Positions 1-52,083 are shown, numbered from the stretch's first letter. The stretch is DNA of 52,083 nt from Bacteroidota bacterium (GCA_018829545.1 JAHJTX010000173.1:1-52083), one strand, 5' to 3'. A program made the numbers and translations. The notes: a model not told the origin generated them from the letters alone.

Positions 1-15
1 AATTCTCGTTTGTAA

Positions 16-45
16 AAAAAGCATCCCGGAATGAGGATGCTTTTT
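16..45 (-). terminator. Rho-independent terminator of the P5C dehydrogenase gene
   Basis: An 11-bp perfect stem (16-26 with 35-45, core GCATCC/GGATGC) with an 8-nt loop is followed, on the minus strand, by a run of T. It lies about 20 bases past the stop codon of the minus-strand dehydrogenase gene. The A/T runs on both sides would let it work in both directions. Confidence 0.8.
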
Positions 46-67
46 AGTTTAGCGACTTAGAACAATT

Positions 68-1699
68 TTATTTTTCATCCATGAACGGATAGCGCCAATC
101 TGTCGGCGGGACGAATGTTTCTTTCATAGTTCGTACGCTCATCCATCGCAGTAGATTCATTGCGCTGCCTGCTTTATCGTTTGTGCCGGATGCTCTGCCG
201 CCGCCGAATGGCTGCTGCCCAACAACTGCGCCGGTTGGCTTGTCGTTAAAGTAAAAATTACCGGCAGCGTTTTTAAGTTTGTCTGCCATTTTAACTAGTA
301 TTGCACGGTCTTTAGCCCAGACCGCTCCGGTAAGCGCATATTGGGAAGTAGTGTCGCACAGATCAAGCGTCTCGTCAAATTTATCGTCTTCGTAAACATA
401 AATTGTTAGAACGGGACCAAAAATTTCTTCTTCCATAGTTTTGAATTTAGGATTAGTTGTAACTATGGTTGTAGGCTCGATAAAAAATCCTTTTGTATCG
501 TCGTAGTTGCCGCCGGTTATAATTTCTGCGTCCTTTGCTTCTTTAGCGTAATCAATATATTCGGTAATTGTTTTGAAAGCGCCATCGTCAATCACTGCTC
601 CCATGAAATTAGTGAAATCTTCCACATCGCCCATTTTTATCTTTCCAATTTCGGCAACGTATTTGGTTTTGAACTCAGCCCAAATTGATTTGGGAATATA
701 CATTCTCGAAGCTGCAGAACACTTCTGCCCTTGATACTCGAACGCGCCTCTTAATGCGCCCACAATTAGTGCGTCAATATCAGCAGTATTGTGTGCGAAA
801 ATAAAATCTTTTCCTCCAGTTTCGCCAACAATCCTAGGATAGTATTTCATCTTAGAAATATTATCGCCGACAGTTTTCCACATATTTTGGAATACTGCGG
901 TAGAACCGGTGAAGTGAATTCCTGCGAGATGTTGACTTGCCATAACAGGATTACCAACTTGCCCGCCTGAACCGGGCACATAATTAATTACGCCTTTCGG
1001 CAATCCTGCTTCTTCGAATAATTTCATTAAAAAGTAACCTGAATAAACCGAACTCGATGCAGGTTTCCAAAGAGAAACGTTGCCAACCATTGCAGGCGCA
1101 GTTGGAAGATTTCCTGCAATTGAAGTGAAGTTAAAAGGAGTTACCGCAAACACGAATCCTTCCAATGGTCTGTATTCTACTCTGTTCCAAACTCCCGGAG
1201 AAGAAAGCGGTTGATCTGCCATTAACTGAGCCATGTAGTAAGAATTGAATCTCCAAAAATCAATTAATTCGCACGCGCTGTCAATTTCAGCTTGAAACGA
1301 AGTCTTCGATTGTCCCAGCATTGTCGCGGCGTTTAAAGTTGATCTCCAAGGTCCGGCAAGCAACTCAGCCATTTTTAGGAAGATTGCTACTCTATGTTCC
1401 CAAGGCATTGCTGCCCATTCTTCTCTTGCGGCTAATGCAGCTTCAATTGCCATTTCAACTTCTTCTTTTCCTGCTTTATGATAAATTCCAAGAACATGGT
1501 TTTTATCATGCGGAATAACCATTTGCTCGGTTTTTCCTGTCTTAACTTCCTTTCCGCTAATAATTAGCGGGATTTCAATATGCTTTGATTTTAACTCCAC
1601 AATTTTGCTTTTTAATTCGGATTTTTCCGGACTTCCGGGAGCGTAACTTTTTATCGGCTCATTTACCGGGATAGGTACTTTAAAAAATGCGTTAGACAT
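68..1699 (-). CDS. pruA: L-glutamate gamma-semialdehyde (1-pyrroline-5-carboxylate) dehydrogenase
   Basis: Aldehyde dehydrogenase of 543 residues that oxidises glutamate-gamma-semialdehyde to glutamate with NAD+, the second step of proline catabolism in the cytoplasm. The length fits the stand-alone P5CDH type rather than the bifunctional PutA fusion. Visible motifs are the ALDH nucleotide-binding segment (VTPFNFTSIAGN, about 186-197), the general-base Glu293 in VGETGGKDF and the nucleophile Cys327 in YQGQKCSAASR. The FGGGRASGTNDKAG segment near the C-terminus is typical of P5CDH. The start is supported by a GGAGG about 9 bases upstream on the minus strand. It ends at a clear terminator and is transcribed away from everything else here, so it looks like a monocistronic housekeeping gene. 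No proline dehydrogenase is visible. Confidence 0.95.
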   Translation of the reverse strand: MSNAFFKVPIPVNEPIKSYAPGSPEKSELKSKIVELKSKHIEIPLIISGKEVKTGKTEQMVIPHDKNHVLGIYHKAGKEEVEMAIEAALAAREEWAAMPWEHRVAIFLKMAELLAGPWRSTLNAATMLGQSKTSFQAEIDSACELIDFWRFNSYYMAQLMADQPLSSPGVWNRVEYRPLEGFVFAVTPFNFTSIAGNLPTAPAMVGNVSLWKPASSSVYSGYFLMKLFEEAGLPKGVINYVPGSGGQVGNPVMASQHLAGIHFTGSTAVFQNMWKTVGDNISKMKYYPRIVGETGGKDFIFAHNTADIDALIVGALRGAFEYQGQKCSAASRMYIPKSIWAEFKTKYVAEIGKIKMGDVEDFTNFMGAVIDDGAFKTITEYIDYAKEAKDAEIITGGNYDDTKGFFIEPTTIVTTNPKFKTMEEEIFGPVLTIYVYEDDKFDETLDLCDTTSQYALTGAVWAKDRAILVKMADKLKNAAGNFYFNDKPTGAVVGQQPFGGGRASGTNDKAGSAMNLLRWMSVRTMKETFVPPTDWRYPFMDEK

Positions 1700-1762
1700 A
1701 AAAAACCTCCATAATCATTCGGCTTCCAATCAAAAATAAAATGCCATTTTGTTATTAAATAG

Positions 1763-2275
1763 TTGAGTAAAAATAGTATTCTAAGCCGCAACAGGCAAAC
1801 TTGGGGGCATAGGTTGAATACAAAAATCAGGCAAAATCTTAAATCCGATATCGAAACTCTGCTTAATTTTATTTACAACCCTTACGAAAATCTTTCCTCA
1901 GAAGATGTTTGGCGCTGCATCAATGATTCGTTTATCGCCCTCAAACAATCTCGTAAATCTTCAACCGGCTATCTATTGGGAATATTAAAAAACAAACCAT
2001 CCCTAAAACACAATGAAGTCCTTAACAGAATCGCTAAGCAAAATAGAATTGAAGCTTTTCAAGACAGACTTTGCTCTGAGCAAGAGGAAAAGACTCAGAA
2101 TCAAATATTAAACCAACAAAAAATCTCTCAATACAAAGATTTCTTCCAAAACAACCCCCAAGCATTCACAAATTCAGAAAAACATTCCATCCTAAAATAC
2201 CTTCAAGAAGGTAAAATCATACTCGCCGGTGCTATAATTGAACCTAAACTTAATCCTCAGCTTTCTAATAAATAA
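1763..2275 (+). CDS. Hypothetical protein, 170 residues, TTG start, possibly a fragment
   Basis: I do not recognise this protein. The reading frame opens directly after a stop codon (1760-1762) and the only possible start is TTG at 1763; the 170 residues contain no internal methionine and no clear ribosome site precedes it. It is rich in Lys, Asn and Gln, with no signal peptide or membrane segment. The stretch SSTGYLLGILKNK resembles helix-rich segments of some replication or helicase-loader proteins, but that is only an impression. The missing ATG suggests the 3' part of a larger decayed gene, or a TTG-initiated accessory gene. It is divergent from pruA, with 63 bases between them. Confidence 0.4.
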   Translation: MSKNSILSRNRQTWGHRLNTKIRQNLKSDIETLLNFIYNPYENLSSEDVWRCINDSFIALKQSRKSSTGYLLGILKNKPSLKHNEVLNRIAKQNRIEAFQDRLCSEQEEKTQNQILNQQKISQYKDFFQNNPQAFTNSEKHSILKYLQEGKIILAGAIIEPKLNPQLSNK

Positions 2276-2453
2276 CCTTCCCGAAAAGCTTATTTCTATT
2301 CATGCCGGCGTCTCGCTTTTCTGCAAGTTCACAGCATAACTTCCAAATTATTTCTTATTAGAACAAAATTTTAGTCTATATCTCCTTTTTCTCCAAAAGA
2401 ACTACATAAATTAAAACTCACTCTTATTTTCTACATTTTTAATAATTATGGTC

Positions 2454-2482
2454 TTGACAATCTCAAAACACTAACGTATATT
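2454..2482 (+). promoter_or_regulatory. Sigma70-like promoter TTGACA-N17-TATATT
   Basis: A consensus -35 hexamer TTGACA (2454-2459), exactly 17 bases of spacer and TATATT (2477-2482). The same two hexamers with the same spacing occur at 19182-19210 before the uronate locus. It probably drives the exported-protein genes starting at 2898. Confidence 0.65.
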
Positions 2483-2578
2483 CTAATAAAAATATTCAAA
2501 AGTGTTTATGGCTAAATTTATATTCGCAGCCAAATAAATTATGGGTTCTCTTCTTTCATTTGTTAATTTTTATTTCCT

Positions 2579-2614
2579 TTTCAATTCTCAACAGCTCTTT
2601 ATTGAGAATTGAAA
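2579..2614. repeat. 13-bp perfect inverted repeat (hairpin)
   Basis: Arms 2579-2591 and 2602-2614 (TTCAATTCTCAA-type sequence) pair perfectly over 13 bp around a 10-base loop. There is no T-run directly after it, so it is not a standard terminator. It lies inside the presumed long leader of the gene at 2898 and could be an RNA structure or an operator. Confidence 0.5.
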
Positions 2615-2897
2615 TGAGAACAATTATATAAATAAATTAAGTTGGGGCATGCATGAAACGCATAATGTTTTTTCTCGTCATCTTCTCTTTTGAATTTAAT
2701 CTTCTTGCTAACTGAATCTTCTCTCATTGTTCTTAAAAATTCTTTTTTTAACTTATCGTAGGAGATGCAGAATGAAAAAGAAATTAATTTGAGAAGACTT
2801 GCAGTCCGAGAATTTGTCAACATCAATTGCAAGTCTATCCATTTTAGCTATGCAAAAAATTGCTTTTGAAAAATGAAAAATCAAAGAGGTATTATTT

Positions 2898-4334
2898 ATG
2901 CATTATTATAAGTTATTAATGCTGCTAGTATTAATTATCGCCAGCTCCCCAAAAGCTGAGTGCCAAACGACATTTTTCAAAACATACGGCGATAAAGCCC
3001 AAGATCATTATGATATAGGAAATGCAGTCATTCAAACTGAAAATGGAGGTTATGTTGCTGCAGGAGTTACCGGTATGTATTCCGAACCTGGTTCTCCGAT
3101 GAAACTTTATGGCGATGTTTACCTATTAAAGACAAATGAATACGGCGATACTTTATGGACAAAGAAATATGGGAACCCGGATTTAAGAGAAATTGCATAC
3201 TCAATGTGTAGTACAATTGATGGGGGATTTATGTTATCGGCTTATGGCAGTGAGCAACTCTGGCTAATAAAAACCGATTCCCAGGGTGATTCTCTTTGGT
3301 CAAAAAAGTACCCCGCCGGAATAGGATATTGTATTCAAAGAACAAATGATAACTGTTATATTATAACCGGGGGTAACTATCCAGCAGGCATCTATCTGCT
3401 TAAGATTAATTCCGACGGGGATACGCTTTGGATGAAATTTTATGATGGCATTGATGGGTGGTCAGTTCAGCAGACTTCAGATGATGGATACATTATTGCA
3501 GGATTTAAAAAACCAACGGAGGGGATTTGGTTAATAAAAACGGATTCTAGAGGTGATAGCTTATGGACAAAAATATACAGTTGTAGCATATTAGATGAGC
3601 CATATTCTATTTGTGAAACAAATGACGGCGGTTATTTTGTTACAGGAGCATATACCAGTAAAGACTGTGAAGGTTGTGAATTAGAACTCCATATATGGCT
3701 GCTAAAGACTGATTCCAGCGGTGATACAACCTGGACAAAGAAAATTGATATGAGTAATTGGGACCTTGCTTACAAAGGCAGGCAAACAAGGGACGGTGGG
3801 TATATCATTGCCGGTGAGACAGTTGTTGGGTATAAAAATTATATCTATATGGCAAAGTTGGACTCATCGGGAAATATCGAATGGTCTAATCCTCTAATAG
3901 GAGAAGACTATGATCAATCAAGAGCTTTTGATATAATAGAAACTGCGGATGGTGGTTATATAATTACAGGAGATTCTCACCTAGATCTATGTTTAGTAAA
4001 AGTAAATAATAAGGGGCAACTAACCGATGTAAAAGATGAAAAGACTATAATTCCTACCGACTATACTTTATTGCAAAACTACCCTAATCCATTCAATCCA
4101 GGTACGCAAATCAGCTTTCAAATCTCGGAAAGAGGATTAGTATCAATAACAATATATGATATTCTTGGAAAGGAGGTGATAACATTATTAAATGAAGAAA
4201 AAGAACAAGGTAGTTATACGTTAAATTGGGATGGTAAAGATAAGAATGGGAAAATGGTAAGCTCGGGAATTTATCTATGCCGACTTCAATCCGGCTCGTT
4301 GAGCCTGTGCAAGAAAATGGCGCTTATCAGATAA
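2898..4334 (+). CDS. T9SS-exported beta-propeller-like repeat protein
   Basis: A 478-residue exported protein. Residues 1-22 form a signal peptide. From about 25 to 375 there are seven to eight repeats of about 45 residues with the pattern DGGYIIAG...WLIKTDS.GDSLWTK, where a glycine-rich strand is followed by a LIKTDS..GD turn. Such repeats are common in exported Bacteroidetes/Chlorobi proteins and probably fold as a propeller. Residues from about 385 hold the T9SS C-terminal domain (NYPNPFNPGTQISF, then a FlgD-like strand pattern ending SLCKKMALIR), so the protein should cross the outer membrane and end up on the surface or secreted. No catalytic motif is visible. It precedes the C25 protease by 55 bases and may share its transcript. 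Confidence 0.75.
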   Translation: MHYYKLLMLLVLIIASSPKAECQTTFFKTYGDKAQDHYDIGNAVIQTENGGYVAAGVTGMYSEPGSPMKLYGDVYLLKTNEYGDTLWTKKYGNPDLREIAYSMCSTIDGGFMLSAYGSEQLWLIKTDSQGDSLWSKKYPAGIGYCIQRTNDNCYIITGGNYPAGIYLLKINSDGDTLWMKFYDGIDGWSVQQTSDDGYIIAGFKKPTEGIWLIKTDSRGDSLWTKIYSCSILDEPYSICETNDGGYFVTGAYTSKDCEGCELELHIWLLKTDSSGDTTWTKKIDMSNWDLAYKGRQTRDGGYIIAGETVVGYKNYIYMAKLDSSGNIEWSNPLIGEDYDQSRAFDIIETADGGYIITGDSHLDLCLVKVNNKGQLTDVKDEKTIIPTDYTLLQNYPNPFNPGTQISFQISERGLVSITIYDILGKEVITLLNEEKEQGSYTLNWDGKDKNGKMVSSGIYLCRLQSGSLSLCKKMALIR

Positions 4335-4389
4335 GTAAATCTCAATTTGTGCCTAAACAAATTTTAAAATTAAATGGGAAGTGTTGGAA

Positions 4390-5376
4390 ATGAAAAAATA
4401 TATTTCAATTATTTTTATTACTATTTTTCTTTCTGCTTCATCTATTTTTGCACAATGGGTTTCCTTCAACGGTACAACTAAAGCAGAAAAGCCACGCATC
4501 ACAGTTAAGAGTTTCGATTATTCAAGTATGCTTCTTGAAATTTCTATTTCAGGTATTGAATCATCTAAAAGAATTGAAGAAAACAATACCTATGACGTTA
4601 TAAAGTTCCCAGGATACAATACAACCCTTGAAATAGGAAAGCCGCAATTACCTGCAATTAGAGAACTTCTGGCTATTCCGGATTTTACAAATTATAAATT
4701 CAGCATTGTTGATTCATCTGTAATTACTCTTACGAATTATAATGTATTTCCATTTCAAACACCCGTACCGGAAGGTGAAAAAGAAGAATTTTCTATTGAT
4801 GAATTATTCTATAAGCAGGATAATTTTTTTCCAAATAATGTGTTCGAACTGGATAACAGAGGTATCTGGCGTGATATCCAAGTTTCTACGTTGAGTATTT
4901 TTCCTATACAATATAATCCTAAAACTAAAACTTTGAGAATATTTCAAAAAGTAGTAGTAAAAATTGATTTTGAACAAGTAACCGGTAGTGCATTTGTCCG
5001 GGAGAAATCTATTTCGATTGAATGGGAAAAAACATTTAAGAATTCAATAATCAATTTTGATTTTTTACCAGAAAAGTTGAATAAAAGTAATTCGTTAATG
5101 TCTATGGGCGATTATGATTATTTAATTATTACAGATGATGATTATTTGGAAACAATTGAATCTTTTGCTCAATGGAAAACAAGAAAGGGTCTACTAACTA
5201 AGATTATACCAATAAGTGAAATTGGTAACAATCAAACATATATAAAGAATTATATTATAGATGAATTTAATGATCATAATATACAATATGTTCTTTTAGT
5301 AGGTGACATTAGCGAAGTTGCTCAAGCATGTGACCCGGTATATCAATATTGGGGTGATATTGGTATTCTTTGTTGA
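4390..5376 (+). CDS. Gingipain-like C25 protease, N-terminal part (propeptide and start of catalytic domain), frameshifted
   Basis: N-terminal half of a C25 (gingipain) family cysteine protease. A signal peptide (MKKYISIIFITIFLSASS...) is followed by a propeptide-like beta domain (GKPQLPAIRELLAIP) and then the first strands of the catalytic domain (YVLLVGDISEV). The frame stops at 5374-5376 in the middle of the domain. The next frame continues at once with SDYIADISIGRISA, the segment that follows in C25 proteases. The two pieces are therefore one gene broken by a one-base shift near 5355-5372. I prefer the ATG at 4390 over the in-frame GTG at 4381 because the signal peptide begins there. As it stands, this piece alone has neither catalytic residue. 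Confidence 0.7.
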   Translation: MKKYISIIFITIFLSASSIFAQWVSFNGTTKAEKPRITVKSFDYSSMLLEISISGIESSKRIEENNTYDVIKFPGYNTTLEIGKPQLPAIRELLAIPDFTNYKFSIVDSSVITLTNYNVFPFQTPVPEGEKEEFSIDELFYKQDNFFPNNVFELDNRGIWRDIQVSTLSIFPIQYNPKTKTLRIFQKVVVKIDFEQVTGSAFVREKSISIEWEKTFKNSIINFDFLPEKLNKSNSLMSMGDYDYLIITDDDYLETIESFAQWKTRKGLLTKIIPISEIGNNQTYIKNYIIDEFNDHNIQYVLLVGDISEVAQACDPVYQYWGDIGILC

Positions 5377-8156
5377 TTGGTTCAGACTACATAGCTGATA
5401 TTTCTATTGGACGTATTTCAGCAACAACTCAAGCTGAAGTTGCGCATATTTTACAAAAAGGAATTAATTATGAAACCAATCCTCCAAACGATAATTGGAT
5501 AAAAAATGTATTATTGGTTTCTCATCTTGAAGATGCTCCTGATCCGAATTCATTTCAAGCATGCAGCGAAGAAATAAGAACTGCATCTTATTCTGAGAAT
5601 CCTTCATTTACAACAGCCTATGGCGCTTCTCTTGCAAACGGAGGCGATCAGGCAACAAACTCAATGGTAATCGATTATATTAATGCAGGTTTTGGTGTGG
5701 TGAATTATCGTGGGCATGGTAGCGGTGCATATTGGTGGGAATGGAATATCTATGAAGAGAATTTCAGCAATTCTGATGTTGCAAATCTTAATAATAATAA
5801 ATTGCCTATTGTTTTTTCTATTGCATGTAACACTTCACATTTATGGAGAATAAACGATTGTCTTGCAGAAGCATTTACAAAATCAAATTACGGAGCTACT
5901 GCCTTTTTGGGTGCAACCGGTGAAACCTATGGGGGACCAAATAATGTTTTAGATACAGCTTTATTCAAAAATTCGTTTAACTCAAATATTAATTCCATAG
6001 GTTTAATATTTAATAATGCTGTGACTCAAATGTTGTCTAAATTTACAAGTGGTCATTCACATATATGGACAGCATTAAAATACCTATGGCTTGGGGATCC
6101 AGCTATTGAATTGTGGACAAATACTTTGTCTACATTCAGCAGTCCAAGCATAACAGTAAATGCCAACAGCGTAGTTGTAAATGCGGGCATAGCTGGTAGC
6201 AATATAATAGCATGCAGCATTGATAACGGAGAAAGTTATTTCTCCAAAGTTGAAAACGCATCCAGTGCGACCTTTTCAACTTCAGTTCGTCCCTTGTATA
6301 TAACTATAACTAAACAAAATTATTTAACTTATACCGGAATAACAGGGGGTAATATCACAACTAATACAACTTTATCAGATGATTTAATTATTGTGGGTGA
6401 CTTAACTGTAAATTCAGGAGCAGCACTTACAGTTAATTCTGGAACAGAATTAGAGTTTTCAAACAATGCATCACTTAATGTCAACGGCACGCTAATTGTA
6501 AACGGAACTTCAAGCAATAATGTTCTATTTGATTTCCAATACCCTCAATGGAATCCTTCAATGGGTATTGATAAAAATGGAATAAAAATTAATTCTACTG
6601 GTCTTGCACATATTTCCCATGCGGAAATAAGAAATGCTTACACGGGCATATTCGTTAATGAAGGTGTCGCATTAATCGATAACTGCCTTATCAGAATTGG
6701 TTATAGCGGAATTCATCTTTATAGAACAAATTATTCAAGTTCAGATACCTACATAACCAACACCCGCATCTACGGGCAGACTGTAGGCATAGATATGTAT
6801 TATTCCACTGCGCAGCTGTCTTTCAACGAGTTAGATCATAACTGGATGGCTATTAATTGTTCAAATTTTTCTTCTCCATTTTTAGCTCCCAACAGTGATG
6901 ATCTTAGTGAATCATTTGGATATAATAATATCTACCTCAATAGTTTTGGTCTTTTTGCCGCTTCCTATTCAAATCCTTTCCTCGGAAGACAAACTTGTAT
7001 TGATTTTGGCGGGAATAATACAATAGATAATAATAGCACAAAAGACGTCAACCTGACTACCTATTGCACCGTGTATGCAGAAAACAATTGGTGGGGAGGC
7101 GGTCCTCCGTCATATTACGTTGGCGCCGGTTGTTTCTTCGACCCCTATCCGTTTCTTTCTTCGCCGCCAACACCGGGCTCCGGGTCAATTAAAATTACAC
7201 CGGAAGAACAAGCTTTTAATAAACGGTTTATCTCTCAAGTTGCATCACCGGTTCAATCTACCGAATCAATAAGTCTAAAGGTTCTTCCGGCAGTAACCAC
7301 CGAAAAGCCAAGTTTTAATGAAAACTGGACAATTGAATGGAAGCTGCTATATGCAAGAAACTTGATAAGAGTTAAAAAATATAATGCAGCCGCAGAAATT
7401 TGCGAAAATGTTATATCAAATTATCCCGATTCATCGCTTTCTTACTTAGCATTGGATTTATTATGGCAGTCTCGTAAGAATGATAATAAAACTCAATTTA
7501 GTCAATACGTCAAAAATAAGTCCAAGCTTAACATCAAAAAACCAATATACGGAGTCGCGGAATTAATGCTCGCCGCAGAAGAAAAAGATAATAGAATTTC
7601 AATTCTTGATGGAATAAAAGATAAGTATAGTAATGAGCCGCTTGTTGAACATGTTCTATTCCAGAAATTCTTGTATTATCTATATGAAGAGAATAGTTTA
7701 ACTCTAGCAGCAAAAATATCAAGTGAACTGGGGCAGTATTTCCCAGATTCGGAATCATATTTGGCTTCTCAAAGACTTCTTGGGTCGGATCCAAATCAAT
7801 CAGAAGCTCATAATCTTTCAAAAAATGAGTCAAATGAAAGTAATTCGGTAATCCCCAAAAACTATGAATTACTTGGAAACTACCCCAATCCCTTTAACCC
7901 CAACACAACCATCAGCTATTCTCTGCCTTTCAACTCAAATGTGCAACTTACCATTTATGACATAACCGGAAAAGTTGTTAAAGAATTTATAATAGATGAT
8001 CAAGCAGCGGGCTATCAAAACGTAGTTTGGCATGGAATCAATCGTAATGGCGTCCTTGTTTCCAGTGGCGTTTATTTCTATAGGTTCAAAGCCGTTTCTC
8101 TAGAAAAAAACAATGAAGTCTTTACAAAAACCGCAAAAATTATGCTATTAAAATAA
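5370..8156 (+). CDS. Gingipain-like C25 protease, catalytic part with beta-helix tail and T9SS domain
   Basis: Continuation of the preceding frame; the TTG at 5370 is only the first possible start. It carries the C25 catalytic dyad: His116 in YRGHGSG and Cys153 in SIACNTS. After the protease (to about 250) come an Ig-like strand region, a beta-helix segment that begins with an ASLNVNGTL motif (about 320-600), a helical TPR-like region (about 650-800) and a T9SS sorting domain (NYPNPFNPNTTISY, about 840-928). The tail after the protease domain is clearly homologous to that of the C13-like protease at 12402. If the frameshift is real, the catalytic part lacks a signal peptide and propeptide and would not be exported. 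If it is a sequence error, the intact protein has about 1255 residues and is a secreted surface protease. Confidence 0.7.
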   Translation: MLIGSDYIADISIGRISATTQAEVAHILQKGINYETNPPNDNWIKNVLLVSHLEDAPDPNSFQACSEEIRTASYSENPSFTTAYGASLANGGDQATNSMVIDYINAGFGVVNYRGHGSGAYWWEWNIYEENFSNSDVANLNNNKLPIVFSIACNTSHLWRINDCLAEAFTKSNYGATAFLGATGETYGGPNNVLDTALFKNSFNSNINSIGLIFNNAVTQMLSKFTSGHSHIWTALKYLWLGDPAIELWTNTLSTFSSPSITVNANSVVVNAGIAGSNIIACSIDNGESYFSKVENASSATFSTSVRPLYITITKQNYLTYTGITGGNITTNTTLSDDLIIVGDLTVNSGAALTVNSGTELEFSNNASLNVNGTLIVNGTSSNNVLFDFQYPQWNPSMGIDKNGIKINSTGLAHISHAEIRNAYTGIFVNEGVALIDNCLIRIGYSGIHLYRTNYSSSDTYITNTRIYGQTVGIDMYYSTAQLSFNELDHNWMAINCSNFSSPFLAPNSDDLSESFGYNNIYLNSFGLFAASYSNPFLGRQTCIDFGGNNTIDNNSTKDVNLTTYCTVYAENNWWGGGPPSYYVGAGCFFDPYPFLSSPPTPGSGSIKITPEEQAFNKRFISQVASPVQSTESISLKVLPAVTTEKPSFNENWTIEWKLLYARNLIRVKKYNAAAEICENVISNYPDSSLSYLALDLLWQSRKNDNKTQFSQYVKNKSKLNIKKPIYGVAELMLAAEEKDNRISILDGIKDKYSNEPLVEHVLFQKFLYYLYEENSLTLAAKISSELGQYFPDSESYLASQRLLGSDPNQSEAHNLSKNESNESNSVIPKNYELLGNYPNPFNPNTTISYSLPFNSNVQLTIYDITGKVVKEFIIDDQAAGYQNVVWHGINRNGVLVSSGVYFYRFKAVSLEKNNEVFTKTAKIMLLK

Positions 8157-8160
8157 AATA

Positions 8161-8196
8161 TAACAGGGGGGCGTTTATCTCAACGCCCCTCTGTTA
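8161..8196 (+). terminator. Terminator hairpin after the C25 protease
   Basis: A 15-bp GC-rich stem (8161-8175 with 8182-8196, one G-U pair) around the loop TATCTC, starting just after the protease stop codon. The T-run is poor (TTAATCAAT), so termination may be partial. Confidence 0.65.
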
Positions 8197-8205
8197 ATCA
8201 ATACA

Positions 8206-8435
8206 ATGCGCTTATTAATAATTTTCCTAATAATACTTGTAACATACTCATTCGCGGAGCATCCGGATTCTACGATTTTAAAACTTTGTTAAACGAAGAA
8301 AAAGAGCCGGGCACTTATACAGTATCGTGGAACGGTAGAGACAAATATGGAAAAAAAGTAAGCTCGGGAATTTATTTTTATAAATTAAGCTCAGGTTCTT
8401 TCAGCCAAACTCGAAAAATGATTTTTATCAATTAA
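8206..8435 (+). pseudogene. Gutted T9SS cargo gene: signal peptide joined to a sorting-domain remnant
   Basis: An ATG at 8206 encodes a typical signal peptide (MRLLIIFLIILVTYSFAEHP) that reaches a stop at 8290-8292. In another frame, 8283-8435 encodes the last part of a T9SS sorting domain: TLLNEEKEPGTYTVSWNG, then KKVSSGIYFYKLSSG and a terminal RKMIFIN before a stop. The two ends of an exported-protein gene are thus present, while the body and the NYPNPFNP start of the sorting domain are gone. An 18-base stretch (8358-8375) is identical to 4257-4274 in the sorting domain of the first exported gene. This is best read as a deletion relic, not as an active gene. Confidence 0.7.
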
Positions 8436-8459
8436 AGTATTTAAGTACAAGTATTATAA

Positions 8460-9923
8460 ATGAAAAGCTTGATAGTTATATATTTAATGTTTATGGTTTC
8501 GATAGATAGCCTTGCAACAGAATACAAAGTACCAAAGAAACCGGCCTCAGTTGCTGTAGCTGATATTAACCTGGATGGACACTTAGATATTGTATTGGGG
8601 CATGATCCAGATAGCGAAACCGCGTGGTCTGGAGTATCAATCTTAATAAACGATGGTAAGGGAAATTTCACATTGAAAGATTCAGTCTTTTTATTTGCTG
8701 GACAACCAAGTATCCATGTCAGAAATATCGATTTAAATCCATATCCAGAAATCTTTGCAAAATACTATAGTTATGATAATAATAATGAATACATCGCTGT
8801 TATTAGTAACTATAATCTTGATAGTTTATCATTATTTCCGTTGAACACCACTAGCGGTATTAACAGTTTTGAAGTTTCTAATATAAACTATGATAATAGT
8901 TCAGACATATTAGTGACATCACATTTAGGAAAGTTTTGGGGAATATTATACAATAACGGTAACGGAGAATTTTCAACACCAGTGTATTATAACTTAGATT
9001 TTTATCCTAACAGTTTATCGGTTGGAAAAATAAACAATGATGATAGATATGATATAGCGGTATCAGGCAATGGCAAAAAAATAAAAATCTATATCAATAA
9101 ATCTACAGGATTTGATACTGTTAATGTTGATACTAGTCCCCGTATTCTATCTGATATTAAGATAGCAGATATAAATAACGATGGGAAAAATGAAATTATA
9201 GGTATTGATGCTGGTATTCCCGGTACAAAAAAGAGGATTCTAATTTATTCAAGGGGTGCCGACAATAGCTTTTATTTGAGTCATATCAGCCAATGGATAA
9301 ATGAAGCAATGGCAAAAATATTTATTGCTGATTTAAATAATGACACTTACCAGGACATTATATATAATGTTACAATTTATTATCCCAACTCAGATTATGA
9401 ATTATTTCATACATATATACTTTTTAACAACCAAGATGGAACATTTCAATACCCGGTAAATTACTTTACAGGTATTTGTTCACACACATCGTATGCAGCA
9501 GATTTGGATGGTAACGGATGGAACGACATCATAACATTGAACTACGACTTCTACAACCCGCCGCCGAAGACGTGCTCTATTCATATACTCTTTAATGACG
9601 GAACCGGAAAATTTCAGGAGAATCCAATTACAGGCGTTAAAGATGAACAACTAATTCCTAGAACATTCGAGTTATATCAGAATTATCCGAATCCTTTCAA
9701 TCCTATAACGCATTTTCGAATTTCAATCGCTGAATTCCGATGGGTATCACTGAAAATCTATGATGGCCTTGGAAAGGAAGTTGAGACACTGGTGAATGAA
9801 ATGATGCACCCGGGAACATATACAGTTGAATGGAATGCGGTGAAGTGTGCGAGTGGTATGTACTTTGTACGTTTGCAGGCTGGTAATTATTCGGCAATAC
9901 GAAAGATATCTTTAATAAAATGA
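8460..9923 (+). CDS. T9SS-exported FG-GAP/VCBS repeat protein
   Basis: A 487-residue exported protein: signal peptide (about 1-20), then FG-GAP/VCBS-type repeats with calcium-loop-like signatures such as DINLDGHLDIVLG, DINNDGKNEIIG, DLNNDTYQDIIY and DLDGNGWNDIITL. These repeats usually build a seven-bladed integrin-like propeller used for binding. A T9SS sorting domain follows (NYPNPFNPITHFRIS, about 400-487, ending RKISLIK). No catalytic motif is seen; an adhesion or ligand-binding role at the cell surface is inferred. The propeller is a close paralogue of the N-terminal 380 residues of the next gene, with long identical runs, so the pair arose by tandem duplication. The genes are 28 bases apart and probably cotranscribed. 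Confidence 0.8.
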   Translation: MKSLIVIYLMFMVSIDSLATEYKVPKKPASVAVADINLDGHLDIVLGHDPDSETAWSGVSILINDGKGNFTLKDSVFLFAGQPSIHVRNIDLNPYPEIFAKYYSYDNNNEYIAVISNYNLDSLSLFPLNTTSGINSFEVSNINYDNSSDILVTSHLGKFWGILYNNGNGEFSTPVYYNLDFYPNSLSVGKINNDDRYDIAVSGNGKKIKIYINKSTGFDTVNVDTSPRILSDIKIADINNDGKNEIIGIDAGIPGTKKRILIYSRGADNSFYLSHISQWINEAMAKIFIADLNNDTYQDIIYNVTIYYPNSDYELFHTYILFNNQDGTFQYPVNYFTGICSHTSYAADLDGNGWNDIITLNYDFYNPPPKTCSIHILFNDGTGKFQENPITGVKDEQLIPRTFELYQNYPNPFNPITHFRISIAEFRWVSLKIYDGLGKEVETLVNEMMHPGTYTVEWNAVKCASGMYFVRLQAGNYSAIRKISLIK

Positions 9924-9951
9924 AAGAATTCTTATTTACATGGGGATTGCT

Positions 9952-12264
9952 ATGGAAAAAATAATATTCATATGTATGATGGTTATTATCCCGTTAATTA
10001 ATTATGCCTCCGAATATAAAGTGCCCAAGAAACCGGCTTCGGTTGCTGTAGCTGATGTTAATCTTGATGGGTATATAGATATTGTTTTAGGACATGAAGT
10101 ATCGGGGATAGGAGGCCTAGCGTCCTTTCTTATTAATAATGGAACAGGAGAATTTACGTTAAACGATACACTAGCAACAGGTGCATATGAGACCTCAATT
10201 CAAATAGGTCATCTGAATAATAACAACGAACCGGATATAGTAATGCTTGATTATGATACAATATCTCAAAGCACATCATTTAGCATAATTTATGATTATG
10301 GATCACATACTTTTGATAGCATTAAACAATTCCCACTGTATAGACAAATAACTATCTGGGATTATAGAGTATGTGAATTAAGCAACGATACTTACGACGA
10401 TATAGTATTTACCTCACATTTATCGAAAGTAATAGGGATTCTGTACAACGATGGCAATGGGGAATTTTCAACACCGGTATATTATAACTTAGATTTTTAT
10501 CCAAAAGGATTAGCTATAGGTGATTTGAATGGGGATAGCAGAATTGATATAGCAATTTGTGGGAGTAAATTAAAAATCTTCCTTAATTATCCTTCGGGTT
10601 TCGATACCTTAAATGTTAGTAATATATCAACGTACCTGTCACATATAAAGATAGCAGATATAAATAATGACAGTAAAAACGAAATAGTTTGTTCTGAATG
10701 GGGTATGCCAGGGACAAAAAAAAGAATTTTAATTTTTGAAAATGACGGCAATAACAACTTTCAACTAACGTACAGCAAGTGGATAGATGAAGCGATGGCT
10801 AAAATATTTATATCCGACTTAAACAACGATCATTACAATGAGATTATATATAATGTATCATACAGCTATCCAAACTCAGATTACGAATTGTTCCACACCT
10901 ACATACTCTTTAATAATAAGGACGGAACATTTCAAGCCCCAGTAAACTACTACACTGGTGTTTGTTCTCATGTATCGTATGCGGCAGATTTGAACGGAGA
11001 TGGCTGGAAAGACATCGTGACCTTAAACTATGATTTTTATAATCCACCACCGGATACGTGTACTATTAACATACTTTTTAATGACGGAAGCGGGAAGTTC
11101 ATAATTGACACTTCATCGTATAAGTTTTGGCAGCGTACGGGCGAACTCGGTGGAGGCGCAGTTTATTCATTTGCTATAAAAGGAGACAAAGATATATTTG
11201 CTGGCACTGCTTCTGGGGTGTATATCTCAACAGATAACGGCAATAGCTGGAGCTATAAATCAGGCGCTCTTATCACTTCAGCAGTAGCTGTAGACGTGAC
11301 CGGTAATATCTATGCTGGTACTAATGGGGGGTTGTATCGTTCAACAGATAATGGTAACAACTGGGAGCTAGCAAATACAGTTTATTATTGGGTCAGTGCT
11401 CTGATGGTAAGTATAAACGGAGATATAATTGCCGGATGTCTAGGACAAGGAATTTATATTTCTACCGACGGAGGAAATAATTGGGAGCAAAGAAATAACG
11501 GTTTGATTGATTTTTATATCTTCTCTCTATCTGTTAACAATTATGGTGATCTATTTGCCGGAACATCAAAAGGTATATATCGTTCAACAAACAATGGATA
11601 TAATTGGATAGAGATCAATACCGGTTTGGTAGATTCTATTATTAGATCTATTACAGTAAACAAAAAGGGAGATGTTTTTTGTGGAACGGAGATGGGGCTG
11701 TATTATTCCACAAATAATGGAAACAACTGGAATAAAACAAATCTGCCGAATAACGTTGTTACATCCATAGTAACCATTAGCAACAGTGACATATTTGTTG
11801 GAACTTTTAATAGAGGAGTGTACCACTCTAAAGATAACGGAGTTAGTTGGATACAAGTAAACAGTGGTTTTCTCTATCCATCTATTTTGAGTATTGCAGT
11901 AAACAACGAAGGCTATTTGTTAGCCGGAGCTATGGGAAGTTCGGTGTATAGAAGTGTAAGTCCCCCAACGTTTGTAGATGAAATTAATTTCTCAATTCCT
12001 TCAAAATATATCTTGTATCAAAACTACCCGAATCCTTTCAATCCGAGTACAACGATCGAGTATGCAGTGCCTAAGACTGGACGTGTTATGATAAAAATAT
12101 ATAACATGATCGGCGAAAAGGTAGCTGTGCTTGTGGATGAGGAGAGATATCCGGGAACATATACGGTGGAGTGGAACGGAGAAGAACTTCCAAGCGGCAT
12201 TTACATTGCTAGATTGACTGCGGGAAGCTTTGCTGCGTCAATAAAACTTTTACTTATAAAATGA
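9952..12264 (+). CDS. T9SS-exported chimera: FG-GAP propeller plus Asp-box propeller
   Basis: Exported protein of about 770 residues. I place the start at the ATG at 9952 (MEKIIFICMM) because GGGG lies eight bases upstream; an in-frame ATG at 9940 is the alternative. Residues up to about 380 match the FG-GAP propeller of the preceding gene. Then, where that gene goes to its sorting domain, this one has about 290 residues with six Asp-box motifs (STDNGNSW, STDNGNNW, STDGGNNW, STNNGYNW, STNNGNNW, SKDNGVSW), a second propeller of the sialidase/sortilin/photosystem-assembly fold type. The catalytic arginines of sialidases are not evident, so binding is more likely than hydrolysis. A T9SS domain (NYPNPFNPSTTIEY) ends it. 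A terminator follows. Confidence 0.8.
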   Translation: MEKIIFICMMVIIPLINYASEYKVPKKPASVAVADVNLDGYIDIVLGHEVSGIGGLASFLINNGTGEFTLNDTLATGAYETSIQIGHLNNNNEPDIVMLDYDTISQSTSFSIIYDYGSHTFDSIKQFPLYRQITIWDYRVCELSNDTYDDIVFTSHLSKVIGILYNDGNGEFSTPVYYNLDFYPKGLAIGDLNGDSRIDIAICGSKLKIFLNYPSGFDTLNVSNISTYLSHIKIADINNDSKNEIVCSEWGMPGTKKRILIFENDGNNNFQLTYSKWIDEAMAKIFISDLNNDHYNEIIYNVSYSYPNSDYELFHTYILFNNKDGTFQAPVNYYTGVCSHVSYAADLNGDGWKDIVTLNYDFYNPPPDTCTINILFNDGSGKFIIDTSSYKFWQRTGELGGGAVYSFAIKGDKDIFAGTASGVYISTDNGNSWSYKSGALITSAVAVDVTGNIYAGTNGGLYRSTDNGNNWELANTVYYWVSALMVSINGDIIAGCLGQGIYISTDGGNNWEQRNNGLIDFYIFSLSVNNYGDLFAGTSKGIYRSTNNGYNWIEINTGLVDSIIRSITVNKKGDVFCGTEMGLYYSTNNGNNWNKTNLPNNVVTSIVTISNSDIFVGTFNRGVYHSKDNGVSWIQVNSGFLYPSILSIAVNNEGYLLAGAMGSSVYRSVSPPTFVDEINFSIPSKYILYQNYPNPFNPSTTIEYAVPKTGRVMIKIYNMIGEKVAVLVDEERYPGTYTVEWNGEELPSGIYIARLTAGSFAASIKLLLIK

Positions 12265-12310
12265 GAAGGGGGTGAATGATCTTCGACACAGATGATGTTG
12301 TAGAAACCTG

Positions 12311-12330
12311 AACGGCGGTGCGCCGTTTTT
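12311..12330 (+). terminator. Rho-independent terminator after the FG-GAP gene pair
   Basis: A 7-bp stem AACGGCG/CGCCGTT (12311-12317 with 12321-12327) with a GTG loop and a T-run. It lies 46 bases past the stop codon of the Asp-box protein and separates it from the protease gene at 12402. Confidence 0.75.
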
Positions 12331-12401
12331 GTTTGCCTATGTGCAGTACACAAAAATCACAGAATACAGTCAAACATTTTTAAAATAAGGAGAATTTTTT
12401 T

Positions 12402-15400
12402 ATGAAACAGTTATGTATTATCTCGGTGCTTCTCCTATGTGCGGTTGTCTCCATAACAGCACAAGAAGGGGTGCAAGTCACAAAAAGCGAAGCAGCAAAT
12501 CTTGTGTTAAACGAGATTTTAGCGGACAAGATCGGTAAAGTAGATATTCACATTTCGAATAGTCCAGTTGCTTTAAAAGATGGATTTAAATTGCACAATA
12601 AAAAAATATCATGTCCCTATTCTTCAAACTGGGTTGTCTTTGTCGATGATTATGTCTTTGCAAACTGGGAACACCCATGCAGATACATATTCATCAATAG
12701 CGAGAAAAAAGAATTTACAGTTATTAATGATGTCATTTTCCCAGCAAATATGGAAGACTTCGAAAAATTATCCGGTGTTCAATTTCCTCCAAAAAAATTA
12801 CAGAAAATAAATAAAGTAAATAAAGAGGTGGTCATTCAAACTGTAACACAAAACCCGCATTACTATGCGGTGATAATAAACGGCGGCGTAAATGATTCTT
12901 ATAATTATATACGCTACTGGAACGATATATCTTCTATCTTCTGCACTTTAACACAGGTTTATGGTTATATGCCGGAGAATATTTATGTACACTCTACGGA
13001 TGGAACTGCGGCACATAATCATGGTTCGTTGGACTTGGATAATGATGAGACCGCAGATATCGATCTTCCTGCTTCGAAATCAAGTATCTCAAGTACTTTT
13101 CAAACACTTGCAAACACGATAGTACCCGATGATCAGTTATTTGTGTTTGTAACGGATCACGGCGGTAGAGATGCTAATGGCTCTTACATATATCTATGGG
13201 GAACAGAGACCTTGACTACTTCTGAACTCAAACAAATGTTAGCTCCGATTAATACGTCTGAGATAATTAATGTTATGGAACAGTGTTATAGCGGCGGTTT
13301 TGTAACAGATGCCAACAATATAACCGGTTCTCATCGGGTCGTTCAAACTGCATGCAATGCTACTGAATATTCCTGGGCAGAAGTATGGATTACGGGTGCT
13401 AATTATGATGAGTTTGTTTTTTATTGGACTGCCGCGGCGAGAGGTTACTATCCAGGTACAAATGCGTGGGAATTAGGTGATCCTACTGGTAGTTTTCCAT
13501 TTGATAATTATTTTTCTTCTCACCCTGCAGATTACAACCCTGATACAAATGGAGACGGGGTAGTACAAATGCAGGAAGCATTCAACTATGCTAACAACTT
13601 TGATACTTGGTCGTCTTACGGATTCTATTATCCATATTATTCAGGCTATTCGGAAACTCCTACTCCAAATCATAATATCGGTTTTCAGGAAGATTTGTTA
13701 AGTTTGAAGGGTATATCGGGTAATATTACAAGTACACAAACAGTAAGCGGTAATTTTCTTGTAAGTGGAAATCTGAGTATTCAAAGTGGAATTATGGTTT
13801 CCGTCAATCCATTATCCAATTTTTATTTTTTAAATGGTGCTTCACTTAATGTCAACGGCACTCTTAATGCAAACGGTACTTCAAGCGACGAAGTGGTTTT
13901 TGATTTTGTTGAAAAAAACATGACGGTTGAAAACGGTATAAAAATCAACAGCGGGGCCACAGCAAACTTCACATATGCAATAATTAAGAATGCGTATAAA
14001 GGAATTCTATCATCTGCCGATGTTAATTTGAGCCATTGTGAGATTTTGAATTGTAGTTACGGTCTATTTCTTTGGAGCGTTGGTTTAGGAAGTACAATCG
14101 ATTATTGTAATATTCATAATAATAGTATTACCGGAATTCATCTTTATAATTCATCTCCGGAAATAACCAACAGCGCTATAAAATATAATAATTATGTGGG
14201 AGTTAAATGTGAAAACTCCTCATCACCAAAATTTGGGAAGCTAACGGTACCGGGTTATAATAATATCAGCAACAATGGCATTGGTGTATATGCATTTGTA
14301 TATTCGTACCCTTTTATTGGAGAACACAATTGCTTTATTGACGGTGGGTTTAACAAATTCTATGATAATGTTAACTATCATATTAAATCAGAAATAAGTT
14401 CATTCGTGTTGGCAGAAGATAATTATTGGACGCCGCTTTCTTCATCAAAATTTTTAGAAACACTAGGTGGCACAATTGATTATCAACCTTATCTTTCTGA
14501 GCCTCCTTTTGGGATGGCAAAAGCTTCATCCAATCCGGAGGAGCTAGCCTTTGACCAAGCCATCGGCTCCGGTTTTTCTTATTCAGCAGATATTGCAAAG
14601 CCGGCTTTCGATTGGAAAGATTATTATAATGACGAATGGCCGATTAAGCGGAAATTAAATTTCGCTAAACATTTAATAGGTTTTAAAATCACCGATGGCG
14701 CTCTAAAAATTTGCAAAGACGTAATAACAAAAAATCCCGATTCCACAGAAGTTTTATACGGTCTGCATTTGATAACTGAGGCGGCTGAAATTAGTAATAT
14801 TGATAATGCGAATGAGTTTTTCAAATTGCTATATAATACAAAATCAAATAAAGAAGTTTACGGCTTAGCGGGATTAATGCTGGGAAATATTTCGAAAGAC
14901 GACAGGGAAGAAATAATAAATCAAGTAATAGAAAGATTTGAAGGAAAAAATATAGCCGAAGTGGCTTATTATCAAAAAGTGTTATATACATATCATGATT
15001 TAAACGATATCAAACAAGCTCAAACTATCTTGGAAAAATTTCAGAATAAATATCCAAATTCTGTTCTTGCCGTTTATGCTCGCGATTTTATTAATGGGAT
15101 TGATATTCCGAAATCAAAAGATGAAAAATCTTTTAAACAATTGGAGTCTGAAGATGATTCGAATATTCCACTTAAGTACGCATTATTAGGGAATTATCCG
15201 AATCCGTTTAATCCCGAAACAAAGATTAGGTACGGCTTACCATTTGACTCGAATATTGAATTTCAGATTTTTGACGTCACCGGAAGGATATTGAGATCAT
15301 TCAAGATTGACTCACAATCCAAAGGATATTATGACTTTACGTGGGACGGTAGAAACGAAAGCGGAATCGACGTCTCAAGCGGTGTGTATTTATACCGGCT

Positions 15401-15467
15401 TACAGCAACGTCTATAGAGAGTATGCGTGTATTCTCCGGTTCCGGCAAGATGATGATGCTTCGATAG
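12402..15467 (+). CDS. T9SS-exported C13/caspase-like (clan CD) cysteine protease with beta-helix tail
   Basis: A 1021-residue exported protein with a good AAGGAG ribosome site. After the signal peptide (about 1-20) and a pro-region comes a clan CD protease domain (about 150-430). It has the core YAVIINGG and the dyad His253 in VTDHGGRD and Cys295 in MEQCYSGGF, the legumain/C13 pattern. Next are a beta-helix segment with ASLNVNGTL and repeated short strands (about 440-690), a helical TPR-like region (about 735-900) and the T9SS domain (NYPNPFNPETKIRY, about 930-1021). Everything after the protease head is homologous to the tail of the C25 protease at 5370. Role inferred: surface or secreted endopeptidase, perhaps acting on other T9SS cargo. 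Cleavage specificity (Asn or other) cannot be read from the sequence. Confidence 0.75.
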   Translation: MKQLCIISVLLLCAVVSITAQEGVQVTKSEAANLVLNEILADKIGKVDIHISNSPVALKDGFKLHNKKISCPYSSNWVVFVDDYVFANWEHPCRYIFINSEKKEFTVINDVIFPANMEDFEKLSGVQFPPKKLQKINKVNKEVVIQTVTQNPHYYAVIINGGVNDSYNYIRYWNDISSIFCTLTQVYGYMPENIYVHSTDGTAAHNHGSLDLDNDETADIDLPASKSSISSTFQTLANTIVPDDQLFVFVTDHGGRDANGSYIYLWGTETLTTSELKQMLAPINTSEIINVMEQCYSGGFVTDANNITGSHRVVQTACNATEYSWAEVWITGANYDEFVFYWTAAARGYYPGTNAWELGDPTGSFPFDNYFSSHPADYNPDTNGDGVVQMQEAFNYANNFDTWSSYGFYYPYYSGYSETPTPNHNIGFQEDLLSLKGISGNITSTQTVSGNFLVSGNLSIQSGIMVSVNPLSNFYFLNGASLNVNGTLNANGTSSDEVVFDFVEKNMTVENGIKINSGATANFTYAIIKNAYKGILSSADVNLSHCEILNCSYGLFLWSVGLGSTIDYCNIHNNSITGIHLYNSSPEITNSAIKYNNYVGVKCENSSSPKFGKLTVPGYNNISNNGIGVYAFVYSYPFIGEHNCFIDGGFNKFYDNVNYHIKSEISSFVLAEDNYWTPLSSSKFLETLGGTIDYQPYLSEPPFGMAKASSNPEELAFDQAIGSGFSYSADIAKPAFDWKDYYNDEWPIKRKLNFAKHLIGFKITDGALKICKDVITKNPDSTEVLYGLHLITEAAEISNIDNANEFFKLLYNTKSNKEVYGLAGLMLGNISKDDREEIINQVIERFEGKNIAEVAYYQKVLYTYHDLNDIKQAQTILEKFQNKYPNSVLAVYARDFINGIDIPKSKDEKSFKQLESEDDSNIPLKYALLGNYPNPFNPETKIRYGLPFDSNIEFQIFDVTGRILRSFKIDSQSKGYYDFTWDGRNESGIDVSSGVYLYRLTATSIESMRVFSGSGKMMMLR

Positions 15468-15477
15468 GTAATATTTG

Positions 15478-15504
15478 AGAGCCAACTTCGAGTTGGCTCT
15501 TTTT
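15478..15504 (+). terminator. Rho-independent terminator after the C13-like protease
   Basis: A perfect 10-bp stem AGAGCCAACT/AGTTGGCTCT (15478-15487 with 15491-15500), a TCG loop and a T-run. It starts 11 bases past the stop codon. Confidence 0.85.
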
Positions 15505-15531
15505 CAAACAATAATTAATCGTTGAAGTTAA

Positions 15532-16167
15532 ATGACACAATTTTATTATCTTCTAAATATAATTGTCTTAACATTTTTACTAATGTCAAAGCCTGTAACG
15601 ATAAAAGCCGAAAACCCCGATACTGCGATAGTAAAACTTAAAACGCACAAAAACTTAATTCTATCGGCTGCGGAAAAGTTCGAAATAAACTGGAAAAATC
15701 TTAGCGCTATTATATACGTTGAACGAACAAAAAACTATGACTGGTCGGATGATGCTTTGGATGGATTATTCGCTGTTTCAGGGCTGAACAGTTCAATAGG
15801 ATTTTGCCAGGTGAAATTAAAAACTGCATACTGGATTGAACTTCAATTGAATGATTCTACAACGAAACATTATCCGGGCAGGAAATATGAAGGATTATTA
15901 CATGTAAGTTCTTCACCTGCCGAACTGTTACAAAAATTACAAGTTGATTCTTTGAACATTTTATATGCCGCAGCGTATGTTTGTATAATGCAAAAAAGAT
16001 GGAGGAAAGCCGGATTTTCAATTGATGAGAAACCGGATATTTTAGGCACCCTATATTCAACCGGGCTATTTTATAGAGATGGAAAAGAAAGAATACCCAA
16101 CAGCGCGCCGAAAGCCAACAATTTTGGGAAAGAAACGTTAGCAGCATTTAATAAATTGAAAATATGA
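15532..16167 (+). CDS. Putative exported lysozyme-fold (transglycosylase-like) protein
   Basis: A 211-residue protein with an N-terminal signal peptide or anchor (about 1-26, LLNIIVLTFLLMSKPV). The rest is a single small domain. AAEKFEINWKNLSAIIYVERT followed by SSIGFCQVKLKTAYWIE is reminiscent of the lysozyme-like/SLT fold, in which a helix with a catalytic Glu precedes an S.G..QV segment; Glu65 in IYVERT would be the candidate acid. A late helix with GTLYSTG also fits. I see no LysM or other wall-binding domain. Cell-wall cleavage in the periplasm is therefore only a plausible suggestion. The terminator just upstream and the lack of a strong ribosome site suggest its own weak expression. 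Confidence 0.5.
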   Translation: MTQFYYLLNIIVLTFLLMSKPVTIKAENPDTAIVKLKTHKNLILSAAEKFEINWKNLSAIIYVERTKNYDWSDDALDGLFAVSGLNSSIGFCQVKLKTAYWIELQLNDSTTKHYPGRKYEGLLHVSSSPAELLQKLQVDSLNILYAAAYVCIMQKRWRKAGFSIDEKPDILGTLYSTGLFYRDGKERIPNSAPKANNFGKETLAAFNKLKI

Positions 16168-16965
16168 ACTTCTGCAATCCTCTATAGCCGTAAGATGACG
16201 CTTTTAAAATGATTTATCATTTTGAGAGCAGTCCCATTTTTCCTCCCGGCATAGTTCGGCCTTTTACGAACTAACCTATCCACCGATTGGTAGAGACGGA
16301 TTTGTCCTTTGTATTTTTTCCCTTTCCCTCGTCTTTTGTATAAGCCACCCACCTTGAACAAAGAAGGTAATGTCCTTAATTTTGTGTAAAAAGAAAAAAG
16401 AAGGTGCATCCCAGAATTATTAAATTTGAATTGAAAAAAAAACAAAATTTAGTAAAACATGAGACAGCACCATGAGCGTAAAAGTAAGAGCCTCAATCGA
16501 GAAAAACAAATTATTTGAAGAATTACTTTAATCGGATCGAGAGACAATCTTTCAAGAATTTTTTAAGACAGGAAGTCACAGATTATTTAGGTCGTGATTG
16601 GTATCAGCGCAAAGAAGTCTACGAACCTCAAGCAGTAATAGAATTGCATCAAGATCTCGGAATTATGGAGCGAAGAATTGGAGAACTAAAGCATCAGCTT
16701 AATCTTGACAAATATTTGTCGTTGGATGAGTTTGCTCAGTAATCAGAAAATCGTGAAATAAATCTGAAATAAAACTAATGTGAAAAGAATTTTATGAGTT
16801 CAATTCTTTCTCATGGAAATATGTATGAAAGTTTTTCTGTTTTGGCACTTTTTTCTGACCTATATCGGACTTGAGAACAAAAGGAAAATGCATGTTTTGC
16901 TTTATCGTTTTGAGAGATTCTATTATCTTGCACGGTAATATTTAACAATTAAAAAAGGATGGAAT
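16168..16965. other. 798-base stretch of decayed sequence between two genes
   Basis: No intact gene is convincing here. A 7-bp hairpin (AAAATGA, loop TTTA, TCATTTT, 16206-16223) may end the preceding transcript. A minus-strand open frame (16182-16445) has a basic tract (YKRRGKGKKYKGQ) but no start context or family I know. The plus-strand remnant at 16472-16742 is listed separately. The last 220 bases are AT-rich and should contain the promoter of the aldo-keto reductase, but no clear -35/-10 pair stands out. Confidence 0.4.
16472..16742 (+). pseudogene. Frameshifted small ORF, possibly a transposase N-terminus remnant
   Basis: An ATG at 16472 gives MSVKVRASIEKNKLFEELL and stops. A different frame then runs from about 16515 to 16742 (75 codons, TTG as the only start) with RQEVTDYLGRDWYQRKEV. 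Joined by a frame change, the two pieces resemble the start of Mutator/IS256-like transposases, which often begin with a short acidic helix and an LGRDWYER-like motif. This rests on memory of the family pattern only; the catalytic DDE region is absent. A decayed mobile-element fragment is my best guess, and an unrelated small protein is possible. Confidence 0.3.
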
Positions 16966-17964
16966 ATGAATTATAGATTTCTTGGCAAATCGGGTTTGAA
17001 AGTATCGGAATTATCTTTTGGAAGCTGGATTACATTTCACGATCAGATTGATGATACTCTTGCTTACAATTGCATGAAGGAAGCTTACGATTCCGGAGTA
17101 AACTTTTTTGATAATGCTGAAGCGTATGCTCACGGAGAAGCTGAATTAATGATGGGCAGAGTAATTAAAAAAGCTGAATGGAAGCGAAGCGACCTCGTAA
17201 TTTCTACAAAAATATTTTGGGGCGGAAAAGGTCCCAACGACAGAGGACTTTCGAGAAAACATATTATCGAAGGCGCCGATGCATCGTTGAAAAGACTTCA
17301 AATGGATTATGTTGATCTTATTTTTTGTCACCGCCCTGATGTGTACACACCAATTGAAGAAACTGTTTGGGCTATGAATCAAGTTTTGAATCGAGGCAAG
17401 GCAATTTATTGGGGAACCAGCGAGTGGAGCGCTGAACAAATATTGGAAGCGTACTACATTGCAAAGAGGGAACATCTAATTCCTCCGCTGATGGAACAGC
17501 CCGAATACAATATGTTCAAACGAGACAAAGTTGAAAAAGAATTCCTAAAGCTTTATGATGAAATTGGATTAGGCACAACAATCTGGAGTCCTTTAGCGAG
17601 CGGATTATTAACCGGAAAATATAATAAAGACATTCCACAAGACAGCAGAGCGGCTCTGGGTGGTTATGCTTGGCTCAAAGACAAAATGAATTCTGTGGAA
17701 GGAAAGGAAAAAATTTCCAAAGTTCAAAAGCTTGCTAAGGTTGCAAATGGAATCGACTTATCTATTACCGAATTGGCATTAGCATGGTGTCTTAAAAATC
17801 CCAACGTAAGTACAGTAATAACGGGCGCATCAAAAGTTGATCAAGTAAAACAAAATATGAAAGCTGCCGATGCTGTAATAAAATTAACCGATGATATTAT
17901 GAAGGAAATAGAAAAAATTCTAAACAACAAGCCGGAAAAGCCTTTTGAATGGTGGAGAGAATAA
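16966..17964 (+). CDS. Aldo/keto reductase, Kv-beta-like (AKR6) type
   Basis: A 332-residue NADPH-dependent aldo/keto reductase, cytoplasmic, with the complete catalytic tetrad: Asp49 and Tyr54 in [14 protein letters not shown], Lys82 in [10 protein letters not shown] and His122 in LIFCHRPD. The opening [18 protein letters not shown] and the [12 protein letters not shown] segment are typical of the potassium-channel beta-subunit/YghZ-like group. It reduces aldehydes or ketones; the substrate cannot be predicted. An AGGATGG ribosome site precedes the ATG. It is a lone gene between a decayed stretch and a palindromic repeat, with no evident tie to the uronate locus. Confidence 0.88.
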
Positions 17965-18043
17965 ACTTTTACAAATTTTTGAGTCTACTCCAAAAAGCAA
18001 ATAAACCATTAAAACGGTTAAAAGAATCACAACCGAGTTTAGC

Positions 18044-18069
18044 TAACCCACGACTTAAGTCGTGGGTTA
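18044..18069. repeat. 26-bp perfect palindrome (REP/IS200-type element candidate)
   Basis: A perfect 26-bp palindrome centred at 18056/18057, with core CCCACGACTTAAGTCGTGGG. Dyads like this are common as dispersed intergenic repeats in bacteria and are often linked to REP-associated or IS200-type transposases. No transposase is nearby. It lies between the converging aldo-keto reductase and membrane-protein genes and could also act as a bidirectional terminator, although it has no T-run. Confidence 0.6.
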
Positions 18070-18235
18070 ACAACAACTTAGATAATTGGTGAAGCGTTTC
18101 AACGGTTTTCAATTCTTTCTCAAATTCGATTTAAGCACCTTTTTGCCGCGGACTCATTATTTTAAATGGAAAAATCAATTTCCGAATTTAAAGAAACTTC
18201 ATAAATTGAATGCGGGAATTTTTTTAAGCGAAAAA

Positions 18236-19045
18236 TTAGTTTAGCAATCGAGGAATCAATCTTCCTGCGCCAATGCCAAGCCAAATAACTACAACGCTTC
18301 TAGTCCACGTATAAATAACCGCAAGCAAAAGGACGATAGGAATAATAAATATTAATGAATAGTCTTCAATCCAAAAGGCAGTCGTGCAGACTTCGTAGAT
18401 GCTAAACATTGCTGCAATTAATAATATGGAAATGTATTTGTTGTAGTTTCGCAGAAGCCGCTCCATCAGAAAACCGAAAAAGAAAAAACTCTTTATTAGC
18501 GCCGTTGAATTTCCTAAAATTCTCCCTGAAGCTGTAGAAAATTTATTAAACCAAATGTTTTCAATTCCCAACTTCATTAGCAGAATAGGAAGTAGTGAAA
18601 TTGTTGCAACTGCTAAAATCGCAAGGGCTTCTTTTTTCCAGTTTTTTGTTCTAAATCCAAAATCCGCTAAACTAAATTGAAAATGAATGTAAATCAAAGC
18701 GAAGAGCGGAATAGAACCTAAAATAAAAATATATTGCGAAAACGTTGCAGACAGAACGGTTAGAATTAAAGGGATAGTAAAACGCAATTGTTTAAACAAA
18801 TATGTTCCTTTATTCGCAAATAAAGGCAGAACAATAAATATTACACCCATTATCGCGAAGCTCTCGAGCATCTGTTTAATGGATGAGTGGTGCCACGATG
18901 ATAATTCATAACCCGCGACAAACGGAATAATAAAACTTATTATTATGGAAAACACGACAGCCGCAATACAAAGTTTAATTGAATTATGGAACTCAGCTAC
19001 ATATGGATCGAACTGTTTGTTACTTGCCATTAAATTTAGTCTCAT
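18236..19045 (-). CDS. Multi-pass membrane protein, CPBP-like without the full protease motif
   Basis: A 269-residue integral membrane protein with about seven to eight hydrophobic segments (for example IAAVVFSIIISFIIPFVAG, AIMGVIFIVLPLF, IPLILTVLSATF, AILAVATISLLPILL and LIFIIPIVLLLAVIY). The layout resembles CPBP/CAAX-type intramembrane proteases. However, where these carry EExxxR, this protein has FFGFLMERLLRN, with a single Glu, so activity is doubtful. No strong ribosome site is visible; a second in-frame ATG five codons downstream (MASNKQ) is an alternative start. It is divergent from the uronate locus, whose promoter is about 140 bases away. A functional link to it is not shown. Confidence 0.6.
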   Translation of the reverse strand: MRLNLMASNKQFDPYVAEFHNSIKLCIAAVVFSIIISFIIPFVAGYELSSWHHSSIKQMLESFAIMGVIFIVLPLFANKGTYLFKQLRFTIPLILTVLSATFSQYIFILGSIPLFALIYIHFQFSLADFGFRTKNWKKEALAILAVATISLLPILLMKLGIENIWFNKFSTASGRILGNSTALIKSFFFFGFLMERLLRNYNKYISILLIAAMFSIYEVCTTAFWIEDYSLIFIIPIVLLLAVIYTWTRSVVVIWLGIGAGRLIPRLLN

Positions 19046-19181
19046 AAGAATTACTCTATAAAACTACTTTTTTTTCAGAACACATCTAAATATTTTTCTC
19101 TCAATTCTTTAGCTGAATCATCAGCTAGGTTTCATTAATATTCGGATCAAGAAAAATTAATCTTCTCTGAGAAATTATTTC

Positions 19182-19210
19182 TTGACAAAAATCATCATGT
19201 CTGCTATATT
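19182..19210 (+). promoter_or_regulatory. Strong sigma70-like promoter of the uronate utilisation locus
   Basis: TTGACA (19182-19187), a 17-base spacer and TATATT (19205-19210), about 130 bases upstream of the TonB-dependent receptor start. Elements and spacing are the same as at 2454-2482. No other promoter of comparable quality is seen in the next 30 kb, so this is probably the main start of the locus. Confidence 0.7.
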
Positions 19211-19212
19211 AC

Positions 19213-19240
19213 GTATGTTATCAGACAAGTTCTAGCATAC
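19213..19240 (+). promoter_or_regulatory. Imperfect inverted repeat just after the -10 box (operator or leader hairpin)
   Basis: Arms GTATGTTA (19213-19220) and TAGCATAC (19233-19240) pair over 8 bp with one mismatch, around a 12-base centre containing CAGACAAG. It covers the expected transcription start. A repressor such as the FadR-type regulator encoded at 45883 could bind here, or it could fold as a 5' hairpin. The leader from 19241 to 19342 contains further short complementary stretches (GGAT/ATCC) but matches no riboswitch class I know. Confidence 0.4.
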
Positions 19241-19342
19241 TCGGAAAAATTGGGCTTTAGGATGTGACTAACTTGGCGAAGCTGTATCCGACAACCGCAC
19301 AACTAATCTGGAAAAAAATACAATTCATTTCGGAGGAAGCTA

Positions 19343-22243
19343 ATGAGACTCAGACTAATTCATTACTTATTGTCTGGAGTACTGTTGTTTCTGTTTTTAT
19401 TTAATAACAATGCTTTTGCAGGTGAAACAGGAAAAATTGCCGGATTTGTTTTGGACAAAAACACCGGCGAACCTTTAATTGGAGCAAATATTGTTGTAAT
19501 TGCTAAATGGGTTGATGGGAAGTCAAGACCACTCGATGCATTACTGGGCGCGTCAACTGACGTTGTTGGGGAATATTTCATTCTTAATATTTCCCCCGGA
19601 CTTTACAGCGTGAAAGCTTCATACGTTGGTTATAAAGCAGAGGTGATAACCAATGTAAATATCAGTGTCGACAAAACCACTGAGGTCAACTTCAACCTAG
19701 AGGATGTCGCATTTGAAAGTGAAGAAGTTGTAGTCACTGCTTTTTCACCTCAGACAGTCGAGAAGGACGTTACGGCAACAAAGCAGGTCTACAATATCAG
19801 AGATGTTGAAAGCATTGCGGGTGTTGCAGATATTGCAGACATTCTTGAACTTCAAGCTGACGTTGTTGACGATCACTTTAGAGGCGGACGCGTTGGCGAA
19901 TCTCTATATTTAATGGGCGGCGGAAGCATTGTTAACCCGCTAAATAATCGGAGAGCTTTTAAGCCAATTACCACCGCTTTGGAACAAGTGGAAGTTTACA
20001 CAAGCGGTTTCAGCGCTGAGTATGGCAATGCACAATCAGGAGTTGTTAATATGATAACGCGCGAAGGGGGAGATACGTGGGAAACCAGAGTTGAGTTTGC
20101 CGGAAAACCTCCGTATTACAAAACCTGGGGCGGCAGTCCCTTTGCGGAAAAGAATTTATACTTCTACAATATTTTGGCGTCAACCGATGCTTGGTTGGAA
20201 GAAAACCCCACACAGCCGGGAAGAGCGTTGTACGATTTAGGTTACGGTTTCGGACCTGCCTATCTTCCTCCAAGAAATGTTTGGCCCCCGAATCCTTTAA
20301 CTACAGCAGAATCCTTATACGTTGCTCGAATTGGGCAAATTGGTTGGCTCCAATCAGTTAGAGATGTGGGCTTAGAATATGACAACACTCCAGATTACAG
20401 ACTGGATTTTACAGTCGGAGGTCCAATTGCAGATAGATTAAAATTGTTCGTTGCCGGAAGGCAAAGCGTAATTAATCCAATTGTTCCAACGCCGGATAAA
20501 GATAACGAAAGGCAGTTGATGAGTAATTTGACTTATCAGCACAATGAGCATAATAAATTTCAATTCAGGTTTGTTTACGATAGAGTTTTTGAAAATGTTT
20601 TTAATAGCAGTTGGGAGCGGTGGCTTTTCGATAGAACCTTCAGCGTTACCAAATCGATTAATACAACCCTTCAATATGGATTAAGCTGGAACCACATCAT
20701 CAATAACTCAACTGTTATGGATATTAAATTCAATATTCTTGATGCTCTATCGGAAGAGCGAATTGATCTATTACAAAACAACGAATTTTTAGAGGATTAT
20801 TCCAGTAAAACAAACTGGGTAGATTTTACGGGTCCTTCGTACCACCGCGTTGGAAGATTAAATGACGACCGGGGAGATCAGCAGAATTATACTTATGATC
20901 TTCATGGCAGCATTTATAGCCAGATGAATAAAAACAATCTCGTAAAGGCTGGTTTGCAGTTCAACTATTATGATGTTGATGTTGCCCGCGAAATGAACAT
21001 TACAAATCCTGCATCGTTCAGAGATGTGAGATTTTTAGCTTATCCTTATGAAGGAGCCTTTTACTTGCAAAATAAAATGGAATATCTCGGATTTATTGCA
21101 AACGTTGGTGTTAGGTTCGATTTCTACAACTTCAACGCAAATTATTATGCTGATGAATTCTCTCCTCTTAGAAATCCCGATTACGACGAATCTCTTCCGT
21201 ATTTAGAACGCGGACAATACTATGACAGAGAATTGGCGGCACGCGAGAAATCGAAACTGTTTACAAAAATGCAGCCGAGAATAGGTATTTCATTTCCTCT
21301 TTCAGAAACAGCGGTGTTCCATTTGAACTACGGAACGTTTACGCAAAGACCGTCATTCAATCAGATATTTTATTCGCAAGTTACTATGTTCAATGAGATT
21401 GAAATTCTCGGTAATCCACGGCTTAAGCCAGAGAATACAAAGGCTTACGACATCGGACTTGTGCAAGCATTCCCTTACGGATTTAAATTAGATGTGAGCG
21501 CATATTATAAAGACGTAACTAATCTTGTTGAAACCGCTTATTACTACGACGAACAACAGGCAGTTTACAGAACTTACAAGAATAGAGATTACGCAGACAT
21601 TAAAGGGTTTCATGTAAGCGTAGAAAAGAACGAAGGAGCGGTTCGAGGATATTTGAGGTACAATTATGAATCTACAACCGGAAAAAGCAGCAACGACTTA
21701 AATGCTCCGGTTATTTATTTCGAAAATCCTCCTGAAGGTCAAGAAAGCATAGAAATACCCGACGCAGAAGATGTTTATTTAGATTATGATAGAACACACA
21801 AAGCAGTTGCCAATATTAGATATGTAACTTCGTCCAATACTGGATTCGAATTCGGCGATATTTATCCGCTCGGAAATATCAGCATAAGCTTAACCTATAA
21901 ATATTATACCGGGCGACCATACACTTGGGATGAATCGGGACAGGGCTTAAAATATAATCAGCGTACACCTGATGAAAATGATATGCGAATTCGTATTGAG
22001 AAAAGATTCAAACTCGGAAATACAGGAATGACCGTTTACGTTGAGGGATTCAATCTTCTTAATGAAAAAATATACAGTTACAGCAGAACGTTTGAAGATG
22101 AGAGAAATACTCCTAAATGGGAACTCGATAGAGAGAATGTTCTGGTCTATGATGAGTACAAACCTTATGTAAGCGATCAATCGATTTATTTATTAAGCAA
22201 TGAACCAAGGAATTTTAGACTTGGTGTATTGTTCAAATTCTAA
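19343..22243 (+). CDS. TonB-dependent receptor with carboxypeptidase-like N-terminal domain
   Basis: A 966-residue outer-membrane active transporter. After the signal peptide (about 1-27) comes a CarboxypepD_reg-like Ig domain (GKIAGFVLDKNTGEPLIGAN, to about 115), then the plug (about 135-240, VEVYTSGFSAEYGNAQSGVV), then a large beta-barrel ending in an aromatic residue (RLGVLFKF), as outer-membrane barrels do. The family imports bulky ligands with energy from TonB-ExbBD. It lacks the length and style of classical SusC, and no SusD follows. As first gene of the uronate locus, directly after the strong promoter and a GGAGGAA ribosome site, it is the likely importer of oligouronides (inference from context). 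Confidence 0.85.
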   Translation: MRLRLIHYLLSGVLLFLFLFNNNAFAGETGKIAGFVLDKNTGEPLIGANIVVIAKWVDGKSRPLDALLGASTDVVGEYFILNISPGLYSVKASYVGYKAEVITNVNISVDKTTEVNFNLEDVAFESEEVVVTAFSPQTVEKDVTATKQVYNIRDVESIAGVADIADILELQADVVDDHFRGGRVGESLYLMGGGSIVNPLNNRRAFKPITTALEQVEVYTSGFSAEYGNAQSGVVNMITREGGDTWETRVEFAGKPPYYKTWGGSPFAEKNLYFYNILASTDAWLEENPTQPGRALYDLGYGFGPAYLPPRNVWPPNPLTTAESLYVARIGQIGWLQSVRDVGLEYDNTPDYRLDFTVGGPIADRLKLFVAGRQSVINPIVPTPDKDNERQLMSNLTYQHNEHNKFQFRFVYDRVFENVFNSSWERWLFDRTFSVTKSINTTLQYGLSWNHIINNSTVMDIKFNILDALSEERIDLLQNNEFLEDYSSKTNWVDFTGPSYHRVGRLNDDRGDQQNYTYDLHGSIYSQMNKNNLVKAGLQFNYYDVDVAREMNITNPASFRDVRFLAYPYEGAFYLQNKMEYLGFIANVGVRFDFYNFNANYYADEFSPLRNPDYDESLPYLERGQYYDRELAAREKSKLFTKMQPRIGISFPLSETAVFHLNYGTFTQRPSFNQIFYSQVTMFNEIEILGNPRLKPENTKAYDIGLVQAFPYGFKLDVSAYYKDVTNLVETAYYYDEQQAVYRTYKNRDYADIKGFHVSVEKNEGAVRGYLRYNYESTTGKSSNDLNAPVIYFENPPEGQESIEIPDAEDVYLDYDRTHKAVANIRYVTSSNTGFEFGDIYPLGNISISLTYKYYTGRPYTWDESGQGLKYNQRTPDENDMRIRIEKRFKLGNTGMTVYVEGFNLLNEKIYSYSRTFEDERNTPKWELDRENVLVYDEYKPYVSDQSIYLLSNEPRNFRLGVLFKF

Positions 22244-22293
22244 TTCAAAATAAAATAAAAATAAAAATGAAAATAGATATTGGAGCAAGAATT

Positions 22294-24528
22294 ATGAGTA
22301 AACAAAGGATAGCAATTCCTTTAATTATAATTCTACTTTTTGCGAGTGCGTTTTCCGGACTTGCGCAAATACGGGAGTATAAAATTCACAATAGAGGAAT
22401 GCTGCATGAAACCGTATACAACACAGGCGAAATCGGAAGAGCATGGATGACAGGTCAGGCGGGCAATAAAACTAATCTTCCTCTTATGGAATGGCCCTCA
22501 AGATCTGCAACAATTGTAGAAGGAATAGAATACAGCGGACAGCATAATATCCTCGGGGCTGGAGTTTATATTGCTGCAAATCCTGATGGAAAACCTGGTT
22601 TAGCAAATAGACTTTATTCATTTTGCGGTGGAGTTGGCGCTAGCGATCCCGAAGTTGCGTTCGGCAGATGGAGTTTTCCAATCAGCTTAGATAAAATTGA
22701 AAACTTCCCGCTACTTTCTGACGGAACATTAAATCCAGATTACGATCCGGATGAAGCTGAAGAAATAATAATTGCTAAATGGGCTTCATCTGTTGGTATA
22801 ACAGTTACCAGAACTTCAAGAGCATGGAGTTATCCAGACTACGACGACATGATTATTTATGAATACGAATTCGAGTATACCGGAGACACAGACGGTAATC
22901 CCGCAACAATAGAAAGAACCGGTACACTAAAAGACGCAATGGTATTACTTATTTACGGCTATGCTCCTTCGATGTACGGTTATCAGAGGCATTATCAAGA
23001 ATGGAAATACGAGGCCGGAATTTACCGCGGCGATCAAAATAATTTTTGGGATGCAGACTACTGGCTATCGTTTAATATGAATCTCAGAACAAATTTGGAT
23101 CCACTTCTTCTCGGAAAACCTGAACCGAATAAAACGCTTTTTAAAGAATATGCGGCATCAGGTAAAAATGGCGGCGGATTAACCTCGCCTCAAGCGCCGG
23201 GTTATGCGATGCTATATTACGATGTTAATCATCTTGCAATTGTTGATCCTCTAGATCAGGTGCGCAATGAATCCGAAGCCGCGCAGATTATGAGAACACT
23301 CGACGGAATTTATTACGAAATCGATGACAATGGCCATGTTAAACAGCCATGGTCAAATAAAGTAAGCACTGGAAACACAAGATCGTCGAAGATGGAAATT
23401 GAATCTATCAATCCGGACAAACGATGGAGTGGTGTTTACAGCGAAGGAAGCACTACATGGCCCATGGTTCCAAGAAATGATCCAAGATGGTACGGACGCG
23501 CTGCTTACCCTTACAGACAGAGCGCTGATGCTGGACAAAAACATACTGTGTTTGGTCCTTATACACTTAAACCCGGAGATAAACTTCGCTATGCAGTCGC
23601 GGAAGTATGCGGCTACGGCGCTCAACCGGGTAAAAAGATTGAAGGCGGACAAACTCAGGTTCAGTGGTTCAACACACCAACTTGGGATACAAAAATTGTA
23701 ATTAAGGGCGAGACTATGGCGGAGAAATATCTTTCCGAATATGGTTACCCCGATTACGTAAATTCAGATGTGCGCAACGTAACTCAGGTTACACACAAAG
23801 CTTTTACAGCTTATTTAGGGCAGGAACCCGTTATTCCAGTTTGGCCGGAAAGCAATCCTTCGGAAGGAGATTATAGGATTCCTGTACCAGTTCCAGCGCC
23901 GATTATTAATGTTACCAATACAGTTGACGGTAATATCAAAATCAACTGGGGACGAGCTGCAGAAGATTTCACTCATTCAAGATTGAGCGGTCAGTTGGAT
24001 AAATACATAGTTCTCCGCAGCGACGCAGGAATGGGACCATGGAATGATACGATTGCAGTAGTTCTTAAAGGGGCTGTGGATCAGGATAATGAATACACGA
24101 TAATAGATGACGATTCTGGATTTAAAATAGGTGAAACCAGATTTTACTCTGTTATATCAGTCGACGAATTCGGCAATACATCGGGTAAAACAAATCTTCA
24201 AAAGTTCGCAAAGAATGTAGGCTCGGTTGACGAAATGAGGAAAGTTTATGCAGTGCCGAATCCGTTCATCTCAAAATCCGGGTTCCAAGGTTCGGGCGAT
24301 GTTGACGACAAAATAGGATTTTACGGCTTGCCGGAAAAATGTACGATTAGAATTTTTTCGTATTCAGGGCAGTTAGTAGAAACAATCAAGCACGACGAAC
24401 CATTATATACCACAGCGTGGTTTCAAGTTACAAAAAACGGACAGGAAATTGCTTCCGGTATTTATTTCTATATAGTTACAACACCTAACGGTGATCAATA
24501 CAAAGGCAAATTCATTGTAATCAAATAA
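22294..24528 (+). CDS. Large exported receptor-partner protein with FN3-like and FlgD-like C-terminal domains
   Basis: About 744 residues. I choose the ATG at 22294 (MSKQRIAIPLI) because GGAG lies eight bases upstream and the signal peptide starts there; 22267 is the in-frame alternative. After the signal peptide come about 500 residues of unassigned, aromatic- and Asp-rich sequence (EIGRAWMTGQAGN, FGRWSFPISLDK, YEYEFEYTGD), an FN3-like domain (about 540-640, PVPAPIINVT to YSVISVDEFGN) and a C-terminal FlgD-like Ig domain of T9SS style (VYAVPNPFISKSG to GKFIVIK). The PNPF form is a variant of NYPNPFNP. It lies right after the TonB receptor and could be a surface glycan-binding partner that replaces SusD. 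This is inferred from position; no SusD TPR fold is evident. Confidence 0.65.
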   Translation: MSKQRIAIPLIIILLFASAFSGLAQIREYKIHNRGMLHETVYNTGEIGRAWMTGQAGNKTNLPLMEWPSRSATIVEGIEYSGQHNILGAGVYIAANPDGKPGLANRLYSFCGGVGASDPEVAFGRWSFPISLDKIENFPLLSDGTLNPDYDPDEAEEIIIAKWASSVGITVTRTSRAWSYPDYDDMIIYEYEFEYTGDTDGNPATIERTGTLKDAMVLLIYGYAPSMYGYQRHYQEWKYEAGIYRGDQNNFWDADYWLSFNMNLRTNLDPLLLGKPEPNKTLFKEYAASGKNGGGLTSPQAPGYAMLYYDVNHLAIVDPLDQVRNESEAAQIMRTLDGIYYEIDDNGHVKQPWSNKVSTGNTRSSKMEIESINPDKRWSGVYSEGSTTWPMVPRNDPRWYGRAAYPYRQSADAGQKHTVFGPYTLKPGDKLRYAVAEVCGYGAQPGKKIEGGQTQVQWFNTPTWDTKIVIKGETMAEKYLSEYGYPDYVNSDVRNVTQVTHKAFTAYLGQEPVIPVWPESNPSEGDYRIPVPVPAPIINVTNTVDGNIKINWGRAAEDFTHSRLSGQLDKYIVLRSDAGMGPWNDTIAVVLKGAVDQDNEYTIIDDDSGFKIGETRFYSVISVDEFGNTSGKTNLQKFAKNVGSVDEMRKVYAVPNPFISKSGFQGSGDVDDKIGFYGLPEKCTIRIFSYSGQLVETIKHDEPLYTTAWFQVTKNGQEIASGIYFYIVTTPNGDQYKGKFIVIK

Positions 24529-24553
24529 TTTTACAATGGCTAAGGGTAAAAAA

Positions 24554-25525
24554 ATGAAATTTATTAAAATAATACTAATTGGCTTTCTACTCTTTTCTTT
24601 TTCAAGCAACTCAATGGCTTTCGAAAAAGTGGGAACAACTTCATTTCAGTTTTTAAAAGTAATTACAACTGCACGAGCTGCTTCATTAGCCGATGCATTC
24701 ACCACGCTTCCTGCAACCTCCGAAGCAGTGTTCTGGAATCCGGCTGCATTAACAAGAGTGCAGAATATTTCGGCTTCGGCTGGATATGTGGACTGGTTTT
24801 TGGATGTGGCGCATTATTCGTTCTCGGCTGCGTATACAGTTGAGGGAATAGGAACATTCGGACTTCAGGGATTAATGACAAATGTCGGCGATATTGAAGA
24901 GACAACAGTAAACGGATTGGGTTATGTGAACGGAGTTTACATTCCAGGTTTAACAGGCAAAGTATTCAGTCCGAATGCAACTATACTTGGTTTGTCATAC
25001 GCTCGAGACTTAAATGACAGATTCGCATTCGGCGTTACGGTAAAATATGCTCGCGAAGACTTAGTTTATAAAAGCGTTGGCGCTGTTATGTTCGATGGCG
25101 GATTCACTTACAACACCGGATATAAATCAATTGTAATCGGTGCGGCTTTGCGCCACTTTGGTCCGGAAGTTAAATTTATTGACAAAAGCTATCCGCTTCC
25201 GCAGACTTTTAATATTGGCATTTCATCGTATCTAATTTCACCTTACGATCCTTTAATTGGAAATTACGGCGATCATTCACTATTGGTTGCGTATGATTTA
25301 ATTCAGCCGAGAGACTACGATCAGCAACATAGCGTTGGAGTTGAATACTCATTCGGCGAAATGCTTTACCTGCGCGGCGGATACAAATTCAACAGTGATC
25401 AAGAAGGAATAAGCACAGGCATTGGACTTAAATTTACGAATTATACAATTGATTATGCTTTTAATGATTACGGCGATTATTTGGATGCAGTTCATAGATT
25501 TACTATCGGTTTCGGTATTAACTAA
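24554..25525 (+). CDS. PorV/PorQ-family outer-membrane protein
   Basis: About 323 residues with a signal peptide (MKFIKIILIGFLLFSFSS). I place the start at 24554 because a weak AAGGG precedes it; 24536 is the in-frame alternative. The mature start FLKVITTARAASLADAF followed by TSEAVFWNPAALT is the hallmark of the PorV/PorQ (UPF0164) group, FadL-like barrels whose members carry T9SS cargo (PorV) or anchor outer-membrane protein complexes. The last strand ends IGFGIN. It follows the large exported protein by 25 bases. It may shuttle the T9SS-tagged lyases of this locus, or form a complex with the receptor. It is a paralogue in style of the next gene. Confidence 0.75.
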   Translation: MKFIKIILIGFLLFSFSSNSMAFEKVGTTSFQFLKVITTARAASLADAFTTLPATSEAVFWNPAALTRVQNISASAGYVDWFLDVAHYSFSAAYTVEGIGTFGLQGLMTNVGDIEETTVNGLGYVNGVYIPGLTGKVFSPNATILGLSYARDLNDRFAFGVTVKYAREDLVYKSVGAVMFDGGFTYNTGYKSIVIGAALRHFGPEVKFIDKSYPLPQTFNIGISSYLISPYDPLIGNYGDHSLLVAYDLIQPRDYDQQHSVGVEYSFGEMLYLRGGYKFNSDQEGISTGIGLKFTNYTIDYAFNDYGDYLDAVHRFTIGFGIN

Positions 25526-25552
25526 AAAAAATTTTTTAGGAGCAAGGCAGTC

Positions 25553-27073
25553 ATGCTTAAATTAAAATTTATTAAAAACTGGGCTTTGGCAATAACAGCT
25601 TTGTTGGTTTTCCCAATTCTACTTAATGCGCAGCATAGGGGAGACAATATTGATTTCCAAGGGCTGTCAGATCTGAATGATGCTGGAGTAAAAGCAACTG
25701 CTATGGGCAGTGCAGTAACTTCGCTATCTGGAGATATAAGTTCACTGTTTTATAATCCTGCCGGTTTAGCGTCAATAAAAGAAATTAAAGTTTCGGCAAC
25801 CGCGAATTATTATTCCAATTCATGGTGGGAGAATCAGCATTACAGACCGAATAGGCTTTTTGTAACTCTTCCTTTTTATTTGGAAGGATTGTACATTCCC
25901 GACCCCGCAGACGATGGGAAACTTGACGTTGATAGGCTATGGACTCCAGATAATTTCATTGACTCTAATTATGTTATTAATCTTCCTGATCTAGGAAAGG
26001 ATCCTTTTGGCAAAGACGCTGCTGATTGGAAGAGAGACGTGAAAGGATTTGCGTTTAACAATTTTGCCGCTGCCGTTCCATTGGAAATATTAGACCAAAA
26101 TTTTGTTTTTTCTGCTGGATTTAGCAGTAAAATAAATATTCAAAACTTCGATCAGAATAATACATATCTCGATCCGCATCCCGGATATTTTGAGTACGGC
26201 GAAATAGGAAGAGTAAACGGTAACGATACTCTAATCGTAAATTGGTCGAGATATCTGCGTCAGAGAGAGGGGTCAGTTTATAGCGTTGTAGGCGGAATAG
26301 GATATGAATTAAATAAAATGTTCAGCTTTGGATTGGGCGTTAACTACATGTGGGGCAGCTCAGACGATTACCAATATCTTGATAGAGTTGGAACTTTTGA
26401 TCTGCTTGACGATAACGATTTTAGATTTTCTTACGCCGATAATTATCAAGAAATAAAAGGCGCTTCAAATTATAATGCGCTCAATATAAACTTCGGATTT
26501 CAGGTCAAGTTGAAAAAATTTCAATTCGGCGCAAAGGTAGATCTGCCTTATACTTTGGAAAGAAGCTTCAGCTTTACCGAAACATTTAAGGATACTGCGA
26601 ATAATACTTCTACCGAAAAATCGGGAATGGACCAATTTAAAATTCCTGCGGTTTATAATTTTGGAGTGAGTTTTTACCCGGTTGAAAATTTTCTTCTAGC
26701 TCTTGATTACGAATATGCTCCGTTCAGCAAAGGCAGTTATTCAATAGAAAGCAGCGGCGAACCTAATAGAAAATGGTCAGATAGGCATACGCTAAAATTC
26801 GGAATGGAATACTCCCCGTTTGATTTTATTTCTCTTCTTGCTGGTTACAGAAATATCCCTACAACATTTATTCCGGATGGGACTGCGGATAAAAAGAGCG
26901 GACCTAAAGCAGACAGTTATACTTTTGGTTTAAGCATCAACACATTTTTTGGACGATTTGACGCTTCTTACGAATACAGAATTTTGAATTACTACGATTC
27001 TTACTTCAGCAATACAAATTACGTTACAGAGACATATACTAACGTAATGGTTGGTTTTGTTTATTCTTTATAA
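25553..27073 (+). CDS. FadL/PorV-like outer-membrane beta-barrel protein
   Basis: A 506-residue barrel protein: signal peptide (about 1-26), then DLNDAGVKATAMGSAVTS and SSLFYNPAGLASI, the FadL/OmpP1 and PorV-type opening. Alternating amphipathic strands follow up to the C-terminal NVMVGFVYSL, which ends in the usual hydrophobic/aromatic pattern. It could transport substrates passively across the outer membrane or serve as a PorV-like shuttle. It is the fourth gene of the receptor module, 27 bases after the PorV-like gene, with an AGGAG about 11 bases upstream. Loop-rich insertions (about 95-150) make it longer than its neighbour. Which of the two functions applies cannot be decided from sequence. 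Confidence 0.7.
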   Translation: MLKLKFIKNWALAITALLVFPILLNAQHRGDNIDFQGLSDLNDAGVKATAMGSAVTSLSGDISSLFYNPAGLASIKEIKVSATANYYSNSWWENQHYRPNRLFVTLPFYLEGLYIPDPADDGKLDVDRLWTPDNFIDSNYVINLPDLGKDPFGKDAADWKRDVKGFAFNNFAAAVPLEILDQNFVFSAGFSSKINIQNFDQNNTYLDPHPGYFEYGEIGRVNGNDTLIVNWSRYLRQREGSVYSVVGGIGYELNKMFSFGLGVNYMWGSSDDYQYLDRVGTFDLLDDNDFRFSYADNYQEIKGASNYNALNINFGFQVKLKKFQFGAKVDLPYTLERSFSFTETFKDTANNTSTEKSGMDQFKIPAVYNFGVSFYPVENFLLALDYEYAPFSKGSYSIESSGEPNRKWSDRHTLKFGMEYSPFDFISLLAGYRNIPTTFIPDGTADKKSGPKADSYTFGLSINTFFGRFDASYEYRILNYYDSYFSNTNYVTETYTNVMVGFVYSL

Positions 27074-27119
27074 TTCTGATAAAAAAATTAATTATCAACA
27101 AACAACAGGAGAAATGAAT

Positions 27120-28763
27120 ATGAGAAAAATTCAAAAACTCATTACTTTCATTTTACTCATCTTTTCAATGAATTTATTCGCTCAGAAGTTCATTGATGTG
27201 AGTGATTCATTCGATTTTCAACTCGCATTGAATTACGCGAACGCAAATAAGGTAGACACGATTTACCTTACTACGAGTGGCGGCGTTTATACCACAACCG
27301 ACACTAATTACTTTAATATAACAACTCCCAAAGTAATTATGCCAAGACCAGGTTTGGCGGAAAGACCAATATTTACACACAGCGCTGTTGATTCAAGCGT
27401 AATTGAAATTTTCCGTGTTTCTAACGATCTAACTATTCAGGGAGTTATATTCGACGGAAGTCATGCAAGAACTCACGGAATGAAATATGCTCTTAGAGCG
27501 GGAGATGGTCCCGACGGCTTCCCGGTTCACAAAACGGGAATGAATATTAAAGTGAAAGACTGCATCTTCCGAAATTTTTATCAAAATAAGTTGTCATCCG
27601 GTCCTGGATATGCAGTATACTTTCTTCTCGGTGTAAATGCAGGCACTGTAATAGTTGAGGACTGTGTAATCGAAAATATGGGCGATGAAGCAATCCGTAT
27701 GACCGAAACAGAAAAATACAGCCCAATCAACAAAAGATGCCTCGATACATTGATTGTTCGCAATACAACATTCACGAATATCGATGCAGAATGCGTTAGA
27801 TTTTACGGAGACGTAGATACTTCTGCGGCAACAACAGATGCGTACGTTTTAGTTGAAAACATTACAATTAATAATAGCGCAACACGAACCATGTACATTA
27901 AGAACAATAAAAACACAACTGTTCGTAATGTGATTATTTCTAATGGAAGACTTCCTGGCGCAGACAGAGCAGACAGAGCAGACTATTTGATTCAGATACA
28001 ATTACCCGGATCAAGTATCACTAATGTAGATACTTTCAATTGTGTATTCGGACCTGTTCCAAGCGCATTGGCAATAAGCGCAGTTAAAGGTGGAACTGTT
28101 GATAATACAAGTATTTTTGGATTTGATCCGCTTTATGTTGATGCAGCAAACGGAGATTTGAAGCTTACTCCCGAATCCCCTGCCTATTATTCAGGGTATA
28201 ACAATACTCATCTTGGCGATGGTAATTGGGCAACAAGTACTCCAACTGTGCTGCCTTTGAATATGACTATTGTTGGTAAAGGCACTGTTATATATAGCCC
28301 AGACAGAAAGGGATATGTCTTTCCAGCAAATACAAATGTAACTTTAACCGCAGTTCCGGATTCAAATTATAAATTTGTTTCTTGGAGCGGAGACGTTACG
28401 AGTACAGATATCAGCACGTCAATTATCGTAGATGCTTTTAAAAATGTAACCGCAGCATTTGAAATAATGACAGAAGTTAACGAAGGCGCTAATATTCCTG
28501 TCGGGTATTCTCTCGGGCAGAATTATCCAAATCCGTTTAACCCAGCAACGACCATTGAATTCACATTGAAAGAGAAAGGAACTACAACTCTTAAACTTTA
28601 CGATGTAATAGGAAGATTGGTTGCAACCGTTATCAATTCTGAGCTAAATCCGGGTTCGCATATATTTCACTTTAATGCCTCGCATTTAGCGTCAGGCGTA
28701 TACTATTATAAATTAACATCTAACGGATTTATTTCAATTAAAAAGATGATGCTTGTCAGATAA
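27120..28763 (+). CDS. T9SS-exported parallel beta-helix protein (DUF4957-like) with InlB-type repeat
   Basis: Exported protein of 547 residues. The start at 27120 (MRKIQKLITFIL) is set by AGGAG eight bases upstream; the open frame extends further upstream, overlapping the previous gene. Order: signal peptide (about 1-22), a right-handed parallel beta-helix (about 25-385, with LTTSGGVYTT, RPGLAERPIF, repeated DCVIENMGDEAIR-type coils), one divergent InlB B-type repeat (about 390-460, LTAVPDSNYKFVSWSGD) and a T9SS domain (NYPNPFNPATTIEF). The helix resembles the DUF4957 group found beside polysaccharide lyases. No Lys/Arg catalytic pair like that of PL6 is evident, so it may bind or cleave uronan. 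It is paralogous to the third helix module of the next gene. Confidence 0.7.
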   Translation: MRKIQKLITFILLIFSMNLFAQKFIDVSDSFDFQLALNYANANKVDTIYLTTSGGVYTTTDTNYFNITTPKVIMPRPGLAERPIFTHSAVDSSVIEIFRVSNDLTIQGVIFDGSHARTHGMKYALRAGDGPDGFPVHKTGMNIKVKDCIFRNFYQNKLSSGPGYAVYFLLGVNAGTVIVEDCVIENMGDEAIRMTETEKYSPINKRCLDTLIVRNTTFTNIDAECVRFYGDVDTSAATTDAYVLVENITINNSATRTMYIKNNKNTTVRNVIISNGRLPGADRADRADYLIQIQLPGSSITNVDTFNCVFGPVPSALAISAVKGGTVDNTSIFGFDPLYVDAANGDLKLTPESPAYYSGYNNTHLGDGNWATSTPTVLPLNMTIVGKGTVIYSPDRKGYVFPANTNVTLTAVPDSNYKFVSWSGDVTSTDISTSIIVDAFKNVTAAFEIMTEVNEGANIPVGYSLGQNYPNPFNPATTIEFTLKEKGTTTLKLYDVIGRLVATVINSELNPGSHIFHFNASHLASGVYYYKLTSNGFISIKKMMLVR

Positions 28764-28868
28764 CCTAATCATCTACATAAATACAATAAAATGCTTAATT
28801 ATTTCAGTAAATTCTTTTAATATCTCTTCTCAATAAATTATAATCAATTAACTAATAGGAGGAAGTAA

Positions 28869-31800
28869 ATGATTTCCTACGTAAAATATTTTAAAAAAAT
28901 GACACTTTTTGTGCTACTGTGTTTTACACCTAATCTTATTCAAGCGCAAACTGTTCATCAAGTAACAGCAGGGACGGATGTGCTTATAGCTGCTGTTACC
29001 GCTGCCGCATCTGGTGATATAATAGAACTTACCACCAGCGGCGGATTATATCTATCAACTGATCAAATTGAAGTTGATAAAGATTTAATTTTCCGAGGCG
29101 CCCCCGGATTAGCCGAAAAACCGATACTTAAATATACCGGCACTTCTACAAGCGCTTACTTTTTCAAAGTAATTGCCTCTCCAAAAGTTAGATTCGAAAA
29201 TCTTGAATTTGATGGAGACGGAGTTGCTGACGGCGCTGCAGCAAAAGCAAAATATGTTCTAAGATTAGACAATGCTGATCCCACAGGAACTATGGATGTC
29301 CGTATGAATAATTGCGTATCTCACGATTTTGCCGACAAGTTTATTAAACCATACGGCAACTGCGGAATTGATTCGCTCTTTATTCACAATTCCGTTTTCT
29401 ACAATGGTGCTTCAGAAGGCATCGTTCTTTATTCCGGGTCTTCAAGCGATCCAGCAGTAGCGTTGGATTATGCAGAAATAGTCAATTGCACTTTCTATGG
29501 CATTACTCGCGAAGCAATTAAAGCCGATACAAATCCAGATACAAAAATACTGGTAGATAACTGCACAATCTATAACTCCGGCGGAACAGCCAAAGGAATG
29601 CTGTATGTTGACGATCTCTTAAACGTAGAAATAAAAAACAGCATTTTTGTTGAAAACGGTTTTGTAGATAACTTTGTTAGATTAGAATCAGATGCCAATT
29701 CATTTCATCATAATGTAGTTTATAATGTTGCAAGCTGGGATGTAGATAATTCTGTAACTGTTTCCGATACTCTTCACGCAAATCCAAAATTTGCAGATGC
29801 TGCTAACGCTGATTTCACACTTGCTCAAGATTCTCCTGCTTTAACTGCCGGTGTTGGCGGAACGGTTGCTGGCGATTTAAGATGGGATCCAAATTTCTTC
29901 TTGCCTAAAGTTCATAAAGTGGAAGCAGGTATAGACGTATTGCTAGCCGCTATAGCTGCCGCGGCGCCTGGTGATACAGTTGAGTTTTCAACTAGCGGCG
30001 GTGTGTATCTTTCCGCAGATCAAATTGAGTTGAATAAAGATTTATTTTTTAGAGCAAGACCCGGTTTAGCTGAAAAACCAATTTTGAAATATATCGGCAC
30101 TTCTACAAGCGCATACATATTTAAAGTAGATGGAACTGCTAAACTATCATTCGTCGGGATTGAATTCGACGGTGACGGCGTTGCAGACGGTGCGGCGGGT
30201 AAAGCAAAATACGCTTTAAGAATTGATACCGGCGATACTCTAAGTGCTATTGAAATTAGAATTGAAGACTGCGTAATGCACGATTTCGCAGATAAAATGA
30301 TTAAACCGTATGGTAATACCGGAATTGATTCTTTAATTGTACACAACACAACTTTTTATAACGGCGCTTCCGAAGGCGTTGTTCTTTATTCCGGATCTTC
30401 GAGTGATCCAGCGGTTCGTTTGAAATATGCTGAGTTTTACAATTGTACTTTCTACAATATTGCTAGAGAAGGATTAAAAGCAGATACTAATCCGAGCACA
30501 AAATTATTAGTAAACCAATGCACATTTTATAACAACGGCAGCACATCAAAAGGACACCTTTATGTTGATGATCTATTAGACGTTGAAATTAAAAACAGCA
30601 TTTTCGTGAAAAACACTTATGTTGAAAATTTTGTCCGTTTAGAATCAGACGCTAACTCATTCCATCATAATGTTGTGTTTGATGTAGCTAGCTGGGATGT
30701 AGATAATTCAGCAACTGTTTCCGATACTCTTCATGCAGATCCAAAATTTGCAGATGCAGCAAACGCTGATTTTACTCTTGGTGCAGATTCACCTGCACGA
30801 ACAGCTGGCGAAGGCGGATTGCCTGTTGGAGACTTAAGATGGGCAATTGATCTTAATAAAAAAATTGTAACAGTTTTAACTGAAGGCAAAGGAATTGTAA
30901 ATCTTGATCCAGTTGGCGGAATATATGACCCCGGGACTCAAGTTCAATTCACTGCTGTTCCTGATGCTAACTGGGAATTCGAAATGTGGGAAGGATTAAA
31001 TGTATTCCCGCCGAACTTGAATCCTGCAACTGTTACTGTTGACGATCATATGACTGTAACTGCTAAATTCAAAAATCTTTCGCCTCAAGTTTCTCTGACT
31101 ATCGATACAGTCGGTTTAGGTTATGTTACAGCCAATCCTGAAGCTGGAGATGATGGAACATACGACAAAGGTGAAACCGTAACTTTAACAGCTACGGGAA
31201 GACCAAATTGGACTTTTGTTGAATGGCTTGGCGATGTTATCGGAACAGAAAATCCAATAACGTTTAATGTTGATTCTAACATGACCGTTCAAGCATCTTT
31301 TGCAAGCACATTAACTCAATTTACACTAACTGTAAACATAGTTGGTAACGGCGAAGTTTTAGCTGATCCAAAACCGATAATTGCAACTTATGATACAAAC
31401 ACAGTTGTGACATTAACCGCTGTGCCTGCAACTGGCTGGGAATTTGGTTCATGGACAGGAGCTTTAACTACAACGGTTCTTGTTGACTCCCTTGTTATGG
31501 ACGGAAACCACGTTGTTACTGCAACCTTCATTGAGAAGCAAGTTGCCGGCGGCGTGCTGGAAATAGACGATTCATGGGATCTATATGATGCAGTAAGTTT
31601 TGCTAATAATAACAGTACTGTTCATACTCTTGAATTAACTACTAGCGGAGGTTTGTATACTTCGAGAAAACCTGAAACAGTATATATTACCAAGCCGTTA
31701 ACTATCCGTGCTAAAGCCGGATTAGAAGCAAAACCAATTCTTACAAACAGTGACCCAAGTACAACCGGTGCTAGTATAGACATCCTTAGAGTATTTGATG

Positions 31801-33131
31801 ATTTTGTTCTTGAGGGAGTTGTAATGGACGGCGGGCATGCAGAATCACACGGTATGAAATATGGCGTAAGAATGTCTCACACCACAGGTGATTCGGTAAA
31901 AGTCGGCGCAAACGTAACTCTTAGGAATGTAGATTTTAAAGATATGTTCGATGGAAAGAGCTTAACTGCTGATGGACATGCTTTTAAAGTTGACGTTTAT
32001 GTACGCGCAGGAGTTATTAAGATTGAAAATTGCACGTTCACCAATACCGGTTATGAGGCTATTAGAATGTCCGACACAGAAAAATGGCCGACAGATAAAA
32101 TATGCGATTCATTAATCGTAAGAAATTGTACTTTCACTAATATTGACGCAGAAGGAATTAGATATTATTCTGATCTTAATCCTCTAACTCCGGATGCGCC
32201 GCTTGTGATTGAACACTTAACATTTAATAACTCCGGCACAAGAACCATGTATTTGAAAAATTCCGGCGGAGCAGTTGTAAGAGACATTGTTATTGCAAAC
32301 ACAAGGCAATCCGGTCACGGTCGTGACAGTGATTTAATGGATTCACAAGGCAATACCGACGCTCCAAGTTATGTAAGCCATATTGTTACATTTAATACAC
32401 CGGATGGTGTTGTATTAAAAGCAGCTGATGGATTGATTGACGAGGAAACAGTTTGGGCTTTTGATCCTAAATTTGAAGATACCGCAAATATGAATTATAC
32501 TTTACTAGCGGAATCTCACATGTACGGATTGGCAAGCGATGGAGAGGCAATCGGCGATTTGAGATGGGCAACTAACACTCCTACTCACGTTTCTCTTGAA
32601 GTAGTTGTTGATGGAAACGGAGAAGTAACTGTTGATCCTGCGCCTGTCGGAAAAACTTATGATAAAGATCAAGAAGTTAACCTCACAGCTGTTGCAGATA
32701 CTGGCTACATCTTCACTGATTGGAGCGGCGATTTAACTTCAACCATAAATCCGGTTAACGTAGTGCTTGAAGTATCAAAAACCATTACTGCTAAATTCGA
32801 TATCGACACTTACGTTGATGAGTTGGGAATTCCTACTGTATTTGCTCTTGAACAAAACTTCCCGAATCCATTCAACCCTAGTACTACTATTAAATATGCT
32901 TTACCGGTGGATGCCAACGTAAGCGTAAGAATTTATAACGTTCTTGGGCAGGAAGTTATTACTCTTATTCGCAACGTTGAGTTTGCTGCCGGATATCAAA
33001 ATGTTGTTTGGAACGGAACTAATAATAACGGCGAAAATGTTTCGACCGGTATTTACATTTACAGAATTGAAGCCAAAGGTATAGACGGCAAAGATTTTGT
33101 TAAATCAATGAAGATGATGTTCCTAAAGTAA
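28869..33131 (+). CDS. Giant T9SS-exported protein with three beta-helix modules and four InlB-type repeats
   Basis: A 1420-residue exported protein with a strong AGGAGG site. Order by residue: signal peptide (1-27); helix module A (about 29-340); helix module B (about 346-655), a close copy of A; three InlB B-type repeats (about 663-895, each with LTA.P...W.F..W.G); helix module C (about 895-1235), which instead matches the preceding gene; a fourth InlB-type repeat (about 1240-1320); and a T9SS domain (NFPNPFNPSTTIKY, about 1323-1420). All three helices open with the LTTSGG.Y motif and a PGL..KPIL segment. It is probably a surface-displayed multivalent uronan-binding or uronan-cleaving protein; the function is inferred from context. 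The near-identical A and B modules indicate a recent internal duplication. Confidence 0.7.
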   Translation: MISYVKYFKKMTLFVLLCFTPNLIQAQTVHQVTAGTDVLIAAVTAAASGDIIELTTSGGLYLSTDQIEVDKDLIFRGAPGLAEKPILKYTGTSTSAYFFKVIASPKVRFENLEFDGDGVADGAAAKAKYVLRLDNADPTGTMDVRMNNCVSHDFADKFIKPYGNCGIDSLFIHNSVFYNGASEGIVLYSGSSSDPAVALDYAEIVNCTFYGITREAIKADTNPDTKILVDNCTIYNSGGTAKGMLYVDDLLNVEIKNSIFVENGFVDNFVRLESDANSFHHNVVYNVASWDVDNSVTVSDTLHANPKFADAANADFTLAQDSPALTAGVGGTVAGDLRWDPNFFLPKVHKVEAGIDVLLAAIAAAAPGDTVEFSTSGGVYLSADQIELNKDLFFRARPGLAEKPILKYIGTSTSAYIFKVDGTAKLSFVGIEFDGDGVADGAAGKAKYALRIDTGDTLSAIEIRIEDCVMHDFADKMIKPYGNTGIDSLIVHNTTFYNGASEGVVLYSGSSSDPAVRLKYAEFYNCTFYNIAREGLKADTNPSTKLLVNQCTFYNNGSTSKGHLYVDDLLDVEIKNSIFVKNTYVENFVRLESDANSFHHNVVFDVASWDVDNSATVSDTLHADPKFADAANADFTLGADSPARTAGEGGLPVGDLRWAIDLNKKIVTVLTEGKGIVNLDPVGGIYDPGTQVQFTAVPDANWEFEMWEGLNVFPPNLNPATVTVDDHMTVTAKFKNLSPQVSLTIDTVGLGYVTANPEAGDDGTYDKGETVTLTATGRPNWTFVEWLGDVIGTENPITFNVDSNMTVQASFASTLTQFTLTVNIVGNGEVLADPKPIIATYDTNTVVTLTAVPATGWEFGSWTGALTTTVLVDSLVMDGNHVVTATFIEKQVAGGVLEIDDSWDLYDAVSFANNNSTVHTLELTTSGGLYTSRKPETVYITKPLTIRAKAGLEAKPILTNSDPSTTGASIDILRVFDDFVLEGVVMDGGHAESHGMKYGVRMSHTTGDSVKVGANVTLRNVDFKDMFDGKSLTADGHAFKVDVYVRAGVIKIENCTFTNTGYEAIRMSDTEKWPTDKICDSLIVRNCTFTNIDAEGIRYYSDLNPLTPDAPLVIEHLTFNNSGTRTMYLKNSGGAVVRDIVIANTRQSGHGRDSDLMDSQGNTDAPSYVSHIVTFNTPDGVVLKAADGLIDEETVWAFDPKFEDTANMNYTLLAESHMYGLASDGEAIGDLRWATNTPTHVSLEVVVDGNGEVTVDPAPVGKTYDKDQEVNLTAVADTGYIFTDWSGDLTSTINPVNVVLEVSKTITAKFDIDTYVDELGIPTVFALEQNFPNPFNPSTTIKYALPVDANVSVRIYNVLGQEVITLIRNVEFAAGYQNVVWNGTNNNGENVSTGIYIYRIEAKGIDGKDFVKSMKMMFLK
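28950..30845 (+). repeat. Internal tandem duplication of a roughly 950-base beta-helix module
   Basis: The segments at about 28950-29890 and 29905-30845 encode near-copies. Shared runs include YTGTSTSAY/YIGTSTSAY, GDGVADGAA, YSGSSSDPAV, ESDANSFHHNVV and SWDVDNS. The DNA also matches over long stretches, with differences mostly at third codon positions. This points to duplication within the gene followed by purifying selection. Confidence 0.75.
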
Positions 33132-33144
33132 TTATTCCTTTCAC

Positions 33145-33179
33145 AATGCAGCGCAGAAAACCATCTGTGCTGCATTTTA
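33145..33179 (+). terminator. Terminator or attenuator hairpin inside the locus
   Basis: A 13-bp stem with one G-U pair (33145-33157 with 33164-33176) around the loop AAACCA, followed by TTTTAT. It lies just after the stop codon of the 1420-residue protein and before the PL6 gene. It could reduce readthrough to the downstream enzymes or protect the upstream transcript. Confidence 0.7.
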
Positions 33180-33202
33180 TTTCGGTTTAGAAAATCACAC
33201 TC

Positions 33203-36148
33203 ATGAAAAAGATATATATCTTTTCTGTCATCATTTTATTACTTAGCTATGCAAGCGGTTATGCAACTGAATTTAAGGTTTCGTCGGCTCTGGAAATTAG
33301 CAGCGCAATGCAAACTGCCCAACCAGGCGATACATTAACAATGCGCGACGGCACATGGACAAATCAAAGAATCGTTATTAGCGGAGCAGGCACGGCTGAG
33401 AAACCAATTCTGATTAGAGCAGAAACTCCGGGTTATGTGATTTTAACCGGTACTACAACATTGTATATAAGCGGCAAGCATTTAATTGTTGATGGATTGT
33501 ACTTCTTAAACGGTTACACAAATAGTGGTTCTGTAATTGAATTTAGAAATGGATCGAGTAATCTTGCGGAAAACTGCCGGCTTACAAATACTGCAATTGT
33601 TAATTACAATCCGGCTTCAAAGAGCACAGATTATAAGTGGATTTCTCTCTACGGAAAAAACAATAGAGTTGATCACTGCTATCTTAGAGGCAAAACACAC
33701 AACGGCACAACGCTTGTCGTTTGGCTTGATGCACAGCCTAACTATCATTTAATAGACAGCAATTATTTTGCTTACAGACCGGAGCTTGGTGTAAACGGCG
33801 GCGAGACTATTAGAATCGGCACAAGTGATTGGTCGATGTATGATTCATATACAACTGTTGAAAACAATTACTTTGAGCAATGCAACGGCGAAGCGGAAAT
33901 AATCTCAAATAAATCCGGACACAATGTTTTTAGATATAATACGTTTTATGAAAGTGAAGGCGCCTTGACTATAAGACATGGCAATTACGCCGAAGTTTAC
34001 GGCAATTTCTTTTGGGGAAATAAAAAGTCAAACACGGGCGGAGTTAGAATCATCGGTGAAGACCACAAAGTTTATAATAATTACTTTCAAGATTTGAAAG
34101 GCACAGGTTATCGCTCAGCGTTAACCATGATGAACGGTGTTCCTAATTCTCCCTTAAACAGATATTACCAGGTTAAAAGAGCGCAGGTTGTAAACAATAC
34201 TTTTGTTAACTGCGTTTCCACATTTTTAATCGGCGCAGGCAAGGATTCTGAATTGAGTCTACCGCCGCTTGATGTTGTGCTGGCAAATAATGCCGCCATT
34301 TCAACATCGCGGTTTATAGAATATGAAGACACTCCAATAAATATAGTTTGGGATAAGAATATAATGTTCGGCGGTCCTTTAGGAATTGATCAGCCGCAAG
34401 GTATAAGTTTAGTTAATCCCAAACTTGAATTGAGCGAAGACGGTATGTACCGTCCAAATGCGGCTAGTCCTTTGATTGATTCGGCATCATCGTCTTATTC
34501 ATTCATAAATTACGATATGGATGGGCAGCTTCGTCAATTGCCTTATGACATTGGAGCTGATGAATACTCATCATATCCAATAATCAGAAAACCAATAACT
34601 GGCAAAGATGTTGGAACATCCTGGTATCCGCCGCCGGCAAAACCGAATCCTATTCTTTTTGTTGAGGCAGGGCAGGATTCACTGCAAAATGCTATCTCAA
34701 AAATTATTAACAAAAACACGATAATAGTTCTAACAACAAGCGGAGGCGTTTACTCTAATTCATCGAGTATAGTTGTGAATAATCCGCTAAAAATTAAAGC
34801 TGCGCCAGGTTTAGAAAAGATGCCGGTTATAAATCAAAATAATCCGGAAACCTCTACAAGAGTTATATTCGAAATCTTGGACGGCGGCAGTTTGAATTTA
34901 ACAGGCGTTGAATTGGACGGACTCGCTAATTCTTCAACACCGGCCAAATATTTAGTTAGAACCGACGATGCGCCAATGACAAAAACCTATAATTTATTCA
35001 TTGACAGTTGTTACTTTCATGATGTTGTTGTAGGAAGTGACGGTAATTTTTTTAGAGCTTACGCAGGCACAAAAGCAGACACAATTAAGATCACAAACTC
35101 ACTCTTTACAAATGCGGGCAAGGAAGGCTTCAGACTTAAAGACGAAAGCTCAAACTCAAGTCAGTTTAACGTAAACTACTTTGAAGTAACAAATTCAACT
35201 TTCTGGAATATTAACAGAGAGGCAATAAATATTTATGCAGGTGACAATGTAATATTTACTCCATGCCCGGTAATTAGAATTAATCATAGCACGTTTGATA
35301 ATTGCGGTTATGCGGGAACTTCCGCTGTTCTGGCAAACGAAGTTGATGACACAAAAATTAGAAATTCAATCATTTCTAACGGATCAATATCTTCAGCTTC
35401 TGTAATTCTCTATGGTCAGCTCGCATCAATTTCGTATACGAATATTTTTAACGGCGGAGAAATTCAATTAAACAGAAACGCTGTTCTCGGGAATGGAATA
35501 GTAAGCTATAATCCTTTATTCACAGATAGAGTTAACGGGGATTTTACGCTTCCATCTAATTCACCGATGCTGGGTCTTTCCGATGATAATAAGGCGTTAG
35601 GCGATTTGCGATGGGCAGTTAATGCGGCATCATTCTACAAACTTACACTAGCTCAGTTCGGAGAGGGAGCAATAATTGTTGAACCTGAAACCGTAGCGAA
35701 CAATTACGAACCCGGCACAGAAATTACTCTTACTGCAATTCCGGCGCAGGATTACGAATTTACACAGTGGTCGGGAGATATTAGCGGAACGGATTCAATA
35801 ATTGCTGTTACAATAAATTCGAATAAGACGGCTATTGCGGTATTTACTAAAGTAACCTCACTAGATGAAGTAAGCGACTTTCCGGCGGGTTATTCGCTTT
35901 TACAGAATTATCCAAATCCATTTAATTCTAAGACTGTTATTAAGTTTCAAGCGCCAAGCAACGGGTTTGTTAAACTAATAGTCTATGATTTATTGGGAAA
36001 AGAAATTCAGACATTGGTAAACGAAGAAAAATTACCTGGAATTTATGAAGTTATTTTTAATGCATCTTCTCTAACCAGCGGAGTTTACTTTTATAAATTG
36101 ACAACAGATAATTTTATTGAAATCAAAAAAATGGTTCTTCTCCGATAA
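33203..36148 (+). CDS. PL6-family alginate lyase with second beta-helix, InlB repeat and T9SS domain
   Basis: A 981-residue exported lyase. After the signal peptide (about 1-21) comes a PL6 (chondroitinase B/alginate lyase) beta-helix (about 23-430). The catalytic base Lys237 in ISNKSGHNVF and acid Arg258 in LTIRHGN are 21 residues apart, the same spacing as Lys220/Arg241 of the known PL6 enzyme AlyGC; nearby Glu230 and Glu232 fit its calcium site. A second helix of the type in the preceding genes follows (about 481-805, LTTSGGVYSN). Next come an InlB-type repeat (about 811-885) and a T9SS domain with the variant NYPNPFNSKT. PL6 enzymes cleave alginate (often polyMG or polyG) by beta-elimination, mostly endolytically. 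Surface display is expected. Dermatan-type substrates are the less likely alternative. Confidence 0.85.
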   Translation: MKKIYIFSVIILLLSYASGYATEFKVSSALEISSAMQTAQPGDTLTMRDGTWTNQRIVISGAGTAEKPILIRAETPGYVILTGTTTLYISGKHLIVDGLYFLNGYTNSGSVIEFRNGSSNLAENCRLTNTAIVNYNPASKSTDYKWISLYGKNNRVDHCYLRGKTHNGTTLVVWLDAQPNYHLIDSNYFAYRPELGVNGGETIRIGTSDWSMYDSYTTVENNYFEQCNGEAEIISNKSGHNVFRYNTFYESEGALTIRHGNYAEVYGNFFWGNKKSNTGGVRIIGEDHKVYNNYFQDLKGTGYRSALTMMNGVPNSPLNRYYQVKRAQVVNNTFVNCVSTFLIGAGKDSELSLPPLDVVLANNAAISTSRFIEYEDTPINIVWDKNIMFGGPLGIDQPQGISLVNPKLELSEDGMYRPNAASPLIDSASSSYSFINYDMDGQLRQLPYDIGADEYSSYPIIRKPITGKDVGTSWYPPPAKPNPILFVEAGQDSLQNAISKIINKNTIIVLTTSGGVYSNSSSIVVNNPLKIKAAPGLEKMPVINQNNPETSTRVIFEILDGGSLNLTGVELDGLANSSTPAKYLVRTDDAPMTKTYNLFIDSCYFHDVVVGSDGNFFRAYAGTKADTIKITNSLFTNAGKEGFRLKDESSNSSQFNVNYFEVTNSTFWNINREAINIYAGDNVIFTPCPVIRINHSTFDNCGYAGTSAVLANEVDDTKIRNSIISNGSISSASVILYGQLASISYTNIFNGGEIQLNRNAVLGNGIVSYNPLFTDRVNGDFTLPSNSPMLGLSDDNKALGDLRWAVNAASFYKLTLAQFGEGAIIVEPETVANNYEPGTEITLTAIPAQDYEFTQWSGDISGTDSIIAVTINSNKTAIAVFTKVTSLDEVSDFPAGYSLLQNYPNPFNSKTVIKFQAPSNGFVKLIVYDLLGKEIQTLVNEEKLPGIYEVIFNASSLTSGVYFYKLTTDNFIEIKKMVLLR

Positions 36149-36182
36149 TTAAAAATTTTTCTCACATACTCCCCAAAAAATA

Positions 36183-38096
36183 ATGATAAAAAGAATCTAC
36201 ATAAGCATAGTTTGTTTTATAATATTTAGTTCTTCATACAGCCAGCAGTGGCAGTCCGATCTTGTGTTCTACACTGATGACGGAAAACTGGTTTATATAA
36301 GAGATTCCGAAGGAAATACAATTCCAGACTTTAGTTATGCGGGTTATAAAAACGGAAACGATACTATTCCCTTTGTTCCGGTAGTAAAAACAATCTCACC
36401 AATTGCAGGCGATAATACACTCCATATTCAAAGTGCATTGTTCGAAGTTGGATTGATGCCCATTAACTCAGATGGAATTAGAGGGGCATTGCTTTTAAAT
36501 ACGGGGACCTATGAAATTAAGGGTACAATCAACTTAGGCTTCGATGGAGTAGTGCTCCGCGGCTCGGGAGATGGATCAGACCCGGCTTCAAATACAATTC
36601 TCAATGCAACGGGTAATTCACCAAACCAAAGAACAGTTTTGATTGCAGGCGGCGGAGCCAGCACAAAGTGGAGAGAACAAGTTTCAGGTACAAAAACAAA
36701 TATCATTACTGATACAATTTTAGTTGGAGAATCGCAGTTTGAAGTCGAAAATATAGCTAGCTACAAAGTCGGCGATAATATAATAATATTTCACCCAGGT
36801 ACGGATGGCTGGTTGCAAGCTGTTGATTACGGTGGAACTCATTCCAACGATCCGGGCGCCGATCCGAGCGTAGATCTGCCGTGGAGTCCGAATGCTTGGC
36901 CGATAGTTTTTAACCGCTATATAAAAGAAATTGAAGGCAACAAAATCACAATTGACGTACCTTTATTTAATACGCTCGTGAAAAGTCAATCACAATCATA
37001 TATCTATAAATATGCTAGAACAGGTCTTAAAACTAATATTGGTATTGAAGATTTACGAATTGATATTCAGTCTGCCGGCGGTACAGATGAAAGCCACGCT
37101 TGGCAGGCAATTGATCTTTACTTAATAGAAGACTCGTGGGTGCGCAACTGTACGATGCTTCATTTTGGTCAATCAGCCGTGCGGTGTAACACTGCAACAA
37201 GAATAACAGTTGTTGACTGTGATGCACTTGATCCTGTAAGCACAATAGAAGGCGAACGTAGATATAACTTTAATGTTTACACTGCTTCTCAGCAAATACT
37301 TTTTTATAGATGCAATGCAACGGACGGAAGACATGCCTATGTTTCAAACGGTACAACGTGGACTTCCGGCTGTGCATTTGTTGATTGTACTTCGAAAGGG
37401 GCATACACAAGCAGCGAAGGACACCGCTCATGGAGCATGGGTATATTATTTGATAATCTAATTGAATTGGATGGACCAAGACCAGGGCTAAATCCGCGCT
37501 TACTTGGTTTATATAATAGAGGTTATTACGGAACCAGTCACGGTTGGGCAATTGCACACTCAGTTGCGTGGAATTGTGACGTAGCGAAGGGATATCTAAT
37601 AGTTCAGAAACCGCCGACTGCCCAAAATTATGCTATTGGCTGTAAAGGAAATATAACCGGAAAATACCCCTCCGCCCCTTTTGATGAACCGGAAGGATAT
37701 ATTGAAGGAGCGAATAAGAACAATCTTCACCCACGCTCACTCTATCTGGCTCAATACGAAGAAAGAATGAAAAATATTGTTTCCGTTAAAGAGTTTGTTC
37801 ATTCGGCTTCAATACCAGAATCTTTTGAGCTATTCCAGAATTACCCTAATCCGTTTAATCCTTCAACGACAATTTCATTTTCTCTTCCACAAAACAGTAA
37901 AATTATTGTGAAGGTCTATAATTCCATTGGCAAAGAGGTCAAAGAACTCTATAACGGTTACATGGAAAAGGGAACAAATTTTTTGAAATGGAATGGTACA
38001 AATAATCATCACGGCAAAGCTGCGTCCGGAATTTATTTTCTTACTGTTTCTAGTGATTTGGGAATGAGAACAATTAAAATGATGCTGATCCAATAA
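36183..38096 (+). CDS. T9SS-exported beta-helix protein of unassigned family, candidate polysaccharide lyase
   Basis: A 637-residue exported protein: signal peptide (about 1-20), then a pectate-lyase-like right-handed helix (about 60-520) and a T9SS domain (NYPNPFNPSTTISF, about 555-637). The helix opens with a cap-like region where a periplasmic superhelix usually starts (LLLNTGTYEIKGTINLG, VVLRGSGDG). It carries conserved-looking polar clusters such as EDSWVRNC, NFNVYTASQQ, HRSWSMG and SHGWAIAHSVAWNCD. It lacks the PL6 Lys/Arg spacing and does not match the other helix proteins here. I cannot assign it to a numbered lyase family. Its place between the PL6 and PL5/PL38-type genes, 34 bases after the first and 9 before the second, argues for a uronan-active enzyme. 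Confidence 0.65.
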   Translation: MIKRIYISIVCFIIFSSSYSQQWQSDLVFYTDDGKLVYIRDSEGNTIPDFSYAGYKNGNDTIPFVPVVKTISPIAGDNTLHIQSALFEVGLMPINSDGIRGALLLNTGTYEIKGTINLGFDGVVLRGSGDGSDPASNTILNATGNSPNQRTVLIAGGGASTKWREQVSGTKTNIITDTILVGESQFEVENIASYKVGDNIIIFHPGTDGWLQAVDYGGTHSNDPGADPSVDLPWSPNAWPIVFNRYIKEIEGNKITIDVPLFNTLVKSQSQSYIYKYARTGLKTNIGIEDLRIDIQSAGGTDESHAWQAIDLYLIEDSWVRNCTMLHFGQSAVRCNTATRITVVDCDALDPVSTIEGERRYNFNVYTASQQILFYRCNATDGRHAYVSNGTTWTSGCAFVDCTSKGAYTSSEGHRSWSMGILFDNLIELDGPRPGLNPRLLGLYNRGYYGTSHGWAIAHSVAWNCDVAKGYLIVQKPPTAQNYAIGCKGNITGKYPSAPFDEPEGYIEGANKNNLHPRSLYLAQYEERMKNIVSVKEFVHSASIPESFELFQNYPNPFNPSTTISFSLPQNSKIIVKVYNSIGKEVKELYNGYMEKGTNFLKWNGTNNHHGKAASGIYFLTVSSDLGMRTIKMMLIQ

Positions 38097-38105
38097 ATCA
38101 AGAGC

Positions 38106-39281
38106 ATGTTTAAAAATAACACTCATAAATATTTATTAATCGTTTTCACCTTTACTGCAGTTGGATTTAAGAACTGTGGCGAGAGTGATATGGTTGATGT
38201 TAAATCGATAGACAAGAAAAGAATTATTACTGCGGCGGAAAAATATTTGAACGATGAGCCGGTGACAGTAACTTCATTCAAGTGTGAAAGAAGCAGCGGC
38301 GGAAATAATGATTTTTATTCCGAAGGCGATTATTGGTGGCCCGATCCTGAAAATCCGAACGGACCATACATAAGAAAAGATGGATTGACGAATCCGGATA
38401 ATTTTACGAAACACCGCGAAGCAATGAGAGAGATGAGTTTGAAAGTTGCCGCTCTTGTTGCGGCATATAAAATTACTCAAGATAAAAAATACGCGGATGC
38501 AGCCTTAAAACATCTCAATGCGTGGTTCGCGGTTGAAGACACAAAAATGAATCCGCACATGCTTTACGCGCAAGCAATTAAAGGAAGAGTAACTGGCAGG
38601 GGCATTGGAATAATTGATACCATACATCTAGTGGAAGTAGCGCAAACAATTATTGTTTTGCTAGATACAAATTATATAACGCGTAGTGAAGCCGAACCAA
38701 TTATCAAATGGTTTGAAGATTATTTGAATTGGCTAATAGAACATCCATTCGGCTACGAAGAAAAAAATAACGGCAATAATCACAGTACATGTTATATAAT
38801 GCAAGCTGCCGAATTTGCCAAGCTTACCGGAAATGAAAAGGTTTTACAAGAATGTAGGAAATTTTACAAATCGGATATTCTGCCATTGCAGGTAGAGGCG
38901 GACGGAAGTTTCCCGAAAGAATTAAAACGCACGAAGCCATATGGTTACTCATTATTTAATATGGATGCAATGGGGATGGTTTGTTTAACGCTCTCCACAG
39001 AAGATGAAAATCTTTGGGAATACGAAACGGCTGATGGAAAAAGTTTTAAGAAAGCAGTTGAGTTCATGTATCCCTTCATCGCTGATAAATCGAAATGGAA
39101 TTTGCCTCCCGACGTGATGTATCATGATGAATGGCCGGTAAGACATCCAAGCCTTCTTTTTGCCGGGTTAGCATATAATGAAGAAAAATATATCGAACTC
39201 TGGAAAAAATTAGATCCCGATTCGGATGTAGAAGAAGTAAATAGAAACTTTCCAATACGCCAACCGATACTCTGGATGTAA
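38106..39281 (+). CDS. Alginate lyase superfamily (PL5/PL38-like) enzyme
   Basis: A 391-residue (alpha/alpha)-barrel lyase. The signature YWWPDPENPNGPYIRKDG (about 76-93) is common in the Alginate_lyase family. The presumed catalytic set is Asn225-His226 in NNGNNHSTCY, with Arg275 and Tyr281 in KRTKPYGYS, comparable to the Asn/His/Arg/Tyr set of PL5 enzymes. It cleaves beta-1,4-linked uronans (alginate or glucuronan) by beta-elimination. An N-terminal hydrophobic segment (about 9-21) ends near FKNC, which is not a canonical lipobox, so its anchoring is unclear. There is no T9SS domain, so it probably acts in the periplasm on imported oligosaccharides. It is paralogous to the enzyme at 42882; the two flank the GH88-GH2 gene. 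Confidence 0.75.
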   Translation: MFKNNTHKYLLIVFTFTAVGFKNCGESDMVDVKSIDKKRIITAAEKYLNDEPVTVTSFKCERSSGGNNDFYSEGDYWWPDPENPNGPYIRKDGLTNPDNFTKHREAMREMSLKVAALVAAYKITQDKKYADAALKHLNAWFAVEDTKMNPHMLYAQAIKGRVTGRGIGIIDTIHLVEVAQTIIVLLDTNYITRSEAEPIIKWFEDYLNWLIEHPFGYEEKNNGNNHSTCYIMQAAEFAKLTGNEKVLQECRKFYKSDILPLQVEADGSFPKELKRTKPYGYSLFNMDAMGMVCLTLSTEDENLWEYETADGKSFKKAVEFMYPFIADKSKWNLPPDVMYHDEWPVRHPSLLFAGLAYNEEKYIELWKKLDPDSDVEEVNRNFPIRQPILWM

Positions 39282-39322
39282 CCAAATCCAAATTTACAAG
39301 AGCACATTACAAATCTGTCTTT

Positions 39323-42300
39323 ATGAAAAGAAAATTTATTAAGTCAATATCAGTCGCTGTCATTATCGTTTCCTCAATAATTTCGAATGCTCAGAATCTC
39401 GATCAGAGCTATTTGAAATCACTTGAGCAGCAGTTGATTAAAAAAGATAATCTATTTAGCGGCAGATACGCTGAGTATACCGTTGACGGGAAATGGCAGT
39501 TTAGAGACAATGTAAACTGGCTTTCGGGATTTATTGGCGGTGAATTTTGGCTGACGTATGAAATGACAGGCAGAGAGGAATTGAAAAAACGTGCAGTTGC
39601 ATGGGCGAATAAATTAATTGAGTATGCAGGCATTGATTATACTCATGACATGGGCTTTATTTTTCTACCAACCGTGGTTAAAGCTTTTAGTGAAACCGGA
39701 GATGAAAAATATAAATCTGCGGCAATTAACGCTGCGCAAATGCTTGCCAAAAGATTCAATAAAAACGGAAAATTTATTAGAGCATGGGGTAAACTTGGTA
39801 AACCCGATAGAGAAGGATTGATGATAATCGATACCATGATGAATCTTGAGCTTCTTTTTTGGGCGGCGAATGAAACAGGACTAATTGAATTGTATGACAT
39901 TGCTTACAAACATGCTGTGGTTTGTATGAATGAACACGTGCGAAGTGATTTTTCAGCGTATCACGTTGTTGAGTTTAATCCTGAGACAGGAAAGGTGACA
40001 AAGAAATTCACTCATCAAGGTGCGGAAGATGAATCAGCCTGGGCGCGTGGACAGGCTTGGGGAATTTACGGTTTCGCAAATGCGTATAAATATACTGATG
40101 ATCAAAGGTTTTACATTACCGCAAAAAATATGGGTGAGTACTTTCTTAATAATCTGCCTGAAGATGGAATGCCTTATTGGGATTTGAATTTAACAGGAAC
40201 TGAAAATATTAAGGACGCTTCCGCCGCCGCGATTGCCGCTTCGGGATTTTATTTGTTAGCAGAAATAACAAACAGTAGAAGCGATTATGAACGGTTTACG
40301 AATGCTGCCGATGATTTAACGCTCAAATTGGTTAAAGGTTATTCTTTCACAAATTCAGCTCGGAAAGAAGAAGGGCTTTTACTGCATACTGTTTATAATT
40401 ATAACAAAGGGTGGGGAATCGGCGAATCATTCCCTTGCGGTGATTATTACTTTATCGAGGCGCTGAATAAATATTACAAGAGAACTAAAGAAGTAATTCA
40501 AACTGATTTAACGGTGCCAAGGCGGCAATTTCTTTTGAATGACGATTGGTTTTATCTTGAGGATAATATCGCTGATTATTCAAAACTGCACTTAACTGAT
40601 AAACAATGGCAAAAGGTAAATCTTCCACACACGTGGAATAACTTTGACGCGGTGGATAATGTTCCTGGTTATAGAAGAGATGCAAGTTGGTATGAAAAAA
40701 TCATCTCACTCAATACAGTTGAAAAAAGTAAACAATACATTCTTTACTTCGAGGGGGTCAATATTTCCAGCGAAGTGTATGTCAATAATAAGTTTGCCGG
40801 CAAACATATTGGCGGGTACATCGGTTTCGAAATTGATTTAACAGAATTTATTGCTGAAGGTAAAAACAAAATTACCGTAAAAGCTGATAATACTATTGAC
40901 AGAGAAATAATCCCTTCGCAAAAATCTGACTTCTTCATTTTCGGCGGAATCACAAGAGATGTATGGTTAAAGATTTTTCCGGATAATCATATAAGTTTAG
41001 TTAAAATATCTACTCCAAACGTATCCCCTGAAAGCGCTGAAACATCTGTGAATATTGAGTTTAATAAGGAATTAATAAACGCCGTTGAAATACAAACAGT
41101 AGTAAAAGACCCACGTTCAAAAATTGTTTTAACTTCATCACAAATTATAGAAGCTGTAAAAATTGCAAATATTAATCTTCCCCAAATTCTTGAACCCGAA
41201 TTATGGCACGTAAATTCACCGAATTTATACGCAATGGAGATATCTGTTCTATCCGATGGTAAAGTAATTGATAGAGTTAATGAAAAATATGGTTACCGCT
41301 GGTTCGAGTTCAAAGAGCATGGTCCGTTTTATTTGAACGGCGAGAGGCTGCTTCTCCGCGGAACGCACAGACATGAAGAACATGCGGGACTTGGAAATGC
41401 TCTGCCCAATTCTCTTCATAGAAAAGACATGGAAATGATTAAAGAAATGGGAGCTAATTTTGTACGACTTGCGCATTACCCGCAAGATCCTGAAGTATAT
41501 AAAGCATGTGACGAATTAGGGCTTATGGTGTGGGATGAATTGCCTTGGTGCCGCGGTGGAGTGGGCAACAATGTATGGCAGGAAAGTGCAAAAACAATGT
41601 TCCGAGGAATTATTAATCAAAACTATAATCATCCTTCAATTATAATGTGGTCAATCGGTAACGAAGTTTACTGGCTTCCGGATTTTGAAGGCGGAGATGA
41701 TATTGATTTACTTCGGTCATTCTCCGAGGAATTAAATAAAATAGCACATTCTCTCGATCCGTACAGAGTTACTTCTATAAGAAAATTTTACGAAGGCTCG
41801 GATATTTTTGATGTGTTTTCTCCTTCAATATGGGCTGGCTGGTATTCGGGAGTTTACAAGAGTTACGAAAAAGCAATTTCCAAAGCAATAAAAGAGTATA
41901 AAAGATTCTTCCACGCAGAATACGGTGGGTCAAGTCATGTCGGCAGGCATACTGAAACAACTATAACAGGCGACGGATTTTTAAATCCAGATGAATGGGC
42001 TGAAACGATAAATCAAGTTGAATTAAAAAGTATTGCTAAAATGGGCGACTGGAGTGAATCCTATATTGTTGATTTGTTTGATTGGCATTTGATGGTCTCA
42101 GAAAGACTTCCGGACTTTACCGGAAATGCTCAATGGGCTTTTAAGGATTTTGGCACTCCGCTTCGTCCGGAGAACGCAATTCCGTACATGAATCAAAAGG
42201 GATTGGTTGATCGCGATGGAAAACCGAAGGATGCGTATTATGTTTTTAAAAGTTATTGGACAGAGAAACCATATTTCTGTTATATAGAATCACACACATG

Positions 42301-42853
42301 GCTTGATAGAGGTGGTCAAAAAGGACTTAAGCGCGAAGTGAATGTTTTTAGCAATTGCGACGAGGTTGAGTTGTTAGTGAATACTAAAAGTTTGGGTAAG
42401 AAAAAGAAGGATATCTCAAAGTTTCCCGCAAGTGGAGCAACGTGGGATGTAGAATTTCTTGAAGGAGTTAATGCTATCAGAGCGGTAGGCTATAGAGACG
42501 GTAAAATAGCAACTGAAGACAATTTGGAAATTAATTACACATATAAAAAGAACGATAAACCGGAAGAATTAATACTTAGCAGTGAACGTCTCTCAAACGG
42601 AAATTATCTTATCACGGCAAAAGCTGTTGATAAGGATAAAAATTTTTGTATTGATTATAACGATAGAGTGTATTTTTCTTTGAGCGGAGCGGGGAAATTG
42701 TTAGAAAATTACGGTACACCCGGCAGAAGCTCAATCATAGAAATGGCAAACGGAAAAGCATCAATAGAGTACAAAGCCGTACCATTTGAAGAAGGAATAA
42801 TCGAAGTAAGGAATCAAGATTTCAAGGGCAGTTACATTTCTATTATAAATTGA
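39323..42853 (+). CDS. GH88 unsaturated glucuronyl hydrolase fused to a GH2 glycosidase
   Basis: A 1176-residue two-enzyme fusion with a signal peptide (about 1-23). Residues about 25-390 are a GH88 (alpha/alpha)6 barrel. Asp109 in YTHDMGF and Asp170 in MIIDTMMN lie 61 residues apart, exactly as Asp88/Asp149 in the Bacillus GL1 enzyme; WARGQAWG and DASAAAIAASG also fit. GH88 removes the 4,5-unsaturated uronate left at non-reducing ends by lyases. Residues about 400-1176 are a GH2 enzyme: sugar-binding domain (LPHTWNNFD), acid/base Glu781 in WSIGNEVYW, nucleophile Glu866 in FHAEYGG and C-terminal Ig-like domains. GH2 specificity (beta-galactosidase, -glucuronidase or -mannosidase) is not decided. 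No T9SS domain, so probably periplasmic. The fusion hints at a mixed uronan substrate. Confidence 0.85.
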   Translation: MKRKFIKSISVAVIIVSSIISNAQNLDQSYLKSLEQQLIKKDNLFSGRYAEYTVDGKWQFRDNVNWLSGFIGGEFWLTYEMTGREELKKRAVAWANKLIEYAGIDYTHDMGFIFLPTVVKAFSETGDEKYKSAAINAAQMLAKRFNKNGKFIRAWGKLGKPDREGLMIIDTMMNLELLFWAANETGLIELYDIAYKHAVVCMNEHVRSDFSAYHVVEFNPETGKVTKKFTHQGAEDESAWARGQAWGIYGFANAYKYTDDQRFYITAKNMGEYFLNNLPEDGMPYWDLNLTGTENIKDASAAAIAASGFYLLAEITNSRSDYERFTNAADDLTLKLVKGYSFTNSARKEEGLLLHTVYNYNKGWGIGESFPCGDYYFIEALNKYYKRTKEVIQTDLTVPRRQFLLNDDWFYLEDNIADYSKLHLTDKQWQKVNLPHTWNNFDAVDNVPGYRRDASWYEKIISLNTVEKSKQYILYFEGVNISSEVYVNNKFAGKHIGGYIGFEIDLTEFIAEGKNKITVKADNTIDREIIPSQKSDFFIFGGITRDVWLKIFPDNHISLVKISTPNVSPESAETSVNIEFNKELINAVEIQTVVKDPRSKIVLTSSQIIEAVKIANINLPQILEPELWHVNSPNLYAMEISVLSDGKVIDRVNEKYGYRWFEFKEHGPFYLNGERLLLRGTHRHEEHAGLGNALPNSLHRKDMEMIKEMGANFVRLAHYPQDPEVYKACDELGLMVWDELPWCRGGVGNNVWQESAKTMFRGIINQNYNHPSIIMWSIGNEVYWLPDFEGGDDIDLLRSFSEELNKIAHSLDPYRVTSIRKFYEGSDIFDVFSPSIWAGWYSGVYKSYEKAISKAIKEYKRFFHAEYGGSSHVGRHTETTITGDGFLNPDEWAETINQVELKSIAKMGDWSESYIVDLFDWHLMVSERLPDFTGNAQWAFKDFGTPLRPENAIPYMNQKGLVDRDGKPKDAYYVFKSYWTEKPYFCYIESHTWLDRGGQKGLKREVNVFSNCDEVELLVNTKSLGKKKKDISKFPASGATWDVEFLEGVNAIRAVGYRDGKIATEDNLEINYTYKKNDKPEELILSSERLSNGNYLITAKAVDKDKNFCIDYNDRVYFSLSGAGKLLENYGTPGRSSIIEMANGKASIEYKAVPFEEGIIEVRNQDFKGSYISIIN

Positions 42854-42881
42854 AGAACGTCAAAATTAACACCATAACACT

Positions 42882-44123
42882 GTGAACAAAAGAATAGCGG
42901 CAATCGTAATATTCCTCTTCGCGTGCATACAAATGAACGCACTTTTCGCGCAACAAAGCGAATTAAAGTTTTTCTATTTTAAGAATGCAGACGTTGCAAA
43001 CGCAAAGGGAAAAATGAATGCGGCGGAAGATGGCGAATTATTTGACTACAAAAATAAATTAGCTGATGCCGCCAACTACTTTTTAACGCAAGGACCTTGG
43101 AGCGTAACATTTGATAAATCACCTGCTGCAAGCGGCGACCTGCACGACTATTTTAGCGAAGGTCCCTATTGGTGGCCCGTTGAAGATGACCCCGATGCGC
43201 CTTACAGAAGAAAAGATGGGCAGAGGAACCCAGACAGATTTACAAATCACAAAGTTTCCGTCACGATTATGAGTCAAGCGGTTTCCACTCTGAGTTACGC
43301 GGCATATTTGTTAGATAATAAAGAGTACGCTGATAAAGCATCGGAAATAATTCGTGTTTGGTTTTTGGACAGTTTAACAAAAATGAATCCTAATCTGAAT
43401 TATGCGCAGTCTGTTCGCAATAAAGCCGAAGGCAGAGGAGTTGGATTAATTGAGGCAGGAAGATTCACAAGATTATTGGAAGCGGTAAATTTTTTGCGGG
43501 AAAGCGGCTTCTGGAATGCTGAAGATCACGCAGGTTTAAGAAATTGGTTTACTCAATTTTTACTCTGGATGAAAACAAGTCCAAATGGAATAGATGAAAA
43601 ATACAGAATGAATAATCATGGAAGTTGGTATTACGCACAAACGGCGGCGTACTCTCTTTTCCTCAAAGATTATAATTCCTTCCAATCAGCATTGCAATAT
43701 ATTCAGGATACGCTACTTGTTCATCAACTTGATGAAACTGGTAGTTTCCCCGAAGAAGAAGCAAGAACGCTTTCGCTGCATTATTCCGAGTTTAATCTTT
43801 GGGCGCTCAGTACTTCTGCGTCAATGGGTTCCTTGCGTGGTTTCGATATTTGGAATCATAAAACCGTAAGCGATGTAAACCTGCTTGCAGTTTTTAATAA
43901 ATTAATTCCGTTTTATCTTGAACCACACAACTGGAAAAAGGAACAGATAGTACCGTTCGACAATTCAAATTTATTTTCAATTGCAATGGTTTCTTATTCA
44001 CTTGAGGATAGCAGATTTTACAGCGTTCACAAAAAATTAGAAAACATTAAGCGCATCAGTTTAATCAAAGCCGATTTAGATCCATTATTCCTGGTATACT
44101 GTATTATTTTATCCGCCAAATAG
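42882..44123 (+). CDS. Alginate lyase superfamily (PL5/PL38-like) enzyme, second copy
   Basis: A 413-residue lyase that starts at GTG (42882), with a signal peptide (about 1-24, cleaved near LFAQQ). It has the family signature EGPYWWPVEDDPDAPYRRKDG (about 93-113). The presumed catalytic set is Asn245-His246 in MNNHGSWYY plus Arg295 and Tyr301 in ARTLSLHYSEF, with the same Arg-Tyr spacing as in the paralogue at 38106. The two enzymes are clearly related but divergent, which suggests different linkage or chain-length preferences. There is no T9SS domain, so a periplasmic place is likely. It lies 28 bases after the GH88-GH2 gene and 27 before the aldolase gene. No ribosome site is visible before the GTG. 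Confidence 0.75.
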   Translation: MNKRIAAIVIFLFACIQMNALFAQQSELKFFYFKNADVANAKGKMNAAEDGELFDYKNKLADAANYFLTQGPWSVTFDKSPAASGDLHDYFSEGPYWWPVEDDPDAPYRRKDGQRNPDRFTNHKVSVTIMSQAVSTLSYAAYLLDNKEYADKASEIIRVWFLDSLTKMNPNLNYAQSVRNKAEGRGVGLIEAGRFTRLLEAVNFLRESGFWNAEDHAGLRNWFTQFLLWMKTSPNGIDEKYRMNNHGSWYYAQTAAYSLFLKDYNSFQSALQYIQDTLLVHQLDETGSFPEEEARTLSLHYSEFNLWALSTSASMGSLRGFDIWNHKTVSDVNLLAVFNKLIPFYLEPHNWKKEQIVPFDNSNLFSIAMVSYSLEDSRFYSVHKKLENIKRISLIKADLDPLFLVYCIILSAK

Positions 44124-44150
44124 CACTTATAATATTAATAGATAAATAAA

Positions 44151-44813
44151 ATGAATAAAGACCAAATAACAAAACGGATTATTGAAAATTGCGCCGTAGC
44201 AGTAATACGCGTTAAAGATCAAAACAAATTATTAAAAGTAGTTGAAGCAATTTACAAAGGCGGCGTGAAAGGAATTGAAATAACCATGACTGTACCTAAC
44301 GCAATCCAGCAAGTTGAGCTTGTGACCAAAGAATTCAGCGAAGATATGATTGTTGGCGTTGGATCCGTTTTAGACAGCATAACGGCAGAGCAGGCAATTG
44401 ATGCAGGAGCCAAATACGTTGTAAGCCCAATTTTCAAAAAAGAAATTATTAATACGGCTCATAACTTAAATGTACCTGCAATGCCGGGATGCTTTACACC
44501 AACGGAAATTCAAACCGCGCATGAACTCGGCGCGGATATTATCAAAGTGTTTCCCGCAGACGTTTTAGGCATGGCTTTTTTTAAAGGAATCAAAGCGCCG
44601 ATGCCCCACTTAAAGTTAATGCCAACCGGCGGTGTAACTCTTGAAAATGCAGGAGAGTGGTTAAATGCCGGCGCATGCGCTGTTGGTATTGGAAGCGCGC
44701 TTCTTGATAACGAAGCTATTGAATCCGGCAATTACAATGTGCTTACGGAAAATGCACAAAAATTAATGGCAAATATTGAATCAAAGAGAACAGTTAATAA
44801 TATATTGATATAA
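44151..44813 (+). CDS. eda: KDPG aldolase (2-keto-3-deoxy-6-phosphogluconate aldolase)
   Basis: A 220-residue class I aldolase, TIM barrel. It splits 2-keto-3-deoxy-6-phosphogluconate into pyruvate and glyceraldehyde-3-phosphate, the last step of uronate breakdown. The Schiff-base Lys132 lies in ADIIKVFPAD and the general acid/base Glu43 in GIEITM. GVGSV, MPGCFTPTEI and the phosphate loop PTGGV are all present. Length is normal for the family. It ends at 44813 and the next reading frame opens with no gap, so it is cotranslated with KDG kinase. Some members also act on 4-hydroxy-2-oxoglutarate. Confidence 0.93.
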   Translation: MNKDQITKRIIENCAVAVIRVKDQNKLLKVVEAIYKGGVKGIEITMTVPNAIQQVELVTKEFSEDMIVGVGSVLDSITAEQAIDAGAKYVVSPIFKKEIINTAHNLNVPAMPGCFTPTEIQTAHELGADIIKVFPADVLGMAFFKGIKAPMPHLKLMPTGGVTLENAGEWLNAGACAVGIGSALLDNEAIESGNYNVLTENAQKLMANIESKRTVNNILI

Positions 44814-44825
44814 ATGGGTGAAAAG

Positions 44826-45860
44826 ATGTCAAAAAAAATTGTAACATTCGGCGAAATTATGCTCCGGTTATCAACTCCAGGATATAACCGATTTGTGCAA
44901 TCACAGAATTACGATGTTGCTTACGGCGGGGGAGAAGCAAATGTTGCTGTAGCATTAGCAAATTTTGGATTTGAGAGTTATTACGTTACAAAACTTCCTA
45001 AGAATGAAATTGGACAGTCTGCCGTAAATCATTTAAGAAGATTCGGAGTTAAAGATGATTATATGTTGCGCGGCGGAGAAAGGGTGGGAATTTATTTCCT
45101 TGAAACCGGCGCAAGTCAAAGAGCTTCAAAAATAATTTATGATAGATCAAATTCTGCAATCAGTTTAGCTGAAGCAAATGAATTTAAGTGGAAGAAAATA
45201 TTTGCTGGTAAAGACTGGTTTCATTGGACGGGCATTACTCCCGCTCTTGGAACAAATGCGCGGGCAGCATTAAAGGAAGCGTGCATCGAAGCGAAGAAAC
45301 AAGAACTTACAATAAGCTGCGATTTAAATTTCAGAAATAAAATGTGGACCGAAAAAGAAGCGCAGTTGGTAATGATTCCGTTGATGGAATACGTTGATGT
45401 TTGCATTGCTAACGAAGAAGACGCAGAGAAATGTTTAGGAATGCATGCCGATTCTACAAATGTTGAAAACGCAGAGCTTGATGAAAGCGGATATTTCGAA
45501 CTGGCAAAGGAATTGAAAAACCGCTTCAAATTTTCCACAGTTGCCATTACTCTTCGCGAGAGTTACAGTGCATCGCACAATGGATGGAGCGCTTTACTGC
45601 ATGACGATAAAGAATGTAAATCTCCGCAGCGTTCAAAAATTTATGATGTTCAAATTGTGGATAGAGTAGGCGGCGGGGATTCATTTGCAAGCGGGCTGAT
45701 TTACGGTCTGCTTAAAAAGAAAAGCACAAAAGATGCTCTAGAATTTGCAGTAGCAGCGTCTTGCTTAAAACAAACTATACCCGGAGACTTTAATTTAGTT
45801 TCTGCAGACGAAGTAGATAAACTTGCTGGCGGCGACGGTTCAGGAAGAGTTGAAAGATAA
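44826..45860 (+). CDS. kdgK: 2-keto-3-deoxygluconate kinase (PfkB family)
   Basis: A PfkB/ribokinase-family sugar kinase of 344 residues that phosphorylates KDG to KDPG with ATP. Visible are the opening VTFGEIMLRLSTPG, the substrate motif YGGGEANVAVALA and the C-terminal PfkB signature DRVGGGDSFASG, whose Asp (about residue 285) is the catalytic base. I prefer the ATG at 44826 because GGGTG lies just before it and family members start in this way; the ATG at 44814 directly after the aldolase stop adds four residues. It pairs with the aldolase to form the lower part of the uronate pathway. Confidence 0.93.
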   Translation: MSKKIVTFGEIMLRLSTPGYNRFVQSQNYDVAYGGGEANVAVALANFGFESYYVTKLPKNEIGQSAVNHLRRFGVKDDYMLRGGERVGIYFLETGASQRASKIIYDRSNSAISLAEANEFKWKKIFAGKDWFHWTGITPALGTNARAALKEACIEAKKQELTISCDLNFRNKMWTEKEAQLVMIPLMEYVDVCIANEEDAEKCLGMHADSTNVENAELDESGYFELAKELKNRFKFSTVAITLRESYSASHNGWSALLHDDKECKSPQRSKIYDVQIVDRVGGGDSFASGLIYGLLKKKSTKDALEFAVAASCLKQTIPGDFNLVSADEVDKLAGGDGSGRVER

Positions 45861-45882
45861 GTTTAATTATTTGGGTAAATAA

Positions 45883-46611
45883 ATGGATGGGAACATATTC
45901 AATCATGTTGGGAATAGAGTCTCGATAAGCAATTTAATAGCGTCACAAATCGAGGAAGCTATTCTTAATAAAACGTTTCAGCCAGGTTCTAAACTGCCGT
46001 CTGAACTTGAACTTTGCAGACAGTTTGGAGTAAGCCGAACTTCTGTTCGCGAAGCATTGCAAATACTTTCCGCATATAGATTGATCAACGTAGAAAAGGG
46101 GAAAGGTATATTTGTTAACTCATTCACTTCGGAGTCGGTTAGCAACCCGATGCAGAAGTATCTTAAATTAAATCTCGATAGGAACTATATTCTCGATCTC
46201 ATTCATGCAAGAAGAATTTTGGAACCTGCAATCGCTCGCGAAGCTTCATTAAATCATACCGAAGAAGATATAAATCAGCTTGAGGAAGATATTAACGCGC
46301 TTGTTGAATGCAAAAGCGGATACGATGAACTCGCTGAATGGGATATGGCATTTCATTTGGATTTAGCCAGAGCTACAAGAAATGTTGTAATACCATTGCT
46401 TTTAGCGCCAATTCACAACTTGATGCCAAAGCTTAAATCAACCGTGTATGCCACTATTAGCGAAGCAAAGGAATCTGCTGTGTTATGGCACACAAAAATT
46501 TTTGAGGCAGTAAAGGAAAGAAATTCAAATAAAGCTTACAAGGCAATGGTGGAACATCTTAAAATAGCCGAACAGCATGCTGAAAAAGTATTTAAATCAA
46601 AATCGAATTAA
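45883..46611 (+). CDS. GntR-family transcription regulator, FadR subfamily
   Basis: A 242-residue regulator: an N-terminal winged helix-turn-helix (about 12-75, SNLIASQIEEAIL, GSKLPSELELCRQFGVSRTSVREALQ) and a C-terminal all-helical FCD ligand-binding domain (about 85-235) with the usual Asp/His metal or ligand positions (WDMAFHLDLARATRN). FadR-type members such as UxuR, ExuR and DgoR sense sugar acids and usually act as repressors that release DNA upon binding the inducer. It sits among the uronate-catabolic genes, so KDG, DEH or a related keto-acid is a fair guess for the ligand. The inverted repeat at 19213 is a candidate target. A GGGTA precedes its ATG. Confidence 0.88.
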   Translation: MDGNIFNHVGNRVSISNLIASQIEEAILNKTFQPGSKLPSELELCRQFGVSRTSVREALQILSAYRLINVEKGKGIFVNSFTSESVSNPMQKYLKLNLDRNYILDLIHARRILEPAIAREASLNHTEEDINQLEEDINALVECKSGYDELAEWDMAFHLDLARATRNVVIPLLLAPIHNLMPKLKSTVYATISEAKESAVLWHTKIFEAVKERNSNKAYKAMVEHLKIAEQHAEKVFKSKSN

Positions 46612-46637
46612 TGAATTATAAATTTATAGGAGATGAC

Positions 46638-47393
46638 ATGACATTTTTTAACGGAAAAACCGTAATTGTAACCGGTGGTGCGAGAGATATTGGAAGACAG
46701 ACGTCCTTAAAACTTGCGGAAGCTGGAGTTAAAGTCTGCGTGAATTATTATGATAATCCGGAAGATGCAAATGAAACTATAAAAACGATAAAGGAACATG
46801 GCGGTACTGCGATTGCTGTTCAAGGCAATATGACTAAACAGGCAGATATTGATAAAGTAGTTGCCGAGTGCACAAAGGAATTCGGAAACGAAATTCACTT
46901 TCTCGTGAATGTTGCGGGTGGATTGGTCGCGAGAAAAACAATGGAAGACATGGATGAGAACTTTTGGGATTTCTTGATGACTCTAAATTTGAAAACGGTT
47001 TTTCTTGTAACAAAGGCGGTTCTTCCACATATGCCCGAAGGTGGAGCGATAGTAAACTTTTCGTCGCAAGCAGCACGCGATGGCGGCGGTCCCGGAGCTA
47101 TAGCATATGCAACATCAAAAGGCGGCGTTCTAACTTTAACACGAGGGTTAGCAAAGGAGTTAGGTCCAAAGAAAATTAGAGTGAATGCAGTTTCTCCTGG
47201 AATGATCAATACTACATTTCACGATACATTCACAAAACCGGAAGTAAGAGAAAAAGTTGCGGGAATGACTCCGCTTAGAAGAGAAGGTGAAGCGCCCGAA
47301 GTTGCAGATCTTGTTGTTTACTTGCTCTCCGACAAGTCGTCTTTTATAACTGGCGCGAGTGTTGAAATTAATGGCGGCACTTATTTCATCTAA
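46638..47393 (+). CDS. SDR-family reductase, probable DEH reductase
   Basis: A short-chain dehydrogenase of 251 residues. The start at 46638 (MTFFNGKTVIVTGG) is set by AGGAG five bases upstream; the open frame extends to an ATG at 46611 that overlaps the regulator stop. Features: the cofactor loop TGGARDIGR (12-20), NVAGG (91-95), and the catalytic Ser143, Tyr157 and Lys161 in YATSK. In alginate loci such SDRs reduce 4-deoxy-L-erythro-5-hexoseulose uronate (DEH) to KDG. The KduD dehydrogenase of pectin pathways is also an SDR, but it needs KduI, which is not seen here. The DEH reductase role is therefore favoured by context. NADH versus NADPH use is not settled. Confidence 0.8.
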   Translation: MTFFNGKTVIVTGGARDIGRQTSLKLAEAGVKVCVNYYDNPEDANETIKTIKEHGGTAIAVQGNMTKQADIDKVVAECTKEFGNEIHFLVNVAGGLVARKTMEDMDENFWDFLMTLNLKTVFLVTKAVLPHMPEGGAIVNFSSQAARDGGGPGAIAYATSKGGVLTLTRGLAKELGPKKIRVNAVSPGMINTTFHDTFTKPEVREKVAGMTPLRREGEAPEVADLVVYLLSDKSSFITGASVEINGGTYFI

Positions 47394-47407
47394 AAAGGTA
47401 ATGTAAA

Positions 47408-49585
47408 ATGAAGAAAATAATTCTTAGTCTATTTGTTCTGTCGTTTATAAATATAACTGCTCAAAAATCTCATCCGAATTTGGCTCTCACAAAAAGTGAT
47501 GTAAGCTATATCCAATCAAAATTGGGCGGAGCTCCATTATTCGATAAATCACTTGAAGCAATTAAATCAGATATCGACAAGGTTATTCTGCAGCCTATGC
47601 AAGTTCCGCTTCCTAAAGATCCCGGTGGAGGATACACGCACGAACAGCATAAAAAGAACTATAACATAATGCATAAAGCGGGAATTCTTTTTTCGCTTAC
47701 AAGGGACGAAAAATATGCTTCATATATTAGAGATATGCTGAATGAGTATGCTGAGTTTTATCCTACTCTCGGCAAACACCCCGAGGGTAAAAGACAGACA
47801 CCTGGACGCTTGTTCTGGCAGAGTCTAAACGAAACCGTTTGGCTGCTTCACACTATTCAGGCTTATGATTGCATTTACGATTGGCTTAAACCCGAAGAAA
47901 GAAAATCTTATGAGGAGCGCATCTTTCTGCCAATGGTTGAATTTTTCATGACAGACTGCATACACGAATTCGATTTAATTCATAATCACGGAACATGGAG
48001 TGTGGCAGCAGTTGGAATGACTGGCTATGTTCTTGGCAGAGATGATTTTGTGAAGAAGGCATTGTACGGTTCCGATGAGAAAGGCGAAACGGGATTTTTT
48101 GCTCAACTTGATAAACTTTTTTCGCCGGACGGATATTACACAGAGGGCGGTTATTATGTGAGGTATGCTCTATGGCCATTTTTCATCTTTGCTGAAGTAA
48201 TTAAAAACAATCAGCCCGAATTAGGAATTTATAAATACAGAAACCAAATTTTAGAGAAGGCATTGAATTCGGCTTTGCAAGTTACATACACAGACGGCGT
48301 ATTCATGCCGATTAATGATGCGTTGAAAGAAAAAACATGGATGTCGCCGGAATTAATATTTGCCGTGAATTTTGTTTACTCAAATTACGAACAGGATGAA
48401 AAACTTCTGAATATTGTGAAACTTCACAATGAAGTTTCCATTACAAAAGCTGGGCTTGATGCGGCACTTGGCTTGAACAACGCTGAGTCTCTTCCTCCAT
48501 TCAAATGGGAAAGCGTTGAGTACACCGATGGACCGAACGGAGACGAAGGCGGAATTGGAATATTTAGGTACGGCGCTAACGATGATCAGGAAGCCGTTCT
48601 TTTTAAATACGGCGGGCACGGATTGTCGCATGGTCAATTTGATAAACTAACGTTCCTTTTTTATAATCAGGGGAGAGAAATAATTCAAGATTACGGCGCA
48701 GCGCGGTTTTTAAACGTTGAACAAAAATTCGGCGGAAGATATCTTCACGAAAATGATTCGTTTGTAAAACAAACAGTCGGACACAATACTCTAGTTGTTG
48801 ACGGAAAATCACAATTCAATGGCAAACGAAGCGAGTCAGAAAAACACCATTCAAATAGATTCTGCTTTAATGCCGATGACGTAAATTTTCAATACGCAGG
48901 AGCAAAAGAAAGTAATGCGTATGATGGCGTAGAGCAGCATAGAACGCTTGTACTTGTAAATGGAGAAAAATTAACCCGCCCCATTTTAGTCGATTTATTA
49001 AAAGTTGAATCCGAAGATACTCATCAATATGATCTGCCCTTTTATTACATGGGTCATTTAATCCACGCTAACTTTAAGTACACGCCGTATACAACAGCAA
49101 GAACATTGATGGGTTCGGATAACGGTTACGAACATTTGTGGAAGGAAGCGGAAGCTGATTTAAATTCAACTTCACAGATTACGTGGTGGAATGGAAGCAG
49201 GTTTTATTCAATCACATCAAATACCGGTGAAAATTCAAAAGTGTATTTTGCCCGAATTGGCGGAACAGATCCCGAATTCAACTTGCGCAATGAACCTGCC
49301 GTTATTTTTAGAAGCAGCGGTAAATCAAAATTATTTGCCTCAGTAATCGAGCCTCACGGAGATTTTAATCCTACTCTTGAGTACTCCTACGGATCATACA
49401 GCAGCATTAAAAATATTCGGGTCATATACAGCGATAACAACTATTCCGTTGCAGAAATCGTGGGAAAAGACTTTAATTGGAATCTGATGCTGTCTCACAA
49501 AAATTCTGATAAAAGTAAAAAGCATTCAGTTACAGTTAATGGCAAAAAGCTCTCATGGACTGGACCGGTTGCAATTCAAAAATAA
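47408..49585 (+). CDS. PL17-family oligoalginate lyase (heparinase II/III fold)
   Basis: A 725-residue lyase with a signal peptide (about 1-19). An (alpha/alpha) toroid (about 60-350) is followed by a heparinase II/III-like beta-sandwich (about 370-720). Residues Asn193-His194 (IHNHGTWS), Tyr250 (GGYYVRYAL), His408 (GLSHGQFDKL) and Tyr445 (FGGRYLHEN) fall in the same relative spacing as Asn201, His202, Tyr258, His413 and Tyr450 of the well-studied exolytic PL17 enzyme Alg17C. It should release unsaturated monouronates from oligoalginate, probably in the periplasm, as there is no T9SS domain. This is the best single piece of evidence that alginate is the substrate of the locus. It starts 14 bases after the reductase stop. 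Confidence 0.88.
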   Translation: MKKIILSLFVLSFINITAQKSHPNLALTKSDVSYIQSKLGGAPLFDKSLEAIKSDIDKVILQPMQVPLPKDPGGGYTHEQHKKNYNIMHKAGILFSLTRDEKYASYIRDMLNEYAEFYPTLGKHPEGKRQTPGRLFWQSLNETVWLLHTIQAYDCIYDWLKPEERKSYEERIFLPMVEFFMTDCIHEFDLIHNHGTWSVAAVGMTGYVLGRDDFVKKALYGSDEKGETGFFAQLDKLFSPDGYYTEGGYYVRYALWPFFIFAEVIKNNQPELGIYKYRNQILEKALNSALQVTYTDGVFMPINDALKEKTWMSPELIFAVNFVYSNYEQDEKLLNIVKLHNEVSITKAGLDAALGLNNAESLPPFKWESVEYTDGPNGDEGGIGIFRYGANDDQEAVLFKYGGHGLSHGQFDKLTFLFYNQGREIIQDYGAARFLNVEQKFGGRYLHENDSFVKQTVGHNTLVVDGKSQFNGKRSESEKHHSNRFCFNADDVNFQYAGAKESNAYDGVEQHRTLVLVNGEKLTRPILVDLLKVESEDTHQYDLPFYYMGHLIHANFKYTPYTTARTLMGSDNGYEHLWKEAEADLNSTSQITWWNGSRFYSITSNTGENSKVYFARIGGTDPEFNLRNEPAVIFRSSGKSKLFASVIEPHGDFNPTLEYSYGSYSSIKNIRVIYSDNNYSVAEIVGKDFNWNLMLSHKNSDKSKKHSVTVNGKKLSWTGPVAIQK

Positions 49586-49600
49586 TTTAAAAATATATTT

Positions 49601-49622
49601 GTGTCTTCGAGACCTTGTGGCA
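49601..49622 (-). repeat. Dispersed short repeat, minus orientation
   Basis: On the minus strand this reads TGCCACAAGGTCTCGAAGAC, matching 18 of 21 bases at the right end of the window (52063-52083, plus orientation). Such CACAAAG-GAAGACA repeats are widespread between genes in this bacterial group. It sits between the PL17 and KdgF genes and may be a small non-autonomous element scar. Confidence 0.5.
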
Positions 49623-49675
49623 AAAAGATTATTGCCGCCCAAAGTTATGAATACATACTGAATGAGGAATAAAAG

Positions 49676-50038
49676 ATGAAATATCAAAGTGAATTATACA
49701 ATCTTACGAAAGAGATAGATTGGGAAAACGTAGCTCCAGGGATGAATAGAAAATTTATGGGCTATAACGACGAGATAATGATGGTTCAGGTTAAGTTTGA
49801 TAAGGGCGGAATCGGTATTAGGCACAAACACAGACATAGTCAAACAACATACGTTGTAAGCGGTAAATTCGAAGTATCAATTGGTGACGAAAAGAAAATA
49901 TTGGAAGGCGGTGACGGTTTCTGCGTCCCGCCAAATATTGAACACGGCGCGGTATGCTTGGAAGACGGTATGCTGATAGACGTATTCAGCCCTATACGGG
50001 AAGACTTTATGAAAGGAAAGTCGGGCTACACGAAATAA
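49676..50038 (+). CDS. kdgF: KdgF-type cupin, unsaturated uronate linearising enzyme
   Basis: A 120-residue single-domain cupin. It converts the 4,5-unsaturated monouronate released by lyases into linear DEH, a step also slowly spontaneous. The metal site is visible: His50, His52, Gln56 in HKHRHSQTTYV and His90 in PNIEHG. Asp102, Phe104 and Arg108 in IDVFSPIRED correspond to pocket residues described for the Yersinia enzyme. The length is typical of KdgF. A GAGGAA ribosome site lies before the ATG. Its neighbours on either side, the PL17 exolyase that makes the substrate and the uronate transporter, fit exactly. No signal peptide is seen, so it acts in the cytoplasm. Confidence 0.88.
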   Translation: MKYQSELYNLTKEIDWENVAPGMNRKFMGYNDEIMMVQVKFDKGGIGIRHKHRHSQTTYVVSGKFEVSIGDEKKILEGGDGFCVPPNIEHGAVCLEDGMLIDVFSPIREDFMKGKSGYTK

Positions 50039-50064
50039 ACTTCTTTTGAAATTAGGAGATTCTC

Positions 50065-51342
50065 ATGAAACAAGTTAAAGGATTGCGTTGGTGGATAGTA
50101 ATTCTTGTTGCGATTGCAACTGTAATCAATTACATCGATAGAAGCGCACTTGCAATAATGTGGCCCTCAATCGAAGGTGACGTGGGATTAAATAAAGAAG
50201 ACTATGCATTAATCGGAATCATGTTTACAATTGCTTATGCAATAAGTCAAAGTCTATCGGGTAAATTGTATGATAAGGTTGGGACGAAAATTGGGTTTAT
50301 TATTTCAATTGTTGTCTGGTCATTTTCTGTTGCCTTCCACGGATTGGCACGCAGCTTAGCAAGTTTTAGTTTCTTCCGTTTCATGCTCGGTTTAGGTGAA
50401 GCAGGCAACTGGCCTGGAGCAACAAAATCAAATGCAGAGTGGTTTCCGATTAAGGAGAGAGCGTTTGCTCAAGGTATATTTAATTCGGGCGCCTCGCTCG
50501 GTGCTGTAATATCGGCGCCGCTGATTGCTTGGCTTTATCTTTTAATGGGCTGGCAGATGACATTTGTTGTATTAGGAATACTAGGACTTCTCTGGATTAT
50601 TCCTTGGGTTTATATAAACAAAGCTCTGCCGGATTCGCATCCGTGGTTAAGCGAAGAAGAAAGAAAATTTATTTTAGATGGACAAAAAGAAAATGCTTCA
50701 ACAACCGGTGAAGTGGAAAGAGTTCCTGGATGGGGCGAGATGCTTTCACATAAACAAAGCTGGGCTGTGCTTGTATCAAGATTTTTTCTCGATCCAATCT
50801 GGTGGCTATTTGTTTTCTGGCTTCCAATTTACCTTGCCGATCGATTCGGATTTGATATTAAACAAATTGGGTTATTCGCCTGGGTGCCTTACGTGGGCGC
50901 AGCAATTGGAAGCTTATTCGGCGGGTGGCTAGCTGGCAAATTGATTTCAAAGGGATGGTCAACGAATAAAGCAAGAAAATTTACCATCACTCTCGGCGGC
51001 GTAATTATGCTGCCTTCGCTTCTGTTTACTTCAGTTGCCTCAACGCCTCTGATTGCAGTTCTTTTGATAGCTCTCATATTGTTTGGATTTCAGATAGCGA
51101 TTGGAAATATTCAAACACTGCCAAGTGATTTCTTTAGTGGAAAATCAGTAGGTTCATTAGCAGGCATTGGAGGCACGACTGCAGCAATTGGTGTCGTGAT
51201 AACAACATATCTTGTTCCCACATTAACTGTTACAAGCTATGTCCCGTTCTTTGTGCTCGGCGCAATTCTAGTTCCGCTTGGAGTTGCATCGGTCTATATA
51301 TTCGGCGGTGAAATTAAAAGAGTAGAATTAAAACAAAAATAA
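50065..51342 (+). CDS. MFS transporter, hexuronate/anion:cation symporter type
   Basis: A 425-residue inner-membrane carrier with 12 predicted helices. The first helix region WWIVILVAIATVINYIDRSA and the loop YDKVGTKIGF are typical of the anion:cation symporter group (ExuT, GudP and relatives). It has LGLGEAGNWPGATK in helix 4 and a central hydrophilic loop at about 185-230. In alginate loci such carriers bring monouronates (unsaturated uronate or DEH) from periplasm to cytoplasm. An AGGAG site lies eight bases before the ATG. It is the last intact gene of the locus; no terminator is obvious after it. Confidence 0.85.
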   Translation: MKQVKGLRWWIVILVAIATVINYIDRSALAIMWPSIEGDVGLNKEDYALIGIMFTIAYAISQSLSGKLYDKVGTKIGFIISIVVWSFSVAFHGLARSLASFSFFRFMLGLGEAGNWPGATKSNAEWFPIKERAFAQGIFNSGASLGAVISAPLIAWLYLLMGWQMTFVVLGILGLLWIIPWVYINKALPDSHPWLSEEERKFILDGQKENASTTGEVERVPGWGEMLSHKQSWAVLVSRFFLDPIWWLFVFWLPIYLADRFGFDIKQIGLFAWVPYVGAAIGSLFGGWLAGKLISKGWSTNKARKFTITLGGVIMLPSLLFTSVASTPLIAVLLIALILFGFQIAIGNIQTLPSDFFSGKSVGSLAGIGGTTAAIGVVITTYLVPTLTVTSYVPFFVLGAILVPLGVASVYIFGGEIKRVELKQK

Positions 51343-51405
51343 TTCGGAAAGGTATTTCTTAGCTCAATAATGTGACATTACCCAAATAAAGAAATAATAA
51401 AATTG

Positions 51406-51877
51406 ATGAATACAAAATTTAGTTTTCTTACCGCGGCGCTTTTTAGCGCCGTTTTATTTAGTGACCAGCCGGTTAAAATCAATTTAAGTGTTCCCTCGCT
51501 TTTTATGGATAATATGGTTCTACAACGAAACATGAAAACGCCAATATGGGGAATGTCCGAAGTTAATTCTACTGTCAGTGTTAAAATAAATAAAGCGGTA
51601 GTTGAAACCGGATCTGACAGCAATGGCAAGTGGAAGGCAATACTTCCGGAATTAGAAGCTTGCGAGCCATTCACAATACTTATTGAAAGTGATGATGCAA
51701 AAATCGAATTAAAATGATAATGTTATTATTTGGAGTGACAAAGTTCCAAATCCGGTTGCGGTTAGATACGCGTGGGCAGCTAATCCAAATTGCAATTTAT
51801 ATAACAAGGTTGGGCTTCCTGCATCACCCTTTAGAACAGATAATTGGGAAGAAATTACAAAACCAAAAGGAAACTAA
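51406..51877 (+). pseudogene. Sialate O-acetylesterase with catalytic middle deleted
   Basis: The first part (51406-51717) encodes a signal peptide and the N-terminal domain of a sialate (9-O-acetyl) esterase-like protein: LSVPSLFMDNMVLQRN, PIWGMSEVNSTVSV and GKWKAILPELEA. It stops at 51715-51717. From 51716, in another frame, comes the C-terminus of the same family: [27 protein letters not shown] and [12 protein letters not shown], ending at 51877. Members usually have about 470-650 residues, so some 300 or more are missing, including the SGNH Ser motif GQSNM. This is an internal deletion relic. An intact version would deacetylate acetylated sugars. I place the start at ATG 51406 rather than TTG 51403. 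Confidence 0.75.
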
Positions 51878-51990
51878 TGCACGCTAATATTTTTAGATCA
51901 GTAATTGTGATAATTCTTTTCTATACCGCTCTATTTGCGCAATCACTTAGTACATATTTTCATAAATATTGTGACTTAACATTTTTGTAA
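51877..51990 (+). pseudogene. Signal-peptide stub of a lost exported gene
   Basis: The ATG at 51877 overlaps the stop of the esterase relic. It encodes MHANIFRSVIVIILFYTALF, a clear signal peptide cut after FAQS, then only 14 more residues before a stop at 51988-51990. No matching continuation is visible in the remaining 93 bases. It is best read as the front end of a secreted-enzyme gene whose body was lost. A small exported peptide is the alternative. Confidence 0.5.
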
Positions 51991-51991
51991 T

Positions 51992-52013
51992 TAGTCCCGT
52001 AAGGACGATATAT
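51992..52013. repeat. Short dispersed-repeat-like dyad
   Basis: TAGTCCCGTAAGGACGATAT contains the dyad GTCC/GGAC and resembles a small intergenic repeat (GTCCCGTAGGGACGATAT type) that I recall from many bacterial genomes. It follows directly after the signal-peptide stub. Its role is unknown. Confidence 0.3.
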
Positions 52014-52062
52014 TAAAAATAAAGTTACTACTCAGCAGCCACATAAATTGTAATTCAAAATA

Positions 52063-52083
52063 TGCCACAAAGACACGAAGACA
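52063..52083 (+). repeat. Dispersed short repeat, plus orientation, cut by the window edge
   Basis: TGCCACAAAGACACGAAGAC is the inverted partner of the repeat at 49601-49622 (18 of 21 bases identical). The pair brackets the KdgF gene, the transporter and the decayed genes. The element continues beyond the window. Confidence 0.5.

Follow-up and report, generated by a model that had tools for sequence, protein, structure and literature searches.

The window analysed here is an entire contig of 52,083 nucleotides from a Bacteroidota bacterium (assembly of 4.1 Mb, 98.6% complete), and it carries four genes that form a strongly conserved outer-membrane set, encoding a TonB-dependent receptor, a large exported protein that we term BIG, a PorV-like barrel and a FadL-like barrel. 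We consider it rather probable that BIG leaves the cell through the type IX secretion system (T9SS), stays attached to a PorV-like barrel of its own and acts for the receptor as a capture protein or lid; the cassette apparently takes the place of the SusC/SusD import machine in these bacteria, most of which lack SusD. The four ORFs, which were verified as lying tightly packed on one strand, are listed below together with the sorting domain of BIG.

19343-22243, + strand: TonB-dependent receptor, 966 aa, with a CarboxypepD_reg N-domain and a TonB_dep_Rec barrel (Pfam)
22294-24528, + strand: BIG, a 744-aa exported protein with a signal peptide, a beta-rich body and a type IX tail
24226-24525, + strand: PorZ/PorU-like sorting domain at the C-terminus of BIG (residues 645-744)
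24536-25525, + strand: PorV/PorQ-family barrel, 329 aa (NCBIfam)
25553-27073, + strand: FadL-family barrel, 506 aa (Pfam), with weak similarity to BamG

An earlier note on this DNA had described four tightly spaced genes in a fixed order, and both the ORFs and their order proved to be real. The intergenic gaps are 50, 25 and 27 bases if the last three genes start at 22294, 24554 and 25553; using the ATG at 24536 for the PorV-like gene would shrink the middle gap to 7, and BIG has an alternative upstream ATG at 22267. A scan for promoters and terminators returned fewer promoter-like sites than expected by chance. The receptor matched the PF00593 barrel domain (63.2 bits, cut-off 27) and is not a SusC/RagA protein by TIGR04056, against which it scored 34 bits, under the curated cut-off; no receptor in this genome reached that cut-off (no match over 368 bits).

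A search of 58 related genomes returned eight close orthologs of BIG (48-71% identity), each of which adjoins a receptor; as far as their contigs extend, the gene order is unchanged. Among named genomes, a scan turned up 80 BIG loci (37-71% identity) labelled as Ignavibacteria, Calditrichia, Neomarinimicrobiota, KSB1 and Rhodothermales, along with one on a contig labelled Caldisericaceae (L158), which has a typical cassette and is possibly misbinned. Neighbours were counted at the 78 of these 80 loci where BIG is one ORF. The earlier note had named homologues lying mostly away from TonB receptors as the finding that would count against it; instead, a receptor lies directly upstream of BIG at 76 of the 78 loci, and distant paralogues also occur in trios with a receptor. 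A PorV-like gene is beside BIG at 72 loci and a FadL-like gene at 65, and all four genes are present in the same order at 62 loci across several phyla, with median gaps across the ortholog cassettes of 16, 9 and 8.5 bases. Nearly all of the incomplete cassettes are owed to contig ends or to the simple ORF caller; L109 appears frameshifted and the PorV slot in L098 was uncalled. An order found in nearly all of 80 loci, from several phyla, is more than chance would produce.

Downstream of the cassette the locus fits the use of alginate or a related uronan, a substrate suggested by the enzyme families encoded there:

27120-28763, + strand: secreted protein with a beta-helix (DUF5123) and an ordinary type A sorting domain
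28869-33131, + strand: 1420-aa repetitive secreted beta-helix-like protein with a FlgD_ig/type IX tail
33203-36148, + strand: chondroitinase B/PL6-type lyase with a type A sorting domain
36183-38096, + strand: 637-aa secreted protein with a type A sorting domain
38106-39281, + strand: alginate lyase (PF05426)
39323-42853, + strand: GH88-GH2 fusion
42882-44123, + strand: second alginate lyase (PF05426)
44151-45860, + strand: KDPG aldolase and PfkB sugar kinase, the latter a KDG kinase by context
45883-46611, + strand: GntR/FadR-type regulator
46611-47393, + strand: SDR dehydrogenase, by context a candidate uronate (DEH) reductase
47408-49585, + strand: oligoalginate-lyase-like protein (Hepar_II_III_C; Alg17C_C slightly under cut-off)
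49676-51342, + strand: cupin (by sequence) and MFS transporter

The beta-helix-like N-terminal part of the 28869-33131 protein has an internal near-duplicate. The stretch 33203-39281 was considered as a second receptor-BIG-PorV module and rejected, as its genes encode the PL6-type lyase, the secreted protein and the alginate lyase. Upstream, at 4381-8156 of the window, two overlapping ORFs in different frames appear by eye to be a single C25-type peptidase, type IX tail included, split by a frameshift, whether by assembly error or as a broken gene.

The same four-gene order recurs beside gene sets other than the alginate type: in genome G019 the cassette is accompanied by sulfatases and other genes in place of the alginate set. 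Neighbours of the four-gene subfamily are often, and not always, PL6-type, heparinase/oligoalginate-lyase-like and DUF5123 beta-helix genes, and such neighbours extend to Rhodothermales. Distant BIG paralogues, in this genome and its relatives, are found in receptor-BIG-PorV trios without a FadL-like gene. A single genome has many copies of this looser trio, lying next to CAZyme genes of the alginate, pectin and other types, with GH2, GH3, GH43, GH28 and pectinesterase genes among the neighbours, and also in non-CAZyme places. The proposal of a module with two barrels holds for the four-gene subfamily; the general module is the trio, and the FadL-like barrel accompanies only the four-gene subfamily, of which it is an extra.

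To count trios without bias, we took all PorV-family genes above cut-off in three closed chromosomes (n = 36) together with the regions around the matches. A trio was present at 20 of the 36 loci (19 strict, and L230 with one inserted gene), and at two more a receptor is adjacent and a BIG-type tail is encoded a few genes upstream. The remaining PorVs are others, including one between large type-IX-tailed proteins that we have taken as secretion core. Two of the trios (L222 and L235) adjoin ATP synthase genes and two (L239 and L242) adjoin other housekeeping genes, with no CAZymes present; glycans, the ligand originally suggested, are therefore not the sole possible substrate, and a glycan role is not general. 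The BIG proteins of these four loci are 1093-1198 aa long.

Some variations on the arrangement were also seen. At L226 and L240, from two genomes, a BIG-type tail, a protein with a type A tail and another gene precede the receptor and PorV. A second, divergent trio in the order PorV-receptor-BIG lies on the opposite strand next to an orthologous cassette (L059:11660-18051). At L080:6714-7904 a protein of about 400 aa with a lipobox and a TIG domain is encoded directly behind PorV, and similar-sized proteins occupy the same slot at several other trios, for example L079, L081, L073 and L087; these are candidate surface glycan-binding lipoproteins.

The C-terminus of BIG had been described as FlgD-like. 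There is indeed a C-terminal domain, and it is a type IX sorting domain, which implies the route by which BIG is delivered: the tail matched the T9SS type A model TIGR04183 at 25.0 bits (cut-off 23; NCBIfam), and this genome encodes the type IX translocon SprA (998.6 bits). The best NCBIfam match of BIG was to the PorZ C-terminus (NF052228); we do not regard BIG as PorZ proper, since the score of 32.6 bits is far under the cut-off of 260 and the match is confined to residues 645-740. The extreme C-terminus has a near-invariant G-K-F/L motif. The PorZ model was matched by the tails of 47 of 54 orthologs and 12 of 20 paralogues, and the ordinary type A model was also matched by 53 of the 54 orthologs (E<=0.01), so that the BIG tail might still be cleaved and the protein released. 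Among 52 proteins encoded beside cassettes, 38 have type A tails; PorZ falls outside the 25 most-matched families for these proteins, which means that at most one of the 52 matches it. BIG proteins have ordinary signal peptides, that of the window ending ..SGLAQ, and regular-expression matches to a lipobox were found in only 4 of 98 BIG proteins, none of them convincing.

The third gene of the cassette scored 180.9 bits against the PorV/PorQ family model (NF033709, PorV_fam; cut-off 90; NCBIfam) and is not a T9SS core PorV/PorQ equivalog (NF033710, 61.7 against 250; NF033711, 91.2 against 220). Near its mature N-terminus the motif KVGTTSFQFL is invariant in the ortholog set. In a tree, the T9SS-core PorVs formed a clade of their own (100/100) and the trio PorVs lay outside it, strongly clustered (4 label changes compared with 16.4 in shuffles). 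Genomes of the group have 10-41 PorV-family matches each. It has been reported that the PorZ sorting domain stays on PorQ and that of PorU on PorV, with a protective role suggested for cognate barrels (PMC10202324), and that type B cargo is held by PorP-like barrels, SprB by SprF and PG1035 by PorP (PMC9143113). Carriers collect their cargo inside SprA by a cognate carrier mechanism (PMC10994853). The earlier note had offered the PorV-like barrel as an anchor or a shuttle; the resemblance to the PorZ sorting domain favours the first, retention on the barrel, over a shuttle that releases its cargo. By analogy with these systems, we would expect the PorV-like barrel to act as a dedicated carrier and to retain BIG at the surface.

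It might be argued instead that the barrel is a shuttle for the type A-tailed enzymes of the locus and that BIG is one more cargo, as several locus proteins carry type A sorting domains and PorV is the known carrier of this class (PMC10994853). We think this improbable. Several trios, L222, L234 and L242 among them, lack a type-A-tailed enzyme in their neighbourhood, which argues that the partner of PorV is BIG rather than the enzymes; moreover, a T9SS-core-type PorV gene is separately present in this genome, and the tail type differs between BIG and the enzymes.

In order to assess whether the partners diversify together, we correlated their distances over nine trios inside this single genome, with significance taken from permutation. 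The strongest correlation was between the receptor and the BIG body (r=0.91, p=0.0004), followed by receptor and PorV (r=0.88, p=0.0016) and PorV and the BIG tail (r=0.73, p=0.011); the one-genome design removes the effect of species history, while an operon inherited as a unit can also yield high distance correlations between proteins that make no contact. These values bear on the possibility that BIG and its barrel are a T9SS surface pair, glycan-binding or adhesive, merely co-regulated with the receptor and forming no stable complex with it. We regard this as unlikely, although many polysaccharide loci include secreted binding proteins, separate downstream TIG-domain lipoprotein candidates exist in some relatives and the fold of the BIG body is not SusD-like. 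Against such a pair stand the strict receptor adjacency over very different loci, enzyme-free ones included, and the correlation of receptor and BIG body, the strongest within this genome.

Outside the tail, the remaining approximately 640 residues of BIG matched no Pfam family and no PDB sequence, with no carbohydrate-binding family seen in the body. Structure prediction from nine sequences was poor (pLDDT 58.4) and from 79 sequences reached pLDDT 90.9; in the latter model BIG is predicted to be mainly beta, and Foldseek returned PorZ (5m11) and PorU (6za2). For the body, Foldseek gave only weak matches to GH172 and GH94 enzymes (TM 0.22-0.23), a likeness that we dropped as functional evidence. 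These matches, to a GH172 arabinanase and a GH94 phosphorylase, and the many invariant charged and aromatic residues in the BIG alignment could nevertheless suggest an enzymatic BIG, perhaps a divergent lyase or hydrolase, that is tethered next to the receptor. With TM values no higher than 0.23, no catalytic Pfam family in BIG and related proteins recurring beside unrelated gene sets, we give this little credence.

The module had also been put forward as a candidate replacement for SusD. This is plausible because the genome itself lacks SusD domains (PF07980 and PF14322 are both absent); PF07980 was absent from 46 of the 58 genomes in the search of relatives. BIG is not itself a SusD, as it has no Pfam SusD match, no lipobox and a mainly beta predicted structure. 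Failing on membership weakens the statement that BIG is a SusD and leaves untouched the statement that it works like one.

The fourth gene exceeded the FadL/Toluene_X cut-off (PF03349, 40.3 bits, cut-off 29.7), and the label BamG was rejected for it (NF053685, 61.3 bits, cut-off 250). This resemblance to BamG, taken with the proposal that BamG-H-type outer subunits aid SusCD assembly (PMC12611786, PMC12578637), raises the idea that BIG and the barrels are receptor assembly factors, like the extracellular BamG-H dome. One co-diversifying set per receptor is more in keeping with stoichiometric partners than with a shared factor, however, and most trios have no BamG-like barrel, and we hold this explanation to be highly improbable.

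Returning to BIG as a barrel-held partner of the receptor, the cassette may work as follows. The signal peptide would take BIG across the inner membrane, and BIG would then exit through SprA by means of its C-terminal sorting domain, as is expected from the domain family. The neighbouring PorV-like barrel would collect the BIG tail at the translocon and keep it, so that BIG stays on the surface; the PorZ-like domain, the absent lipobox, the co-diversification and the published precedents all suggest such retention. The BIG body would be positioned over or beside its cognate receptor as a substrate-capturing subunit or lid, a role to which gene order and the absence of SusD point. The receptor would import the ligand by TonB; at this locus, oligosaccharides of alginate or a related uronan, produced by the secreted lyases, are the most likely ligand. 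More speculatively, the FadL-like barrel may be a further docking platform or a second port.

Ignavibacteria and their relatives encode many polysaccharide-degrading enzymes, yet SusD is absent from most genomes examined, which puts in question how large oligosaccharides are taken up. The cassette is a concrete candidate answer; it would assign a role to many of the PorV-family proteins in each genome, tie type IX secretion directly to nutrient import and serve in annotation as a marker of polysaccharide loci missed by SusCD-based searches. There is perhaps an even chance that it represents a third large-ligand import complex of FCB bacteria beside SusCD and BtuBG, comprising a receptor and a PorV-anchored T9SS lid, present in many copies in Ignavibacteria and with near relatives among Calditrichia, Neomarinimicrobiota, KSB1 and Rhodothermales, and serving glycans and other ligands. 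We found no published account of the cassette in the open literature, most subscription journals being outside the scope of that search.

Among known systems, PorZ-PorQ and PorU-PorV place a surface protein with a retained type IX tail on a PorV/PorQ-family barrel, as is proposed for BIG, and BIG tails match PorZ; these are parts of the secretion machine, whereas the BIG pair is multiplied per genome and tied to TonB receptors, and apart from its C-terminal part BIG shows no relation to PorZ. SprB-SprF and PG1035-PorP share the principle of one anchoring barrel per cargo (SprB with the adjacent SprF), but with type B tails and PorP-like barrels, while the BIG tail is nearest to PorZ/type A and its barrel is of the PorV family. 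The comparison with BamG and FadL barrels concerns the fourth gene, which encodes a FadL-family barrel and, at 61 bits, lies well below the BamG cut-off of 250. BtuB-BtuG is a stable complex of a TonB receptor with a surface companion other than SusD (PMC10404256), as proposed here; BtuG is a lipoprotein, and BIG is not. Finally, as in SusC/SusD (RagAB), a CarboxypepD_reg TonB receptor is paired with a large surface companion, often beside CAZymes; SusD, however, has a helical TPR fold where BIG is predicted to be mainly beta, and BIG has no SusD domain or lipobox and is accompanied by a PorV-family barrel and by a receptor below the SusC cut-off. We infer complex formation and substrate binding, and on this basis BIG would work in a SusD-like manner with a different fold and a different anchor.
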